Below, in pieces: positions 1 through 64,000 of a stretch of DNA of 64,000 bases. The position numbers were made by a program, and so were the translations under genes. The number at the start of each line of letters is the position of its first letter. The first letter of the stretch is position 1. Where the stretch lies: the NCBI RefSeq assembly GCF_015708085.1, contig NZ_JADNYM010000020.1:1-64000 (forward strand), given 5' to 3'. The notes beneath the pieces are model-generated. The model was given only the letters and a program-made list of their open reading frames with translations, did no database searches and was not told the origin of the DNA. This DNA comes from Arthrobacter terrae. GTDB lineage: Bacteria > Actinomycetota > Actinomycetes > Actinomycetales > Micrococcaceae.

Positions 1-2
1 CC

Positions 3-92
3 ACCACCAAGGACCCCAAAATCCTGGCCCTGCCCGAAACGGTATGGATCAACAAGCCACCAGAAAAACCCGAGACAAAGAAAGCAGCCTAA
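3..92 (+). CDS. C-terminal end of an unrecognised protein (possible transposase tail)
   Basis: An open frame enters from the left edge and ends with TAA at 90-92. The visible 29 residues end in a lysine- and proline-rich tail (...PPEKPETKKAA). It lies antisense to the last part of the truncated gene 603-49, whose normal sequence breaks off near 125-130. This suggests that an incoming element, such as an insertion sequence, ends around 93-130. I do not recognise the protein family from so short a tail, and transposase identity is only a guess from the context. Confidence 0.35.
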   Translation, partial: TTKDPKILALPETVWINKPPEKPETKKAA

Positions 93-603
93 CTCCCACT
101 GGCCTCATCCACCTTGACAAATTCCGCCCCGACGATGGCCGTTGCTGAGCGCTCCCGAGCGAGTCATCGTCGGTCCCTACTCCGTCGTGCTGATACGACA
201 TGGAGTCTGGAACGGACGTGTTGGCAAGCACCCGGAGGCCTGATTCCTGCAGCGACATTATGATGGCGATCTCGAGCCCCGCATCCGGAACACCCAAGGA
301 TTTGCCGGCCACGATGTAGTCCCGCGCCACCTTCACTTGGGCAGTACTGAGGACAGTGGGCGGTCCGGAAGTCGACGCGATCGACAGCCCGGAGGCCGTC
401 CCTGGTTGGGCCGCCGTCTCCGCCACGCTTGACGCGTCGGTGAGGCACGCCGTCGTGCTTCCTTCGGCTGCAGAAGCGACCAGCGCCAAGCCACCGCACA
501 TGACCATTATCAGCACCGGCACCATAACGCTGGCAACGTAGGCGACAAGGCGAAGTAGGGCACGGCGCTTGATCGCTGCCAGCACCAGCGCCGGCACGGC
601 CAT
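49..603 (-). pseudogene. Truncated conjugation-type cell-wall hydrolase gene
   Basis: The product begins with a short basic stretch and one membrane span (about residues 14-48). A domain with the pattern seen in NlpC/P60- or transglycosylase-associated proteins of actinobacterial conjugative elements follows: an AxQI-type helix, MSLQESGL, then DDDSLGSAQQRPSSG. In relatives this leads into a tryptophan/glycine-rich continuation and the catalytic domain. Here the similarity stops at about residue 160 and the last 25 residues look foreign, ending in a frame antisense to another coding end (3-92). The start ATG (603-601) overlaps the upstream stop as TGATG, so translation is coupled. The gene is probably broken by an insertion. 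Confidence 0.6.
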
Positions 604-1319
604 CAGTAGACGATTCTGTCAGCCGAGGCGTAGAAGGCGACCATGGCGCAGCGGTCAACCGGCGCCGTCGACGCTGGCGGGCAGTTGACCATGACGCTAA
701 CGGGTACGGTGTAAGCATTTTTCCCGCCCGTTTGGTGTTCCTCGACCTTGAGCGTGAAAGTGCACACGTGCAGGCCCGCCCATGGTGCTGGCTGTTGCTG
801 CACCTGGGTGAGTTGTTCGTCGCAGGAGGATGTTGAAACCGAGGCCGTCCGGTAGGCGTGCATGCCGGATAAGGAGGCGAACGATGCCGCGGTGACTCCT
901 GTGGCTTGGAATTCCTGGGCCATGACTACCAGTGGGTTCGCTCCGTCGGGCAGCACGTCCCACCATGAACGCAGCCGTTCATAAACTTCAGAATAGGTCG
1001 AAGATCTGGCGTCCCACGTATAGATCGCCTCCGCTGCGGCCTGAGCCAGCATTCGGTAATCCCTCGTTTTCGGCTCGTTGGGTGCGAGTGGGAGTTCCGG
1101 TTTTTGGGACGGAACGACGACGGCGGCAGATGGGATTGCAGCCCGCGTCGGCTTCGCTGTGGTAGCCGCTGGGACGGGCTGCTCGAATTGGGCCGGGGAG
1201 GGTGTTCGCAGTGCGAAGACGACCGCGACGGCGGCAATCAGGACGACCGTCACCAGCAGTGATATCCACAAGCGGGGACGCGTGGCCAGATGATGCATCA
1301 ATTCGACAAACCGGTACAC
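603..1319 (-). CDS. Membrane-anchored protein of the integrated element
   Basis: The 238-residue product has an N-terminal cytoplasmic stretch, one membrane span at about residues 17-37, a proline/alanine-rich linker and an external domain of about 150 residues containing three cysteines. This topology resembles VirB8/TcpC-like conjugation proteins, but I see no diagnostic motif, so the role is inferred from context. The GTG start at 1319 has a good ribosome binding site (GAGAGGGGG, five bases upstream). Its stop overlaps the start of the next gene in the order TGATG. It lies 40 bp downstream of the sigma-factor gene and is probably in the same transcript. Confidence 0.6.
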   Translation of the reverse strand: MYRFVELMHHLATRPRLWISLLVTVVLIAAVAVVFALRTPSPAQFEQPVPAATTAKPTRAAIPSAAVVVPSQKPELPLAPNEPKTRDYRMLAQAAAEAIYTWDARSSTYSEVYERLRSWWDVLPDGANPLVVMAQEFQATGVTAASFASLSGMHAYRTASVSTSSCDEQLTQVQQQPAPWAGLHVCTFTLKVEEHQTGGKNAYTVPVSVMVNCPPASTAPVDRCAMVAFYASADRIVY

Positions 1320-1359
1320 GGGAACCCCCTCTCACCTGGTTCATGGTCGTGTGGAAGGT

Positions 1360-2268
1360 CTACGACATGACCACTCGAACGGCCTCGGAACGTTGGTGTG
1401 CCGCTACAGCACGCTCAAGAACGTCCAGTGCGGCGAGATAAAGGTTGCGTGCGTAACCAATCCTGCCCTCAAGGTACTTTTTACTGACGCCGGTCTCAGC
1501 CGATAAGTCCGCGATCCCCGCCGTTCTCTCTGTGCCGCGAATGCCCGTCAAGACCAATCGTTCAGCAACAACCTGGAGTAGCACCGTGGGTATGCAGCAC
1601 ACCGCCGTCGCGATGATAGTCGGTGAATCGTCGAGCGTTCGTGCATCGACTTCCAGCGCTGCCTTCACGGTCATGGCTGTTTGGCGGACCACGGTAACCG
1701 CATGCCAGCGCTTGCGTTCTTCCCATTCGGGCGTGTGTGCTTCATGCCGTTGACGGGGCGTCGTCAGGCACTTGACCGCCAGCTCCCAAGTTTCGGCCGG
1801 GACGTGCTGACGCACTTCGGTCAGGACCTCGGCAACCCATTCGCGTTCGGCGATCTGCTCGACGCTCTCCGTGGTGGCAAAGTCGACCGGTGACGCCTTC
1901 GATACCTCAGGATCAGCGGTAAGTGACATCCACGGATGGGCCAGAGTCCGCCTGACGTGATCGGCGCACAAGTGGACTGCTATTCCTTGAACCCATCCCC
2001 CAAATGAAGCGTCGGGCAATTGGCGATAGGGCCGCTTGACCAGTCCATCCCAAGCCGCGACGCGGACCTCTTGCATGACGTCGTCGACGTCGTCGACGTG
2101 ACCAATGCGAAGCAGTCTGGCGCGCACATATGGGCGAACACCTTCGACGGCGATCATCAACTGATCGATGGGAATGTCGAACTCCGGCGGCCGTGCCAAG
2201 GACGGGTCGATGCTGCTGTGGAGGAAGGCGGTACTTGATTCTTTGGAGTTGAGGCCCATCATCTTCAC
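1360..2268 (-). CDS. ECF-like RNA polymerase sigma factor of the element
   Basis: Residues about 40-100 match sigma region 2, including VDDVMQEVRVAAW, the helix that binds core polymerase. The C-terminal part (about 245-285) has a helix-turn-helix-like segment (IADLSAETGVSKKYLEGRI) in the position of region 4. The middle is unusually long, and at 302 residues the protein is longer than a typical ECF factor. It leads a leftward set with the membrane protein and the hydrolase remnant, so it may drive element genes. Start codons GTG (2268) and ATG (2262) are both possible and neither has a strong ribosome binding site. No anti-sigma factor is visible beside it. Confidence 0.65.
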   Translation of the reverse strand: MKMMGLNSKESSTAFLHSSIDPSLARPPEFDIPIDQLMIAVEGVRPYVRARLLRIGHVDDVDDVMQEVRVAAWDGLVKRPYRQLPDASFGGWVQGIAVHLCADHVRRTLAHPWMSLTADPEVSKASPVDFATTESVEQIAEREWVAEVLTEVRQHVPAETWELAVKCLTTPRQRHEAHTPEWEERKRWHAVTVVRQTAMTVKAALEVDARTLDDSPTIIATAVCCIPTVLLQVVAERLVLTGIRGTERTAGIADLSAETGVSKKYLEGRIGYARNLYLAALDVLERAVAAHQRSEAVRVVMS

Positions 2269-2620
2269 CGTTTTCGTGCGTATGGTGACTATCGACGAGC
2301 GGCGTCGCGACTGGCGCCACCGCTATGGCTCACGTCCGCGCAGATAGGTGCGTTGACGAAAGCACGCTGGATTTCCCAGCTGTGAAGCGAGCCCTTGTGG
2401 TTCCCGTGGGCGCCTCCGCATGAAGTTACCATTTCAGTGTTAGACATGTCTAAAACATTGTCAAGAGCGTTCTGCCCGCTTGTGGACAGCCCTGGGGCGG
2501 AATGACCCCATGCCCCACAGGACGCTACCGACGGACGGAGAGTGGTCGTCCGGAGGGTTGGCGTCGAACTTGTTCACAGGCAGCGAAGGGCGCCGCGGTA
2601 CTCGACAAACAAGGCCCGTA
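2269..2620. other. 352-bp control region of the element, no gene
   Basis: No convincing coding frame is present. The stretch holds a leftward promoter with a perfect palindrome (listed separately) and a GC-rich inverted repeat (2491-2498 with 2512-2521). The latter could terminate leftward transcripts from the regulator gene that ends at 2621, though it has no T-run. Confidence 0.5.
2437..2464 (-). promoter_or_regulatory. Leftward promoter with embedded 14-bp palindromic operator
   Basis: Read leftward, TTGACA (2464-2459) is followed after 16 bp by TAACAC (2442-2437), a plausible sigma-A promoter. The spacer and -10 contain the perfect palindrome TTAGACATGTCTAA (2440-2453). A dimeric repressor bound there would block polymerase. 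It would drive the sigma-factor gene starting at 2268. The nearby XRE-like regulator (3127-2621) is the obvious candidate repressor, which is an inference. Confidence 0.5.
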
Positions 2621-3127
2621 TTAGGGAGCGGACGGCTGCCCATCGGCGGTATCTTCTGAATAATTCGCGGCTAGGCGCTCACCGGTTGAGTGACGTTTGA
2701 TGTCTTTGTTGAGGTAATCGGTGATCGCTTTGAGAGTTTCAGGCGATACATCGCCCAACGCTCGGGCCGCAAATGTTTTCACCCTCGCGGCCCTCAAGGA
2801 CCTTACAAACTCAAGCCGTGAATCTATACGCTCCGGTAACTCCGATTCGTCGTCCCCCAGCAAGTAAGCCGGATCTACGTCGAAAACGTCGCTGATGGCC
2901 GTCAACAGTTGGGGGTCCGACACCAGGCGGCCAGTGCCGTCTTTCATGTATGACCAACGAGCGCGAGAAAGGCTCACACCGCGGTCGGCCAGCTCCTTCT
3001 GCAACTCGGGGAACGTCAGCGGACTTCCCCTTTCCGCCATAACGACGTCGAGCAGCAAGTTCAGGCGGCGCGCGAGGATAAGTTGGGCCGACGGAGTGAC
3101 GTCTGCCTCGCTTTCCTCGGCTGCCAC
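2621..3127 (-). CDS. EspR/XRE-like helix-turn-helix regulator
   Basis: The 168-residue protein contains a helix-turn-helix of the type seen in actinobacterial EspR-like regulators: LNLLLDVV, then LTFPELQKELADRG, a recognition helix (SLSRARWSYMKDG) and a closing VDPAYLLGDD. I chose the GTG at 3127 because GGGAG lies six bases upstream and this avoids overlap with the gene ending at 3168; the open frame itself extends further upstream. The acidic and basic C-terminal part resembles the dimerisation region of the family. In this position it probably controls element maintenance or transfer genes, perhaps through the palindrome at 2440-2453. Confidence 0.7.
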   Translation of the reverse strand: MAAEESEADVTPSAQLILARRLNLLLDVVMAERGSPLTFPELQKELADRGVSLSRARWSYMKDGTGRLVSDPQLLTAISDVFDVDPAYLLGDDESELPERIDSRLEFVRSLRAARVKTFAARALGDVSPETLKAITDYLNKDIKRHSTGERLAANYSEDTADGQPSAP

Positions 3128-3167
3128 TTCGCGCTCCCGGTGCTGGACATCGCGGCGCCAAGGGCTT

Positions 3168-3506
3168 TTAGCCCGGTGCGCCCTTACTGACCCCAGTATT
3201 CCGTGCGGTTGTTCCCGTCGCAATAAGCCGCTCGAGCACGTTGTCGGCTGCGGTCATCAGGATCAGTTTGGCGTCTACCTTGCCGACGCCGGGAAAAATG
3301 GTAATCCCCGCTGCGGCACCGTAGGCGGAGAGTCCTGCGGGATCCAAGACCTGGATGGCATCGAGATGGTACGAAACCTCCTTCAGGACATCCATCAGCG
3401 CACGAAGAAACTCCGCGTCTTCATCACCGTTCCGATGCCAATACCGTTCGTTTCTCATGAGCTCCGCGGCGTGATGGAATGCGTTGGCTTGCGGATGCTC
3501 AGCCAT
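3168..3506 (-). CDS. Small hypothetical protein of the element
   Basis: This 112-residue, mainly helical protein has no membrane span or recognisable motif. The ATG at 3506 has a near-ideal ribosome binding site (AAGGAGG, five bases before the start), which is the main evidence that it is real. It ends 40 bp before the start of the XRE-like regulator and is probably cotranscribed with it. The function is unknown. Confidence 0.6.
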   Translation of the reverse strand: MAEHPQANAFHHAAELMRNERYWHRNGDEDAEFLRALMDVLKEVSYHLDAIQVLDPAGLSAYGAAAGITIFPGVGKVDAKLILMTAADNVLERLIATGTTARNTGVSKGAPG

Positions 3507-3862
3507 GGCATCCTCCTTTCTGACAATGGCGCACCAACCGGATACGTTCGGACGCCCTAGTCCGTTGCCTGTTCATCGTTTCCCGAGGCTCTTTCGACAT
3601 GACCAAACCATACAAAACTCGGGCCCTGGGTATCTCAGCCACCAACCTGCAAGTTCCTGGCCGGACGGGCAGCCTGGCGGGTACACGCGAGATCGCGGAT
3701 CTGAAAGAGAGTATTGCTGCGGCCCTGATGGATTCGGAGCTGGCCAGAGGAGTGTAGGGAGGTCACGTCGCTTGCCGCACTTACCACTATGAACAGTGCA
3801 AGGCTCCAATTACAGAATCTCGGGCCACAGTTCGCCACTGTCCGCACCGAAAGGGACTTGCA
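3507..3862. other. Divergent intergenic region of the element
   Basis: This 356-bp stretch separates the leftward regulator pair from the rightward excisionase-like pair. It must hold promoters for both, but I cannot pick out clear -35/-10 pairs. It contains one short rightward frame (3599-3757), listed separately. Confidence 0.4.
3599..3757 (+). CDS. Possible 52-residue small protein
   Basis: An ATG frame of 52 codons runs rightward to TAG at 3755-3757. The predicted peptide begins MTKPYKTRAL and ends with an acidic helix containing ADLKESIAAALMDSEL, a composition like a real small protein. GAGG lies about ten bases before the start, a weak site. Nothing in it is recognisable. It could be a small accessory or regulatory protein of the element, or chance. 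Confidence 0.4.
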   Translation: MTKPYKTRALGISATNLQVPGRTGSLAGTREIADLKESIAAALMDSELARGV

Positions 3863-4117
3863 ATGAGGATCAATCAGGACCTGGCCGCTCATGCCTCGAC
3901 CCAGGCGGGACAGTGGATGTCGCCCCAAGACGTCTGCGACCAACTGCAGATTCCCCGGCAAACCTTCTACCAATGGCGGGCGAAGCACATGGGGCCGCCC
4001 GCTTACCGCTTCGGCAAGCTGATCCGGATTGACCGCGACGACTTCAATGCTTGGCTCGCCGGGCATGCCGAACCAAGCACCTCGTCATCGAGTGAAGTCG
4101 CGGAAAACGGACGGTAG
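3863..4117 (+). CDS. Excisionase-like DNA-binding protein (MerR/HTH_17 type)
   Basis: The 84-residue protein has the winged-helix pattern of small excisionase/HTH_17 proteins: MSPQDVCDQLQIPRQTFYQWRAKHMGPPAYRFGKLIRIDRDDFNAWL at about residues 19-65, shown here only to give domain limits. The first helix positions, the FYQW recognition helix and the RI-DRDDF-WL end are all present. AAAGGGA lies about six bases before the ATG. It is followed four bases after its stop by a second small DNA-binding protein and converges on the integrase gene. A role in directing excision by the integrase is inferred from family and position. Confidence 0.75.
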   Translation: MRINQDLAAHASTQAGQWMSPQDVCDQLQIPRQTFYQWRAKHMGPPAYRFGKLIRIDRDDFNAWLAGHAEPSTSSSSEVAENGR

Positions 4118-4121
4118 CAAC

Positions 4122-4361
4122 ATGCGCCTCGAATTCTACGAGCCCGATGAGGCCGCTGTACTGCTCCGCTGCTCTGAAGCCTGGCTGCGGGCCGGAGCTG
4201 CGAACTGCGAATTCCCCCACCTCACCTGGGGGAAGGGCAAGATCATTTTCACTGACGAACATCTCGAGGAGATCGCCCACCTCCGTGAAGTCAAACCCCA
4301 CATTCTCGATGCGGACACCCGCCGCGTCATCGGCACACGAGCCGAACGCAGGCTCAAATAG
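4122..4361 (+). CDS. Second small helix-turn-helix protein, excisionase-like
   Basis: I place the start at ATG 4122, four bases after the previous stop, which gives 79 residues. The sequence shows the same layout as its neighbour: YEPDEAAVLLRCSEAWLRAGA, then a basic wing (LTWGKGKIIFTDEHLEEI). The tail is basic. The two genes are almost certainly cotranscribed. It may act with the first protein in excision or as a control protein for replication or excision; the sequence does not decide. Confidence 0.65.
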   Translation: MRLEFYEPDEAAVLLRCSEAWLRAGAANCEFPHLTWGKGKIIFTDEHLEEIAHLREVKPHILDADTRRVIGTRAERRLK

Positions 4362-4379
4362 CAAGCTGCGAGAAGCGAC

Positions 4380-5510
4380 CTACTCCTGCCAGGCCCTCGA
4401 CGATCGCTCGACCGCGTCCGCTGCGTCCTGAAGTGCCTGCGGCATGAGGTGTCCGTAGATTTGCTCAGTTGTCGACGTGGAAGCATGGCCAAGGCGCCGC
4501 GAAATCGTGAACAGCGAGACGCCGTCCTGGATAAGCCACGAAGCATGGGTATGCCGAAGATCGTGGATGCGCGGCTCCTTCACCAACCCCTTCGCCTGCG
4601 CCGCCTTTACGGCGGGGAGCCAATAAATTGCCCAAAACACCCGGTGCCGCAACTGCCCGCCACGAGGCGCAGGGAACAGCAGCTCCGTGCCTGCCCGAGT
4701 CGCGACCAGCGGAATCAATCTTTCCACCAGCTGCGGGTTCAGTGCGACGGTACGCTTGCCGGCCCCCGTCTTCGTTGCGCCAAGGTAAAACTCGCTGTTG
4801 GCGCCGCGCTTCCATGCCTTGTTGATCCGCACCGTCGCGGGCTTGGCCAACAGGTCCACGTCGGCGACGGTAACAGCTGTCGCTTCCCCGAAGCGCGTCC
4901 CTGTCATGACGAGGAACTCGGTGAAGACCTTATATGCCTGCTTCATTCCGTCCATAATCAGTCCGAATTCGCGGTGCGTCAGGAATCTGGCCTCGTCTTC
5001 GGGCTTCTCCCCCGTGGGCAGCTGGACCCGCCGGCAGGGATTGTCGCTGCGGTACTTCAGCGCGATAGCCGTTTCCATAGCCGAGTAAAGAAGGGCATGC
5101 ACGTTCTTGATCGTCTTGGCACTTCGACCCTTTTTCTGCATGGACTTAATCCACGCGGTCAAGTGCCGGATGTCGACTCTGTCCACGGCAATAGAACCAA
5201 GGGTGGGAACGATGTGGAGGTTCAGCATGGTTTGATACGTCCGGACGGTGCCGACAGACGGCCGTACCAGCAAGTCGATGTGCTCCTGGACGACTTCGGT
5301 GACGGAAGGAACCTTCCGCCGGGCGTCGAGGATGGCGTCTTGCGCAACCTTAAACGACTGACCGTTGGCGTCAAGGAGCTTCTTCAATGTGACTGCTTCC
5401 GTCTCGGAAACAAAGGTGATGCTCTGCTGGGACCCTACCTCCGGGTCTCTCCACCGGACTTGGTAAGCCTTCGGTCCGGTTCGAGATGGGCGCACTACGA
5501 TGCTGGCCAT
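4380..5510 (-). CDS. int: Tyrosine recombinase (site-specific integrase)
   Basis: This full-length 376-residue integrase has a beta-rich N-terminal arm-binding domain (about 1-70), a core-binding SAM-like domain (about 75-160) and the catalytic domain (about 185-370). The catalytic residues are visible: Arg in TGTRFGEA, the HDLRHTH box (His-x-x-Arg), His in RLGHAS and the nucleophilic Tyr in TEQIYGHL. It inserts and removes the element at the neighbouring tRNA-Leu 3' end. It faces away from the tRNA, and two direct repeats in its upstream region (5529-5560) look like arm sites. It converges on the excisionase-like pair, 18 bp apart. Confidence 0.93.
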   Translation of the reverse strand: MASIVVRPSRTGPKAYQVRWRDPEVGSQQSITFVSETEAVTLKKLLDANGQSFKVAQDAILDARRKVPSVTEVVQEHIDLLVRPSVGTVRTYQTMLNLHIVPTLGSIAVDRVDIRHLTAWIKSMQKKGRSAKTIKNVHALLYSAMETAIALKYRSDNPCRRVQLPTGEKPEDEARFLTHREFGLIMDGMKQAYKVFTEFLVMTGTRFGEATAVTVADVDLLAKPATVRINKAWKRGANSEFYLGATKTGAGKRTVALNPQLVERLIPLVATRAGTELLFPAPRGGQLRHRVFWAIYWLPAVKAAQAKGLVKEPRIHDLRHTHASWLIQDGVSLFTISRRLGHASTSTTEQIYGHLMPQALQDAADAVERSSRAWQE

Positions 5511-5528
5511 AGCCTAAATGCTACGCCG

Positions 5529-5560
5529 TTTGGGAACACTTTATAAGGATTTGGGAACAC
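5529..5560. repeat. Two 11-bp direct repeats upstream of the integrase
   Basis: TTTGGGAACAC occurs at 5529-5539 and again at 5550-5560, 21 bp apart from start to start, or two helical turns. It lies between the integrase start and the tRNA 3' end, where arm-type recombinase sites or autoregulatory sites are usually found. The function is inferred. Confidence 0.6.
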
Positions 5561-5598
5561 CACGCCGGTCAATGTGCCGCTGACCTGCGGTAATACTG

Positions 5599-5679
5599 TG
5601 CCCGAGGTGGGACTCGAACCCACACACCTCTCGATACTGCATTTTGAGTGCAGCGCGTCTGCCATTCCGCCACTCGGGC
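5599..5679 (-). tRNA. tRNA-Leu (anticodon CAA)
   Basis: The minus strand folds into a class II cloverleaf. The acceptor is GCCCGAG/CTCGGGC with discriminator A at 5599. The anticodon loop is CTCAAAA, giving CAA, and the T arm is GTGGG-TTCGAGT-CCCAC. The long variable arm is typical of leucine tRNAs. CCA is not encoded. The 3' end faces the integrase, so this gene is the likely attachment site and has been reconstituted on this side. Confidence 0.95.
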
Positions 5680-5840
5680 CTTCAACGTGAGATAAAGAGC
5701 AAAAACCCTCACCCATGCGAGAAACTACTCTACATGCCGATAGGCTAAATCGTAGAACTGGAACCTCCAGCCAGCGGCGTGGAATGTTGGACGCGCCCCG
5801 CACTCCCGTTGCCCAGCAATACCGCTTTCAAGGAGCTCTC

Positions 5841-6458
5841 GTGTCAGAACAAACGGAACCCACGCCGCCCGCTGCGTCCACCCCCGCTCCGGCCCGCCGC
5901 GTAGTGGTCGCCGAAGATGAGACGCTGATCCGGCTGGACATTATGGAGATTCTCCGCGGCGAGGGCTATGACGTGGTCGGCGAGGCGGACAACGGCGAGA
6001 AGGCGGTGCAGCTGGCGGAGGAGCTGCGGCCGGATCTGGTGCTGATGGACGTGAAGATGCCGGTGATGGATGGGATTACGGCTGCGGAGAAGATTGTGAA
6101 GGCCCGGATCGCCCCGGTGGTTTTGCTGACGGCGTTCAGCCAGCGGGAGTTGGTGGAGCGGGCGCGGGACGCGGGAGCGATGGCATATGTGGTCAAGCCG
6201 TTCACGCCGGCGGATCTGATGCCGGCGATCGAGATTGCGTTGTCCCGCCATGAGGAGATCAGGGCGCTGGAGGCGGAGGTGAGCGATCTGCAGGAGCAGT
6301 TCGCGACGCGGAAGCTGGTGGAGCGGGCCAAGAGCCTGCTGACCACGAAGATGGGTCTGTCGGAGCCGGAGGCCTTCCGCTGGATCCAGAAAACGTCAAT
6401 GGACCGCCGGCTGGGCATGCGCGAGGTCGCGGAGACGATCATCAATCAGGTCAACTGA
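5841..6458 (+). CDS. pdtaR: ANTAR-domain response regulator PdtaR
   Basis: The 205-residue protein has an N-terminal receiver domain with the acidic pair in VVAEDETLIR, the phospho-acceptor Asp70 in LMDVKMPVMDG, LLTAF and YVVKPF. An ANTAR RNA-binding domain occupies about residues 140-205 (ATRKLVERAKSLL, then EPEAFRWIQKTSMDRR). The family (Mycobacterium Rv1626, the same length) binds specific transcript hairpins when phosphorylated and prevents termination. The GTG at 5841 follows AAGGAG by five bases; upstream frame extension has no such signal. Its partner kinase is not in the window. A large hairpin overlaps its stop codon. Confidence 0.9.
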   Translation: MSEQTEPTPPAASTPAPARRVVVAEDETLIRLDIMEILRGEGYDVVGEADNGEKAVQLAEELRPDLVLMDVKMPVMDGITAAEKIVKARIAPVVLLTAFSQRELVERARDAGAMAYVVKPFTPADLMPAIEIALSRHEEIRALEAEVSDLQEQFATRKLVERAKSLLTTKMGLSEPEAFRWIQKTSMDRRLGMREVAETIINQVN

Positions 6459-6513
6459 GTCGCACTTACGGCACTCATACGGTCGTTTGGGTGCCGTAAG
6501 TGCGACTCAGTTG
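6452..6513. repeat. Perfect 23-bp inverted repeat with 16-nt loop at the pdtaR 3' end
   Basis: Positions 6452-6474 and 6491-6513 are exact reverse complements and flank a 16-nt loop. The left arm starts CAACTGAGT and overlaps the pdtaR stop codon; the right arm ends with CTCAGTTG. No T-run follows, so it is not a classical intrinsic terminator. A second hairpin with the same arm ends and the same loop length lies at 49418-49483, so this is a repeat family. Confidence 0.85.
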
Positions 6514-6535
6514 GGGCCGACGACGGCGCGTACGA

Positions 6536-6573
6536 ACGGGCGGCCCGCACCTTATGTGGTGCGGGCCGCCCGT
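6536..6573. terminator. GC-rich hairpin between pdtaR and pyk
   Basis: A perfect 16-bp stem (6536-6551 with 6558-6573) encloses a 6-nt loop between the convergent genes pdtaR and pyk. It could terminate transcription from either side. The T content after it is low, so efficiency is uncertain. Confidence 0.65.
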
Positions 6574-6593
6574 CGTTGTGTCTCTAGGAAAGG

Positions 6594-8066
6594 TTAGTGG
6601 GTCGGCCAGGGACCGACTTTTTCCTTCGTGGATGTCCCGGACTGGGTGAAGTCGGCCAGGTCGCCGACCTTGTGGACCTTAAGGGTGTTCGTGGAACCGG
6701 CCTGTCCGGGAGGGGAACCTGCCGCAATGACCACTACGTCGTTTTCCTCGGCGAGCTTTTTCTCGAGCAGTATCTTGTCTACTTGTTCGATCATTTCGTC
6801 TGTGTGCCGCACCATCGGCACCAGCAGGGGCTGGATGCCCCAGGTCATGGAAAGCTGGTTCCAGACCTGCTCCACCGGGGTGAAGGCGAACACGGGCTTG
6901 ACCGGGCGCAGCCGGGAGAGCCGGCGGGCGGAATCCCCTGACTGGGTGAAGGTACAGATGTACTTGGCATCGAGCTGGTCAGCGATGGTGACGGCGGCGC
7001 GGGTGATGGCGCCGCCGCGGGTCCGCGGCTGGGTGCCGAGGGCGGGAACGCGTTCGAGTCCATGGACCTCGGTGGATTCGATGATCCGGGCCATCACCTT
7101 GACGGTTTCGATCGGGAATTTCCCGACGCTGGTTTCACCGGAGAGCATGACGGCGTCGGCACCGTCGAGGACGGCGTTGGCACAGTCGGAGGCCTCGGCG
7201 CGGGTGGGGCGCGGGCTTTCGATCATGGATTCGAGCACCTGGGTGGCGACGATCACGGGCTTGGCCCAGCGGCGTGCCAGTTCGATGGCGCGTTTCTGCA
7301 CGATCGGGACCTCTTCGAGCGGCAGTTCCACGCCGAGGTCTCCGCGGGCCACCATGATGGCGTCGAAGGCGTCGATGATGGCCGTCAGGTGCTCCACGGC
7401 CTGTGGCTTTTCGATCTTGGCGATCACCGGTACGCGGCGTCCTTCTTCGTCCATGATTTCGTGTACGCGGTCGATGTCGGAGGCGTCGCGGACAAAGGAG
7501 AGGGCAACGATGTCCACGCCGCGCGCCAGCGCCCAGCGCAGATCGTCCTCGTCCTTTTCGCTCAGGGCGGGGACATTAACGGCAACACCGGGCAGGTTGA
7601 TGCCCTTGTTATTGGAGACCATGCCGGGAACGGTGACCACGGTGGTGACCTTAACGTCGTCGACCGCGGTGGCCCGCAGCGAAACCTTGCCGTCGTCAAT
7701 GAGCAGGATGTCCCCGACTTTGACGTCTTCGGGCAGGCTTTTGAGCGTGGTGGAGCAAATATCCTTGGTGCCCGGGACATCCTCGGTGGTGATGGTGAAG
7801 ACATCGTCCACTGCCAGCGCATGGGGCCCGTCCACGAAGCGGCCCAGCCGGATTTTCGGGCCCTGCAGGTCCGCCATGATGCCCACCGGTTTGCCCAGGG
7901 AGGCCGCGGCCTTCCGGACGTTTTCGTAGGTGTTGTCGTGCACCGCGTAGTCGCCGTGGCTCATGTTCATGCGGGCAACATCCACCCCCGCTTCAAGCAC
8001 GGCCAACGTGTTCTCATAGCTGGCGATCGCCGGTCCGAATGTTGCAACAATTTTTGCGCGTCTCAT
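6594..8066 (-). CDS. pyk: Pyruvate kinase
   Basis: The enzyme transfers phosphate from phosphoenolpyruvate to ADP as the last step of glycolysis. The 490-residue product starts RRAKIVATFGPA and has the substrate and metal residues ARMNMSHGD, the signature VIAKIEKPQA and the active-site stretch MVARGDLGVELP. The C-terminal allosteric domain carries CTFTQSGDSARRLS. Length and motifs fit the family throughout. The ATG follows GGGTAGG. It converges with pdtaR and is separated from gltD by about 80 bp, so it probably has its own promoter. Confidence 0.95.
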   Translation of the reverse strand: MRRAKIVATFGPAIASYENTLAVLEAGVDVARMNMSHGDYAVHDNTYENVRKAAASLGKPVGIMADLQGPKIRLGRFVDGPHALAVDDVFTITTEDVPGTKDICSTTLKSLPEDVKVGDILLIDDGKVSLRATAVDDVKVTTVVTVPGMVSNNKGINLPGVAVNVPALSEKDEDDLRWALARGVDIVALSFVRDASDIDRVHEIMDEEGRRVPVIAKIEKPQAVEHLTAIIDAFDAIMVARGDLGVELPLEEVPIVQKRAIELARRWAKPVIVATQVLESMIESPRPTRAEASDCANAVLDGADAVMLSGETSVGKFPIETVKVMARIIESTEVHGLERVPALGTQPRTRGGAITRAAVTIADQLDAKYICTFTQSGDSARRLSRLRPVKPVFAFTPVEQVWNQLSMTWGIQPLLVPMVRHTDEMIEQVDKILLEKKLAEENDVVVIAAGSPPGQAGSTNTLKVHKVGDLADFTQSGTSTKEKVGPWPTH

Positions 8067-8145
8067 GTACCTACCCTAATGGAGTTCATCGGCTAACAAT
8101 CGTGGAAAGGTTGACAGTGGGTGAATGTGCCGGCCTGTTACAGCA

Positions 8146-9618
8146 CTACAGCACGTTGACGGCCACGTCGGTTGGCGCGACGGGCGCGGGCAGGAGCGTT
8201 TCTCCGCAGAGGAACTTGTCCACGGCTGCTGCGCAGGATCTGCCCTCGGCAATGGCCCAGACAATCAGTGACTGGCCGCGCCCGGCGTCGCCTGCAACAA
8301 AGACGCCCTCCGTGCTGGTCATGTAGTACCCGTCCCGGACAACGTTTCCGCGCCCGTCGAAGGGAGCCTGGATCTGTTCGGTGATCCCTGCCGGTTCGGG
8401 TCCGGTGAAGCCGAGGGCAAGGAAGACCAGATCCGCCGGGATCTCCCGTTCGGTGCCGGCTTTGGGGACCCGGCGGCCGTTGACGAACTCGGTCTCGGCA
8501 ACTTTGATGGCCGTCAGTACGCCATCCTGGCCAACAAATTCCACGGTTGAGGCCAGATAAGTCCGCTCGCCGCCTTCCTCATGCGCCGCTGCCACTTCGA
8601 ACAGCGTGGGGAACGTGGGCCACGGCTGGTGGGCGGCGCGCTCAGCCGGTGGCTGCAGGCCGATCGCGAGTGTGGTCACGGAGGCTGCCTGTTGGCGGTG
8701 CGCGGTGCCCAGGCAGTCCGCGCCGGTGTCGCCACCGCCCAGGATCACAACGTGCTTACCGCGCGCGTCGATCCGGCGCTGCCCGGCAGTGCTGGTGACC
8801 GGATCTCCGGCCACGGCCCGGTTCGCCTGCACCAGGTAGTCCATGGCGAAGTGCACGCCGGCCAGTTCCCTGCCGGGGATGTCCAGATCCCGCGGCACCG
8901 TGGCGCCGGTGGCGATTACGACGGCGTCATAGCGGCGCCGCAGCTGCTCCCAGGAAACGTCGGTGCCCACCTGCACGCCGGGACGGAACCGCGTTCCCTC
9001 CGCCGTCATTTGTTCCAGCCTGCGGTCAAGGTAGTGCTTTTCCATTTTGAAATCCGGGATGCCGTAGCGAAGCAGTCCGCCAATCCGGTCATCGCGCTCG
9101 TAGACGGCCACGGTGTGCCCGGCGCGGGTCAGCTGCTGGGCCACGGCCAGACCGGCGGGACCGGAACCGATCACGGCAACGGTCCGCCCGGTCAGGCGTG
9201 CAGGTGGGAGCGGTTTGACCCAGTCTTGGTCAAAGGCCTGTTCGATGATGGAGACTTCCACCTGTTTGATGGTCACTGCGGGCTGGTTGATGCCCAAAAC
9301 GCAGGAGGATTCACACGGCGCCGGGCAGAGACGTCCGGTGAATTCCGGGAAGTTGTTCGTCGCGTGCAGCCGCTCCACCGCTTCCTCACCCTTGTCCCGC
9401 CAGGTGAGGTCGTTCCATTCCGGAATCAGGTTGCCCAGCGGGCAGCCCTGGTGGCAGAACGGGACACCGCAGTCCATGCAGCGTCCGGCCTGGCTGCGCA
9501 GGACGCTTTTCTCCTGCGCCTCATAGACTTCCTTCCAGTCCATGATGCGCACGGGGACCGGCCTGCGCGGCTGGGTAACACGGTCACGTACCTTCAAAAA
9601 TCCCCGTGGATCAGCCAC
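8146..9618 (-). CDS. gltD: Glutamate synthase small subunit
   Basis: This is the NADPH-dependent beta subunit of glutamate synthase, which supplies electrons to GltB. The N-terminal half has the two cysteine clusters for 4Fe-4S centres ([16 protein letters not shown] and CPAPCESSC). Two Rossmann segments follow, [12 protein letters not shown] for FAD and [12 protein letters not shown] for NADPH. I chose the GTG at 9618, preceded by GGAGG, rather than a longer open frame; it overlaps the gltB stop by eight bases and yields 490 residues, normal for GltD. gltB and gltD are therefore translationally coupled. Confidence 0.94.
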
Positions 9619-12600
9619 CGGTAACCTCCAGAATCCTGTGCCAGACTTCGGCCCCGTCCGGGTCAAGACCGGAGTTGGCGGCGTCCAGGCGCGTTTGCAG
9701 TACAGCGGCGTAGTCCCGCGGCAAAACCTTGGTGATGTGCGCGGCGGTGGCATCGAAATCCGCCAGCAGCCGTGCGGCCAGGGCCGAATCCGTTTCTTCG
9801 TGATGCCGGATCAGCAGATCCCTGACCAGGCTGCGGTCCGCGGCGTCCAGGGGCAGCAGCTGCAGTTCCCCGGAATCCAGGCTCTGGATATTGACCTTGG
9901 CCGACTGCAGGTCCAGCACGTACGCCGTTCCACCGGACATTCCGGCGCCAAAGTTGCGCCCGGTCCGTCCCAGGATCAGGGCCTGTCCGCCGGTCATGTA
10001 TTCGCAGCCATGATCACCAATACCCTCGACGACGGCGACGGCACCTGAGTTACGCACCAGGAACCGCTCCCCCACCTGGCCGCGCAGGAACATTTCCCCG
10101 CTGGTGGCGCCGTAGCCGATTACATTGCCGGCAATGACATTGTCCTGCGCGGGGAAGACATTGGTGCGGTCCGGGCGGACGATGATCCGGCCACCGGAGA
10201 GCCCCTTGCCAACGTAGTCATTAGAATCGCCGAAGAGCCGCAGCGTGATGCCGGCCGGCAGGAACGCACCCAGAGATTGGCCCGCCTGGCCGGTCAGCGT
10301 GACGTCGATGGTGTCCGCGCCCAGCACATCGATGCCGAATTTCTTCGTCACCTCATGGCCGAGCATGGTGCCCACAGAACGGTCCGTGTTCACCACGCCG
10401 ACGGAAATCTTCACCGGAGCCCGGTCGCTGAGGGCCTCGGCGCTGAGGGTAATCAGCTGCTGGTCAAAGTGCTTGTCCAGCTCGTGGTTCTGCGGCACCA
10501 GGTTGCGAAGCGGGGCGTCGGAGTCGAAATCCATTCCCGCCAAAATCGGATCCAGATCCAGGCCCTCGGCCTTCCAATGGTTGATTGCTTCGCGGGCATC
10601 GAGGGTGTCGGCATGGCCAATGGCCTCCTCGAGGCTGCGGAAGCCAAGCTGCGCGAGGATTTCGCGGACCTCCTCAGCCAGGAATTCGAAGAAGTTGACC
10701 ACAAATTCCGGCTTGCCGGTGAAGCGCTGGCGCAGCTCGGGATTTTGCGTGGCCACGCCCACCGGACAGGTGTCCAGGTGGCAGACCCGCATCATCACGC
10801 AGCCGGAGACCACCAGCGGCGCAGTGGCGAACCCGTACTCCTCGGCGCCGAGCAGCGCGGCAATCACCACGTCGCGTCCGGTCTTGAGCTGGCCGTCCAC
10901 CTGCACCACCACACGGTCGCGCAGGCCGTTGAGCATCAGCGTCTGCTGCGTCTCGGCCAGGCCCAGTTCCCACGGGACGCCGGCGTGTTTGAGGGAGTTC
11001 AACGGGCTGGCGCCGGTGCCGCCGTCGTGCCCGGACACCAGGACGACGTCGGCCTTGGCCTTGGTCACGCCGGCCGCCACGGTGCCGATCCCCACTTCGG
11101 AGACTAACTTGACGTGCACCCGGGCCGAGGGATTGGCCCGCTTGCAGTCGTAGATCAGCTGGGCCAGGTCCTCGATCGAGTAGATATCGTGGTGCGGCGG
11201 CGGCGAAATCAGGCCCACGCCGGGCGTGGAGTGCCGCGTGCTGGCGATCCACGGGTACACCTTGCGTGCCATCAGCTGCCCGCCCTCACCGGGCTTGGCA
11301 CCTTGGGCCATTTTGATCTGGATGTCCGTGGCGTTGGTCAGGTACAGACTCGTGACGCCGAACCGCCCGGAGGCAACCTGTTTAACCGCCGAGCGGCGCC
11401 GGGGGTCCAGCAGCCGGTCCACGTCCTCGCCACCCTCACCGGTGTTGGATTTTGCCCCGAGCTGGTTCATCGCGATGGCCAGCGTCTCGTGCGCCTCCTG
11501 TGAAATGGAGCCGTAGCTCATCGCTCCGGTGGAGAAGCGCTTGACGATGCTGGCGACGGATTCCACCTCGTCGATGGGCACGGACGGGCGCACTCCATCC
11601 TTGAATTTCAGCAGACCACGCAGGGTCATCAGATTTTTGGACTGATCATCGATGCCGCTGGTGTACTGCTTGAAAATGTCGTAGCGGCGCTCCCGGGTGG
11701 CATGCTGCAGCCGGAAGACGGTGTCCGGGTTAAACAAGTGCGGTTCGCCCTCGCGGCGCCACTGGTATTCACCGCCATTGAGCAGCGGACGGTGCGGCTC
11801 CTGGACGCCGTCGGCCGGATACGCCACGGCATGCCGTGCGGCAACTTCCGCCGCGATCACTCCCAGACCGATCCCGCCGAGCTGGGAATTGGTACCGGAG
11901 AAAAACTCGTCCACCAGGTCCTGGGACAGGCCCAGGGCCTCGAACGTCTGTGCTCCGCAGTAGGAGGTGACCGTGGAAATCCCCATTTTGGACATGATCT
12001 TCAGCACGCCCTTGCCCAGGCCCTTGATCAGGTTGTAGACACCTTCCTGGGCGCTCACGCCGGTGATGTCCCCGGTGCGGATCAGTTCCTCCACACTTTC
12101 CATCGCCAGGTACGGGTTCACCGCGGCGGCGCCGTAGCCCACCAGTGCCGCGACGTGGTGCACCTCGCGGACATCCCCGGCCTCCACCACCAGTGCGGTC
12201 TTGGTCCGGGTGGCGCTGCGCAGCAGGTGATGGTGCACGGCACTAAGCAGCAGCAGGGACGGGATCGGCGCCCACTGTGCGCTGGAATCCCGGTCGGAGA
12301 GCACCACGTACTGCACGCCGCGGTTGATAGCTCCGGAAACCTGTTCACAGATTTCAGCGAGCCTGGCACGCAGGGCGCCCTCGCCGCCGTCGGGCTTGTA
12401 CAAACCGCGGACCTTGACGGCCACCCGATCGCCAGCGGCGTTTTCGATATTGGCGATTTTGGCCAGCTCGTCATTGTTGATCACCGGGAACGGCAGTGCC
12501 AGCTGCGGCTGGCGGACCTCCTTGAGCGAGAGCAGGTTGCCCTGCGGCCCGATGCTGGAGTTCAGCGAGGTGACCAGCTCCTCCCGGATGGCATCCAGCG

Positions 12601-14386
12601 GCGGATTGGTGACCTGGGCGAAGGACTGGACAAAGTAATCAAAGAGCAGCCGGGGACGCTGGGACAGTACGGCAATCGGGGTGTCCGATCCCATCGCGCC
12701 CAGTGGTTCGGCGCCGGTGCGGGCCATAGGTCCGATCAGGATCCGCAGTTCCTCCTGCGTGTACCCGAAGGTGCGCTGCCGATGGTTGACCGAAGCCCGG
12801 GTGTGGACTACATGCTCGCGTTCGGGCAGGTCAGCGAGTTTAATAACGTTACCGCGCACCCATTCGCCCCATGGATTGGCACCGGCCAGCTCGGTCTTAA
12901 TCTCCGAGTCGGAGATGACCCGACCCGCGTCCGTGTCCACCAGGAACATCTTGCCCGGGGACACGCGGCCCTTCTTGACCACCTTGGCGGGCTCGATGTC
13001 CAGCACGCCCACCTCGGAGGCAAAAATGACCAGCCCGTCCTCGGTAATCCAATACCGTCCCGGGCGCAGGCCATTGCGGTCCAAGGTGGCGCCCACCACC
13101 GTGCCATCGGTGAAAGAGACCGCGGCGGGGCCATCCCACGGTTCCATCAGCATCGAGTGGTATTCATAAAAGGCCCGGCGTGCCGGATCCATGGTGGCGT
13201 GGTTTTCCCAGGCCTCCGGGAGCATCATCATGATGGCGTGCGTGATGGGACGCCCGGCCAGCCAGAGCAGTTCAGCGACTTCGTCAAAGGACGCGGAATC
13301 GGATGCACCCGGTGTGCAGATCGGAAACAGATCCTCCGGGGTATCCCCGAGCAGCGGGGCGCTCAGCGTGGACTGGCGGGCACGCATCCAGTTCCGGTTG
13401 CCCTTGACGGTATTGATTTCGCCGTTGTGCGCGATGGTGCGGAACGGCTGCGCCAGCGGCCAGGACGGGAAGGTGTTGGTGGAAAAGCGCGAGTGCACAA
13501 TCCCCAGCTTCGTCTTGAACCGGCTGTCCGAAAGGTCCGGGTAGAACGGCTCCAGCTGGGCGGTGGTGAGCATGCCCTTGTACACGATGGTGCGCGAGGA
13601 CAGCGATGGGAAGTAGACGCCGAACTTGTTCTGTGCGCGCTTGCGGAGCCGGAAGGCCTTCGCGTCCAGGACCCGGTCGTCCGGGTTCCGGCTTTCGTTC
13701 CGGCTTTCCGGGCGCCTGGTTTCCGGACGACCGGTGGCCGAATGTACAGCCGCGTCGGCACCAGCCTGCGGCAGGCCCACGAAGAGCTGGACAAAGTGCG
13801 GCATACAGGCCCTTGCCATCGCGCCGACCAGCCCGTCAACGATGGGGACCTCGCGCCAACCGAGGACAGTGAGACCCTCGTCCCCGGCCAGGGCTTCCAG
13901 CCCGGCCCGGGCCAGGGCAGCCTCGGCAGCCTCCGGGGGCAAAAACGCGGTGCCCACGGCGTACTGACCCGCGGCGGGGAGCGCGAAGGTCGTGACGGCG
14001 CGGAAGAATTCGTCCGGGATCTGGGTGAGCAGGCCGGCGCCGTCACCGGTACCTTCGTCCGCCCCGACGGCTCCGCGGTGTTCCAGATTGCGCAGCGCGG
14101 TGAGCGCGGCGTCTACGATGTCATGCCCCGGTTCGCCGCGCAGCGTAGCCACTATGGCGAGACCGCAGGCATCTTTTTCGGTATCCGGCCGGTAGAGACC
14201 CTGCGCTGCGGGCAATAGCGCATAGCGGCGGAACGGGGACTCGGGCAACGCGGCTTCGGGCAGCGGGGCCGGCGGTGCAACCTGCGCAGAGTTGGGTTCC
14301 GTCGGTGCGCTGGGGTGAACCTGCGCAGGGTTGGCCTCTGGCAGTGCGCAGCTGTGAACCTGCGCGCCGGATGGGATATGAATCAT
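9611..14386 (-). CDS. gltB: Glutamate synthase large subunit
   Basis: The enzyme makes two glutamates from glutamine and 2-oxoglutarate. At 1591 residues it contains the glutaminase domain, the central domain, the FMN-binding synthase domain ([12 protein letters not shown]) with the 3Fe-4S cysteines [13 protein letters not shown], and the C-terminal GXGXG beta-helix. The catalytic Cys74 lies in [10 protein letters not shown], so the predicted propeptide is 73 residues, longer than usual and rich in Ala, Pro and Gln with imperfect repeats. A charged insertion ([14 protein letters not shown]) sits in the glutaminase domain. The ATG at 14386 has GGAAGGA upstream; a longer frame starting at 14440 lacks support. 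Confidence 0.95.
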
Positions 14387-14445
14387 GGTGTTAAGTCCTT
14401 CCCCCTGATGGAGCGTACGGAGGGGACAACGTTGGCCCACGGCGA

Positions 14446-14466
14446 CGGTCGGTACATAACCGACCG
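14446..14466 (-). promoter_or_regulatory. Leader hairpin of gltB
   Basis: CGGTCGGT (14446-14453) pairs perfectly with ACCGACCG (14459-14466) around a 5-nt loop. It lies in the predicted 5' untranslated leader of gltB, about 60 nt before the start codon. It may affect stability or initiation; no antiterminator partner is evident. Confidence 0.4.
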
Positions 14467-14485
14467 CGCTATTTTTCTAGTGCAA

Positions 14486-14503
14486 ATTATATGACAGTGG
14501 TCA
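14486..14503 (-). promoter_or_regulatory. Probable gltB promoter -10 with overlapping short palindrome
   Basis: Read leftward, a perfect TATAAT (14491-14486) lies about 100 bp before the gltB start. Directly upstream is TGAC-CACT-GTCA (14503-14492), a perfect inverted repeat at regulator distance. No good -35 box is found at 16-18 bp, which is consistent with an activated promoter. Nitrogen control would make sense for gltBD, but the site does not match the GlnR pattern as I know it, so the regulator is unknown. Confidence 0.45.
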
Positions 14504-14669
14504 CACCCGTTCCAGCGTGCGACGCTGCCAATGCCTCCAGAATGCCAGTGACTGCAGGTGGGTCCACTGTCCGGCCGGTTTCCGGGCCGCATCCAGGGTT
14601 ATGGACTTTCGGGGGATAACCCGAAGCGGTCCGTCCCTGGCTCCGGCACGGCCGCGGAAATCCGCAGTG

Positions 14670-16052
14670 TTATGGAGCCTTGGTACCGAAGATATCTCCA
14701 TCCCCGGTATCGGCGAGATTATCACGCGCTGCAGGCTTTTCCCGAGTGTTGGACAAAGCGTCCACATTCTGGACATCCGTCTCTTGGATACCCGACTTCT
14801 GCACATCCGCCTTCCGAACATCGGGATGCCCGACGGCGGCGGGACCGGAAGGTTCGACGTCGTCGGTTTCGGGACGGTCAACGACCCCGACCGAGTGCGT
14901 TGCGCCGGCGGGGCCGCCCGCCACGCCTTCGGCCGCCGCAGCCCTGCCCGACTCGGAGGCCACGCTACCCCGACCGCCGGTTCCATCGGTTCCATCGCCG
15001 GGCCCCCGACCGGACCCGGTGTCGGAACCGACCTCCGGACCCCCGTCAGCGCCGACCTCGGGACCCCCGTTGGCGCCAATCGCGGACGCGCCGCCGGAAC
15101 CCACATGGGACCCGCCCTCGGAATCGCCGTTGTGCACGGCCACAGGTTCCCTGCCTGCCAGCAGCACGGTGTCGTTATTACCCTTGCCCTTGTAAAAGGT
15201 CAGGACCAGGAAGATGACTGCAGAGACCACAAAGACCAGGATGCTGGTCCAGACATTGAGCCGCGTGGTAATTCCGAAGAACGTAATCTGCTCCGCGTCG
15301 TCGATGCGCAACAGCTCAATCCACACACGGCCCAGTGTGTAGTACATCGCGTAGAGCCAGAACAGGCGGCCGCGGCGGAAGTGGAACCTGCGGTCCAGCA
15401 GCAACAGCAGTGCAACGCCGGCCAAATCCCACAACGACTCATAGAGGAACGTGGGGTGGAAAAGCGTGTCCGCCGCGTAGCCGACGGGGAAGTTCACGTT
15501 CGAGGGATCGACCTGCAGCCCCCACGGCAGCGTGGTGGGCCCGCCGAAGAGTTCCTGATTGAAGTAATTCCCCCAGCGGCCCAGCCCCTGCGCCAGCAGC
15601 AGGCCCGGGGCCGCGGCGTCGATAAAGGCCGGCAGTTTGACGCCCGCGCGCCGGCAGCCAATCCAGGCGCCGACAACGCCGAGCACCACTGCGCCCCAGA
15701 TTCCGAGGCCGCCGCGCCAGATCTGCGGGATCAGCCACAGGTCTCCCCCTCCGCGGTAGCCGGGACCGAAGTAGGCGTCCGGAGAGGAGAAGACATGGTA
15801 CAGGCGACCGCCGATAATGCCCATCGGGATGGCCCAGATGGCGATGTCCCAGATGGACCCTTCCGGTGCCCTCCGCTTGGTCCAGCGAATGTACGTCACG
15901 GCGGTTGCGGCGATGATCCCCGCCAGAATGCACAGCGCGTAGGCGTGGATCCGCAGGGTCCCGGTGGGGAGCGGAATATCAAAGCCGGACCAGACCGGAG
16001 CGGGAATGCTGGCGGGCAGCGCTGTCAGCGCGGATTCAAACACGGTTCTCAT
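14670..16052 (-). CDS. lgt: Prolipoprotein diacylglyceryl transferase with long low-complexity tail
   Basis: Lgt attaches diacylglycerol to the lipobox cysteine of prelipoproteins in the membrane. The first 300 residues contain seven predicted spans, the GGRLYHVF motif and the family signature GRWGNYFNQELFGGPT. The remaining 160 residues form a Gly/Asp/Glu-rich, hydrophilic tail with short internal repeats (GGPEVGADGGPEVGSD; DVQKSGIQETDVQN). Such tails occur in actinobacterial Lgt but this one is long. It starts five bp after the trpA stop and is probably cotranscribed with the trp genes. Confidence 0.94.
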   Translation of the reverse strand: MRTVFESALTALPASIPAPVWSGFDIPLPTGTLRIHAYALCILAGIIAATAVTYIRWTKRRAPEGSIWDIAIWAIPMGIIGGRLYHVFSSPDAYFGPGYRGGGDLWLIPQIWRGGLGIWGAVVLGVVGAWIGCRRAGVKLPAFIDAAAPGLLLAQGLGRWGNYFNQELFGGPTTLPWGLQVDPSNVNFPVGYAADTLFHPTFLYESLWDLAGVALLLLLDRRFHFRRGRLFWLYAMYYTLGRVWIELLRIDDAEQITFFGITTRLNVWTSILVFVVSAVIFLVLTFYKGKGNNDTVLLAGREPVAVHNGDSEGGSHVGSGGASAIGANGGPEVGADGGPEVGSDTGSGRGPGDGTDGTGGRGSVASESGRAAAAEGVAGGPAGATHSVGVVDRPETDDVEPSGPAAVGHPDVRKADVQKSGIQETDVQNVDALSNTREKPAARDNLADTGDGDIFGTKAP

Positions 16053-16056
16053 CGGG

Positions 16057-16968
16057 TCAGTGCGCTTCCGTGCCGGCGGGCCGGAGCCCGGAACTGAGAT
16101 CTGTGGTCAGTTCGGCCAGTGCCGGCACGCCACCGTCGCGCAGGGCTGCCACGAGGGCGGTCCCGACGATGACGCCGTCGGCATAGCCGGCGATTTCGCG
16201 GACCTGCTCGGCGTTGCTCACGCCCAGGCCAACGCAGACCCGCGCGGCCCCCGCCGCACGCGTGTTGACAACGAGGCTCTCCGCGGTACTGCTCACTGCC
16301 GTCCGCGTGCCGGTAACACCCATGATGGACACCGCGTAGACAAAGCCGCGGCTGGCCTCAACGGTCCGCGCCAGCCGCTCCGGGGTGGACGACGGCGCCA
16401 CCAGGAAAACCCGGTCCAGACCGTACTTCTGCGAGGCTTCCAGCCATTGCGAGGCCTCCTCGGGAATCAGGTCCGGTGTAATGAGTCCCGCGCCGCCGGC
16501 TGCGGCCAAGCGGCGGGAAAACTCATCCACGCCCAGGCGCAGAACGGGGTTCCAATACGTCATCACCAGCACCGCCGCGTCGGTCGCGGCCGTGATGCCG
16601 GCGACGATGTCGAAGATGCTCGAGACCCGGAAACCATTAGCGATGGCCTCGGTGGTCGCGGCCTGAATCACCGCGCCGTCCATCACCGGGTCAGAGTACG
16701 GAATACCAATCTCGATCAGGTCAGCACCGTTGCGGGCCAATGCGATGCCGGCATCGATGGTGGTCTGAACATCCGGGTATCCGGCCGGGATGTAACAGAT
16801 CAGGGCCGCGCGGCCCTGCGCCTTGGCGCGGTCGATGGCTGCGGCACTCTTGCTTGCTGTGCCCGAACCTTCCGTGCCCGAACCTTCCGTGCTCAAACCA
16901 TTCGTGCTCGAACCATTCGTGCTCGAACCATTCGTGCTCGAACCATTCAAGGTGGGATCCACGCTCAT
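16057..16968 (-). CDS. trpA: Tryptophan synthase alpha chain
   Basis: TrpA cleaves indole-3-glycerol phosphate to indole, which is channelled to TrpB. The catalytic Glu lies in [16 protein letters not shown] and the Asp in the following segment; the phosphate-binding loops SIMGVTGTR and VGLGVSN are present. The ATG at 16968 overlaps the trpB stop as ATGA, the usual coupling. The first 37 residues are an Asn-Gly-Ser-Ser-Thr repeat encoded by six 15-bp units (16859-16948), a feature not needed for the TIM barrel, which begins at about [12 protein letters not shown]. Confidence 0.95.
16859..16948. repeat. Six 15-bp tandem units in the trpA 5' coding region
   Basis: The unit on the plus strand is GTGCTCGAACCATTC, with the first two copies diverged. 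Six units run without interruption. Because the unit is a multiple of three, gain or loss by slippage changes only the length of the TrpA N-terminal linker. Confidence 0.9.
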
Positions 16969-18413
16969 TTTCCGTTCCACTGGTTAGCTTCGGCCGCATT
17001 GGGTGCGCTATTGGATGCGGCATCCGCCGCCGTATCGGCCGCGCGGATGACCGCTTCCGCCACCGCTTCGGCTGCCGTTTCGGCATCGATCAGGTCAAAC
17101 CAGGCCGCTGCTGTTTCCACGTCCTTGTCGCCTCGTCCGGAGAGGTTGACCACAATGATGGTCTCCGCGGGATCGGCCTGGTCTGCGGTGAGCCGCTGGC
17201 CCACCTTAATGGCACCGGCCAGTGCGTGCGCCGATTCGATCGCGGGAATGATCCCCTCGGTCCGGCACAGCAGCTGGAAGGCCTCCATAGCCTCGGCATC
17301 GGTAATTGGCTCGTAGCTGACGCGGCCGATGTCCGCCAAGTAGGCGTGCTCCGGACCGACGCCCGGGTAATCCAACCCGGCGGAAATGGAATGCGACTCG
17401 ACCGTCTGGCCGTCCTCGTCCTGCATCAGATAGGAGCGCGCCCCGTGCAGCACACCCGGGCGCCCGAGCGTAATGGTAGCGGCATGGCGTCCCGTTTCGA
17501 CGCCGTCGCCCCCGGCCTCAAAGCCGTAAAGGCGCACAGACGCGTCGTCGAGGAAACCATGGAAGATGCCGATGGCGTTGGAGCCGCCGCCGATGCACGC
17601 GCACACCGCGTCCGGCAGCCGGCCGGTCTGCTCCAGAATCTGTCCGCGGGCCTCTTCACCGATCACCTCATGGAAAAACCGCACCATGGCAGGGAACGGA
17701 TGCGCACCGGCGGCCGTTCCCAGCAGGTAATGGGTGCTGTCCACATTGGCCACCCAGTCCCGCAGGGCCTCATTAATGGCGTCCTTGAGTGTCTGTGATC
17801 CGTTGGTCACGGGGACCACAGTGGCGCCGAGCAGCTGCATCCGCGCCACGTTCAGCGCCTGCCGGCGGCAGTCCTCGGCCCCCATGTACACCACACATTC
17901 GAGCCCGAGCAGCGCCGCAGCCGTCGCACTGGCGACGCCGTGTTGCCCGGCCCCGGTTTCGGCGATGACGCGGGTCTTGCCCATCCGCTTGGCCAGCAGG
18001 GCCTGCCCAAGAACATTGTTAATCTTGTGCGAGCCGGTGTGATTGAGGTCTTCGCGCTTGAGGAAGATCCGGGCACCGCCGGCATGGGCGCTGAAGCGCT
18101 TTGCCTCGGTCAGCAGGGACGGGCGACCGGAATAGTTCTTATTCAGGTCCGCGATCTGCGCCAGGAATTCCGGATCCACCTTCGCCTTTTCGAAGGTTTC
18201 CTCCAGCTCGTCCAAGGCGGCAATCAGAGACTCCGGCATCCATCGGCCGCCGTAGCTGCCAAAGTACGGTCCGGCGGCGTGTCGAAAGCTCCCGGCGCCG
18301 GTTACTGAACCGGCGGACGGGTTTGTGCTCGTGCCTCCGGCTGGGCTGGTGGCCCCGCTGAGAAAGGCATCCGCGGGATGGTCCTGGGGCGAAGCTGCTG
18401 GCGTAGTGGCCAT
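16965..18413 (-). CDS. trpB: Tryptophan synthase beta chain
   Basis: TrpB condenses indole with serine using PLP. The PLP lysine lies in [13 protein letters not shown], the phosphate loop is [10 protein letters not shown], and the ETGAGQHG catalytic segment is intact. The 482-residue product carries a 45-residue Ala/Gly/Ser-rich N-terminal extension and an Ala-rich C-terminal tail beyond the core. Its stop overlaps the trpA start. The gene is separated from trpC by 80 bp containing three 17-bp tandem repeats. Confidence 0.95.
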
Positions 18414-18436
18414 CGGTCCGACCGTCCTGTTCTAAA

Positions 18437-18487
18437 AGTTGGCTGTGGGCGAAGGTGGGCTGCGGGCGAAGGTTGGCTGTGGGCGAC
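18437..18487. repeat. Three 17-bp tandem units between trpC and trpB
   Basis: The units occupy 18437-18453, 18454-18470 and 18471-18487 and follow GGTTGGCTGTGGGCGAA with a few differences. They fill most of the trpC-trpB gap. No promoter or terminator is evident in them. Confidence 0.85.
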
Positions 18488-18494
18488 GGGTGGA

Positions 18495-19358
18495 TCAGGA
18501 AAGTGCGCGGCCGGAGTCTGCGGTGGCAGTGGCCTCGGCGCTGATGGCCGCGGCGCTGATGGCAGCGGCACCGGCGGAACCGAACTCGGCGATCCGCTCC
18601 CCCGGTGTGGCATGGCTGACCAGCGCCTCACCGACCAGGACGGCGTTGGCGCCGTGACCGGCATAGGCTCTGACGTCGTCGGCATCGCGGACTCCGGATT
18701 CGGCCACTACCAAGGCTTCTGCGGGGATGAGGCCGGCCAGCGAACCAAAAACGGAGCGGTCCACGTCCAGGGTCTTCAGATTGCGCACATTGACGCCGAT
18801 GATCCGGGCCCCGGCGGCAACGGCGCGTTGAACTTCCTCGCTGGTGTGCGTCTCCACGAGGGCGTTCATGCCCAATTCATGCGCCAACGCCAGATACTCT
18901 GCCAGCTCAGCATCTCCCAGCGCTGCGACGATCAAGAGGATCAGATCCGCACCGTGCGCCCGCGCCTCCCAAATTTGGTAGGGATCGCAGGTGAAGTCCT
19001 TGCGCAGCACGGGAATGCCGACGGCGGCACGAACGGCATCCAGGTCAGCCAGGGAGCCGCCGAACCGGCGCTCTTCGGTCAGCACGCTGATCACGGCCGC
19101 GCCGCCGTCGGCATATTTACCCGCCAACCGGGCCGGATCAGCGATCTCGGCCAGCGCGCCCTTGGACGGGCTGCGCCGCTTGACCTCGGCGATCACTTTG
19201 ACCCCGGCGCGTGGTGAATCGCCGCCCAGGGCCGCCCAGGCATCCAAGGCCGGGTCCCGGGCCGCGATCAGGTCCTGCAATTGAGCCAGACTGACCTTTA
19301 GTTTGCGCGCCTCGAGATCTTCCCGGACCCCAGCAATGATGTCATCGAGAACGCTCAC
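18495..19358 (-). CDS. trpC: Indole-3-glycerol phosphate synthase
   Basis: The enzyme closes the indole ring from carboxyphenylaminodeoxyribulose phosphate. The 287-residue barrel has the signature VIAEVKRRSPSKG, the catalytic Lys in PVLRKDF, the Glu in ALVETHT and the phosphate-binding VAESGVR. I chose the GTG at 19358, which follows the upstream stop by two bases and starts the usual SVLDDIIAGVREDL; a longer frame overlaps the preceding gene. An Ala/Ser-rich tail of about 25 residues follows the core. Confidence 0.94.
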   Translation of the reverse strand: MSVLDDIIAGVREDLEARKLKVSLAQLQDLIAARDPALDAWAALGGDSPRAGVKVIAEVKRRSPSKGALAEIADPARLAGKYADGGAAVISVLTEERRFGGSLADLDAVRAAVGIPVLRKDFTCDPYQIWEARAHGADLILLIVAALGDAELAEYLALAHELGMNALVETHTSEEVQRAVAAGARIIGVNVRNLKTLDVDRSVFGSLAGLIPAEALVVAESGVRDADDVRAYAGHGANAVLVGEALVSHATPGERIAEFGSAGAAAISAAAISAEATATADSGRALS

Positions 19359-19360
19359 GC

Positions 19361-19645
19361 TTAGTGTCCGTCGCTCTTGAGCTTGTGGCCACCAACCCCA
19401 TAGCCGGCCGCCCGCAGGCCGTAGCCCACACCCAGACCAATGATCATGATGACGACGCCGATGATGAACAGCACGGTGGCAGCAGAGCCCAGCGCAAAAG
19501 CTATGCAGGCAATCGCGGCACCAACGAGCATGATGGCTACGGTTGTCCATGCCGCGGGGCTGTTCCCATGGCCCAACTCAACCGAATGGTCAATGTCTTC
19601 CGTCGCTGCGGCACTCCCGGCCCCGCTCGTGCTCCTGTTGCTCAT
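19361..19645 (-). CDS. DUF6704-type small membrane protein (HGxxPAAW motif)
   Basis: The 94-residue protein has a hydrophilic start, the HGNSPAAW motif and two membrane spans (about 33-55 and 57-80). Proteins of this kind lie between trpE and trpC in many actinobacteria and are classed as DUF6704; their role is unknown. It ends two bases before the trpC start, so it belongs to the trp operon. Confidence 0.8.
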   Translation of the reverse strand: MSNRSTSGAGSAAATEDIDHSVELGHGNSPAAWTTVAIMLVGAAIACIAFALGSAATVLFIIGVVIMIIGLGVGYGLRAAGYGVGGHKLKSDGH

Positions 19646-19740
19646 GCTAAATCTCCCTCATCCTAAATCCCGCCAAACTTGATACTGCTTCCATTCTGCC
19701 ATTAGTTCCCCGCGTTGCCGCCCGTATCCCCCCGGGCCCG

Positions 19741-19782
19741 TCGTTCCGGCCAGCTCGTTCCGGCCAGCTCGTTCCGGGCCGG
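19741..19782. repeat. Three 14-bp tandem units in the trp operon
   Basis: TCGTTCCGGCCAGC occurs twice exactly (19741-19754 and 19755-19768) and once diverged (19769-19782), just downstream of the TIGR02234 gene. Confidence 0.85.
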
Positions 19783-19787
19783 ACGTT

Positions 19788-20558
19788 CTAAGCTGTCGGA
19801 TCGTTGCCGTGGCTGAGCTCATCCCAGCTGTCAATGTCATCACGCACCACGGGTATTGGCTGCGCCGCAGTTGAGTCAGCTGATACTCCTGTCGTTGACC
19901 CTGTCGTTGACCCAGGCGTTGACTCGGTGGCCGAGCCTGGCCGGGCCGCGGAAACACCGCCGGTGCGGGCCCCTGCGGCATCATATTTGGTCCGCTGGTT
20001 CCAGGTCCGGCCCAGCCAGGCGATCAGGACCGCTGCCAGCGCCAGAATCACGGCGGCGCCGACGGCAATCAGTGGGAACGCCGTCGTCGTCACGTCCGAA
20101 TTCTGGCCGGTTACGCCGGTCGCCGTCCCCACCGGTCCGGCTGCCGCTGCCTGCGGGTTGAGCACGACGGCGACGGAAGAGACAATAATGCCGACGGCGC
20201 CCAGGAAGATGATGACCGCCGCCACGACGCGTGAGATCCGCCGGCCGATCGAGGCCGCCAGCGCGCCCGCCAAGGCCACCAGTGCCAACGCCGTGACCGC
20301 TGTCGCCGCTTTGCTGCCGGCAACGTTCAGATCCGCCTGCTGGACCACCCCCTCACCGAGCTTTACGTGCACCCAGGTCTGCGTTGTGGTCCCGAAGACC
20401 ACCAGCGAACTGATGACGGCAAGCATGATCAGCGTGGACTTGCGCCCCAGCCGCCCCGCCCGCCGGCCCGCCGTTCTCCCACCGGCAGGCTTTTGCTGCG
20501 CCCCATGGACGGCTTCTTCACGCATGGTTAGTTCGCTCACAATCTTCAGGTCTTTCAT
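19788..20558 (-). CDS. Trp-operon-associated membrane protein (TIGR02234 family)
   Basis: The 256-residue protein has four predicted membrane spans (about 42-60, 85-105, 112-133 and 162-185) with an external segment after the first. The hydrophilic tail ends in the family-typical DSWDELSHGNDPT. Members occur next to trpE in many actinobacteria; their function is not known. Its ATG overlaps the trpE stop (ATGA), showing tight coupling to tryptophan synthesis. Confidence 0.85.
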   Translation of the reverse strand: MKDLKIVSELTMREEAVHGAQQKPAGGRTAGRRAGRLGRKSTLIMLAVISSLVVFGTTTQTWVHVKLGEGVVQQADLNVAGSKAATAVTALALVALAGALAASIGRRISRVVAAVIIFLGAVGIIVSSVAVVLNPQAAAAGPVGTATGVTGQNSDVTTTAFPLIAVGAAVILALAAVLIAWLGRTWNQRTKYDAAGARTGGVSAARPGSATESTPGSTTGSTTGVSADSTAAQPIPVVRDDIDSWDELSHGNDPTA

Positions 20559-22168
20559 CGAAAGTCGCTTGGCCTGTCATTAATTGGACTGTCGTTACTT
20601 GGACTGTCGTCAAAGGAGGGGTGGCTGAAATCCGCGGCAATGGTCTGCAGCGAGGCGGCGGCATGTACCGCCCGCAGCGGTGCCGCTGCCTTGTTCACGG
20701 ATTCCAGCGCTTCGGTTGCGTTGTCCGAGTCGGCAACAATTCCGCCGCCCGCCTGCACATATGCCAGACCATCGCGGAGCAGCGCCGAGCGGATGGCGAT
20801 CGCCATGTCCATGTCGCCGGCAAAATCCAAATACCCCACCACGCCGCCGTAAATACCCCGCCGGTGCGGCTCGAGCTCGTCGAGCAGCCGCAGCGCGCGT
20901 GGCTTGGGCGCCCCGGAGAGGGTTCCGGCAGGGAACGTCGCGGCCAGCACGTCGTAGGCGGTGTACTCCGGGCCCAGCGTGCCGACGACGGTGGAAACCA
21001 GGTGCATGATGTGGCTGAATTTCTCCACCTCCATGAACTGTGTGACGTCCACCGACCCGGCCACGCAAACCTTGGAAATATCATTGCGCGCCAGGTCCAC
21101 CAGCATCAGGTGCTCGGCGCGTTCTTTGGCATCTGCGCGCAATTCATCCGCCAGAGCCTTATCCGCTTCCACGCTCCCGCCACGCGGCCGGGAGCCGGCG
21201 ATCGGGTGGGTGATGACCTGGTCGCCGGTCACCGTCACCAGTGACTCCGGTGAGGAACCCACGATGGAAAAGGGTCGTCCCTTGGCATCTTCAAAGCTGA
21301 AGAGGTACATGTACGGGCTCGGGTTCGTGTTGCGCAGCACGCGGTAGACATCGAGCGCGGAGGCATCGCAATCCATCTCGAAGCGGCGCGAAATCACCAC
21401 CTGGAAAACTTCCCCTTCCACGATGGCTTCCTTGCCCCTGTCGATCGCGGCCAGATACTCCGGCTCGGCCCAGCGCTGCCGGACCCGGTCCGCGAAGGAT
21501 GACGCGTCCGTGCTGTTCAGCACGGAGACGGGTTGCGCCACCGGTGTGCTGATCTGCTGCAGCATTGTGTTCACGCGTGCCACCGCGTCATGCCAGGCCT
21601 CATCGACCCGGTCCGTGCTGTCGTCGTAATTAATTGCGTTGGCAATCAGCAGCACGCTGCCCTCGGCATTGTCGTGGACGGCCATATCCGCCACCAGATT
21701 CAGCGCCAGCTCGGGCAGCTGCAGGTCATCCTCCGGCGGGGCCTGAAGTTTCTCCCAATGCCGCACCGATTCCCAGCCCACAAATCCGACCAGTCCGGAG
21801 GTAAACGGCGGGAGCCCGGCAAAGCGTTCCGTGCGCAGTTCATTGATCGTCGCCCGGACCGCTTCCACCGGGTTGCCGCCCAGGGGCACGCCGGCGGGGG
21901 CCTCTCCCAGCCAGCATGCGGCGCCGTCGTCCGTCGTCAACGTGGCCCGGGACCGGACGCCGATGAACGAATAACGCGACCAGACGCCTCCCATCGCGGC
22001 GGACTCCATCAAAAACGTGCCCGGCTGCCCCTTGGCCAGCTTGCGGTACAGCCCGATCGGCGTTTCGGCATCGGCAAGGACCTTCAGCCGCACGGGAATC
22101 ACGCGCCTGGTCCTGGCCAGCAGCCGGAACTGAACAAGGGTCGGGCTGATCACGCCTAGCTCCTGCAT
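20555..22168 (-). CDS. trpE: Anthranilate synthase component I
   Basis: TrpE converts chorismate to anthranilate with ammonia from TrpG, which is not in this window. The 537-residue protein has the N-terminal regulatory segment (LMESAAMGGVWSRYSFIG) and the chorismate-binding domain with PIAGSRPRGG, LVDLARND, TFPAGTLSGAPK and the closing YVQAGGGIVADSD. The tail is a short Asp/Ser/Pro-rich repeat. GAAGG lies about ten bases before the ATG. It is the first trp gene of this minus-strand run, 67 bp after hisI. I see no attenuator or Trp-rich leader peptide in that gap. Confidence 0.95.
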   Translation of the reverse strand: MQELGVISPTLVQFRLLARTRRVIPVRLKVLADAETPIGLYRKLAKGQPGTFLMESAAMGGVWSRYSFIGVRSRATLTTDDGAACWLGEAPAGVPLGGNPVEAVRATINELRTERFAGLPPFTSGLVGFVGWESVRHWEKLQAPPEDDLQLPELALNLVADMAVHDNAEGSVLLIANAINYDDSTDRVDEAWHDAVARVNTMLQQISTPVAQPVSVLNSTDASSFADRVRQRWAEPEYLAAIDRGKEAIVEGEVFQVVISRRFEMDCDASALDVYRVLRNTNPSPYMYLFSFEDAKGRPFSIVGSSPESLVTVTGDQVITHPIAGSRPRGGSVEADKALADELRADAKERAEHLMLVDLARNDISKVCVAGSVDVTQFMEVEKFSHIMHLVSTVVGTLGPEYTAYDVLAATFPAGTLSGAPKPRALRLLDELEPHRRGIYGGVVGYLDFAGDMDMAIAIRSALLRDGLAYVQAGGGIVADSDNATEALESVNKAAAPLRAVHAAASLQTIAADFSHPSFDDSPSNDSPINDRPSDFR

Positions 22169-22235
22169 GTGTACGGTGACCTTCTTTTTAGGTGGCGTTC
22201 AATTACGGTCTCTGCCCGGGGGCGGGCTGCGGAAA

Positions 22236-22643
22236 CTAGCCGACGACGGCGTTAAGACCGCGGCCGTCAAAGCAGGTCCGGGTGCCGGTGTGGCAGGCGG
22301 CACCGACTTGATCCACCATGATCAGCAATGCGTCGCCGTCACAGTCCAGCGCCACGGATTTTACGTATTGCACGTTGCCGGAGGTATCGCCCTTACGCCA
22401 GTATTCCTGGCGGGAACGCGAATAGAAGGTTACCCGCCCCGAGCTAAGCGTCCGGCGCAGCGCTTCGTCATCCATCCAGCCCAGCATCAGCACTTCGAGG
22501 CTGTCAAACTGCTGGATGACCGCAGCCACCAGGGATGCGGCGTCGCGCTTGAGCCGCGCCGCAATGTCCTCGGGAAGGACAAATTCGGCACTGGACCCGG
22601 CAGTGCTGCCGGAAAGGGACGGGGGGTTCGGCTGTGCAGACAT
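22236..22643 (-). CDS. hisI: Phosphoribosyl-AMP cyclohydrolase
   Basis: HisI opens the purine ring of PR-AMP in histidine synthesis. The protein has the family motifs [27 protein letters not shown] and the metal-binding cysteines in LDCDGDALL and [13 protein letters not shown] prefer the ATG at 22643 (135 residues); a GTG at 22664 in the same frame is an alternative. It stands apart from hisF-hisG-hisE, separated by a plus-strand TIGR03085 gene. Confidence 0.93.
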
Positions 22644-22759
22644 CGCCTTCAATTCTAGTGCCACCGGCGTAAGCTGACATTCGTGCGGCCGTAACAGTGC
22701 GATGCAACAGATCGTAATGAGCTGCTGCGGCGGTTTACACCCCTAAAACATGCGAGGGC

Positions 22760-23422
22760 GTGCTAATTTCACAAGTGATGCATTTTGAAGATCCTTCCCG
22801 TGAAGTACTGGCCGAAACCCTGCTCGCAGCCGGGCCCGGCGCTACCACTCTCTGCGCCGGATGGCGCACCCAGGAGCTGGCAGCGCACCTCTACCTGCGC
22901 GAACGCCATGCCGGTGTGGGGCTCGGGGTGCTGATCAAAGCCCTGAACCGAGCCTCGGACAAGGCGACCGCCAAGCTGGCGGAAAGGTCCGGGACCGTCG
23001 AGGCGTACTCCCGGTTGGTCGCGGAATTCCGTGCCGGGCCCCCAAAGCTCTCGCCACTGAAGATCAAGGCAGTGGAGGAAAGTTCCAATCTGATCGAATA
23101 TTTTGTCCACACCGAAGACGTGCGCCGCGCCACGGACCGCTGGGCGCCACGGGCCCTTGACCGCGCCTACTCGGAGGCCCTTTGGGACGAGCTGGTCAAA
23201 CGCGCAGCCATTTTGTACCGGGGTGTTGACCTGGGCATCGTACTGGTTCGGCCCTCCGGCCCCCGGCACGTCGCCAAGCGTGCCGCCGTTTCCGTGGCCA
23301 TCGTGGGCGAACCCGGTGAGCTGCTGATGCACGCGCACGGTAGAACCGGCCATGCGCTGGTCACCTTTGAGGGCCAGCCCGACGCCGTCGCTCTGCTGCA
23401 GACCGCCGAAGTGGGCCTCTAG
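22760..23422 (+). CDS. TIGR03085-type metal-binding protein (DinB/mycothiol-dependent superfamily)
   Basis: The protein shows the family pattern: TLCAGWRTQELAAHLYLRERH near the start, then NLIEYFVHTEDVRRATDRWAPR. The conserved histidines (AAHL, VHTEDVRR) are the expected metal ligands of the DinB-like four-helix domain. Related enzymes use mycothiol, the actinobacterial thiol, but the substrate of this subfamily is unknown. GTG 22760 or ATG 22778 could be the start; family alignment from memory favours 22778. It is transcribed against the flanking his genes. Confidence 0.8.
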   Translation: MLISQVMHFEDPSREVLAETLLAAGPGATTLCAGWRTQELAAHLYLRERHAGVGLGVLIKALNRASDKATAKLAERSGTVEAYSRLVAEFRAGPPKLSPLKIKAVEESSNLIEYFVHTEDVRRATDRWAPRALDRAYSEALWDELVKRAAILYRGVDLGIVLVRPSGPRHVAKRAAVSVAIVGEPGELLMHAHGRTGHALVTFEGQPDAVALLQTAEVGL

Positions 23423-23446
23423 ACCCTGTCTTCAGGGGGTAAAGAT

Positions 23447-23492
23447 CGAACCTCGCCCTCCCCGAACCGCGAACCTCGCCCTCCCCGAACCG
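23447..23492. repeat. Two exact 23-bp tandem units between a TIGR03085 gene and hisF
   Basis: The unit begins CGAACCTCGCCCTCCCC and occupies 23447-23469 and 23470-23492; a partial third copy (CGAACCT) follows and runs toward the hisF stop. The units lie between convergent genes. Confidence 0.85.
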
Positions 23493-23503
23493 CGAACCTG
23501 ACT

Positions 23504-24277
23504 CTAACGGACTTCGAAGCCTGCCTGGCGGATGGCAGTCTTGACCTGGGCGATCGCGTCGTCCGGGCCGAAGTGGAAGACCGATGCTGCGAGCACCGCG
23601 TCCGCTCCGGCTGCAACGGCAGGCGGGAAATGCGCCGGCTCGCCGGCACCCCCGGAGGCGATGATGGGAACGCGGACCGCTGCCCGGACCAGTCGGATCA
23701 ACTCCAGATCGAAGCCCTGCTTGGTTCCATCCGCGTCAATCGAGTTGAGCAGGATTTCGCCCACGCCGCGGTCGGCAGCCTCGCGTGCCCAAGCCACCGC
23801 GTCGATCCCGGTGCCCTGCCGTCCGCCATGTGTAGTGACTTCAAAGCCCGACGGCGTCACCACGTCACCTCGGGTCCGTCTGGCATCCACGGAGAGCACC
23901 AGCACCTGGGATCCGAACTGCCGCGTGATCTCGTCGATGACCTCCGGCCGAGCCACTGCAGCGGTATTAATGGACGCCTTGTCAGCGCCAAAACGCAGCA
24001 GCTTGTCCACTTCAGCCACCCCGCGGACGCCGCCGCCAACGGTAAGCGGGATGAAAATCTCTTCGGCCGTCCGGGCCACCACGTCGAAGGTGGTCTCGCG
24101 GTTCCCCGATGACGCCGTCACATCCAAAAACGTCAGTTCATCCGCGCCGCCGTGGTCGTAGCGTTGCGCCAGCTCCACCGGATCCCCTGCATCCCGCAGG
24201 CCCTGGAACTTCACGCCCTTGACCACCCGGCCGGCGTCGACGTCCAGACACGGAATGACCCGGATTGCTACACCCAT
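23504..24277 (-). CDS. hisF: Imidazole glycerol phosphate synthase cyclase subunit
   Basis: HisF forms imidazole glycerol phosphate with ammonia from HisH. The barrel shows [16 protein letters not shown] with the catalytic Asp, the second catalytic Asp in [12 protein letters not shown], and phosphate-binding VGGGVR and ASGGAG. The ATG at 24277 is preceded by AAGGGG and gives 257 residues, the usual length; the frame is open further upstream without support. It starts ten bases after the hisG stop. Confidence 0.95.
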
Positions 24278-24287
24278 AATTGACCCC

Positions 24288-25133
24288 TTAGATCCGGCAG
24301 GCGTGAATGCTGCTGACCAAAATCGCCCGTGCGCCGAGTTCGTACAGCTCGTCCATAATGCGGTTGGTGTCTTTCTTGGGTACCATCGAGCGAACGGCCA
24401 CCCAGTCCGAGTCACGCAGCGGCGAAATCGTCGGGGACTCCAACCCGGGAGTCAGTGCTGCGGAGGTTTCCACCAGATCCTTGCGAATGTCATAATCCAT
24501 CAGGACATACCTGCGCGCCACCAAAACGCCCTGCAGCCTGCGGATCAGCACGTCAAGTCCGGCCGGCGCCGCCACGCCGGGGCGGCCAATCAGCAGCGCC
24601 TCGGATTTCATGATCGGATTCCCGAAGACTTCCATCCCCGCAGCCTTTAGCGTGCTTCCCGTTTCCACCACGTCGGCGATGGCATCTGCGACACCCAAGC
24701 GGACGGAGGACTCCACCGCACCGTCCAACCTGACTACGGTGGCAGCTATCTTGTTGTCAGCAAGATAACGGCGCAGCAGGGCGTCGTAGCTGGTGGCCAA
24801 CCGCTTGCCCGCCAATTGGGAGAGCTGGGAGTACTGGCCGGCCGGGCCGGCGAAGCGGAACGTGGAAATGGCGAAGCCAAGCGGCAGCAGTTCCTCGGCT
24901 TCCACCTCGGCGTCAAGGAGCAGGTCCCGGCCGGTAATACCGACGTCCAGTGTCCCGGCCCCCACATACACGGCAATGTCGCGCGGGCGCAGAAAAAAGA
25001 ACTCCACGTCATTGTCAGGATCAACCATGACCAGCTCGCGCGGATCCCGGCGCTGGAGATAGCCAGCCTCGGTGAGCATGGCGGATGCGGCTTCGGACAG
25101 GGATCCCTTATTCGGGACGGCAACTCTGAGCAT
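24288..25133 (-). CDS. hisG: ATP phosphoribosyltransferase (long form)
   Basis: HisG commits ATP and PRPP to histidine synthesis and is feedback-inhibited. The 281-residue length and the C-terminal ACT-like regulatory domain (from about residue 210) identify the long, HisZ-independent form. The N-terminal [15 protein letters not shown] and the PRPP loop [13 protein letters not shown] are present. It lies between hisE and hisF in one transcript. Confidence 0.95.
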
Positions 25134-25226
25134 GACGGATCTTTCGCGTTCGGTTCACGCCGGGCGTGGAATTTTCACGTTGGGACGATAGGCAGCCGGC
25201 CACAGCGCCGCGAGAGCAGCGCGTGG

Positions 25227-25490
25227 CTACAGATGCTTGTAAACGTCCTCCAGGGCCAGTCCTTTGGCGATCATCAGCACCTGAACGTGGTAGAGCAGCT
25301 GGGAAATTTCCTCGGCTGTGTTCTGCGTGGATTCGTATTCTGCAGCCATCCAGACCTCGGCGGCTTCCTCAACGATCTTCTTGCCGATGCCGTGAACACC
25401 GGAGTCAAGTTCGCTGACGGTCCGGGAGCCCGCCGGCCGCTGGACGGCCTTGTCGCCGAGCTCGGCAAAAAGCGATTCGAAAGTCTTCAC
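25227..25490 (-). CDS. hisE: Phosphoribosyl-ATP diphosphatase
   Basis: HisE hydrolyses PR-ATP to PR-AMP. The 87-residue all-helical protein has the MazG-like metal-binding pattern [15 protein letters not shown] and [16 protein letters not shown] chose the GTG at 25490 ([12 protein letters not shown]), the usual family start; the longer frame reaching 25550 adds an unlikely leader. It precedes hisG by about 90 bp. Confidence 0.93.
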
Positions 25491-25553
25491 GGGTTCCAGC
25501 CTACTAGCTCTGCCCGGGTCAACCAGATTCGATGCCGGCGTGTGACCCAAAGC

Positions 25554-26805
<1,252 letters not shown>

Positions 26806-26809
<4 letters not shown>

Positions 26810-27456
26810 GTGACTGCTCCCGGGTCTTCCAGATAGGCCACCAGATCAGCGATGGAAATCAGCAGCAGGCCGTGCTGGTCCGCGAACGTCCGCAGGGCAG
26901 CCACCCGCAGCATTTCGCCGTCGTCGTCCACTACCTCGGCGATCACCCCCACCGGTTCGCAGCCGGCAAGCCGGCACAGCTCAACGGCGGCTTCAGTGTG
27001 CCCGGCCCGCTGCCGGACGCCGCCGGCGGCGGCCCGAAGCGGAAATATATGTCCCGGCCGGGTCAGCTGCGCCGGTGTCGAGACCGCAGATGCCAGCACC
27101 CGGGCCGTGTGCGAACGGTCCGTGGCACTAATGCCGGTGGTAATTTCCGCGGCGGCGTCGCAGGAGACGGTATAGGCGGTTCCCTTGGCATCCTGATTGA
27201 CCAGCACCATTGGCGGGAGTTCCAGTGCGTCGGCACGTTTATGGCTCAGCGGTACGCAGATCACTCCGGAACTGTGCCGGATGGTCCAGCCCATCAGTGC
27301 CGGCGTGCTGTGCTGCGCAGCAAAAATGATGTCGCCCTCATTTTCCCGGCGTTCATCGTCCACCACCAGAACGGGCCGGCCGGCGGCAATGGCCGCGACC
27401 GCGTCCGGCACGGTGTCCAGCAGGCCCGCCGGGGCAGTGGCGTTCACTTCGCTCAT
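26806..27456 (-). CDS. ribB: 3,4-dihydroxy-2-butanone 4-phosphate synthase
   Basis: RibB makes the four-carbon unit of riboflavin from ribulose 5-phosphate. The [15 protein letters not shown] acidic loop, TARVLASA-like segment and the [13 protein letters not shown] motif with the catalytic His are present in a 216-residue protein. Both ends overlap neighbours by four bases (ribE upstream, ribA downstream), so the rib genes are translated as a coupled set. Confidence 0.95.
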
Positions 27457-28139
27457 TTTCCCGGCTCCTGCGTCTCGGACATGGACGCGGCTGCGTTTCC
27501 CGGGACCTGTCCGCCCTCGCCACCGGCCGGACCAAAAGCCAGCAGCCGCTCGGTGTATTTCGCCAGCACATCCACCTCCAGGTTGACAGCGGATCCAGCT
27601 TCCTTCGAGCCAAGCCCGGTTTCCGCCAGCGTGGTGGGAATAAGGCCCACCTCAAACCAGGGGCTCGCCTGCGTCGCGTCGCTCACCGCGCTCACGGTGA
27701 GGGACACGCCGTCGACGGCGATTGACCCCTTCTCGGCGATGTACCGGGCCAGCGGCGCAGGAACTACGAAACGCAGCCGCTCCCAAGCGCCGAGGTTTTC
27801 ACGCTCAAGCAAGGTGCCAACCCCGTCTACGTGGCCCTGGACCACGTGACCATCCAGTCTTCCGCCCGCGGGCACGCAGCGTTCGAGGTTCACGCTGTCC
27901 CCGGTCTTCAGCAACCCGGTGGTGGTCCGGACCAGGGTTTCTCCCATCACGTCCACGCTGATCACCCCGCTGCCGATCGCCGTGGCCGTGAGGCAAACGC
28001 CGTTGACGGCAATTGAGCCGCCGTGTCCGAGGCCTTCGAGGGAGGATTGTGCGTGCAGCACCAACGTGGCGCTTTCGCCGTCGGCCGCTTGCTGCAGCGA
28101 CTCAACGCGGCCCTGCTCGGCAATGATTCCGGTAAACAC
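27453..28139 (-). CDS. ribE: Riboflavin synthase alpha chain
   Basis: The enzyme dismutates two lumazines to riboflavin. The protein starts [14 protein letters not shown] and shows the family's internal duplication: [11 protein letters not shown] in the first lumazine-binding barrel (about 1-97) and [11 protein letters not shown] in the second (about 98-195). The GTG at 28139 follows GGGAGGAAACTGAA, a strong site, one base after the ribD stop. A hydrophilic tail of about 25 residues ends the protein. Confidence 0.95.
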
Positions 28140-28140
28140 T

Positions 28141-29421
28141 TCAGTTTCCTCCCGTAGTTCCGGCGGCCATTGCCGCAGGTTTTAGACGAATTTTCAGGTC
28201 CGGCCCCAGCGGTGCCACCGCAGCCCCGCCGGCGGCGTCCCAGTCCCACCGTTGGGCATCCGCCAGCGTGCCGATGCCCAAGTCACCGAAGGCAGGAATG
28301 CCCGCGCCCAGCAGCGTAGGCGCCAGGTACACAATGAGCTCATCCACCAACTGCGCAGCCAGGAAAGCGGCACTGATCCTCGACCCGCCCTCCACCATCA
28401 AATGGCGAACACCATGGTCGAACAGCGTGCGCGACGCGGCCAGCGGATCGCGGGTGCGCAGCTGCAGGAATCCCGCGGGACCAGTGTGTCCGGCCGGAAC
28501 GGTGAGATCCGCACTGCCGACACCCGTCCCGCAGAAACCCGCGCTGCCGGCACCCGTCCCGGCAGCCTCAGGTCCGGCGGGAACCTCGCCACGAACGGCT
28601 GCCTCCGCGGGGATGTTCCGCAGTCCCATGACTACGCGCAGCGGCTGCCGCACAGAGTCCGCACCATCTGCTTCCCGGGCCGTTAGCCGGGGGTTGTCCA
28701 CGAGTACGGTCTCGGTGCCCACCAGGATCGCATCGATCAGGCGACGGATTCCGTGGTTGTCCGCCCGGGCGGCAGCGGAAGTGATCCATTGGCTGCTGCC
28801 GTCGGCCGCGGCAATCCGGCCGTCGAGTGTCTGCGCGAGATGGAGGGTGGTAAACGGCCGGTCATCGCGGACGGCTGTGAACCAGCGACGGTTCAGCTCG
28901 AAGGCTTCCGGCGCCAACAGCCCCGACCGTACCTGCACACCCGCATCCCGCAGCCGCTGAGCCCCGCCGGCCGCCGGCTCGTGCGGATCGTCAACGGCGT
29001 AAATCACCTTACGGATGCCGGCGTCAATAATTGCCTGTGCACAGGGGCCCGTCCGGCCGGTGTGGTTGCATGGCTCCAGCGTCACCAGCATTGTCAGGTT
29101 CTCCAGCGCGCGGGCCAGTGTGCTGGACGGAGCGTTGCCCCTTGTGCTGCCCCTTCTGCTGCCTGTTCCGCCGGTCCGCTGGGCCAGATCCGTCCGAACC
29201 CGGGCCAGGACGTCCACCTCTGCGTGGGCGGTTCCCGCGCCGCGGTGATATCCGGTGGCCACGACCTTGCCGGCAGGATCCAGCAGCACGGCGCCCACCA
29301 GCGGATTCGCCCCGCGCGGACCCTGAGCTGCCGCACCCAGGGCGGTGTTCATGGCCGCCGATTCGGCGCTGCTGAAGGTCATGGTTTCGTGGCTTATCGG
29401 GCCGCTCTTCGGGCCGTTCAT
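28141..29421 (-). CDS. ribD: Bifunctional riboflavin deaminase-reductase RibD
   Basis: RibD deaminates and then reduces the pyrimidine intermediate of riboflavin. The N-terminal deaminase has the zinc ligands in HAEVD and EPCNHTGRTGPC; the C-terminal reductase (from about residue 170) has LHLAQTLDGRIA, ILVGTETVLVDNPRL and VEGGSRISAAFL. Two low-complexity insertions (TGGTGSRRGSTRGN and a Gly/Ala stretch near 310) are unusual. The ATG at 29421 overlaps the upstream transporter stop as ATGA and has GAGGG upstream, giving 426 residues. Confidence 0.94.
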   Translation of the reverse strand: MNGPKSGPISHETMTFSSAESAAMNTALGAAAQGPRGANPLVGAVLLDPAGKVVATGYHRGAGTAHAEVDVLARVRTDLAQRTGGTGSRRGSTRGNAPSSTLARALENLTMLVTLEPCNHTGRTGPCAQAIIDAGIRKVIYAVDDPHEPAAGGAQRLRDAGVQVRSGLLAPEAFELNRRWFTAVRDDRPFTTLHLAQTLDGRIAAADGSSQWITSAAARADNHGIRRLIDAILVGTETVLVDNPRLTAREADGADSVRQPLRVVMGLRNIPAEAAVRGEVPAGPEAAGTGAGSAGFCGTGVGSADLTVPAGHTGPAGFLQLRTRDPLAASRTLFDHGVRHLMVEGGSRISAAFLAAQLVDELIVYLAPTLLGAGIPAFGDLGIGTLADAQRWDWDAAGGAAVAPLGPDLKIRLKPAAMAAGTTGGN

Positions 29422-30116
29422 CGGGATACCCTCGGATCCGGAAAGGCCGTCTCCACCAGCACTTTTTCCGCATTCCGGTTCCGCACGTGCCACCAGACAA
29501 AGAAGCCGGTCAGCGTAAAGGCACCGTAGAAAATGTACATGAAGGCAGAGGCGTAGTAACCGGCGCTGAACAGCAGCGGCACACCCACCAGGTCAACGGC
29601 CACCCAGATCAGCCAGAACTCCACCCAGCCTTTGGCCATCCCCACGGTCGCCAGCAGGGATCCCGTGAAGATCCAGGCATCGGCCCAGACCGGGGCATAA
29701 GAGCCTAAGGCGGTGAAAATCGGGGTCAAGACCGCAGTGCCGCCGATCAAGGCAACCACCAAGCCCAGCCGTACGCGGTTGGATGCCCAGCGCGGCTCCA
29801 CGGCCGCGCCGTCGGCGGTCCGTTTGCTCTGCCGCCAGCGGTACCAGCCGAAGATGGAAACGGCGATGAACATGATCTGACGCCCGGCCTGTCCCAGCAG
29901 GTTTGCGTACAGCGGTGAGCCAAAGACCGAGCCCATGAAAACCGTGAACAGGAGCGCATTGCCGAAGATGCCCACCGGCCACGCCCAGACCTTCCGGCGC
30001 ATTCCACCCAGCGCACTGGCCAAGCCAAAGAGATTACCGAGCACCTCGCGCCAGAGCAGGAACCCGCCGCCGGGAAAATCCAGTTTCGCTTCGAAGAGCC
30101 ACCGGAGCATGTCCAT
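29418..30116 (-). CDS. ribM: PnuC-family transporter, probable riboflavin importer RibM
   Basis: The 232-residue membrane protein has about seven spans and the PnuC pattern: GNLFGLASALGGMRRKVWAWPVGIFGNALL and WYRWRQ near the middle. PnuC proteins take up nicotinamide riboside, but family members under FMN riboswitch control and next to rib genes (RibM/PnuX) import riboflavin. The riboswitch at 30368-30227 and the coupled ribD strongly favour that role. I place the start at ATG 30116; upstream codons in this frame lie within the riboswitch and are not protein. Confidence 0.85.
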   Translation of the reverse strand: MDMLRWLFEAKLDFPGGGFLLWREVLGNLFGLASALGGMRRKVWAWPVGIFGNALLFTVFMGSVFGSPLYANLLGQAGRQIMFIAVSIFGWYRWRQSKRTADGAAVEPRWASNRVRLGLVVALIGGTAVLTPIFTALGSYAPVWADAWIFTGSLLATVGMAKGWVEFWLIWVAVDLVGVPLLFSAGYYASAFMYIFYGAFTLTGFFVWWHVRNRNAEKVLVETAFPDPRVSR

Positions 30117-30226
30117 CGTTACTTGCCTTTCGCCAATCTGCAGTGGCTCCGGGGGTAACGACAGAGAGCCCGGACGGGCGGGGCGCTCCACAAAGAGCGC
30201 CGACGCCGCGGCAGGCCAAAACTGCT

Positions 30227-30368
30227 CGTGCTTCTCCCATCCAGACTTTAACTGTCGGTACCGGAATTCCACCGGTTCAACCGTTTGCATTCGAACCGTT
30301 GCCGGCCGTTTGCGTGCGGGTCGCGGACTATAACCGCCGGTTCGGACTTACACCGACCCCGGAGCACG
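30227..30368 (-). promoter_or_regulatory. FMN riboswitch (RFN element)
   Basis: Read leftward, the RFN consensus is nearly complete. The 5' half has the CCGGGGTCGGTG segment, ACCGGCGGTTATAGTCCGCG and a variable arm. The 3' half has GAACCGGTGGAATTCCGGT, ACCGACAGT and TCTGGATGGGAGAAG. P1 pairs CGTGCT (30368-30363) with AGCACG (30232-30227). A 7-bp hairpin (30201-30182) follows about 25 nt later, without a T-run, so FMN may act through Rho or by blocking initiation rather than by an intrinsic terminator. It controls ribM and the rib operon. Confidence 0.94.
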
Positions 30369-30379
30369 TTAAAAACTTG

Positions 30380-30985
30380 TTACCTCTTTATTATGGCACT
30401 GCTTTGCCGTGCGGTCCGCTGCCATAGGACTTCGCCGTCATGAACCAGGCTGGTGGGGGCAAAGTCGAGTTTGCGCGCGACCGAGCACGATGCCACGTTC
30501 CCTGGATGAATATGCGCCTGGCAGCGCGCCGTTCCGCACTCACCGAGCCAGCAAAGCATCCCGGCGGCGGCCTCTACTGCATAACCGTTCCCTTGCTGCA
30601 CCACCGCGATCACCCAGGCTACGTCCGCAACTAACTCCCCCGATTGCACGCTGACGGTTGCCTGCACGAACCCGAGCGCAGCGCCGGTTTCCTGGTGGCG
30701 GACAATCCAGTTGAGCCAGGCCTGGTCCCGCTTAGGGGAATGACCGGCGCTTTGTGCCGTGTACCGCAGGCTGAGCGCGGCTTCGGTCGGTGGTTCGCCG
30801 CCGGTAAAGCGATAAAGCGAGGGCCCGGACAATACAGTGGTCATTTCCCGGGCATGCCCGGGCGTGAGCGGTTCAAGGTCCAGGCGCCGCGTCCGTATGG
30901 CGGATGCGGACATCTGTCGGGCGTGAACTTCCGCCGCTGCAACTGAATCCACGTCAGCAGGATCTTCGGTGTCCGGCGGCATCAT
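30380..30985 (-). CDS. GNAT-family N-acetyltransferase
   Basis: The 201-residue protein matches the RimJ/RimL-like GNAT layout: IRTRRLDLEPLTPGHAREM at the start, a central WLNWIVRHQETGAALGFVQA strand pair, a VAWVIAVVQQGNGYAVEAAAGML segment corresponding to motif A, and IHPGNVASCSVARKLDF. The acetyl-CoA loop reads QQGNGYA, close to Q-x-x-G-x-G/A. The substrate is unknown. It starts six bases after the rpe stop and ends twelve bases before the riboswitch, so its transcripts run into the RFN element. Confidence 0.8.
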   Translation of the reverse strand: MMPPDTEDPADVDSVAAAEVHARQMSASAIRTRRLDLEPLTPGHAREMTTVLSGPSLYRFTGGEPPTEAALSLRYTAQSAGHSPKRDQAWLNWIVRHQETGAALGFVQATVSVQSGELVADVAWVIAVVQQGNGYAVEAAAGMLCWLGECGTARCQAHIHPGNVASCSVARKLDFAPTSLVHDGEVLWQRTARQSSAIIKR

Positions 30986-30991
30986 GGAATC

Positions 30992-31675
30992 TTATCGGAT
31001 CGCCAGCTGGCCCTTGGCCCGGAGCAGCTCAATGGCTTTCCCCGGATCCGCAGCCCCATACACCGCGGATCCGGCCACGAACATCGTGGCTCCGGCCTCC
31101 GCCGCGCGGGTGATGGTCTCCTCGGTGATCCCGCCGTCCACCTGGATAGCCACGTCCACGCCGGATCCCTCGATGGCCTGCTGCGCGCGACGGATCTTCG
31201 GCAGGGTCACGTCCAAAAACGACTGCCCGCCAAAGCCTGGCTCCACCGTCATGATGAGCAGCATGTCCAACTCCGCCAGCATGTCCAAGTAGGGCTCCAC
31301 CGGTGTCGCGGGCCGCAATGCCATGCCCGCCTTGGCGCCGCGGGCGCGCAGCTCGCGCGCCAGCTTGATCGGTGCGTTGGACGCCTCGACGTGGAAAGTC
31401 ACCGAGGCCAACCCCGCATCGGCGTATGCCGGCGCCCAGCGGTCCACCTCGGCAATCATCAGGTGCGCGTCCAGCGGCACCGGGCTGACTTCCTGGATTC
31501 GTTGCACCACCGGCAGACCAATAGTCAGATTCGGCACAAAGTGATTGTCCATAACATCAACGTGGACAGCGTCGGCGTTGGCAATCCTGCCCAGCTCCGC
31601 CTGAAGATTCACAAAATCGGCGGAAAGGATGCTGGGGCTGATGCAACAGCGCGCAACGGGGCGGTTAGCGGTCAT
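30992..31675 (-). CDS. rpe: Ribulose-phosphate 3-epimerase
   Basis: The enzyme interconverts ribulose 5-phosphate and xylulose 5-phosphate and so links to RibB's substrate. The barrel shows [10 protein letters not shown], the metal ligands in [13 protein letters not shown] and [13 protein letters not shown] and the catalytic Asp in QVDGGI. At 227 residues it is full length. It lies 36 bp after rsmB. Confidence 0.95.
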
Positions 31676-31711
31676 GGGGTACCTTTCGTGAGAATCACGC
31701 TTTCTTGCGAA

Positions 31712-33289
31712 TCAAGCCTTTTTGCGGATCAAGGCCAAAAACATGGCATCCGTGGCATGGATGTGCGGCCAGAGCTGAGCCGTTTTCTCGTGTCCAGAGC
31801 CCAGCTTTCCGGTAAGGCTGACGCCGTCCAGGACCGCGCCGGCGTCGAGCAGCTCCAGATCTTCACGCTTGCGCAACGCATCGACGACGACGGCGTTAGT
31901 CTCCGCCGGGTGCGGCGAGCAGGTTGCGTAGGCCACCACGCCGCCCGGACGCACCGCTTTAATGGCCGAAGCCAACAGCTCGCGCTGTAAGGGTCCGAGC
32001 TCGCCGACATCGGACGGTTTGCGGCGCCAGCGCGACTCCGGCCGGCGGCGCAGCGCACCCAGGCCGGTGCAGGGAGCATCCACCAGAATGCGGTCAAAGC
32101 CCTCCGGACGCTGCTCCCCCACCTCGCGGCCGTCACCAATCCGCACAGTCCAAACGTCCCGCGGCACCGCGGCCAGCGCCTGCTTCACGAGCTTGGCCCG
32201 GTGCGGCGCGGGTTCGTTAGCCAGCAGGGTTGCCCCGCACTGGCCCGCCAGGGCTGCCAGCAGGGCTGCCTTGCCGCCCGGGCCGGCGCACAGATCCAGC
32301 CAGCGTTCGCCGTCGGGCTCCGCAGCTGAGCCCCGACGCGGGAGCAGCTCAGCGGCCGCCAGCGCGCGGGCCACCAGCTGCGACCCGACGTCCTGCACCC
32401 GGTTGGTGCCCTCCCGCACGGCTAAGAGCCGGCCGGGATCACCGCCGGAGGAAAGCGCAGAATCCGGCGCCAGAGGGCCGACGGTAAAGCCCTCAGCCAG
32501 GGCCTCGGAAAGGTCGCCCAACCCCGGCAGCGCCACCAGGTTCACCACGGGAGCGGCGTTGTCCGCTTCCAGCAGTGCCGTGATTTCCGTGACGACCCGT
32601 CCGTGCGCGACCAGCGATTGGCGCAGTGCACGGACGATCCATTCCGGGTGTGAATAGGTCAGCGCGGCGATCGTGGACGCGTCCGTCTGTCCGTGCGTGA
32701 GCGTGGCGATCCACTCCTGCAGATCCTTTGCGGTCACGCGGCGGAGCACGGCGTTAATCAAGGACGACGGACCGGCACCAACGACTGCACGGGCAAGGCC
32801 GACCGTCTGGTCCAGGGCGGCATGCGCCGGGACCCGCATCGCGAGGAGCTGGTGGACGCCGATCCGCAGGGCATCGAGAACGGCGGGATCCAGCTGCTCC
32901 AGCGGCCGGTCAACGCAGCGCGCCAGAATCGCATCATATGTTCCCTGGCCGCGCAACGCTCCGTAGCTCAACTCGGTGGCAAATCCGGCGTCCCGCTTGT
33001 CCAGGTGATGATGCCGGATCCGGGAGGGGAGGACCAGGTTCGCGTAGGCATCCTCGCCGGAAACCGCCCGGAGGACCTCGAAGGCCACCAGCCGGGCCGG
33101 GTCAGCCTTGCGGGTGCGTGCCGAAGGGGCCGCGGCGGTAAAGGACGGCGCGGACGTCCGGTTTCGTTCGCGGCCCTGTGCGTTCCGCCGCGCGCCGGAA
33201 TTCTGCCCCCCGGAATTTCGCGCACCGGGACTGCGTGCCCCGGAGTCCCGCGCACCACTGTGTCCGGAGCCGTGGTTTTCGTTCGTCAC
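31712..33289 (-). CDS. rsmB: 16S rRNA (cytosine-C5) methyltransferase RsmB-type
   Basis: The 525-residue protein has an N-terminal NusB-like RNA-binding domain (about 65-200) and a SAM-dependent C5-methyltransferase domain: LDLCAGPGGKAALLA, the catalytic Cys pair in VDAPCTGLG and YATCSPHPAE, and the closing HATDAMFLALI. It methylates C967 of 16S rRNA in the family. The first 55 residues are a Gly/Ser/Ala/Arg repeat (SGAR-type units). Its start overlaps the fmt stop, continuing the def-fmt-rsmB run. Confidence 0.93.
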   Translation of the reverse strand: MTNENHGSGHSGARDSGARSPGARNSGGQNSGARRNAQGRERNRTSAPSFTAAAPSARTRKADPARLVAFEVLRAVSGEDAYANLVLPSRIRHHHLDKRDAGFATELSYGALRGQGTYDAILARCVDRPLEQLDPAVLDALRIGVHQLLAMRVPAHAALDQTVGLARAVVGAGPSSLINAVLRRVTAKDLQEWIATLTHGQTDASTIAALTYSHPEWIVRALRQSLVAHGRVVTEITALLEADNAAPVVNLVALPGLGDLSEALAEGFTVGPLAPDSALSSGGDPGRLLAVREGTNRVQDVGSQLVARALAAAELLPRRGSAAEPDGERWLDLCAGPGGKAALLAALAGQCGATLLANEPAPHRAKLVKQALAAVPRDVWTVRIGDGREVGEQRPEGFDRILVDAPCTGLGALRRRPESRWRRKPSDVGELGPLQRELLASAIKAVRPGGVVAYATCSPHPAETNAVVVDALRKREDLELLDAGAVLDGVSLTGKLGSGHEKTAQLWPHIHATDAMFLALIRKKA

Positions 33290-34242
33290 TGAAACACCAT
33301 GTCTTCTCTGTCCGCCAGGCCTCGTGCCCAGTCCGTTGCCTGCATTGTCTTCTTGCCCGCCGCCTGCACATGCCCCAGTTCAACTGGATGCGAGCCGGTG
33401 CCCACCAGGACGGATTTGGGCCCCACTGCAAGCCGGCCCGGCAGCAACCCGGTGGGATTCGCCTCCGGAGCCGGGTCGGCGCCTGGGCTGGAATCCGGGC
33501 TCAGTCGTACCGGTCCGAGTTTGATCCGCTGGTCCGCGAGCATGGTCCAGGCGCCGGGCTCCGCTGTGACCGCCCGAATCCTGCGTCCAATGGCCAGCGC
33601 CGGCTCGCTCCAGTCAATCCGGCCGTCTTCGATGCTCAGTTTCGGTGCCAAGGTGATCTCACCGCGCTGCGGTTGCGCATTCGCGTGCCCGGATTCCAGC
33701 GCGCTCAGGGTCTGGACCAGCAGCACCGCGCCGCTATGGGAAAGCCGGTCGAGCAGTTCGGAGCCCGTGTCGGTGGGTCTGATCGATTCCGTAAGAGTGC
33801 CGTAAACCGGGCCCGTGTCCAGCCCCCTTTCAAGGGCAAAGGTGGAAGCCCCGGTGACATCGTCACCGTGCAGGATCGAGTGCTGAACCGGTGCGGCGCC
33901 GCGCCACGCGGGCAGCAGCGAAAAATGCAGGTTAATCCAGCCCAACGGCGGAATCACCAGGGCTTCGGCCGGGATCAAGGCACCGTAGGCGACGATCGCG
34001 GCCACCTCGGGGGCCAGCGCGGCGATCTCGGCGGAGGCCTGCTGGTCAATTCGTGCAGCCCGGATGATCGGCAAACCGAGCTCCTGGGCACGTTGGGCCA
34101 CGGGCGACGGCGTCAACACACGTTTGCGTCCCACGAGCGCGTCCGGGCGGGTCAGCACCCCCACGATGTCCAGGCCGGCAGCCAGCAGAGCGTCCAACGA
34201 CGGCACGGCCACCGCAGGCGTGCCCGCAAAAAGCACCCTCAT
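33286..34242 (-). CDS. fmt: Methionyl-tRNA formyltransferase
   Basis: Fmt formylates initiator Met-tRNA. The protein starts MRVLFAGTPAVAVPSL and has the catalytic triad segment INLHFSLLPAWRGAAPVQHSI and GDDVTGASTFALERGLDTGPVY. The C-terminal OB-like domain contains a Pro/Ala insertion (SPGADPAPEANPTG). At 318 residues it is normal. Four-base overlaps with def and rsmB show coupling. Confidence 0.95.
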   Translation of the reverse strand: MRVLFAGTPAVAVPSLDALLAAGLDIVGVLTRPDALVGRKRVLTPSPVAQRAQELGLPIIRAARIDQQASAEIAALAPEVAAIVAYGALIPAEALVIPPLGWINLHFSLLPAWRGAAPVQHSILHGDDVTGASTFALERGLDTGPVYGTLTESIRPTDTGSELLDRLSHSGAVLLVQTLSALESGHANAQPQRGEITLAPKLSIEDGRIDWSEPALAIGRRIRAVTAEPGAWTMLADQRIKLGPVRLSPDSSPGADPAPEANPTGLLPGRLAVGPKSVLVGTGSHPVELGHVQAAGKKTMQATDWARGLADREDMVFQ

Positions 34243-34847
34243 CTGCCGCTCCCACCCCGCACGCTGCCGCCGCCGAAAGCAGATCCGGCATGTCCGGTCC
34301 CACCAAAGCTGGAGCCGACGCTGCGGGCGCGCTTTGCGGTTGTCTTTTCCGTCACTTCACCGTAGCTGGCATTGCGGATGGCGCGGAGGGCGGCCTTGCG
34401 GTCCTCGCCGTCGAGCCTGTCAACAAACAGCTTGCCGTTTAAATGGTCGGTCTCGTGCTGGAAGCAGCGGGCCAGCAGGCCCTCGGCCTCGACCTCGATG
34501 GTCTCGCCGTTCAGGTTCACCCCACTTACCGTTGTCCGCAGCGCCCGTGGTGCCGGGAATCCCAGGCCGGGGACGGACAGGCAGCCCTCAACCCCGGGCG
34601 GCTGTTGTTCCGGGCTGTTGATTAGCACCGGGTTGATGACGTGGCCATGGTCCGCTCCGATCCGGTAGGTGAAGACCCGTTTGCTCACGCCCACCTGCGG
34701 GGCCGCCAGCCCGGCACCGTCAACATCATCCATGGTTTCCATCATGTCCTGCACGAGCTTCGCCAATTCCGGCCCGAACTCCAGCACCGGATCCGCCACG
34801 GTCCGCAGCACCGGATCGCCGATAATACGGATACTCAAAATGGCCAT
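34239..34847 (-). CDS. def: Peptide deformylase
   Basis: Def removes the formyl group from nascent proteins. All three motifs are present: GAGLAAPQVG, EGCLSVP with the metal-binding Cys, and QHETDHLNG with the two His ligands and the catalytic Glu. The last 30 residues are a Gly/Ser/Arg-rich tail not found in short family members. GTGAGG lies upstream of the ATG. It is the first gene of def-fmt-rsmB-rpe. Confidence 0.95.
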   Translation of the reverse strand: MAILSIRIIGDPVLRTVADPVLEFGPELAKLVQDMMETMDDVDGAGLAAPQVGVSKRVFTYRIGADHGHVINPVLINSPEQQPPGVEGCLSVPGLGFPAPRALRTTVSGVNLNGETIEVEAEGLLARCFQHETDHLNGKLFVDRLDGEDRKAALRAIRNASYGEVTEKTTAKRARSVGSSFGGTGHAGSAFGGGSVRGGSGR

Positions 34848-34919
34848 GCGGAAGGAGCCTCACTTCAGTGCGGGACGTTGAATGAACGGAATTTTTATAG
34901 CTTCGCGTCCTAAGTCTAG

Positions 34920-34993
34920 TTGGGCTGCGGTTTCAGCGGGCTGCGGTTGCATTGGCCGTGGTTTCATTGGGCTGCGGTTTCAGCGGGCTGCGG
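34920..34993. repeat. Direct 27-bp duplication at the end of a nuclease gene
   Basis: Two exact copies of a 27-bp sequence starting TTGGGCTGCGGTTTCAGC lie at 34920-34946 and 34967-34993, separated by a related 20-bp spacer. The second copy encodes the C-terminal PQPAETAAQ of the nuclease-like gene, so a partial duplication of its tail seems to have occurred. Confidence 0.85.
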
Positions 34994-35854
34994 CGGACCC
35001 GCAGTGGACGCGTCGGGCTGGGGCGGAGAAATGGGCAGCAGCGCCGCACCGGCGGCACGGACGTCCGCTGCTGTTTTCCACACGGTCCGCAGCGCGGCGA
35101 ACTTGTACCAGTGATATTTGAGCACCTCCGGGTTGGCCCGCAGCGCACGGACCTCTGTCTCCCCGATAGCCACGCCCAGCAGGATCGGATCCGCACCGTA
35201 AAGCCATGGCTCCCAGCTTCCGGCGCCGGCGTCAACCAGGCCCTCTTCGGCCTTCATCCCGGCCACCAATTGCATAACCACTTTGTCATCCAGCGCCTTC
35301 ACCCCGCCGTTGCGGTCCGTTCCCTTGGTCTTGTAATCGATCAGACACAACCTCCCTCCGATCCGCGCCACCAAATCCAGCGTCCCTGCGTAGCCGACGG
35401 TATGGTTCCAAACCGTCACCTCGGGCGCAACAGGCTCTACCTTGTATAGGTCCCACCATTCATCGAAGCGCGCCGCAAACTTTTCTTCGCCGTTTTCCGC
35501 CAACGCGGCCCGCGTCTCCGGCATCCGATGCGCCCGGCCCAGCGCCCGCAGCGAGACCTGTTCGCAGTATGAGTGAACGCGGTCTCCCCGGGCTGCGGCT
35601 GCATCCCGGAATCTCTCCGCCGCTTTGGAAGCATCATTGACCATCCCCCGCAATTGGGAGGGGTTGGCCAGGGCTCCCGGGAGGGCCGGATGCTTGGCCA
35701 GGGAATTGGCGGCCATATAGCCGAACCAACCGTCCAGCGTCCCGGACTGCTGGGAAATCACCGTGGTGATGGACGGCATGAGGGGCGGCTCCGACAGGGA
35801 CCGGGCGTACATCCGGCCGAATTCGGTGGCGTGGGCTAAGGCTGGCTGAGTCAT
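34964..35854 (-). CDS. PD-(D/E)XK nuclease-like protein (RecB/Cas4-like core)
   Basis: The 296-residue protein contains the nuclease motif arrangement YAGTLDLVARIGG followed by CLIDYKTKG, that is an Asp in GTLD and the D-x-K pair in LIDYKTK. An upstream histidine/glutamate helix (RVHSYCEQVSLRALG) resembles the first conserved helix of RecB-like nucleases. No helicase, cas gene or toxin partner is adjacent, so this is an orphan with unknown substrate. It precedes def by about 115 bp. The tail is Pro/Gln-rich and partly repeat-encoded. Confidence 0.7.
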   Translation of the reverse strand: MTQPALAHATEFGRMYARSLSEPPLMPSITTVISQQSGTLDGWFGYMAANSLAKHPALPGALANPSQLRGMVNDASKAAERFRDAAAARGDRVHSYCEQVSLRALGRAHRMPETRAALAENGEEKFAARFDEWWDLYKVEPVAPEVTVWNHTVGYAGTLDLVARIGGRLCLIDYKTKGTDRNGGVKALDDKVVMQLVAGMKAEEGLVDAGAGSWEPWLYGADPILLGVAIGETEVRALRANPEVLKYHWYKFAALRTVWKTAADVRAAGAALLPISPPQPDASTAGPPQPAETAAQ

Positions 35855-35919
35855 GCCTCCACTATTGCATCCGGCACCGACACGGGGTCAGAGAGCACCG
35901 GCAGCCATAGCTCACCGGT

Positions 35920-35979
35920 ATCGGGATCGGCATCGGGATCGGCATCGGGATCGGGACCGGGACCGGGACCGGAACCGAT
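35920..35979. repeat. Ten hexanucleotide tandem units upstream of satP
   Basis: Units alternate ATCGGG and ATCGGC and then drift to ACCGGG, without interruption over 60 bp. It lies in the 283-bp gap between the divergent nuclease and satP genes, upstream of a CRP-like site. No coding function is apparent. Confidence 0.85.
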
Positions 35980-36020
35980 TGTGGCCGACGAACTCTGACT
36001 CTGACCAACCCGAGGCTTCG

Positions 36021-36036
36021 TGTGATATTAACCACA
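36021..36036. promoter_or_regulatory. CRP/GlxR-type cAMP-receptor site upstream of satP-acs
   Basis: TGTGATATTAACCACA matches the actinobacterial GlxR/CRP consensus TGTGA-N6-TCACA with one mismatch. It lies about 100 bp before satP. GlxR/CRP proteins are known to control acetate metabolism in related bacteria, so cAMP-linked control of satP-acs is likely. Confidence 0.6.
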
Positions 36037-36123
36037 CAATATTCAACAGCACCCTTGCCTTTACCGGCGTAGCCTGTGAGGCAGTAGCCAGCGATGGCGC
36101 TGGTGCGGACGAGGAGTCATGTC

Positions 36124-36141
36124 ATGAGCGACGAACCATGA
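36124..36141 (+). other. Possible five-codon leader cistron before satP
   Basis: An ATG at 36124, with GAGGAG seven bases upstream, opens a frame encoding MSDEP whose TGA overlaps the satP ATG (CCATGA). The satP start has no ribosome binding site of its own in frame, so ribosomes may reach it by reinitiation after this mini-cistron. Confidence 0.35.
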
Positions 36142-36776
36142 GCACAGAACCCAGCCCCATCCCCGCACAGGCTGTTCCTGGGCAGGTACTGCCTGCGGGG
36201 GCGCCCGCTGCGACCCTTCCGTTCGCCGATCCGGCTGCACTGGGACTGGGCGCCTTCGCGCTGACCACTTTTGTGCTCAGTGTGGTCAACGCCGGTCTTA
36301 TCCCTAAACTTGACGAACCCGTGGTGCTCGGTCTGGCCCTATTTTATGGCGGGGTGGCCCAGTTTGCGGCCGGCATCTGGGAATTCGCGAACCGGAATAC
36401 CTTCGGAGCAACGGCGTTCTGCTCATATGGTGCTTTCTGGCTCTCCTTCTGGTTCCTGGTCCAGTTCCGGGCCGCCGATCTGCCGCCTGCCGATGCCGGC
36501 AAGGGCATTGGTCTGTTCCTGCTGGCCTGGGCCATCTTCACGGCTTATATGACTGTCGCCGCATCCCGGGTCAGCATGGCGGTCTTCGGCGTCTTCATTT
36601 TCCTGACCCTGACCTACATTGCCTTGGCCATTGGCGCGTTCACCAGCTCCGACTCGCTGACCGTCATAGGCGGCTGGCTCGGCATCATCACGGCCCTCAT
36701 CGCCTGGTACGCCTCGTTTGCCGTGGTGACAAACTCCACGTTTAAGCGGCCGATAATACCAGTAGGGACTCGGTGA
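36138..36776 (+). CDS. satP: Acetate/succinate uptake protein, GPR1/FUN34/YaaH (SatP) family
   Basis: The 212-residue protein has six predicted membrane spans from about residue 40 and a variant of the family signature near the first span (ADPAALGLGAFALTTF). Conserved features GGVAQFAAGIWEFANRNTFGATAF and the YGAFWLSF segment are present. Family members import acetate as a channel or proton symporter. Its stop overlaps the acs start by four bases (GTGA), so uptake and activation of acetate are coupled. A CRP-like site lies upstream. Confidence 0.9.
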   Translation: MSTEPSPIPAQAVPGQVLPAGAPAATLPFADPAALGLGAFALTTFVLSVVNAGLIPKLDEPVVLGLALFYGGVAQFAAGIWEFANRNTFGATAFCSYGAFWLSFWFLVQFRAADLPPADAGKGIGLFLLAWAIFTAYMTVAASRVSMAVFGVFIFLTLTYIALAIGAFTSSDSLTVIGGWLGIITALIAWYASFAVVTNSTFKRPIIPVGTR

Positions 36777-38809
36777 TTCCCGTGCCCGGTGCGTCAGGAA
36801 ACGACCAGGACAATCTGAACGGCGGCGGCAAAACAACGCCGACAAACGCATCGTCCGGGACCGGGACGCTCGCAAACCTGCTGCACGAGCAGCGTCGGTT
36901 CCCGCCGTCGTCGGACTTCACGGCGCAGGCCAACGTCACCGCAGAGGCGTACGCCCAGGCAGATGCGGATTATCAGGCGTTCTGGGACCGCGAGGCCGGC
37001 CGCCTGGCCTGGGCACAGCAATGGACAAACGTACTGGACTGGTCCAACCCGCCGTTCGCCAAATGGTTTGTCGGCGGCAAACTCAACGCCGCATACAACT
37101 GCCTTGACCGGCATGTCGAGGCCGGGCGCGGGGACAAGGTGGCCTACTACTTCGAGGGCGAAGGCGGAGACACCCGGACCATTACCTATGCGCAGCTGAC
37201 GGACATGGTCTGCCAGGCCGCGAACACCCTGGCTGACCTCGGAGTTAAAGCCGGTGACCGGGTGGCCATCTACATGCCGATGATCCCGGAGACCGTCGTG
37301 GCAATGCTGGCCTGCGCCCGGATCGGCGCGCCGCACACCGTCGTGTTCGGCGGATTCTCCGCAGACGCCCTGCGCACCCGCATCCACGACTGTGACGCAC
37401 GCATTGTCATTACCGCCGACGGCGGCTACCGGCGCGGGCAGCCGGCTGGCCTGAAGTCCGCCGTCGACGAAGCGCTGCTCGACTGCCCGGATGTGCGCAG
37501 CGTGCTGGTGGTCCGGCGCACCGGACAGGACGTCGCATGGGAGGACGGGCGCGACATCTGGTGGCATGACTCGGTGGAGCAGGCCAGCACGCACCACCAC
37601 GCCGAGCCCTTCGACGCCGAACATCCGCTGTACGTCATGTACACCTCCGGCACCACGGGAAAGCCCAAGGGCATCCTGCACACCACCGGCGGCTACCTGA
37701 CGGGCTGCGCCTACACCCACTGGGCGGTTTTCGATCTCAAGGCGGAGACGGACGTTTTCTGGACGGCGGCGGACATCGGCTGGGTCACCGGGCACAGCTA
37801 CATCGTCTACGGACCGCTGGCCAACGGCGCAACCTCCGTCCTGTACGAGGGCACTCCGGACACGCCGCATCAGGGCCGCTGGTGGGAAATCATCGACAAA
37901 TACAAGGTCACGCTGCTGTACTGCGCGCCGACCGCCATCCGGACATTCATGAAATGGGGAGCGCAGATCCCCGACAAGTACAGTCTCGCCAGCCTGCGGC
38001 TGATCGGTTCCGTGGGCGAGCCGATCAATCCGGCCGCTTACATCTGGTACCGCGACACGATAGGGCATGGCCGCACGCCGGTGGTGGACACGTGGTGGCA
38101 GACGGAAACCGGTTCGATTGTGGTCAGCCCACTGCCCGGAGTCACCGCCGGAAAGCCCGGGGCGGCCATGAAGGCGCTGCCGGGCTTCCGAGTCGACGTG
38201 GTGGACGACGAGGGCCAGCCCGTGCCCAACGGCTCCGGCGGCTACCTGGTGCTCACCCAGCCATGGCCGGCCATGCTGCGCACCATCTGGGGCGACGACG
38301 ATCGATACGTCAGCACCTATTGGTCCCGTTTCCCCGGGCTGTATTTTGCCGGTGATGGTGCAAAGAAGGACGACGACGGCGACATCTGGGTCCTGGGGCG
38401 GGTGGACGATGTGATGAACGTTTCCGGTCACCGGCTCTCCACCACCGAGATCGAATCCGCGCTGGTCTCCCACCCCATCGTGGCCGAAGCCGCCGTCGTT
38501 GGTGCCACCGACGACATGACCGGGCAGGCAGTCGTCGCCTTTGTCATCCTGCGCAGCGAAGCCGGCGACGGCGGTCCGGACGTCGTCCAGCAGCTCCGTC
38601 AGCACGTGGCCAAGGAAATCGGGAAAATGGCCCGGCCGCGGCAGATCATGGTGGTCGCCGAGCTGCCGAAAACCCGTTCGGGAAAGATCATGCGGCGGCT
38701 GCTCAAGGACGTGGCGGAGAACCGCGAAATCGGGGACGTGACCACGCTGGCGGATTCCACCGTCATGGAGCTGATCCGTTCCAGCATGCCCGGAATGGAG
38801 TCACAGTAG
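36773..38809 (+). CDS. acs: Acetyl-CoA synthetase
   Basis: Acs activates acetate to acetyl-CoA via acetyl-AMP. The 678-residue protein has YTSGTTGKPKGI (ATP loop), DTWWQTETGS, the AMP-binding YFAGDGAKKDDDGDIWVLGR and the catalytic lysine in PKTRSGKIMRR, which is the residue acetylated for control in many bacteria. The tryptophan that restricts the acyl pocket to acetate is in WWQTE. The GTG at 36773 overlaps the satP stop. A weakly conserved, Asn/Gly-rich leader of about 30 residues precedes the core. Confidence 0.95.
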   Translation: MIPVPGASGNDQDNLNGGGKTTPTNASSGTGTLANLLHEQRRFPPSSDFTAQANVTAEAYAQADADYQAFWDREAGRLAWAQQWTNVLDWSNPPFAKWFVGGKLNAAYNCLDRHVEAGRGDKVAYYFEGEGGDTRTITYAQLTDMVCQAANTLADLGVKAGDRVAIYMPMIPETVVAMLACARIGAPHTVVFGGFSADALRTRIHDCDARIVITADGGYRRGQPAGLKSAVDEALLDCPDVRSVLVVRRTGQDVAWEDGRDIWWHDSVEQASTHHHAEPFDAEHPLYVMYTSGTTGKPKGILHTTGGYLTGCAYTHWAVFDLKAETDVFWTAADIGWVTGHSYIVYGPLANGATSVLYEGTPDTPHQGRWWEIIDKYKVTLLYCAPTAIRTFMKWGAQIPDKYSLASLRLIGSVGEPINPAAYIWYRDTIGHGRTPVVDTWWQTETGSIVVSPLPGVTAGKPGAAMKALPGFRVDVVDDEGQPVPNGSGGYLVLTQPWPAMLRTIWGDDDRYVSTYWSRFPGLYFAGDGAKKDDDGDIWVLGRVDDVMNVSGHRLSTTEIESALVSHPIVAEAAVVGATDDMTGQAVVAFVILRSEAGDGGPDVVQQLRQHVAKEIGKMARPRQIMVVAELPKTRSGKIMRRLLKDVAENREIGDVTTLADSTVMELIRSSMPGMESQ

Positions 38810-38865
38810 CGCCTGGCCGCCTTCCAATTGGCCTCAGCAGCGGCGGGACTTCATAAGCTTGACGG

Positions 38866-39432
38866 ATGCAACGACTAGCCAGGGTCCTAACCGAAGTCTT
38901 TTCTCCCACCGTTGTGGTTTCCGCGTTTTTGCTGACCACCGGAGCGGTGTCTGACGGGTGGCGCGGTCTCTGGTTTGGACTGCTGGCAGCGTTCTTTACC
39001 GCCGTAGGACCGTTTGCCGGCGTTGTCCTCGCGACCCGACTGGGTAAAGTCTCCGATCATCACGTTGGAAACCGCCGGCAACGGCTGCCCATACTTCTGG
39101 GCGCCATGGTCTCGGGTTTCTGTGGACTGGTACTCCTGCTCCTGCTCGGAGCCCCGCGCGTCTCGATTGTTGGACTGCTGAGCGTAATCTTCGGAATGGT
39201 GATTGTCGGTGCCGTGAACGCGTTCTGGAAATTGTCAGTCCATGTATCCGTGGTCACGTTTGCAGCCGTCGCTTCGGTTCTGACCCTCGGATCAGGCTTC
39301 CTGCCCGCGCTGCTGATTCCCGCCGCAGTCGGCTGGTCCCGGGTGAAGCTCAGTGACCACTCCACGGCCCAAGTCCTCGTCGGGATACCGGCAGGGTGCA
39401 TAGTCGCTGCGGCATATGCCGGGTTCCTCTAA
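38866..39432 (+). CDS. Multi-span membrane protein with PAP2-like motifs
   Basis: The 188-residue protein has five to six spans. Between them are motifs in the order of a PAP2 phosphatase: NRRQRLP, then KLSVHVSVVT in place of SGH, then SRVKLSDHSTAQVLVG, which carries Arg and His with Gln where the family has Asp. The changes may abolish phosphatase action or reflect a divergent lipid-linked substrate. It lies 57 bp after acs and is followed by a strong terminator. Confidence 0.6.
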   Translation: MQRLARVLTEVFSPTVVVSAFLLTTGAVSDGWRGLWFGLLAAFFTAVGPFAGVVLATRLGKVSDHHVGNRRQRLPILLGAMVSGFCGLVLLLLLGAPRVSIVGLLSVIFGMVIVGAVNAFWKLSVHVSVVTFAAVASVLTLGSGFLPALLIPAAVGWSRVKLSDHSTAQVLVGIPAGCIVAAAYAGFL

Positions 39433-39450
39433 GTCTCCTGAGAAATGAGA

Positions 39451-39492
39451 AAAGCCCCTCTGACCGGCATTTGAGCTGGTCAGCGGGGCTTT
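39451..39492. terminator. Bidirectional intrinsic terminator
   Basis: AAAGCCCC-T-CTGACC (39451-39465) pairs with GGTCAG-C-GGGGCTTT (39478-39492). T-rich sequence follows on both strands. It ends the acs-side transcript rightward and the tRNA-Val(CAC) transcript leftward. Confidence 0.88.
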
Positions 39493-39500
39493 CTCGTGGG

Positions 39501-39572
39501 TGGGCGATACTGGGTTCGAACCAGTGACCTCTTCGGTGTGAACGAAGCGCGCTACCACTGCGCCAATCGCCC
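39501..39572 (-). tRNA. tRNA-Val (anticodon CAC)
   Basis: A full cloverleaf reads on the minus strand: acceptor GGGCGAT/ATCGCCC, D arm GCGC-AGTGGTA-GCGC, anticodon loop TTCACAC giving CAC, T arm ACTGG-TTCGAAC-CCAGT and discriminator A. CCA is not encoded. Confidence 0.95.
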
Positions 39573-39978
39573 GCATGACCCGGCGGCCGGGAAGGCCACT
39601 CAAGCACTGCGTTGCATCAAAATCCTAACGGATACCGGCGTGGGCTCATAATCAAGCCGACGCCGGCCCACGAAGCAGCGGCTGCTCCGCCGGGACGGCG
39701 TTGCCCGGCAGCGTTCCCGCGGCCCGGTACCCGCTTCACCTCCGGCCTTGAAGAGCTACAAAATTACAGGGATGTAATCCACAAATTCCCCGCCGTTGCG
39801 GGCCTGCAGGGTGCACTTGTCTCCCTTCTGGTACCCCTGCGGCCGCTCAATTTGGTGTTTGGCTGAACCTTCTGTACAGTTTTTCTAGCAAGGAACGCCA
39901 CGAACGCTTCAGCAGGAACGAAGCGGGAATGGAAACTGCAGAGAACTCAGTTATTGAGGGATCAACGTTGTTCCTTAT
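39573..39978. other. 406-bp gap between divergent tRNA genes
   Basis: No supported protein-coding gene is present; frames here have poor starts and no ribosome binding sites. It must contain the promoter of tRNA-Val(CAC) leftward and of the tRNA-Gly-Cys-Val set rightward. The latter is listed at 39852-39880. Confidence 0.5.
39852..39880 (+). promoter_or_regulatory. Probable promoter of the tRNA-Gly-Cys-Val operon
   Basis: TTGGTG (39852-39857) and TACAGT (39875-39880) are separated by 17 bp, followed by a T-run. This gives a start point about 90 nt before tRNA-Gly. Confidence 0.45.
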
Positions 39979-40050
39979 GCGGATGTGGCTCAGTGGTAGA
40001 GCATCACCTTGCCAAGGTGAGGGTCGCGAGTTCGAATCTCGTCATCCGCT
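39979..40050 (+). tRNA. tRNA-Gly (anticodon GCC)
   Basis: Acceptor GCGGATG/CATCCGC, D arm GCTC-AGTGGTA-GAGC, anticodon loop TTGCCAA giving GCC, T arm GCGAG-TTCGAAT-CTCGT and discriminator T, which is typical of glycine tRNAs. CCA is not encoded. Confidence 0.96.
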
Positions 40051-40137
40051 CGCAGGACACTGTCGGAAAGTGTTCGGAGCATTATGGTTGGGTGGATTGA
40101 ATAATCTGCTCAATTCTGGGTTTCCGGACCAAAACAC

Positions 40138-40208
40138 GGTGGGGTGGCCGAGAGGCGAGGCAGCGGCCTGCAAAGCCGCGTACACGGGTTCGAATCCCGT
40201 TCCCACCT
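40138..40208 (+). tRNA. tRNA-Cys (anticodon GCA)
   Basis: Acceptor GGTGGGG pairs with TCCCACC (one G-U), the anticodon loop CTGCAAA gives GCA, the T arm is CGGG-TTCGAAT-CCCG and the discriminator is T as expected for cysteine. CCA is encoded at 40209-40211. Confidence 0.95.
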
Positions 40209-40258
40209 CCACTTCACCGCAGTAAACAGGTTTCAGCAGGTTTTCCTGGTGCTGATCT

Positions 40259-40330
40259 GGGCGATTGGCGCAGCGGTAGCGCGCTTCCCTGACACGGAAG
40301 AGGTCACTGGTTCGATCCCAGTATCGCCCA
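40259..40330 (+). tRNA. tRNA-Val (anticodon GAC)
   Basis: Acceptor GGGCGAT/ATCGCCC, anticodon loop CTGACAC giving GAC, T arm ACTGG-TTCGATC-CCAGT and discriminator A. CCA is encoded at 40331-40333. The body is nearly identical to tRNA-Val(CAC) at 39572-39501, pointing to a duplication of the valine tRNA. Confidence 0.96.
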
Positions 40331-40337
40331 CCACAGC

Positions 40338-40366
40338 AAGCAGCTTCGTGAAGAAGCTGCTTTTTT
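40338..40366 (+). terminator. Intrinsic terminator of the tRNA operon
   Basis: AAGCAGCTT (40338-40346) pairs with AAGCTGCTT (40354-40362) and is followed by a run of six T residues. It lies directly after tRNA-Val(GAC). Confidence 0.93.
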
Positions 40367-40468
40367 GTTGCCCGGACACGCGCTTGGCAGCCTTGGCACC
40401 GGCCGGGATCTGCGCTTAGACTTATTGAGCTGGAGCAAAATAGCTCCCACGAGTGAAGGGAGGTGCCC

Positions 40469-40699
40469 GTGAGTGTTTTTGACGACATCAAGGGCAAGGC
40501 CGCGGGACTGGTCAACGGCAACGAGGCTGCGATCAGGAACGGCATCGACAAGGCCGGGAACTTCATCGATAGTAAGACCGGTGACAAGTTCAAGGACAAG
40601 GTCGACGGCGTCCAGAACGCTGCGCACGGCTTCGTCGGCAAGGTGGGCGGTAACCCGAACACCAATACCGACGAAAGCACTGGGGATCGTCCCGCTTAG
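40469..40699 (+). CDS. Small Rv0909-like antitoxin-type protein
   Basis: The 76-residue acidic/basic helical protein (MSVFDDIKGKAAGLV..., then IDKAGNFIDSKTGDKFKDKVDG) resembles the Rv0909/MT0933-like antitoxin family of actinobacteria. No toxin gene lies beside it: the next gene is zapE on the other strand. I chose the GTG at 40469 because GGGAGG is five bases upstream; a GTG at 40463 overlaps that site. It may be an orphan antitoxin or a stress-related small protein. Confidence 0.75.
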   Translation: MSVFDDIKGKAAGLVNGNEAAIRNGIDKAGNFIDSKTGDKFKDKVDGVQNAAHGFVGKVGGNPNTNTDESTGDRPA

Positions 40700-40730
40700 A
40701 ACTCCCTTAGCCTGAGAATTGCGTCAAAGG

Positions 40731-40766
40731 AGCGCTGGCCCTGCCGAGAGGCAGTGCCAGCGCTTT
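40731..40766. terminator. Hairpin terminator between the small antitoxin-type gene and zapE
   Basis: AGCGCTGGC (40731-40739) pairs with GCCAGCGCT (40756-40764), with an inner GCC/GGC pair in the loop, followed by TT. It separates convergent genes and could serve both. Confidence 0.7.
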
Positions 40767-40806
40767 GGCGTTTAAGACGTTGGGGCAGCTTTAGGCCGGA
40801 GGCAGG

Positions 40807-41862
40807 TCAGCTGGCCTCCTGCTTTTGGCCCTCCCGAACCAGTGCAGTCAGCCGGGAGACCGCACGGTAGTACTTCTTCAGGTATCCCCCGGCCATCATT
40901 TCCGGCGTGAACAGCGAATCGAAGGGAACCCCGCTGGCCAGAATCGGTACGTCGCGGTCATAGAGGCGGTCCGCAAGTACCACGAAGCGCAGTGCAACGG
41001 ACTGTTCGCTGATGGTTTCCACGTCCCGCCATACGACGGCGTCGATGCCGTCCAGCAGTTGGCGGTAGCGGCTGGGATGGACCGCCGACAAGTGATTCAC
41101 CAAGGTTTTAAAATCATCCAGGGCCACGGTCTTCTCCGCGAATTCAGCTTTGATCACGGCGTTCAGATCGCTGTTGGACAGCGGCTGCGGCGGAGTGGGC
41201 AGGCCGCGGTGGCGGTAATCCTCCCCATCGATCCTGACAACCTCGAACTGGTCGGCCAGCACCTGAATTTCGCGCTGAAAGTCAACGGCGGCAAACCTGC
41301 CCTCGCCAAGCGAACCCGGAAGCGTGTTGGAAGTGGCGGCGAGTTTGACTCCGGCGTCCGCGAGTTCGCGCATCAGCCGGGACATCAGCACGGTGTCGCC
41401 GGGGTCATCAAGCTCAAATTCGTCGATGCACACCAGCTTGTAGCTGCTCAACGCTTCGACCGTCTTACGGAAGGACAGCGCGCCCACCAGATTCGTGTAT
41501 TCAACAAAGGTCCCAAACGCCTTTGGGCCTTCGGATGCATGCCAAAGCGAGGCGAGCAGGTGGGTCTTGCCCACACCGAACCCGCCATCGAGGTAGAAGC
41601 CGGACCGCACGGCGGGCTTCTTCGCTGCGAAGAGCTTCCGCAGCCCTTTGGGCTCCGGGATATTAATGGACTCCGCGAAACGTTCCATGGCCCTGACCGC
41701 CGTGGTTTGCGACGGCTGCGCGGGATCAGGGCGATAGCTGGCGAACGAAACGGAGCCAAAGCGCGCAGAGGGATAGAAGCCCTTGAGAAGCTCGTCCACC
41801 GTCACAGACGGCATACGTGCGGAAAGGTGCTCAAGCTGTGCCAAGGGGCGGTATCCATTCAT
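40807..41862 (-). CDS. zapE: ZapE-type AFG1-like ATPase
   Basis: The protein belongs to the AFG1/ZapE P-loop ATPases; in E. coli ZapE acts on the FtsZ ring. Walker A is GGFGVGKTHLLASLWH and Walker B is LVCIDEFELDDPGD, followed by sensor-like LAATSNTLPGSLGEGRF. Domain order and length fit the family. The ATG at 41862 (351 residues) agrees best with the family start; the frame is open to a GTG at 41913. It is divergent from sseA. Confidence 0.9.
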   Translation of the reverse strand: MNGYRPLAQLEHLSARMPSVTVDELLKGFYPSARFGSVSFASYRPDPAQPSQTTAVRAMERFAESINIPEPKGLRKLFAAKKPAVRSGFYLDGGFGVGKTHLLASLWHASEGPKAFGTFVEYTNLVGALSFRKTVEALSSYKLVCIDEFELDDPGDTVLMSRLMRELADAGVKLAATSNTLPGSLGEGRFAAVDFQREIQVLADQFEVVRIDGEDYRHRGLPTPPQPLSNSDLNAVIKAEFAEKTVALDDFKTLVNHLSAVHPSRYRQLLDGIDAVVWRDVETISEQSVALRFVVLADRLYDRDVPILASGVPFDSLFTPEMMAGGYLKKYYRAVSRLTALVREGQKQEAS

Positions 41863-42028
41863 CTCGGTGCGGGTTGGTGCCCCCGCAGCCGCTATTTCGC
41901 GGTGCGGGTGCACAGCAAGAATACCGCCGGAGATGTTGCGTTACGTTAACGGGTGCGGAAGCCTTGCGGCCCGCAGGTGGTTAAGCTGAGGTAAAGGCCG
42001 AAAGATCACCACGAGATTAAGGACCCTC

Positions 42029-42946
42029 ATGCCGATTGCAGCAGAGACCAACGAAAAATTTGCCGCGTATGCACATCCGGACCGGCTGGTTTCCACCCAG
42101 TGGCTCGCCGATGCATTGGAAGCCGGCGCCGAGAGGGATGGTTCCCTGGTCCTGGTCGAGTCCGATGAGGACGTATTGCTGTATGAAACCGGTCACATTC
42201 CCGGTGCAGTGAAAATCGACTGGCACACCGACCTCAACGATGAAGTCACCCGTGACTACGTCGATGCGGCCACCTTCGCCAGACTTGCCGGTTCCAAAGG
42301 CATCTCCCGGGACTCCACCGTGGTGATCTACGGTGATAAGTCGAACTGGTGGGCCGCCTATGCACTGTGGGTCTTTACGCTCTTTGGCCACGAGGACGTC
42401 CGCCTCCTGGACGGCGGCCGGGATAAATGGATTGCCGAGGGCCGCGAACTGACCACCGCGGCGCCCACGGTCAACGCGGCCAGCTACCCCGTTGTCGAGC
42501 GGTCCGACACCCCGATCCGTGCCTTCAAGGACGATGTGCTGGCCCATCTGGGCCAGCCCTTGATCGATGTGCGGTCCCCGGAGGAGTACACCGGCCAACG
42601 CACACATATGCCCGCCTATCCGCAGGAAGGTGCGATGCGCGGGGGGCACATTCCAACCGCCGCGTCCATCCCGTGGGGCCGGGCCGCTGCCGCTGACGGC
42701 ACCTACCGCAGCCGCGAAGAACTCGAAAACCTTTATCTTGGCGAAGCCGGACTCAAGCCAGGAGATGACGTGATCGCGTACTGCCGAATCGGCGAGCGGT
42801 CCAGCCATACCTGGTTCGCGCTCAAATACCTGCTGGGTTTCGACTCGGTGCGTAACTATGACGGTTCGTGGACCGAATGGGGCAATGCCGTTCGCGTCCC
42901 GATCGCCAAAGGCCCCGAACGCGGCGGACTGCCGACTGCAGGCTGA
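42029..42946 (+). CDS. sseA: Thiosulfate/3-mercaptopyruvate sulfurtransferase
   Basis: Two rhodanese domains are present: an N-terminal inactive one (about 20-135) and a C-terminal active one with the catalytic Cys in [15 protein letters not shown]. The loop CRIGERS is of the thiosulfate-type found in actinobacterial SseA. At 305 residues it is standard. It lies 100 bp before sufE, a pairing conserved in actinobacteria (Mycobacterium Rv3283-Rv3284), suggesting joint handling of persulfide sulfur. Confidence 0.92.
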
Positions 42947-43049
42947 CCGCCGTCGGACTCCAGCACCCAGTAACCGCGCCTCCAGAACCGCGGCCAAATA
43001 ATTGCCGCCGGCTAACCGCGCCGGCGGAAATCTGAGTAGGCTGGTTTCG

Positions 43050-43496
43050 ATGACTACTACAGCTGCACTGCCTCCCGCCTTGGCGGAGATTGTTGACGAC
43101 TTCCAGGCCCTCGAAGAACCCGATCGGCTCCTGCTGCTGCTGGAGTTCTCCCGCGGGCTGCCGGCTCTTCCAGAGCGTTTGAGCGATCATCCGGAGCTGC
43201 TGGAACAGGTGGTGGAGTGCCAGACCCCGCTGTTCCTGACGGTCGAGACCGAAAAGGGCGACGACGGCGACGTGATCCGGCTCTTCTTCAAGGCACCCCA
43301 GGAGGCGCCGACCACGCGCGGTTTCGCCGGCGTCCTGCATGAGGGCCTGGATGGTCTTCCGGCCGCGACGATTCTGGCTGTTCCGGATGACATGCCGGAT
43401 CTGCTGGGTCTGACCCGGGCGATCACTCCGCTGCGGATGCGCGGAATGTCCGCCATGCTGGGGCGGATCAAGCGCAAGGTCGCGGCGGCCGGCTAG
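43050..43496 (+). CDS. sufE: SufE-family sulfur-acceptor protein
   Basis: SufE accepts persulfide sulfur for iron-sulfur cluster building. The 148-residue protein has the family pattern, with the acceptor Cys in LLEQVVECQTPLFLTVE and the conserved RGFAGVLHEGL segment. The ATG at 43050 starts the usual helix; the longer frame upstream is not supported. The C-terminal LRMRGMSAMLGRIKRKV is typical. Its end overlaps the end of the convergent hydrolase gene by four bases. Confidence 0.9.
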   Translation: MTTTAALPPALAEIVDDFQALEEPDRLLLLLEFSRGLPALPERLSDHPELLEQVVECQTPLFLTVETEKGDDGDVIRLFFKAPQEAPTTRGFAGVLHEGLDGLPAATILAVPDDMPDLLGLTRAITPLRMRGMSAMLGRIKRKVAAAG

Positions 43497-44803
43497 TCCT
43501 CCGGGCCCGACACCCTCGGCAGCTCATGGCGCCCCAGCCGCGGCTGCAGCCAATCGGTCACGACGGTTTCCCAGCGCTGTGGATCGACGTTCCACTCCTT
43601 CGTATGCAGGGCACGGCTGAAAAGCTCGATCGTCACCATCTCCGGATTGCGCAGTGCCAGTTCGGCTGAAGGCCCGTAAGGAACAAAATCATCGTCCACA
43701 CTGTGAATAATCAGTGTGGGAGTGCGCAGTTCCACCGCGCGGGCCACCCAGTCCATACTTTTCAGATCCACCGGCGCCGCCAGGCCGGTCAGACGGCGGC
43801 CCATGGGATGGCTGAGCATGAGCTGCCCGTACTGGCCGACGGCGGCTGGAATCCTGTTCAGCTCGGCCTGGTGCGCCAGCACGTCAACCCAACTAATCAC
43901 CGGTGCGTCCAGAACCATGGCCAGAATCACGTTCCGGTGCTTGCTGAGGTCGGCCGCCTGCAGCGCAATAGCGCCGCCCATCGAATAGCCGAAGAGCACC
44001 ACGTCCTTGGCCCCCTGCGAGAGCGCATACTCAATGGCAGCCTCTATGTCCGGCCACTCGGTGGCACCGAGTCCATAGCGGCCGTCCCCCGCGGCGGGTG
44101 CTTCGCCGTCGTTGCGGTAAGAGAGCAATAAGCTGTTCAGGCCAAGATCGTGGGCGGTCCGGACCGCCCGAAGCCCCTCGTTTCTGCTGGCGCCCCGTCC
44201 GTGCACCATGATGGCCCAGGTACGTTGTCCGGTCCCGGAGCGGAAGAGCCAGGCTGGTGCCGGGCCCACGGGCAGCTCCAGGGTGATGTCCTCGGCAGTC
44301 AGCCCCACGTCCTCGGGGCCGGCGTACACCGCCGAGCTCCACCAGCCGCGGGCAGCGTGCGCCAGCTCGGAGCCGCTGACCCGCAGCACCTCCCGGGTCA
44401 CCGTGCCTTCACGCGGCACGTAGGAGCGGATCCCGCCAATCACCGCGTGTCCGGCTCCCTTGTCAAAGAACAAGCTGTACGTCCCCGGCACCGTGGTTTC
44501 CGCCGTCGCCGGTAAGACCACCTCCAGGTCCATGCCGTCCCGGATCACGGCCAGGATGGGCAAATCCTGTTCGCGCTCCTTCGCGGGCGTCACCACCCGG
44601 CGGGCAAAGTAGGCGGCCAGCGCTGCGGTTGCAGTCAGCAGGACGGAGCCCGCACCCGCACCGATACCGATGCCGGCAAGGGTCCATTTCAGCCAGCCGG
44701 CCGGCGCGGCGGCCTGGGCCGGAACCGCGTGCGGGCGGCGGCGGGATACGTTCGAGGGCAGGGACCGGCTGCGCTGGGAAGTCGGCGGGGCTGAAGTCGG
44801 CAT
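43493..44803 (-). CDS. Membrane-anchored alpha/beta hydrolase
   Basis: After a short leader and one membrane span (about residues 33-60), the 436-residue protein has an external alpha/beta hydrolase domain: HGRGASRNEGLR (oxyanion side), nucleophile Ser in LFGYSMGGAIAL, Asp in IHSVDDDFVPY and His in ALHTKEWN. The substrate is unknown; similar actinobacterial proteins are annotated as lipases or peptidases. ATG 44803 avoids overlap with the divergent gene starting at 44914. Confidence 0.82.
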   Translation of the reverse strand: MPTSAPPTSQRSRSLPSNVSRRRPHAVPAQAAAPAGWLKWTLAGIGIGAGAGSVLLTATAALAAYFARRVVTPAKEREQDLPILAVIRDGMDLEVVLPATAETTVPGTYSLFFDKGAGHAVIGGIRSYVPREGTVTREVLRVSGSELAHAARGWWSSAVYAGPEDVGLTAEDITLELPVGPAPAWLFRSGTGQRTWAIMVHGRGASRNEGLRAVRTAHDLGLNSLLLSYRNDGEAPAAGDGRYGLGATEWPDIEAAIEYALSQGAKDVVLFGYSMGGAIALQAADLSKHRNVILAMVLDAPVISWVDVLAHQAELNRIPAAVGQYGQLMLSHPMGRRLTGLAAPVDLKSMDWVARAVELRTPTLIIHSVDDDFVPYGPSAELALRNPEMVTIELFSRALHTKEWNVDPQRWETVVTDWLQPRLGRHELPRVSGPED

Positions 44804-44913
44804 GTTTCCATTGTCGCCAACCGGACCGGGATCGTCGAGCGGCGCACCGCAGCTTGCTCCGGCGGGTGGCTGCAGAGACCTCGCCGGGTGCGTTGCTGAC
44901 ATACGCTTAGGCA

Positions 44914-45408
44914 ATGACTGATTCGATCATTATTCTCACCGAGGAACCGCTGGGCGACGTCGACGCGGAAAACATCACCCGGTTGTACGACGACGGCGAC
45001 GACGTAGCGCTGCAGCTGCTGGTTCCTGCCGACACCAAACGGAACCTGCTCGTGGACGTCGTCGACAGGCTGACCATGCTGGACCTGCCGGCAGTGCTCC
45101 GGGAGCTACGCGAGAAGGCCCCGGACAAGAAGACGGTCCGCGCCGAGGCAGCGCAGATTCTCGCCGTATCGCTGGCAACCTTGGAAAACGCCGGCGCGCG
45201 GGTCACCGGACAGGTATCGGAGGGAAACGCCGTTGACTCTCTGGTGGCGGCAGTGCGGGAAACCCAGGCCCGGCAGGCCGTCGTCGTGACCCGTCCGCAT
45301 GCTCTTGCGGATACCTTCCGGCAGGATTGGGCCAGCCAGGCACAGCACAAGCTTGGTCTCCCTGTGCTGCATCTTTACGCCGGCTCGGGATTTATTGGCG
45401 ACTCCTAA
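44914..45408 (+). CDS. Conserved actinobacterial protein of unknown function
   Basis: The 164-residue acidic cytoplasmic protein alternates strands and helices (SIIILTEE at the start, VALQLLVPAD, then RQAVVVTRPHAL), similar in layout to universal-stress-type alpha/beta folds but without a clear nucleotide-binding loop. Its ATG is only 110 bp from the divergent hydrolase start. It is followed by msrB after 13 bp. I do not recognise a specific function. Confidence 0.7.
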   Translation: MTDSIIILTEEPLGDVDAENITRLYDDGDDVALQLLVPADTKRNLLVDVVDRLTMLDLPAVLRELREKAPDKKTVRAEAAQILAVSLATLENAGARVTGQVSEGNAVDSLVAAVRETQARQAVVVTRPHALADTFRQDWASQAQHKLGLPVLHLYAGSGFIGDS

Positions 45409-45421
45409 GCGTTATGCCAAT

Positions 45422-45898
45422 ATGAGCAATCAGTTGAACGACCAGACGAACAAGAACCTCGGCACTGCTGACGGGGACGCCGTGACAGACCAGCCAGGAG
45501 TCGGCGGGGCCAAAACGGATCAGCAGTGGCGCGAAGAACTCACGCCGGCGGAGTTCGACGTGCTGCGGCGATCCGGAACGGAGCGACCGTTCACCGGCGA
45601 ATACTGGGACTCGCACACCGCCGGCGTTTACAAGTGCCGGGCCTGCGGTGCCGAACTGTTCACCAGCGGGGAGAAGTTTGATTCCTCCTGCGGCTGGCCA
45701 TCATTCTGGGCACCGCTGGCAGAGGGAAATGTCCGGTATATCCACGACCGGTCAATGGGAATGGACCGGGTCGAGGTCCGTTGCGCAAACTGTGATTCCC
45801 ACCTTGGCCATGTCTTTGAAGGTGAGGGTCTGGACAATCCGACCGATCAGCGCTTCTGCATCAATTCTGTCTCTTTGACATTGGTTCCTGCCTCCTAG
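45422..45898 (+). CDS. msrB: Peptide-methionine (R)-S-oxide reductase
   Basis: MsrB repairs R-methionine sulfoxide in proteins. The zinc ligands are CRACG and CANCD, the core is SCGWPSFW, the catalytic His lies in DSHLGHVF and the catalytic Cys in QRFCINSVSL. A 35-residue Asp/Gly-rich leader precedes the domain; start ATG 45422 is my choice, with GTG 45481 possible. The stop codon lies inside a set of 20-bp tandem repeats. Confidence 0.94.
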   Translation: MSNQLNDQTNKNLGTADGDAVTDQPGVGGAKTDQQWREELTPAEFDVLRRSGTERPFTGEYWDSHTAGVYKCRACGAELFTSGEKFDSSCGWPSFWAPLAEGNVRYIHDRSMGMDRVEVRCANCDSHLGHVFEGEGLDNPTDQRFCINSVSLTLVPAS

Positions 45899-45944
45899 GC
45901 AACGTCCCTGCCTCCCACGCAACGTCCCTGCCTCCCAGGCTACG
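45885..45944. repeat. Three 20-bp tandem units overlapping the msrB stop
   Basis: Units at 45885-45904, 45905-45924 and 45925-45944 follow TCCCTGCCTCCCACGCAACG with small changes. The first unit encodes the last MsrB residues and contains its TAG. Confidence 0.88.
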
Positions 45945-46137
45945 GGGGCCGAGGCCGGGCCAGCATTCCCGGTGCTGGCCCAGTCGGCCGTTTCCACACC
46001 CCCGAGCATAACCTTTACTAATGTTGGAGTGGATCTGGGATAAGTAATGCTGTCGCGTTGATACGCTCGTAGGAGACGTAAACCGGTCGTTTCCCTTCCC
46101 TGGCAGAAACGGCCCATGACAGATAAGGACTGGCACG

Positions 46138-47577
46138 GTGACCGAGACACTCAACGCATATTCCCTTCCGACGCAGGAGCGCGAAGCCGGGCCCGCCGGT
46201 CAGCTGTGGCACCGGACCGGGGCTGCCGATCTGCTCGGCAATAGCGACTGGCTTGCCCTTAAGGCGGCCGCCACGGCCCTCCAGCCGCTGCAGATTAAGG
46301 ACGGTTCCGTTCCCGAAGCTGCCGATCAGGGACCCGCGGCGGAGTACGTCGGCATCATCTGCGGCGCCATCAAGGCCTTGGCGCCGCACTTTCCGCATGA
46401 CAATGAATACCTGCGCCTGCTGGTCACCGACTTCCAGCGGTGGCGGGACGGCGGGTTCGCCGTTCCGGACTTCCTCGATTCCCTGCTCGCCTTCGCACCG
46501 GCCGCCGAACGCATCGACGGACTGGGCCACTTAGTGGTCTTCCCGATGTACACGCAGAACGGCAGCACCAGCCGACTGGTGGAAGCGGTGCTGATTGAAG
46601 TGATCTGGCCGGAATTCGTCGCAGAGCTTGAATCGGGGGCGTACTCCAATAAGCTATTCGTTCCGGTCCGTTTCCTGGACTTCACCGCCGGTTATGACAG
46701 CAACTCCGCCGTGCTGTTCCCGGAGAGCGTTGCGGTGCGCACGACGCCGTCGTTCACCTGGGGCGCCATTTTTGCCGACCGCGAAGCCGCCCGATTCCGC
46801 CGCGTCCTGCGCGCGGCAGCCGCCACCACGTCGCTGGAATTGCCCGCGGACGCTGCGGCCCTGCTCGATGACCAGCAGCTGGCGCAGGAAACATTCGTGA
46901 TGTGGGACCTGATCCACGACCGGACGCATATGCGCGGGGATCTGCCCTTCGACCCTTTCATGATCAAACAGCGGATGCCATTCTTCCTGTACTCGCTGGA
47001 GGAACTGCGCTGCGATCTGACGGCGTTCCGTGAGTCTGTGAGCATCCAGCACGACGAGGACGCCTCACCGCAGGCGCGCAAGCACGCCAAACTTGTGCAG
47101 TACGCCGTTATCTTTGACCGCATCTTCCGATTCGCCATCACCGGCAGCCGCGTCCGTAACTACGACGGGCTCGGCGGCCAGCTGCTCTTCGCCTGGCTGC
47201 ACCAGCACCACGTGCTGCACTGGACCGACACGAAACTCTCCATCGACTGGGACGAAGTAACCGACGTCGTCATTGCCCTCGGAACCGCCATTGAGGACCT
47301 GTACTGGCGCTCGATCGACCGCCCCAAGACCGCGCATTGGCTCGCCGCTTACCAGCTTGTCGCCGGCACAGTCACTCCCAATCCTGCCTCCGTCTGGGCC
47401 AAGGGCCCGGATGCCTTGCCGCTGGACGGACCGCCGCGCGGGTTGACCGACCAGGTGCTCGATGATGAATTCCCGCTCTCCATGTTCTATGAGGCGCTGG
47501 AGAAGAAGATGCGGACCGTGATTGAATCAACGGCCGGCATCACCGGCGAAAGCCCCGACGCCGCTCCCTCGGTATAA
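46138..47577 (+). CDS. DUF6421 family protein
   Basis: The 479-residue soluble protein matches the actinobacterial family annotated as DUF6421, with the conserved HDRTHMRGDLPFDPFMIKQRMPFF region and the aromatic GLGGQLLFAWLHQHHVLHW stretch. The cluster of His and Asp residues in HDRTHMRGD suggests metal binding, but no function is established. The start is GTG 46138 with AAGGA upstream. It is followed 35 bp later by an SDR gene, an arrangement I recall from related genomes. Confidence 0.8.
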   Translation: MTETLNAYSLPTQEREAGPAGQLWHRTGAADLLGNSDWLALKAAATALQPLQIKDGSVPEAADQGPAAEYVGIICGAIKALAPHFPHDNEYLRLLVTDFQRWRDGGFAVPDFLDSLLAFAPAAERIDGLGHLVVFPMYTQNGSTSRLVEAVLIEVIWPEFVAELESGAYSNKLFVPVRFLDFTAGYDSNSAVLFPESVAVRTTPSFTWGAIFADREAARFRRVLRAAAATTSLELPADAAALLDDQQLAQETFVMWDLIHDRTHMRGDLPFDPFMIKQRMPFFLYSLEELRCDLTAFRESVSIQHDEDASPQARKHAKLVQYAVIFDRIFRFAITGSRVRNYDGLGGQLLFAWLHQHHVLHWTDTKLSIDWDEVTDVVIALGTAIEDLYWRSIDRPKTAHWLAAYQLVAGTVTPNPASVWAKGPDALPLDGPPRGLTDQVLDDEFPLSMFYEALEKKMRTVIESTAGITGESPDAAPSV

Positions 47578-47612
47578 CTGGTGCCGCGGCGTAAGTGGTT
47601 AGGGTTGGAGCC

Positions 47613-48320
47613 ATGACCGAAAGCCTGGAAACGGAGAAACTGACTGTACTCATTGCCGGGGGCAGCAGCCCGGCCGGCATCGCCACCGCGCGCGCCTTGG
47701 CGCAGAAGGGCCATCAGGTGCTTTCCGTCGGTTCGGATGCCGATCGGATCGCGTCCGCGGTTGCCGGCATTCCCGGCGCCAGCGGGCTGGTCTGCAACCT
47801 TGCGGATTGGGCTGACGTTCAGGCGCTGGCGGACAGTGTGCACCGAGACTTCGGCGCCGTTGACGGGCTGATCCATTTAGTGGGCGGCTGGCGCGGCGGC
47901 AAAGGCATTACCGGGCAGAGCGACGAGGACTGGGACTTCCTGCAGCGTAATGTGATCACAACGCTGCGCAACACCAGCCGCACGTTCTACCCGGATCTGC
48001 TGGCCTCCCCGACCGGACGGCTGGCCATCGTCTCTTCCACCTCGGTAACCCGTCCGACCGCGGGCAACGCCAACTATGCGATGGCCAAAGCGGCGGCCGA
48101 GGCGTGGGTCCAAGCCGTCGCTGATGGGTTCGCTGCGGACCAAAGCCAGGCCGCCGCCGTCGTGCTGGCTGTCAAGGCGCTGGTGGACGATGGCATGCGG
48201 GCGGCGGCACCACAGCGTGCTTTTCCCGGGTTTACCGATGTAAAATTACTCGCCGAAGAGATATTGGCCCTCTTCACCCAACCGGCTGCCGGGCTTAACG
48301 GCAGCCGCAGAATTCTCTAG
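47613..48320 (+). CDS. Short-chain dehydrogenase/reductase
   Basis: The 235-residue protein has an atypical glycine motif IAGGSSPAGIATARAL, LIHLVGGWRGG in place of NNAG, the catalytic Ser in IVSSTSVTRPTAG and YAMAK. All three catalytic residues of the SDR family are present. ATG 47613 with GGAG upstream is the start. It probably works with the preceding DUF6421 protein; the substrate is unknown. Confidence 0.82.
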   Translation: MTESLETEKLTVLIAGGSSPAGIATARALAQKGHQVLSVGSDADRIASAVAGIPGASGLVCNLADWADVQALADSVHRDFGAVDGLIHLVGGWRGGKGITGQSDEDWDFLQRNVITTLRNTSRTFYPDLLASPTGRLAIVSSTSVTRPTAGNANYAMAKAAAEAWVQAVADGFAADQSQAAAVVLAVKALVDDGMRAAAPQRAFPGFTDVKLLAEEILALFTQPAAGLNGSRRIL

Positions 48321-48338
48321 AAAAGGTACCGCTTCCCC

Positions 48339-49415
48339 GTGACTGAGACCGTGAACAGCCAGACTTCCGCCGCCCGCCTGCACGACCCTAACGTGCGCGG
48401 GTTCGCCTCGGACAACTACTCCGGGGTGCATCCGGAGGTTCTGCAGGCCCTGGCCGCGGCGAATGACGGTCATCAGGTTTCCTATGGCGAGGATGTGTAC
48501 ACCGCGCGTCTGCAGGAAGTCATGCGCGGCCACTTCGGCGCCGGTGTTGAGGTCTTCCCGGTATTTAATGGCACCGGAGCGAATGTGCTGAGCCTGCAGT
48601 CAGTGCTGCCCAGATGGGGTGCGGTTGTCTGTGCCCGTACCGCGCACATCAATATGGACGAGAACGGCGCACCGGAACGCGTCGGCGGCATGAAGCTGCT
48701 CAGCGTTGCGACCCCGGACGGCAAGCTCACCCCGGAACTCATTGACCAGGAAGCCTGGGGCTGGGGAGACGAACACCGGGCGCAGCCGCTGGCGGTTTCC
48801 ATCACGCAGACCACCGAGCTGGGTACCTGTTATACGCCGGAGGAAGTCCGTGCCATTGCCGACCACGTCCACGAACGCGGCATGTTCGTGCACATGGACG
48901 GCGCCCGGCTGGCCAACGCCGCGGCCCATCTGGACGTGCCGCTGCGTGCCTTCACCTCCGACGCCGGTGTGGACGTGCTTTCCTTCGGCGGCACCAAAAA
49001 CGGGCTGCTCTATGGAGAAGCCGTGGTGGCGTTGAACCCGGAGGCAACCAAAGGCCTGCTGTATCTGCGCAAAATGAATATGCAGCTGGCATCCAAGATG
49101 CGCTTTATCTCCGCCCAGTTCCTGGCTCTGCTGGAGGGGGATTTGTGGCTGCGTTCGGCCCGGCATGCCAACGCCATGGCAGCACGGCTGCGCGCTGGAG
49201 TGGACTCGATCGCCGCCGTCCGGCCCACCCAGGCCACGGAATCCAATGGCGTTTTTGCCGTACTGCCGGAAGGTGCCGCGGACAGGCTGCGCGAATCCTT
49301 CCGCTTCTATGACTGGGACGAGGCGGCCCGTGAGGTGCGGTGGATGTGCGCGTTTGACACCACCGAAGCTGACGTGGACGCATTCCTCGCGGCCATCCGC
49401 AGCGAACTCGGCTAA
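48339..49415 (+). CDS. ltaE: Low-specificity threonine aldolase
   Basis: The PLP enzyme cleaves threonine or allo-threonine to glycine and acetaldehyde. Family motifs are present: RGFASDNYSGVHPEVL, VFNGTGANVLSL, HMDGARLANAAAHL and the PLP lysine in FGGTKNGLLYGEAV. The 358-residue length is normal. It starts at GTG 48339, 18 bp after the SDR gene. A long hairpin follows directly after its stop. Confidence 0.9.
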   Translation: MTETVNSQTSAARLHDPNVRGFASDNYSGVHPEVLQALAAANDGHQVSYGEDVYTARLQEVMRGHFGAGVEVFPVFNGTGANVLSLQSVLPRWGAVVCARTAHINMDENGAPERVGGMKLLSVATPDGKLTPELIDQEAWGWGDEHRAQPLAVSITQTTELGTCYTPEEVRAIADHVHERGMFVHMDGARLANAAAHLDVPLRAFTSDAGVDVLSFGGTKNGLLYGEAVVALNPEATKGLLYLRKMNMQLASKMRFISAQFLALLEGDLWLRSARHANAMAARLRAGVDSIAAVRPTQATESNGVFAVLPEGAADRLRESFRFYDWDEAAREVRWMCAFDTTEADVDAFLAAIRSELG

Positions 49416-49417
49416 TC

Positions 49418-49483
49418 CCCAACTGGGTAGCAGCAGATGCACTCATTTCGCGTTATGCGTGCCTCTGCTGCTACCTAGTTGGG
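49418..49483. repeat. 25-bp inverted repeat with 16-nt loop after the threonine aldolase gene
   Basis: Arms 49418-49442 and 49459-49483 are reverse complements except for two positions, one of which can form G-U. The outer ends CCCAACT/AGTTGGG, the inner GCAC/GTGC, the TCAT at the loop start and the 16-nt loop match the hairpin at 6452-6513, while the middle of the stem differs. No T-run follows. Confidence 0.85.
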
Positions 49484-49547
49484 CCGGCGCGGCGGGATAC
49501 CGGCGCGCCTTCGAGTGATCAGGCTCCGGGCGGCATAGCCTGCCAGT

Positions 49548-50225
49548 GTGAGCGCCATAGCACAGGTACCCTCAGATTTCCTGACGGCCCTGGGAACCCT
49601 GAGGAAAGCCCAATGCCGAAGCGAGCTGCGCTTGGAGGAAATTCCGGCGCCATCGCGGCTGGCACCTTTCGCCGTCGCGCTCGGAGCTGAAGTCACCGGA
49701 TCCGCCATCGCGGCCGGCCCGGCTGGTGCACCTCTTGGGGTCCCCGGATCCGGCGCTGAACGATCGTTAAAGGCCGTGCACGGCCCGGCCGTCCTGGCCG
49801 CCGTCGAGCAGCCGCCGGAGCTGGCAACCGGCCGATTCATCCTCCTGCACGACCCGGAAGGCTCTGACCTCTGGGATGGCACCTTCAGGATCGTGACCTA
49901 TATCCGGGCCGAACTCGAAGCGGATATCGGCAACGACGCGATGCTCGGCTCCGTCGCGTGGACGTGGCTGGTGGACGCTCTGGACAACAACGCTGCCCCC
50001 TACCGTGCCGCGGGCGGCACCGCCACGAGAATCCTGTCGGAAAGCTATGGCAGCCTGGCGGGACGGCCGGATTCGGTTGAAGTGGAACTCCGTGCTTCTT
50101 GGACCCCGGCCTCCGCGGACGTCGGCGCCCACCTCCAGGCCTGGTCCGAGATGGTGTGCAGTTTTGCCGGACTCCCCCCGCTGCCCGAGGGAGTCACTGC
50201 ACTGCCCGGGCAAAGGCTCAACTGA
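49548..50225 (+). CDS. DUF3000 family protein
   Basis: The 225-residue protein matches the actinobacterial DUF3000 family, which lies next to RNase D (Mycobacterium Rv2680-Rv2681). Typical stretches are LRSE-type RLEEIPAPSRLAPFAVAL and WDGTFRIVTYIRAELEADIGND, then TWTWLVDAL-like and GTATRILSESYG. The function is unknown. The GTG at 49548 is the start. rnd follows after 57 bp, so a link to RNA processing is a reasonable guess. Confidence 0.88.
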   Translation: MSAIAQVPSDFLTALGTLRKAQCRSELRLEEIPAPSRLAPFAVALGAEVTGSAIAAGPAGAPLGVPGSGAERSLKAVHGPAVLAAVEQPPELATGRFILLHDPEGSDLWDGTFRIVTYIRAELEADIGNDAMLGSVAWTWLVDALDNNAAPYRAAGGTATRILSESYGSLAGRPDSVEVELRASWTPASADVGAHLQAWSEMVCSFAGLPPLPEGVTALPGQRLN

Positions 50226-50282
50226 CGGTGCAGAAAACGGATGGAAGGCCCCGGAATCCGCGCTCGGTAGACTAGAGGAATC

Positions 50283-51818
50283 ATGACCACCCCGCATACT
50301 CAAAACACCCCAGCCAAAAAACGCAGCAGACTCCGCGGCCCCAGAGCTTCGCGGCCGGCTAAGTCCCCGCACACCGAGGAACCGATCGTGGGCACGGCAC
50401 CCGGTCAGGAGGCCGGCGGCACGGCACCGGGCACCTTGACGCCGGCGGAACTGAGCGCGGAAATTTCGGGGCTGCCCGCCGTCGTCGACCTTGACACTCC
50501 GCGGGACGGCGTGCCATTGGTGATCTCGACTCAGGAGGGGCTGGAGCGCTGCGCCGCCGCCCTTGCCGCCGGCACCGGTCCGGCAGGCGTCGACGCGGAG
50601 CGGGCCTCCGGTTACCGGTACGGGCAGCGGGCCTTTTTGATCCAAATCCGACGCGAGGGCGCCGGTACCTGGCTGATTGATCCGGAGCCGTTCGATGACC
50701 TGAAAATCGTCGACGAAGCGCTGCACGGGGTGGAATGGATCCTGCACGCTGCGAGCCAGGACCTGCCCTGCCTGCTGGAACTGGGAATGTGGCCGGACAG
50801 ACTCTTTGACACCGAGCTGGCCGCGCGCATTGCCGGGTTGCCCCGGGTCGGCCTGGCGGCGGTGATCGAGCAGTTGCTGGGTTTCGGCCTCGCCAAGGAG
50901 CACTCGGCGGCGGACTGGTCCACCCGGCCGCTCCCCGAGCCGTGGCTGCGCTACGCCGCATTGGACGTCGAGGTCCTGTCCGAACTGCGCGATGAACTCA
51001 TCGAACTGCTGGCGGCCGAGGGAAAGCTCGGTTATGCCCAGGAGGAATTTTCCGCGATCCTGACCAGCGGCGTCGCCCCGCCTCGGGTTGAGCCGTGGCG
51101 CCGGACATCAGGGGCGCATCAGCTCCGTGACCGGCACCAGCTGGCCGCCGTGCGGGAGTTGTGGACGGAGCGGGATCAGCTGGCGCAAAAACGCGATGTG
51201 GCTCCCGGGCGCCTGATTCCCGATTCGGCCGTTGCCGCCGCCGCCAAGGCGATGCCTGCTACCGTCCCGCAGCTGCTGGCCGTGCCGGGTTTCAACGGCC
51301 GCGCCGCCAAAAAAGAAGCGCCCCGCTGGCTCAGGGCAATTTCGACCGCCCGGGATCTTCGGGATCTCCCCCCGCTGCAGCTGCCCACCAATGCTCCCCC
51401 GCCGCCGCGGATCTGGCCGGACCGGGATCCTGCTGCCGCAGCACGCCTGGCCACCGCCCGTCCCCGTATTGCCGCACTGTCCGAGGAATTAAGCATCCCG
51501 GTCGAGAATCTGCTGACCCCTGACTACCTCCGCCGGACCTGCTGGCGGCCGCCGACCCCGACCAATACCGAAACGGTGTCCGAGCAGCTTGCAGGGCTGG
51601 GCGCTCGTCCCTGGCAGGTCAAGCTGCTGGCGCCCCTGCTGGCCGAGGCGTTCCTGCACCCCGACGAGCTGCCCCTCAAAGACAAGGACCAGAAGGACAA
51701 GGACCTCAAGGACCTCAAGGACCTCAAAGACAAGGACCTCGAGGAAGCGAAGCACGCAACGGACAAGAACGACGGCGGGTTCCCGACCGACGCCGCCGGC
51801 CACTCCGGCGCGGCCTGA
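50283..51818 (+). CDS. rnd: Ribonuclease D-like 3'-5' exonuclease with HRDC domain
   Basis: The DEDD exonuclease residues are visible: Asp/Glu in GVDAERASGY, Asp in HAASQDLPCL, and Tyr/Asp in RYAALDVEVL. An HRDC domain follows (about residues 285-365), then a C-terminal domain. The 511-residue protein ends in a strongly charged repeat (KDKD/LKDLKD units) encoded by 9-bp repeats. A 60-residue basic leader precedes the catalytic domain. It matures or degrades structured RNA in the family. Confidence 0.9.
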   Translation: MTTPHTQNTPAKKRSRLRGPRASRPAKSPHTEEPIVGTAPGQEAGGTAPGTLTPAELSAEISGLPAVVDLDTPRDGVPLVISTQEGLERCAAALAAGTGPAGVDAERASGYRYGQRAFLIQIRREGAGTWLIDPEPFDDLKIVDEALHGVEWILHAASQDLPCLLELGMWPDRLFDTELAARIAGLPRVGLAAVIEQLLGFGLAKEHSAADWSTRPLPEPWLRYAALDVEVLSELRDELIELLAAEGKLGYAQEEFSAILTSGVAPPRVEPWRRTSGAHQLRDRHQLAAVRELWTERDQLAQKRDVAPGRLIPDSAVAAAAKAMPATVPQLLAVPGFNGRAAKKEAPRWLRAISTARDLRDLPPLQLPTNAPPPPRIWPDRDPAAAARLATARPRIAALSEELSIPVENLLTPDYLRRTCWRPPTPTNTETVSEQLAGLGARPWQVKLLAPLLAEAFLHPDELPLKDKDQKDKDLKDLKDLKDKDLEEAKHATDKNDGGFPTDAAGHSGAA

Positions 51819-51850
51819 CCAGTAGTCTGACCAGTAGCCTGACCAGTAGC
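51815..51850. repeat. Three 12-bp tandem units overlapping the rnd stop
   Basis: CTGACCAGTAGC occurs three times (first copy ending in T). The first unit contains the rnd stop codon, as in the msrB case. Confidence 0.88.
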
Positions 51851-51876
51851 CGGCGGGCGGAACGGCAGCACGCCGC

Positions 51877-51905
51877 TTGTTAGCTAAGTTACTCATGAGT
51901 AACAT
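51877..51905 (+). promoter_or_regulatory. Promoter with 16-bp palindromic operator ahead of the beta-oxidation operon
   Basis: TTGTTA (51877-51882) and TAACAT (51900-51905) are spaced by 17 bp. The perfect palindrome GTTACTCATGAGTAAC (51888-51903) fills the spacer and overlaps the -10. This is how TetR-type repressors control fatty-acid degradation genes in actinobacteria. The leader to fadA is about 140 nt. The regulator is not encoded in the window. Confidence 0.65.
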
Positions 51906-52052
51906 GGAAGGTGGCGCCGTCGGCCGTTACGCTGGCGCCGTGCACCATCTGGGATCAGTGCACCATCGTGGAAGCCGGTGCAGCACCGGCATTCGGTGCA
52001 TGGCAGGACATCCATCCCGACCCGGATTCACAGTCTCGACGAGGAGTATCAG

Positions 52053-53282
52053 GTGACCCATAACAGGCAAGTAAGGGATGTTGTCTTCGTGGACGGCGTC
52101 CGCACGCCCTTCGGTAGGGCCGGCGAAAAGGGCATTTATGCCGGCACCCGGGCCGATGACCTGGTGGTCAAATGCATCCGGGAACTGATGCGCCGCAACC
52201 CCTCGTTACCAGCGGCGCGCATTGATGAAGTCTCCATTGCGGCCACCACGCAAACCGGCGATCAGGGCCTGACCATCGGCCGCACCGCCGCGCTGCTGGC
52301 CGGATTACCGAAATCGGTCCCGGGCTTCGCGATCGACCGCATGTGTGCCGGCGCCATGACAGCCGTTACGACGACGGCGTCCGGCATCGGTTTCGGCGCC
52401 TACGACGTCGTCATCGCCGGCGGCGTGGAGCACATGGGCAACCACCCGATGGGCTCCGGCGCAGATCCCAACCCGCGGTTCATGTCCGAGCGCCTGGTGG
52501 ATCCTGCGGCACTGAATATGGGCAACACAGCAGAGAATCTGCATGACCGTTTCCCCACCATCACCAAGGACCGCACCGATGCCTTCGCGGTCGGCAGCCA
52601 GAATAAGCTCGCCAAGGCCTACCAGGACGGCCTGATTCAGCCGGACTTGGTACCCGTTGCAACGCTCAAGCCCGAAAAGGGCTGGGCGCTGAATACCGTT
52701 GATGAACCACCGCGTCCGGGTACCACGGTGGAGGACCTTGCCTCCCTGCGCACTCCCTTCCGTGCCCACGGCCGGGTCACCGCCGGCAACGCCGCCGGTT
52801 TGAACGACGGCGCCACAGCGGCCCTGCTGGCCTCGGCCGAGGCGGCGGAGGAACTGGGCCTGACGGTAAAAATGCGGCTGGTCTCCTACGCCTTCGCGGG
52901 CGTCGAGCCGGAGGTGATGGGCATCGGCCCGGTCCCGGCGACCGAAAAAGCCCTGAAGATGGCCGGGCTGGGCATCGAGGACATTGGGCTTTTCGAAATC
53001 AATGAGGCCTTCGCCGTGCAGGTGTTGTCCTTTCTGGACCACTTCGGCATCGCCGACGAGGACCCCCGCGTCAACCGCTATGGCGGCGCCATCGCCGTGG
53101 GGCATCCACTGGCATCCTCCGGTGTGCGCCTGATGAATCAGCTGGCCAGCCAGTTCGAACACGATCACAGCGTCCGCTACGGCATCACCACCATGTGCAT
53201 CGGTCTGGGCATGGGAGGAACCGTGGTCTGGGAAAACCCGCATTGGGACGGCACCGCCACCGAAGAGGAGAACGCAGCATGA
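52053..53282 (+). CDS. fadA: Acetyl-CoA C-acyltransferase (thiolase)
   Basis: The thiolase performs the last step of beta-oxidation. Active-site Cys lies in DRMCAGAMTAV, with EINEAFAVQ, GHPLASSG and the second Cys in MCIGLGMGG. I chose the GTG at 52053, preceded by GAGGAG at 52041-52046, giving 409 residues; the longer frame starts in the leader. Its TGA overlaps the next ATG, so it is coupled to the FadB-type protein. Confidence 0.94.
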   Translation: MTHNRQVRDVVFVDGVRTPFGRAGEKGIYAGTRADDLVVKCIRELMRRNPSLPAARIDEVSIAATTQTGDQGLTIGRTAALLAGLPKSVPGFAIDRMCAGAMTAVTTTASGIGFGAYDVVIAGGVEHMGNHPMGSGADPNPRFMSERLVDPAALNMGNTAENLHDRFPTITKDRTDAFAVGSQNKLAKAYQDGLIQPDLVPVATLKPEKGWALNTVDEPPRPGTTVEDLASLRTPFRAHGRVTAGNAAGLNDGATAALLASAEAAEELGLTVKMRLVSYAFAGVEPEVMGIGPVPATEKALKMAGLGIEDIGLFEINEAFAVQVLSFLDHFGIADEDPRVNRYGGAIAVGHPLASSGVRLMNQLASQFEHDHSVRYGITTMCIGLGMGGTVVWENPHWDGTATEEENAA

Positions 53283-55429
53283 GCGCCCAGGATTACAGCA
53301 CCCTTACCGGGCTCTTCCCCGATGAAGTGGTCACCCACTCATATCTCCAGGATGTCCAGCTCCCTGCGGTCAATGGCCGTCCCGGCGCCGGCACCTTTGC
53401 CCTGATTACACTCGACAACGGTTTGGACCACCGGCGCCCCAGCACCCTTGGACCCAACACGCTGGTGGAGCTCAAGGGTGTGCTGGAGGCCCAGCGGGCC
53501 CGGGCAGCGGCAGGGGACATCGTCGGTGTAGGCGTCACCGGCAAGCCGCACTTCCTCGTCGCCGGCGCCGACCTCTCCGCCGTCAAGGGGCTGCATGACC
53601 GCGAGGCCGGCGTCCTAATGGCCAGCCTTGGCCACGATGTCTACAGCACTCTGAACGATCTGGGGGTCCCCAGCTTCGTCTTCATCAACGGCGTTGCCCT
53701 CGGCGGCGGGCTGGAAATCGCACTGAACGCGAATTACCGGACCGTCTCCACCGGTGCCGGCGCCATTGGTCTGCCGGAGGCGTTCCTGGGGCTGGTGCCC
53801 GGCTGGGGCGGAGTCTACCTGCTCCCCCGGCTGATCGGACCGGTTAATGCCGTGAAGGTAATGATCGAGAACGCACTGAGCAGCAACCGCACGCTCAGCG
53901 GCGCAGCCGCGTTCAAACTTGGGATCGCCGATGCACTCTTCGAACCGGCCGACTTCGTGGAACAATCCCTCGCCTGGGCCGCCAAGGTCATCAGCGGGGA
54001 GGTCACGGTGGACCGGCCCAACGCCGTCTCCGAGCCGCTTTCCGAAGCCAACAGCGCGGCCTGGGATGCCGCCGTCGCCGGTGCCCGGAAGTTTGTCGAA
54101 GACGCAACGTCCAATGCCGCCCCCGCTCCGGCCCGCCTCATCGACCTGCTGGAAAAGGGAAAGAACTACAGCAAGGCCGAATCCTTCGCGCAGGAGGATC
54201 TGGCGCTGGCGGATTTGATCCAGACGGCGGAGTTCCGCTCCACCGTTTATGCCTTCCTGGATCTGGTGCAAAAGCGCGGCAAACGTCCCGCCGGCGCACC
54301 GGATAAAAAACTTGCCCGTCCCGTCACCAAGGTGGGCGTGGTGGGTGCCGGCCTAATGGCCAGCCAGCTCGCCCTGCTCTTCGCCCGGCAGCTCAAGGTC
54401 CCGGTGATCATGACGGACATCGACCAGGCCCGCGTGGACAAGGGCGTGGGCTACGTGCACACCGAGGTGGACAAGCTGCTGGCCAAGGGGCGGATCTCCC
54501 CCGACGCCGCCAACCGGACCAAGGCGCTGGTCTCCGGTTCCGTCTCCAAGGCTGCCTTCGCGGACGCGGACTTTATCATTGAAGCCGTCTTTGAGGAGCT
54601 CAGCGTCAAAAAGCAGGTCTTCGCCGAAGTGGAGGCCGTGGTTTCGGCGACCTGCATCCTCGCCACCAACACCTCGTCGCTCTCCGTCACCGCAATGGCC
54701 GAGGACCTGGCACACCCCGAGCGGCTGGTGGGCTTCCACTTCTTCAACCCGGTGGCCCTGATGCCGCTGCTGGAGATTGTCCGCGCCCCGAAGACGGACG
54801 ACGCCGTGCTGGCCACCGCCTTCGAGACGGCCAAGGCGCTGCGGAAGACGGCGGTCCTGGTCAAGGACGCCGCCGCTTTTGTGGTCAACCGCATCCTGGG
54901 CCGGATGTTCGGCGAAATCACCGCTGCCTTTGACGAGGGCACCGATGCTGTCACAGCCGACAACGCGCTGCGTCCGATGGGCCTGCCGATGAGTCCGTTC
55001 ACGCTGCTGGCGCTGGTGGGGCTGCCGGTGGGCCAGCATGTGCAGGAATCCCTGCATGCGGCCTTTGGGGACCGCTTTTATGTCTCCGCGAACCAGCAGC
55101 GGTTAATCGATGCGGGCAAGAAGGGCCTGTGGGAGAAGAACGACGACGGCAGCCAGTTTGTGCCCGAGGAAACGCTGGCTCTGCTGAGCTTGGGCAACTC
55201 CCCCTCCAGCAGCGAAGAAGTACTCACCCGCACGCAGGATGCCCTGGCCGACGAGATCGGCCGGATGCTCGCCGAGGGCGTGGTGGCCGGTCCGGAAGAC
55301 ATCGATCTGTGCGTCATTACCGGCGCCGGCTGGCCGATGCATCTGGGCGGCATTACCCCTTATCTTGACCGCGTGGGCGCGTCCGAGCGCGTCAATGGCA
55401 AGCTCTTCCACCCGGAACTGGCTGCCTAA
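53279..55429 (+). CDS. fadB: Multifunctional enoyl-CoA hydratase/3-hydroxyacyl-CoA dehydrogenase
   Basis: The 716-residue protein combines two beta-oxidation steps. The hydratase part (about 1-310) has the oxyanion loop VAGADLSAVKG, ALGGGLEIALNANYR and LPEAFLGLVPGWGG with the two catalytic Glu. The dehydrogenase part (about 340-716) has the NAD loop VGVVGAGLMASQLA and the catalytic His in FHFFNPVALMPLLE. It forms the usual complex with FadA. The layout is that of the actinobacterial FadB/FadJ type. Confidence 0.93.
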   Translation: MSAQDYSTLTGLFPDEVVTHSYLQDVQLPAVNGRPGAGTFALITLDNGLDHRRPSTLGPNTLVELKGVLEAQRARAAAGDIVGVGVTGKPHFLVAGADLSAVKGLHDREAGVLMASLGHDVYSTLNDLGVPSFVFINGVALGGGLEIALNANYRTVSTGAGAIGLPEAFLGLVPGWGGVYLLPRLIGPVNAVKVMIENALSSNRTLSGAAAFKLGIADALFEPADFVEQSLAWAAKVISGEVTVDRPNAVSEPLSEANSAAWDAAVAGARKFVEDATSNAAPAPARLIDLLEKGKNYSKAESFAQEDLALADLIQTAEFRSTVYAFLDLVQKRGKRPAGAPDKKLARPVTKVGVVGAGLMASQLALLFARQLKVPVIMTDIDQARVDKGVGYVHTEVDKLLAKGRISPDAANRTKALVSGSVSKAAFADADFIIEAVFEELSVKKQVFAEVEAVVSATCILATNTSSLSVTAMAEDLAHPERLVGFHFFNPVALMPLLEIVRAPKTDDAVLATAFETAKALRKTAVLVKDAAAFVVNRILGRMFGEITAAFDEGTDAVTADNALRPMGLPMSPFTLLALVGLPVGQHVQESLHAAFGDRFYVSANQQRLIDAGKKGLWEKNDDGSQFVPEETLALLSLGNSPSSSEEVLTRTQDALADEIGRMLAEGVVAGPEDIDLCVITGAGWPMHLGGITPYLDRVGASERVNGKLFHPELAA

Positions 55430-55567
55430 GCCCTGGCGCATCCGGGTCTGGCGAATCTGCCGGCCGTGGCCATACCTTAGGGGCCACCGCCGGCGGACCG
55501 GCGGGCCCGCGGCACGACGTGGCCGGGCTGTGGGAAATCTCCCAGCCGAAGCTGGCAGACTGGATTC

Positions 55568-56026
55568 ATGGACTCGAGCGCTCCGCTAAACCGCCGCACC
55601 CTGCTGAACCATTCCGTCCTCACGGCAGGTGCCGCCGCCGGCTCTATTGCAGCACTGACGGGATGCTCTCCGCAGCAGGGCGCCCCTGCTGCTGCCCAGA
55701 TGCCGTCGGCCGTCCCCTCTGGCGGCGGAACTCCCGTCCGCGTCGGGCGCCTTGCCGATCTCGCCGTCGGCGCCACCGGCAGCGCAAAGGCCAATAATAA
55801 GAACATCGTGCTGTACCGGCCGGACGAAACGTCGGTCCTTGCCTACAGCGCCGTCTGCACGCACGCCGGCTGTACGGTGGCGGCCGCCGGGAAGAAATTT
55901 GACTGCCCCTGTCACGGCTCGTCATTCGAGGCCGCGGATGGAACCGTCATTACCGGTCCTGCCCAGCGTCCCCTGGTACCCCTGCAGGCGGCTATCGATG
56001 GGGATTGGATCACCGTCTCGCTGTAG
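55568..56026 (+). CDS. Rieske-type 2Fe-2S lipoprotein
   Basis: The 152-residue protein has a twin-arginine start (NRRTLLNHS), a hydrophobic stretch and a lipobox-like LTGC at about residue 33, so it is probably exported folded and lipid-anchored. The Rieske ligands are in CTHAGC and CPCHGSSF, a complete set. The domain is the small QcrA-like type often found alone in actinobacteria. Its electron partner is unknown. It lies between the fad operon and the EPSP-synthase-like cluster, with 194 bp before the latter. Confidence 0.88.
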   Translation: MDSSAPLNRRTLLNHSVLTAGAAAGSIAALTGCSPQQGAPAAAQMPSAVPSGGGTPVRVGRLADLAVGATGSAKANNKNIVLYRPDETSVLAYSAVCTHAGCTVAAAGKKFDCPCHGSSFEAADGTVITGPAQRPLVPLQAAIDGDWITVSL

Positions 56027-56220
56027 CTGCCTGCCTGAGCTCTAGCTGCTTAAGGCAACAATTTCTGCAATATTGTGTTCCGCCGGCCCCGCCGGGATTC
56101 AAATCACGTATGCTCACTAGCAACGGCCCTGCCATAGGGGTCAAAGACTGGATTCACCACAGGAGAACAGAACTAGAGACGTTATATTCCGTCTTCAAAG
56201 CGTGGAAACGGGTTGGCATC

Positions 56221-59200
56221 GTGCAATTATCCGTCATTGGTTCCGACGATCTTATCCGTGGGGACGTTCAGGTCCCCAACTCCAAATATCATGCCCATCG
56301 GGCCCTGATCCTTGCCTCACTGGCACCTGGCGTCAGCCATATTTCCGGGCTCAGCGACGCCCGGCATGTGGACTATACAGTCTCACTGCTTCGCTCACTC
56401 GGCACCCGAATCGAGATCGAGGCAGACACCTTCATTGTCCATGGCGGCCCGTACCACCCCCGCTCGGATGCAGTCTCCGCCGGCAGTTCGGGCAGCACCT
56501 TGTATTTCATGGTGGGACTGGTCTCGCTGGCAGACCGCGACGTGACCATCACGGGTCAAAAGTACTTCCAACGCCGCCCCATCGGCCCGTTACTCGCGGC
56601 CCTGCGCCAGCTCGGTGTGGACGCCACCTCCCCCACAGACTGCCCGCCGATCCGGGTCAAGGGACGCCGTCCCAGCGGTGGCATAGTGCACATCTCCGGA
56701 ACGCTCTCGCAATGGGTTTCCGGACTGCTGCTGCTGGCCCCGTTCGCGCTGGATCAAAGCACCGTGGTCATCGACGGGCCACTCAACGAACGCACCTACA
56801 TTGAGCTCACCGTGCGCATGATGCGCCAATTCGGTCTGCAGGTCGAAGTGTCAGCAGACGGCCGGCGGTACACAATCCCGCCCAACCAGGTCCCGCGGCC
56901 CACGGATCTGGTCCTGCCGCCGGACATCGGCTCCGCCGCGTTCGGGCTGGCCGTAGGAGCCCTGCACCCGGCGGACATTTTATTGCGCGGGCTGCGCCAG
57001 ACCAGCTCCAGCGGGACCGACCACCCCGAGTCCGAACTGCTGGATATCGTCGCGGCGATGGGCCTGCCGATGGACTACGACCAGCAGGCCGACGGGGTCC
57101 GGGTGCGGCACCAGGGCCGCCGGATGGGCCCGGTGGATGTGGATTGCCGGACGGTGCCGGACATGCTGCCGGTGCTCTCAGTCATGGCGGCCCTGGCCGA
57201 TGGCGAAAGCGTCTTCCGGCATGTGGAGCACGTCCGGCTGAAGGAATCAGACCGTGTGGTAGCCATGCTCCAGCTCAACAGCATGGGCGCAGACCTGAGC
57301 TTTGACGGCAGCAATTTACGGGTCCGCGGTGTGCCCCGGCTGCACGGCGCCCACCTTTCATCCTTCAATGATCACCGCGTCCTGATGTCCCTGGCCGTCG
57401 CAGCGACGGCCGCTGCCGGCAGATCCTCGCTGACGTACCCGAATGCCTACCGGATCTCCTACCCGAAGTTCCTGGCTGCCATGCAGACTCTCGGCCTGGA
57501 TATGGAGGTGGAGCGGGGCTCCGCACGCGGGCCCGTACTCCGTCATCCCGCCGAACCCGATGCGAAGGAGAGCGCTGCTGCCGAGTCCATGACGGCCTCG
57601 GACTGGATCAGGCGCTGGGCCAAAGAGAAACCACATGCGCTGGCCGTGGTGGATGCACGCTGGAATACGACGTCGCACCTGAGCTGGGCGGCCCTTGACA
57701 ACGAGGTGGATCACGCGGCGGCCGTTTTCCTCAACCTTGGTGTCGCCGCCGGAGACAGAATCGCCGTCCAGCTGCCGAACTGGCGCCAGTTCGTGGTGAT
57801 CTCCGCAGCGGCGCTGCGGATTGGAGCGGTCATCGCGCCGATCATGCCGATTTTCGGCGACCGTGAAGTTAGCTATGCGCTGCAGCAGTCCGGTGCCAGG
57901 GTATTGCTGGTGGCGGATAATTTCCGCGGCCGCCAGCATGCCAGCGAAATTGCCCGGCTGCTCGACCGCAGCGGCCCCGGCACCGATCCTGTCAGTGGGA
58001 GTGCCAGTGGCACCGGCACCGGCCCCGGCAACGGCGGGATCTGCGTCGAGCACGTCTTCGTGGTTCATGGGACGGCAGGTGTCCCGCGGCTGATGCCCAA
58101 CAACACAAATCCGCGGGTGCAGTGGTTACCCTGGCATCACGCCTGGGCGTCCGCCGTCGTCGACCGTGCAGCCCTGGACGCGCGCGCACCAGGTCCCGAC
58201 GACGCCGCCCAACTGCTGCTGACCTCGGGCACCTCGGGCCGTCCCAAAGGTGTGGTCCATACGCACCGGCGGCTTTCCCGGGCTGCCCTGATGGAAGCGC
58301 GCCAGCTGGGCCTGGACGGCACCGATTCCATCTACATCCCGTCCCCGCTGGCGCACCAGACGGGATTCCTCTACGGCATGTGGCTCGCGTTCACCCTCGG
58401 CGTGCCGCAGATCCTGCAGAGCGTCTGGAATGCTCCCCGCGCGCTGGAAATTCTGCAGGACTGGGAAGGAACCTTTGTGCAGGCCGCGACGCCCTTTTTG
58501 ACCGATTTACTACAGGCCGTGGAAGACGGCGGGCCCCGTCCCGAACGCCTGCGTGTCTTCGTGGTGACGGGCGCGGCCGTGCCCCGCGCGCTGGCCGAAC
58601 GCGCCACCCGCGTGCTCGGGACGGCGGTGTGCGGGGCTTTCGGCACCACCGAGACGGGGCTCGGCGCGCTCACCTCACCGGCGGACCCGCCGTCGAAGGC
58701 GTGGGGCACTGACGGCAGGGGACTGACCGGAGTGCAGCTGCGGATTGTCGACGACGACGGGCTGCGGCTGCCGCCGGAGGCGGAGGGGAATCTGGAACTG
58801 ACCAGCCCGACGGTCTTCGACGGCTATTTGGACCGGCCCGAGCTGGACGCGGAGACATTCAGCGCCGATGGCTGGTACCGTACCGGGGATCTGGCCACCA
58901 TCGATGACGAGGGCTACCTGCGCATTACCGGCCGCGTGCGCGACATCATTAACCGCGGCGGGGAAAAACTTCCGGTCGCAGACCTCGAACAACTCCTGCA
59001 CACCCACCCCGGCATTGCCGACGTGGCCATCGTTGCCATGCCGGACGCCCGGCTCGGCGAGCGCGCCTGCGCCTTCGTCCGGCTGGCACCGGGAGCGGAA
59101 CTGAGCTTCAACGGGCTCCAGCGGTTCCTGCAGCAAAGCGGGGTGAGCAAACATTATTGGCCCGAGCGGCTCGAACCAATAGATGAAATCCCGCGCAACC

Positions 59201-59292
59201 CGGTGGGCAAGATCCAGAAATTTGTGCTGCGCGAGCGCGCCGCGCATCTGGTCCCCCAGACGCACACGACGAGAAAGGCCAGGGAAAAATGA
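56221..59292 (+). CDS. Fusion of EPSP-synthase-like domain and acyl-CoA ligase
   Basis: The 1023-residue protein joins an EPSP-synthase-like domain (about 1-445) to an AMP-forming acyl-CoA ligase (about 457-1023). In the first part Lys22 and Arg27 (SKYHAHR), the Arg in RRPIGPLLAALR, SQ in GTLSQW, YIELT, PDMLP, KESDR and NDHR match AroA. Relative to E. coli AroA, Ser23 is Tyr, Ser169 is Leu, Ser197 is Glu and the PEP-binding Lys411 is Ile. The ligase has TSGTSGRPKG (668-677), GTTETG, GWYRTGDL and Lys997 in NPVGKIQK. GTG 56221 starts the domain as in AroA; longer frames upstream lack support. It is coupled to the next gene by ATGA. A role in converting shikimate to an alicyclic acyl-CoA is inferred. 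Confidence 0.88.
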   Translation: MQLSVIGSDDLIRGDVQVPNSKYHAHRALILASLAPGVSHISGLSDARHVDYTVSLLRSLGTRIEIEADTFIVHGGPYHPRSDAVSAGSSGSTLYFMVGLVSLADRDVTITGQKYFQRRPIGPLLAALRQLGVDATSPTDCPPIRVKGRRPSGGIVHISGTLSQWVSGLLLLAPFALDQSTVVIDGPLNERTYIELTVRMMRQFGLQVEVSADGRRYTIPPNQVPRPTDLVLPPDIGSAAFGLAVGALHPADILLRGLRQTSSSGTDHPESELLDIVAAMGLPMDYDQQADGVRVRHQGRRMGPVDVDCRTVPDMLPVLSVMAALADGESVFRHVEHVRLKESDRVVAMLQLNSMGADLSFDGSNLRVRGVPRLHGAHLSSFNDHRVLMSLAVAATAAAGRSSLTYPNAYRISYPKFLAAMQTLGLDMEVERGSARGPVLRHPAEPDAKESAAAESMTASDWIRRWAKEKPHALAVVDARWNTTSHLSWAALDNEVDHAAAVFLNLGVAAGDRIAVQLPNWRQFVVISAAALRIGAVIAPIMPIFGDREVSYALQQSGARVLLVADNFRGRQHASEIARLLDRSGPGTDPVSGSASGTGTGPGNGGICVEHVFVVHGTAGVPRLMPNNTNPRVQWLPWHHAWASAVVDRAALDARAPGPDDAAQLLLTSGTSGRPKGVVHTHRRLSRAALMEARQLGLDGTDSIYIPSPLAHQTGFLYGMWLAFTLGVPQILQSVWNAPRALEILQDWEGTFVQAATPFLTDLLQAVEDGGPRPERLRVFVVTGAAVPRALAERATRVLGTAVCGAFGTTETGLGALTSPADPPSKAWGTDGRGLTGVQLRIVDDDGLRLPPEAEGNLELTSPTVFDGYLDRPELDAETFSADGWYRTGDLATIDDEGYLRITGRVRDIINRGGEKLPVADLEQLLHTHPGIADVAIVAMPDARLGERACAFVRLAPGAELSFNGLQRFLQQSGVSKHYWPERLEPIDEIPRNPVGKIQKFVLRERAAHLVPQTHTTRKAREK

Positions 59293-60587
59293 CGGTACGG
59301 CAGGCTTCCACCTTGGACGGGCGCGGCAGCGCCGTGCCACAGGAGCTCTACGACAGCCTACTGGCGGAGGTCACGGCCTGGGTCGAGGGGCCCGGCGAGG
59401 CCTGGGCCGAAAGGATCGAGGCCAGCGGGACCGTGGAACCGGGACTGCGCGCCGAGCTGAAGAGCAAGGGCTTCCTGGGCCTGGCGGCACCCGTGGAACT
59501 GGGCGGACGCGGGCTGAGCTTTACGCAGTGGATGGGGCTGATGGAGGTCTTCTCCCGTTCCCACGCTTCGATCCGGATGATCGTGCATGTGGTCAATGGC
59601 ACCTGGCGGTCCATGAACCCGCATGCCAGCGCCACCCAGCGGGAAAAGTTCATCGTCCCCTCCGTGGCCGGAGACATCACCGTGGCCTTTACCCTGACCG
59701 AACCGGATAACGGAACAGGAGCGGACATCAGCTGCTCCGTTCGCAGAGATGGGGACTTTTACTACCTCACCGGGACCAAGCATCTGATTACGTTCGGCGT
59801 GAACTGTGACTATTGGCTGCTCTTCGCCCGGCTGGCCGGCAGCAGCGGCTCAGAAGGCACCGTGGCACTGCTGGTAGACCGCGACGCTGCCGGTGCCACG
59901 GTGCAGGACACCTCCAACACCATGGGCGTTCGGGGTACCGATCACGCCCGGCTCACATTCCGTGACACCCCCGTCCCGGTGTCCCAGCGCCTCGGTGCCG
60001 AAGGCGACGGCCTGACGATTGCCTTGGGCGGGTTCCTCACGCCGAGCCGGATTTCCGTGGCGATGAGCTGCGTTGGTCTGGCCGAGCGCGCCCAGCAACT
60101 CGCCGTCAGCTATGCCCAGCACCGGGTTACCTTCGGGAAGCCGATCTCACAGCGCCAGGCCATCGCGTTCCTGCTCGCCGAAAACGCTGCGGACATCGAA
60201 GCGGCGCGGGCCTTGGTCATGCACGCCGCTGCCCAGTGGGAAGCCGGTTCCGCCCGCGCCCCGGCACTGTCCTCGATGGCCAAGCTGACCGCCGTCGACA
60301 TGCTCACCCGGGTGACCGACAAGGCGCTGCAGGTTCACGGCGGGCTTGGCTATTGGAAATCCCAGCCCATTGAACGGGTCTACCGGGACGCGCGGGCGCA
60401 GCGCTTTGAGGAGGGAACCAATGAGATCCAGAAGGCCGTGATCGCCAAGGACCTTCTCAGCCGCGCGGGCCACGGCACGGACCCGGCAGCCCCGGACCCG
60501 GCACCGGCGAATGCAGCCGCACCAGACCCAGCATCGGCCAATGCGGGCCGGGCCGCCGATTCGGGCCTGACCGGGGCAGCCCTGTGA
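59289..60587 (+). CDS. Acyl-CoA dehydrogenase of the EPSP-synthase-like cluster
   Basis: The FAD enzyme has the usual three-domain layout: a helical N-terminus, the FAD loop AFTLTEPDNGTGADI, GTKHLITFG, then RVTFGKPISQRQ and QVHGGLGYWKSQPIERVYRDARAQRFEEGTNEIQ at the active site (limits quoted in parts), with the catalytic Glu in EEGTNEI. A 40-residue Ala/Pro/Asp repeat tail follows. The start ATG overlaps the fusion stop, and its TGA overlaps the next GTG. In the proposed pathway it would introduce or shift ring double bonds at the CoA stage. Confidence 0.92.
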   Translation: MTVRQASTLDGRGSAVPQELYDSLLAEVTAWVEGPGEAWAERIEASGTVEPGLRAELKSKGFLGLAAPVELGGRGLSFTQWMGLMEVFSRSHASIRMIVHVVNGTWRSMNPHASATQREKFIVPSVAGDITVAFTLTEPDNGTGADISCSVRRDGDFYYLTGTKHLITFGVNCDYWLLFARLAGSSGSEGTVALLVDRDAAGATVQDTSNTMGVRGTDHARLTFRDTPVPVSQRLGAEGDGLTIALGGFLTPSRISVAMSCVGLAERAQQLAVSYAQHRVTFGKPISQRQAIAFLLAENAADIEAARALVMHAAAQWEAGSARAPALSSMAKLTAVDMLTRVTDKALQVHGGLGYWKSQPIERVYRDARAQRFEEGTNEIQKAVIAKDLLSRAGHGTDPAAPDPAPANAAAPDPASANAGRAADSGLTGAAL

Positions 60588-61429
60588 CCGCCGGTAATGC
60601 AGCCGGTGCCGCCGGCAAATACGCCGGGAAGGTGGCACTCATCACCGGGTCTTCACGCGGGATCGGCCGGGCGCTGGCCCTGCAGCTCGCCGCGGAAGGC
60701 GCCAGCGTGGTGATCAACTATCGGAAAAACGCCGATCTGGCCGACGCCGTCGTTGCCGAAGCCAAGGCCGCCGGCGGAGATGGCATCGCAGTCCAGGCGG
60801 ACGTTGAAAATCCCGAAGACATCATCCGGCTCTTCGACGCGGTGGATGCCGCCTATGGGCGGCTGGACTTCTTCATCAACAACGCCGCTGCGTCGGCGTT
60901 CAAGAAGCTGCTGGATCTGAAGACCCATCACCTGGACCGTTCCTATGCCATGAACGTCCGGCCTTTTGTGCTGGGCGCACAGGAAGCGGTCAAGCTGATG
61001 GACCAGGGCGGCCGGATCGTTGCCGTCAGCAGCTACGGCAGCATGCGCGGATTCGCCACCTACGCCGCGCTCGGCTCCTACAAGGCGGCGGTGGAGTCCT
61101 TTATCCGGTACATGGCGGTGGAATTTGCCGGCTACGGCATCAATGTCAACGGCGTCAACGGCGGCCTGATTGACTCCGACTCGCTGGAGTATTTCTACAG
61201 CATGCCGGGCATGGCACCGATGGAGCGGGTACTGGAAACCATTCCGCTGCGCCGACCCGGCACCGTGGCGGATATGGCCAACGCCGTCGAATTCCTGCTT
61301 TCCCCCAACTCCGCGTACATCACCGGGCAAATCCTGGTGGTGGACGGCGGCATGACAGTGGCGGCGGCGCCGTACTATCACCAAACAACGGACCCGGTGA
61401 GTCTGCCTGAGCGTCCCACCCGCCGCTGA
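60584..61429 (+). CDS. FabL/ChcA-like short-chain reductase
   Basis: The 281-residue SDR has the NADPH loop ITGSSRGIGRAL, NNAAASAF and the catalytic SSYGSMRG with YKAAVESF. The sequence after it (VEFAGYGINVNGVNGGLIDSDSLEYF, quoted to mark the segment, with the IDSDSL typical) resembles FabL enoyl-ACP reductases and ChcA, the 1-cyclohexenylcarbonyl-CoA reductase of Streptomyces collinus, which has about the same length. It starts with GTG overlapping the upstream stop (GTGA). Reduction of ring double bonds is the proposed role. Confidence 0.85.
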   Translation: MTAGNAAGAAGKYAGKVALITGSSRGIGRALALQLAAEGASVVINYRKNADLADAVVAEAKAAGGDGIAVQADVENPEDIIRLFDAVDAAYGRLDFFINNAAASAFKKLLDLKTHHLDRSYAMNVRPFVLGAQEAVKLMDQGGRIVAVSSYGSMRGFATYAALGSYKAAVESFIRYMAVEFAGYGINVNGVNGGLIDSDSLEYFYSMPGMAPMERVLETIPLRRPGTVADMANAVEFLLSPNSAYITGQILVVDGGMTVAAAPYYHQTTDPVSLPERPTRR

Positions 61430-61602
61430 GCGCGCCCATCTCTTAGCGGCTTCCAGCCCGGATCGGAAAGCCGTAGGACGACCGCGCTGGCACACCTGGC
61501 TTGAGCCGGGCAATCCATGGCACCGGCGCGTACCCTGTCCTCCCGGCCAGAGCTGGACTAGAATCGACAACATCTGGATTGCCACCGGGGATTGGGAACG
61601 AA

Positions 61603-62139
61603 ATGCATGTTAAGAAGTCTTGGGTAGCCTTGTCGCTGGCCGCCGTCACACTGACAAGTTGCTCCCCCGGCAGGACGCTGGACGAAACTGCCGGCGGTCC
61701 CTCCACCGTCGCCGCCGTTACCGCATCGCCCGGACAAACCGTCACTTTCGGACAATGGATTTCCTACGGAAAAGGGATTAAAGTCACGGTGCGGACGGAC
61801 GGGTTCCAGACAGTGAGCCCGTATGCCGAAGGCTCCACCGGAAGCAGTGCAGCCGTCTTTGAAATCGATGTCAGCAACGCATCCACAGCTGACTTCGACC
61901 CCGCGCAGATGAGCAAGCTGTCCGTCACATACGGAGCCGAGGATACCAAGGCCAGCCAGGTCATCGACGCCCCGGCCGGGGCCACCACCGGTCCTTTAGG
62001 CCCCATCGGCCCGGGAAAGTCTGAAACAATCCGGCTCACATTCGCCATCCCGCCGGGCACCCGCACGAACGTCCATGTACAAGTTCCCGGCCCCACGGCG
62101 GGTGACCCACCTGCCGTTTTCACGGGCTTTATTGAGTAA
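61603..62139 (+). CDS. Secreted lipoprotein with DUF4352-like domain
   Basis: A lipoprotein signal (basic start, hydrophobic core, lipobox LTSC at about residues 16-19) precedes a 155-residue beta-rich domain that includes VTVRTDGFQTVSPYAEG, AVFEIDVSNAS and an ending PGKSETIRLTFAIPPGT, as in DUF4352-type extracellular domains. The start is ATG 61603 with GGGA upstream. It is separated from the enzyme cluster by 173 bp and is probably independent. The function is unknown. Confidence 0.8.
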   Translation: MHVKKSWVALSLAAVTLTSCSPGRTLDETAGGPSTVAAVTASPGQTVTFGQWISYGKGIKVTVRTDGFQTVSPYAEGSTGSSAAVFEIDVSNASTADFDPAQMSKLSVTYGAEDTKASQVIDAPAGATTGPLGPIGPGKSETIRLTFAIPPGTRTNVHVQVPGPTAGDPPAVFTGFIE

Positions 62140-62719
62140 ACCGGCGCATTGCCGCAACCCGTTACGTCGCTGAGGGTCTTACCTTCGCTGTCGTGGCCCC
62201 GGTGCATGCCGGGGCCGTCGGATTCTGGCGGCCAGTCCCCCGTCAACCTAATCTAACTAGCCGTCCACTAACCTCACCACGCCTGCCCATACCGCAATCA
62301 GCCGCACCAGCTCAGCAGCCATCGTTCAAATCCGTCGAGCAGGATGGGCCGTGCGGGCGTGCTGGTGCTCGAGGCGCCAGGTCGTCCGGTCACGTGGGCT
62401 CACTTCCACAGTCCCGTCCTCCTCCAGCGAGGAGCCCGTAATGCCGGCCGTTGGCACGTGATAGCTCGGCGTGGGGTAAAGGGGTACAACCAACAGCCCA
62501 GGCACATCCCCAAAACGAGCCACTTGCCGCCATACCAATCGCACGTCACGTGGACTGTTCAAGTCCAACTCCCGAACATGGATGGCACCCTTGCAACCAA
62601 CGTCACGGTGGCAACGAACGACCTCAACGGCGGTCCCCGGGGTTTTGCTGGGATGCGCCTGCCGTAGCTTGGGCGGACAAAAAACTGCTCCCACATCTTT
62701 GTCACGACAGAATGGTGCT
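62140..62719. other. 580-bp gap before the TOTE-type gene
   Basis: I see no supported gene. A hairpin at 62195-62216 ends the lipoprotein transcript. Open frames on both strands from about 62330 to 62700 have no ribosome binding sites; one minus-strand frame is open through the whole gap and into the TOTE gene and reads like a possible decayed fragment but cannot be identified. This could be the boundary of an accessory island. Confidence 0.4.
62195..62216 (+). terminator. Hairpin after the lipoprotein gene
   Basis: GGCCCCGG pairs with CCGGGGCC around a 6-nt loop, 56 bp after the stop. No T-run follows, so it is a weak intrinsic terminator candidate. Confidence 0.55.
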
Positions 62720-64000
62720 GTGACTGACAACACTTCTGAGTTGCCGGAGCAGGACCCGTTGCCGGGCCTCAACTCTGACCGGGACCCTGCGCTGGCCCGC
62801 GAGCTGGCGGAGTTGCGGCTGGACAACGCCCGACTCCGCAAGCTGCTGGAACTGAGTGCGGAAGAAGCCGGGGCAGCCCATCCCGACCAGCCGGTCTTGG
62901 CCGTCACCATGCCGGTCGGCCCGGTGACCATGCACTCTGCACCGGAAACCAAGGTCCTGTTCTTTGAAAACCTGTTTCGCTGCCGCAACGACGTATATGC
63001 AACGCGCTGGGAAAACACGCAGGACGGCCGCTCGGGCTGGGTACCTGCTGTCGCGGGTGGATGGCGCAAGGGGACACCACGAGAGCGCGTCGCCTTCCTC
63101 AAGCTCACACCTGCCGTCGTCGCCGACCATCTGACCGGTGCAAAGCACATCGGCCTGTACCCGCTCACCGAGAAGGACACGTGTTGGTGGCTCGCAGCGG
63201 ATTTTGACGGCCGCGCAGCCATGATGGACGCCTTGGCGTACGTCAAGGCTGCTCGGTTCCGCGGAATTCCCGCCGCGCTCGAAATTTCCCAATCAGGGCG
63301 TGGCGCCCACGTGTGGATCTTCTTCACCGAGGCCATTCCCGCCACAACGGCCCGACAGCTGGGCACCGGCCTCATTCACGAGGCCATGGGTTTGCGTGGC
63401 AGCATGAGCCTGTCCAGCTACGACAGGCTGTTCCCTTCTCAGGATGCCCACACAGGAAAGGGCATGGGGAACTTGATCGCCGCCCCGTTGAACGGAAAGC
63501 GGCGTAACAGCGACGGGACTACCCTGTTTTTGGACACCACCACTTTGGAACCTTTTGAAGACCAGTGGGCCTACCTGTCCAGCCTGGACAGGCTGACGCC
63601 GTCGGCTGTGAACGGGCAAATCCGTCGTCTGCCCTCAGTCCGCTTGGGCAATGAGGTGCGCCGGCTGCAATTGCCGCCGTCCTCCAAAATTGTTCCCCGC
63701 CCGGCTATGGTCGTACAGGCAACATTTGCTTCACGCCTGACTATCCGCTCCTCAGATCTCGGCCCGGCCATGATCTCAGCCATTAAACATGCTGCCTCCC
63801 TGGCCAACCCCGAATTCTACGATCGTCAGCGGCAGCGCCGCTCCATTTGGAACATCCCCCGCTACCTGCACTTTTACGACGAGACCCTTGAAGGAGACCT
63901 CATTATCCCGCGGGGCTTGTTGTCCTTATTAAAAGGCCTGGTTGAGTCGGCTGGCAGCACCTTGCGCCTTGTTGACCAAAGAACGCCGGGCACCCCGCAG
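62720..64000 (+). CDS. TOTE-type conflict-system primase (N-terminal 427 residues; continues off the window)
   Basis: After a short coiled-coil (about 22-45, LARELAELRLDNARLRKLL), the protein matches the archaeo-eukaryotic primase domain of TOTE conflict systems. Matching segments are ENLFRCRNDVYATRWEN, HIGLYPL, the metal motif D161-F-D163 in LAADFDG, S192-GRGA-H197-VWIFF, SSYDRLFPSQD, GNLIAAPLNGKRR and the later NPEFYDRQRQRRSIW and RGLLSLLKGLV. In the family a DEAD-like helicase follows, which would lie beyond 64000. The cysteine-rich module usually seen between the first two motifs is absent here (VPAVAGGWRKGTPRERVAF instead). GTG 62720 is the best in-frame start, with a weak ribosome binding site. 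Confidence 0.88.
   Translation, partial: MTDNTSELPEQDPLPGLNSDRDPALARELAELRLDNARLRKLLELSAEEAGAAHPDQPVLAVTMPVGPVTMHSAPETKVLFFENLFRCRNDVYATRWENTQDGRSGWVPAVAGGWRKGTPRERVAFLKLTPAVVADHLTGAKHIGLYPLTEKDTCWWLAADFDGRAAMMDALAYVKAARFRGIPAALEISQSGRGAHVWIFFTEAIPATTARQLGTGLIHEAMGLRGSMSLSSYDRLFPSQDAHTGKGMGNLIAAPLNGKRRNSDGTTLFLDTTTLEPFEDQWAYLSSLDRLTPSAVNGQIRRLPSVRLGNEVRRLQLPPSSKIVPRPAMVVQATFASRLTIRSSDLGPAMISAIKHAASLANPEFYDRQRQRRSIWNIPRYLHFYDETLEGDLIIPRGLLSLLKGLVESAGSTLRLVDQRTPGTPQ

Follow-up and report, generated by a model that had tools for sequence, protein, structure and literature searches.

Three overlapping genes of Arthrobacter terrae (Micrococcaceae) encode an EPSP-synthase-like/ligase fusion, an acyl-CoA dehydrogenase (ACAD) and an SDR-type reductase, and they raise the question of what such enzymes make at a locus with no polyketide synthase (PKS). 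Analysis of the 64-kb stretch of DNA that carries the genes (termed here the window), together with homologous loci in other genomes, points to a free-standing reduced operon that probably converts shikimate into cyclohexanecarboxyl-CoA (CHC-CoA) or a closely similar alicyclic acyl-CoA.

Organization of the operon

The preliminary description of the locus had proposed three genes overlapping by ATGA and GTGA, and this organization was confirmed. All three reading frames are open across the coordinates given in Table 1, with 4-bp overlaps at 59289-59292 (ATGA, fusion/ACAD) and 60584-60587 (GTGA, ACAD/SDR). Overlaps of 4 bp recur in relatives, for example at 8721/8724 and 10001/10004 in L005, and the GTG start at 56221 agrees with the N terminus of related proteins (V/M-x-LSVxG...). 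Promoter and terminator scans gave results at chance level. The enzyme types originally proposed (EPSP synthase homologue, CoA ligase, ACAD and ChcA-type reductase) are in agreement with Pfam and NCBIfam. In Pfam, the fusion chain matched EPSP_synthase (residues 12-419), AMP-binding (464-870) and AMP-binding_C (922-997), the ACAD matched the acyl-CoA dehydrogenase N, M and C domains and the SDR matched adh_short_C2. No PKS-sized ORF was found in the 64-kb window, the longest ORF being of 1513 residues (9611-14152), and the earlier remark that no PKS lies nearby stands.

Table 1. Features of the operon and its left flank, in window positions
Feature	Position	Strand	Basis
EPSP-synthase-like (residues ~12-425)/AMP-forming acyl-CoA ligase (~454-1010) fusion, 1023 aa, GTG start	56221..59292	+	Pfam, homologues
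EPSP-synthase-like domain, remodelled active site	56221..57510	+	alignment on E. coli 1G6S numbering
Acyl-CoA ligase domain, best NCBIfam model AliA TIGR03208, below cut-off	57541..59292	+	profile scores, motifs
Acyl-CoA dehydrogenase (ACAD), 432 aa, catalytic-type Glu in EEGTNEIQ	59289..60587	+	profiles, alignment
FabL/ChcA-like SDR enoyl reductase, 281 aa, Tyr-x6-Lys motif (YAALGSYK)	60584..61429	+	profiles, motif
FadB-type multifunctional beta-oxidation protein (left flank; context, outside the module)	53279..55429	+	present also where operon absent
FadA (left flank, with FadB)	52089-53282		

Conservation and accessory status of the fused operon

A search with the SDR as query retrieved the same fused operon from Arthrobacter, Paenarthrobacter, Specibacter, Sinomonas, Microbacterium sp. 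STN6, Kutzneria, three Micromonospora and an Acidothermus MAG. Whether the fusion is conserved in the Micrococcaceae, a point raised with the original proposal, could be answered positively, with the full fusion present in 23 of 245 sampled genomes of the family. Sampling across the order recovered it from 2 of 248 genomes, both from this same family, and it was not found among PLSDB plasmids. A degenerate nucleotide pattern encoding the conserved SKYHAHR motif matched 8 of 344 Streptomyces genomes (control, 0), comprising seven intact fusions and one that is broken (G921). The preliminary description had treated the joining of EPSP synthase homologue and ligase as a peculiarity of this locus. 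Given that all 45 intact homologues (from Streptomyces, Micromonospora, Kutzneria, Acidothermus and Micrococcaceae, a few rows representing one genome counted twice) are fused and that split forms were not seen among them, the fusion is the standard form and not a curiosity of the window.

In a tree of the fusion proteins, the window protein groups with those of H14-L1 and PH39-S1, followed by Z7-10 and Specibacter. Comparison with the two closest relatives gave dN/dS values of ∼0.07-0.10 for the operon, comparable to fadB, which indicates that the operon is in use. Since homologues in many genomes also maintain gene order, fusion and frame, the arrangement is not a product of chance. The site is empty in G395, a genome of the same genus, and in four more from a related genus: there the downstream neighbours come straight after fadB, or after fadB and a Rieske-type gene, and the CHC operon is absent. 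The operon is therefore accessory.

Fused operons in antibiotic-type loci of Streptomyces

A CHC-CoA cassette for ansatrienin, ansJKLM plus chcA, was reportedly described in Streptomyces collinus by Cropp et al. in 2000. The window operon shares with this cassette its enzyme types (EPSP-synthase-like protein, ligase, ACAD and ChcA-like SDR) but lacks PKS, NRPS and AHBA genes, and also lacks the FadH/OYE-type reductase seen in the Streptomyces genome G1155. There, a four-gene module (fusion, ACAD, SDR and FadH/OYE reductase) adjoins AHBA-synthesis and PKS/NRPS genes, its neighbours encoding an AroB-like protein, an aminotransferase, an oxidoreductase, an AHBA-synthesis phosphatase and NRPS/PKS proteins. 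The AHBA-synthesis protein scored 349.6 bits against TIGR01454 (cut-off 246.65). In a second Streptomyces genome, G1011, the module adjoins genes for 5-aminolevulinate synthase (above cut-off), two KAS III proteins and ACPs. Judged from gene content, the G1155 locus would be of the ansamycin/ansatrienin type and the G1011 locus of the asukamycin type. A cyclohexanecarboxyl unit of shikimate origin is common to the two kinds of antibiotic. That of ansatrienin is labelled by shikimate (PMC8788734), and asukamycin (A1) uses CHC-CoA (PMC4147253). Compared with the asukamycin starter genes of Streptomyces nodosus subsp. asukaensis, the window has the fused module in common, as found in the asukamycin-type G1011, but no dedicated KAS III or ACP adjoins its operon and a dienoyl reductase is absent.

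The components expected of a CHC-CoA module were otherwise present in the window: an EPSP-synthase-like domain and a ligase fused as in the streptomycete clusters, an ACAD of the same orthologous group (68-73% identical to the ACAD of streptomycete modules) and a ChcA-like SDR (63-67% identical). Because the same fused operon is found inside Streptomyces loci of two CHC-antibiotic types, the CHC-CoA reading is well supported. This cluster context is the strongest evidence for it, and the putative match of the window genes to the characterised ansJ-M/chcA rests on the same context. The original assignment to a CHC-CoA-type pathway thus gains from the orthologous operons of G1155 and G1011, and the question of whether the best homologues belong to an unrelated characterised pathway was answered in its favour.

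Profile matches of the ligase, ACAD and SDR

The best NCBIfam model for the ligase domain was the cyclohexanecarboxylate-CoA ligase AliA (448.5 bits; cut-off 792.3), and the nearest plasmid-borne relatives of this domain bear an aliA annotation. The ACAD scored 189 and 124.5 bits against cyclohexanecarbonyl-CoA dehydrogenase models with cut-offs of 650 and 575 bits, respectively, and the top NCBIfam model for the SDR was FabL. Every score against the family models of CHC enzymes lay under the curated cut-off. The ligase motifs LLTSGTSGRPK and NPVGKIQK are preserved, the ACAD glutamate motif EEGxNE is retained in all 41 aligned sequences and the enoyl-reductase motif Y-x6-K occurs in 35 of 35 SDR copies.

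These matches, together with fadA/fadB immediately upstream, would also suit a catabolic operon in which an AliA/BadJ-like ligase and a dehydrogenase deliver cyclohexanecarboxylate or related naphthenic acids to FadA/FadB. However, neither window protein reaches the curated cut-offs for AliA or CHC-CoA dehydrogenase, and AliA/BadJ anaerobic cyclohexanecarboxylate degradation has no place for an enoyl reductase or for an EPSP-synthase-like partner, leaving the obligate fusion unexplained. Orthologous modules sit in biosynthetic clusters, and FadA/FadB hold their position in genomes without the operon. Moreover, in Sinomonas and the g165 genus the module is flanked by genes for ribosomal proteins and elongation factors, and Arthrobacter copies likewise adjoin such genes. 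A degradative function is considered quite improbable.

Active site of the EPSP-synthase-like domain

The EPSP-synthase-like domain scored 257 bits against PF00275 and 311.6 bits against the aroA model TIGR01356, above its cut-off of 287.25. Residues are numbered here as in E. coli EPSP synthase, the sequence of which was verified against 1G6S. The domain belongs to the same fold family as EPSP synthase (AroA) and has many of the same ligand residues, with K22, R27, G96, R124, S170, Q171, Y200, D313, K340, E341, R344, H385 and R386 invariant. It differs in its C-terminal ligase and in six invariant active-site changes (S23Y, R100Y, loss of S169, S197E, N336H and K411I) found in the 44-46 copies aligned. 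P101F is likewise fixed or nearly so, and N94S is a further change. From E. coli structures, we take S169, S170 and S197 to bind the phosphate of S3P, S23 and R27 to bind its carboxylate and K411 to belong to the PEP side; the intact set of S3P- and PEP-binding residues expected of AroA was not found in this domain. Contig 27 carries a separate, ordinary AroA-type gene, which has the actinobacterial GHETDR motif. Given the fixed active-site changes, the domain is, on the evidence of its residues, not a normal EPSP synthase.

Retention of most PEP-side residues (K22, R124, E341, H385, R344 and R386) could be explained by an active enolpyruvyl transferase, the operon then making an enolpyruvyl or chorismate-type CoA ester. 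Such an activity is highly improbable, given that essentially all copies have changes at K411, R100 and N94 (PEP side) and at S23, S169, S197 and N336 (S3P side), and that labelling in a related pathway places shikimate itself in the ring (PMC8788734). An elimination acting on shikimate or S3P would be compatible with the residues observed, which do not discriminate between these substrates. A more specific scheme, speculative and on balance doubtful, is that the domain is a dehydratase of unphosphorylated shikimate, its 3-phosphate pocket having been lost (no S169, S197E), and that the tethered ligase traps the diene as a CoA ester; the reduced operon of three genes found in the Specibacter/Paenarthrobacter clade would then yield a novel omega-cyclic fatty acid of the membrane, still partly unsaturated.

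The missing dienoyl-CoA reductase

A FadH/OYE-type reductase of 660-800 residues accompanies nearly all other modules and is absent from the window operon, which thus lacks an in-module dienoyl-CoA reductase. It had been overlooked in the preliminary description. The reductase gene lies beside the operon in 17 of the 23 Micrococcaceae carriers and in 6 of the 7 intact Streptomyces modules. It also occurs in the modules of Kutzneria, Micromonospora, Acidothermus, Microbacterium, Sinomonas and 12 genomes of one further Micrococcaceae genus, and the operonic copies form a single clade (support 100/100). Operons without it were found in the window, H14-L1, PH39-S1, Specibacter cremeus, A. wenxiniae, SDTb3-6 and G570; in the relative Z7-10, the reductase is encoded at a different chromosomal place.

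From the formulae, getting from shikimate to CHC takes four reductions in addition to three dehydrations, and the lack of one reductase could therefore have consequences. The absence suggests that the operon may make an alicyclic acyl-CoA that is less fully reduced or retains a hydroxyl group, such as 1-cyclohexenylcarbonyl-CoA or a hydroxycyclohexene acid. Consistent with this, a CHC-type reductase was found neither in the operon nor in the genomes of G000, G396 and G398, the sole strong match in G531, G570 and G486 is a distant paralogue, and the operon is nonetheless under purifying selection. Against it, the remaining three enzymes are unaltered in their key motifs, and each of the six carriers without an operonic reductase has one full-length distant FadH/OYE paralogue (40-44% identical) that could substitute, the copy in the window genome being on contig 62 at positions 50245-52266. 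A less reduced product is accordingly rated as unlikely.

The contig-62 paralogue was considered as a non-orthologous replacement, being of a type present in the six reductase-less carriers and not in the other 17. This proposal was set aside because paralogues of this type are common in Micrococcaceae without the operon, and the protein is retained only as a candidate.

Predicted route and destination of CHC-CoA

For synthesis of CHC-CoA, we infer each of the following reactions, and a reductase acting in trans, from the gene content. Elimination by the EPSP-synthase-like domain, with no addition of enolpyruvate, would take the first ring oxygen off either shikimate or shikimate 3-phosphate, and the fused ligase would form the CoA ester. 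The ACAD and the FabL/ChcA-type reductase would then carry out further double-bond shifts and enoyl reductions. The missing dienoyl-CoA reductase step would probably be performed by the paralogue encoded on contig 62, or may be dispensable here.

The CHC-CoA formed would most likely prime fatty-acid synthesis and give omega-cyclohexyl fatty acids, a destination that we favour slightly. No PKS was seen around the Micrococcaceae module copies examined. In Microbacterium sp. STN6, which likewise showed no PKS, the gene after the module is fabF, and fabF also lies beside the ChcA-like SDR gene in five Arthrobacter genomes. The simplest role that suits the adjacent fabF and the lack of a PKS, in the window as beside these other copies, would be to prime fatty-acid synthesis. 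Few bacteria, chiefly acidothermophiles and Curtobacterium, are known to make omega-cyclohexyl fatty acids, and the ones made by Alicyclobacillus and Curtobacterium originate from shikimate. By prediction from its genes, the window operon would share this origin and the expected lipid product with the pathway of those two genera. Such lipids are documented in Alicyclobacillus (PMC10562698), and a report from Curtobacterium is cited in PMC5118839. The asukamycin producer also makes omega-cyclohexyl fatty acids, which constitute 3.1% of its total (PMC4147253). No report of these lipids in Arthrobacter or Sinomonas was found in the open literature searched.

Implications for the Micrococcaceae

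The new observations are the spread of the module in Micrococcaceae without a PKS, the reduced operon without a dienoyl reductase, the fixed changes in the EPSP-synthase-like domain and the accessory status of the operon. The six fixed changes provide targets that make testable a long-standing question, namely how an EPSP synthase homologue takes off the first hydroxyl of shikimate. As easily grown hosts of a compact, PKS-free version, these bacteria may also serve as sources of the CHC-CoA pathway for starter-unit engineering, as with doramectin. To our knowledge, Micrococcaceae have never been examined for omega-cyclohexyl fatty acids; these lipids, or a relative of them, would be predicted in about one-tenth of the sampled members of this family of ordinary soil bacteria.

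Divergence and Placement of the SDR Gene

Comparison of the window's ChcA-like SDR gene with its counterparts in H14-L1 and PH39-S1, the nearest tree neighbors of the window fusion, gave dS values of 0.62-0.67, above the ∼0.31 determined for the other two operon genes in the same comparison. In Z7-10, where the FadH/OYE reductase lies elsewhere on the chromosome, the SDR is 92% identical, as against only 77-85% for the fusion. Given these two discrepancies, the sequences suggest that the SDR gene was swapped by recombination.

In five Arthrobacter zg-Y-type genomes (L013, L014, L015, L017, and L026), a fabF-like gene and the gene for a second acyl-CoA ligase adjoin a ChcA-like SDR (∼70% identical), and this group is separate from any fusion on the stretch concerned. 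In 12 genomes of the Micrococcaceae genus g165 (L125, L127, L128, and L130-L138), the fusion, ACAD, and FadH/OYE reductase genes are consecutive within a ribosomal-protein/elongation-factor region, with the SDR not adjacent; the g165 SDR may be the copy found elsewhere with a second ligase and fabF.

The Rieske-type gene upstream of the operon is kept at the same place in several operon-free genomes and is absent from that place in G395, a same-genus genome lacking the operon.

Coordinates of the features discussed
Feature	Stretch	Position	Remark
ChcA-like SDR	Window	60584-61429	
Rieske-type [2Fe-2S] protein	Window	55568-56026	Twin-arginine-like leader; between fadB and operon
SDR/second ligase/fabF-like group (example)	L013	7168-10939	
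Streptomyces G1012 module	L101	11452-15223	Without OYE reductase
Decayed EPSPS-like gene, Streptomyces G921	Joined L102/L103	∼19962-21080	Split across two frames

Modules in Streptomyces

In Streptomyces G841, a full module is followed immediately by fabF-like and ligase genes. The EPSPS-like gene of G921 is decayed, with no other module genes across 40 kb. Near the G1012 module, putative PEP mutase, phosphonopyruvate decarboxylase, and aminotransferase genes were recognized by eye; this locus is possibly a cyclohexyl phosphonate or hybrid cluster.
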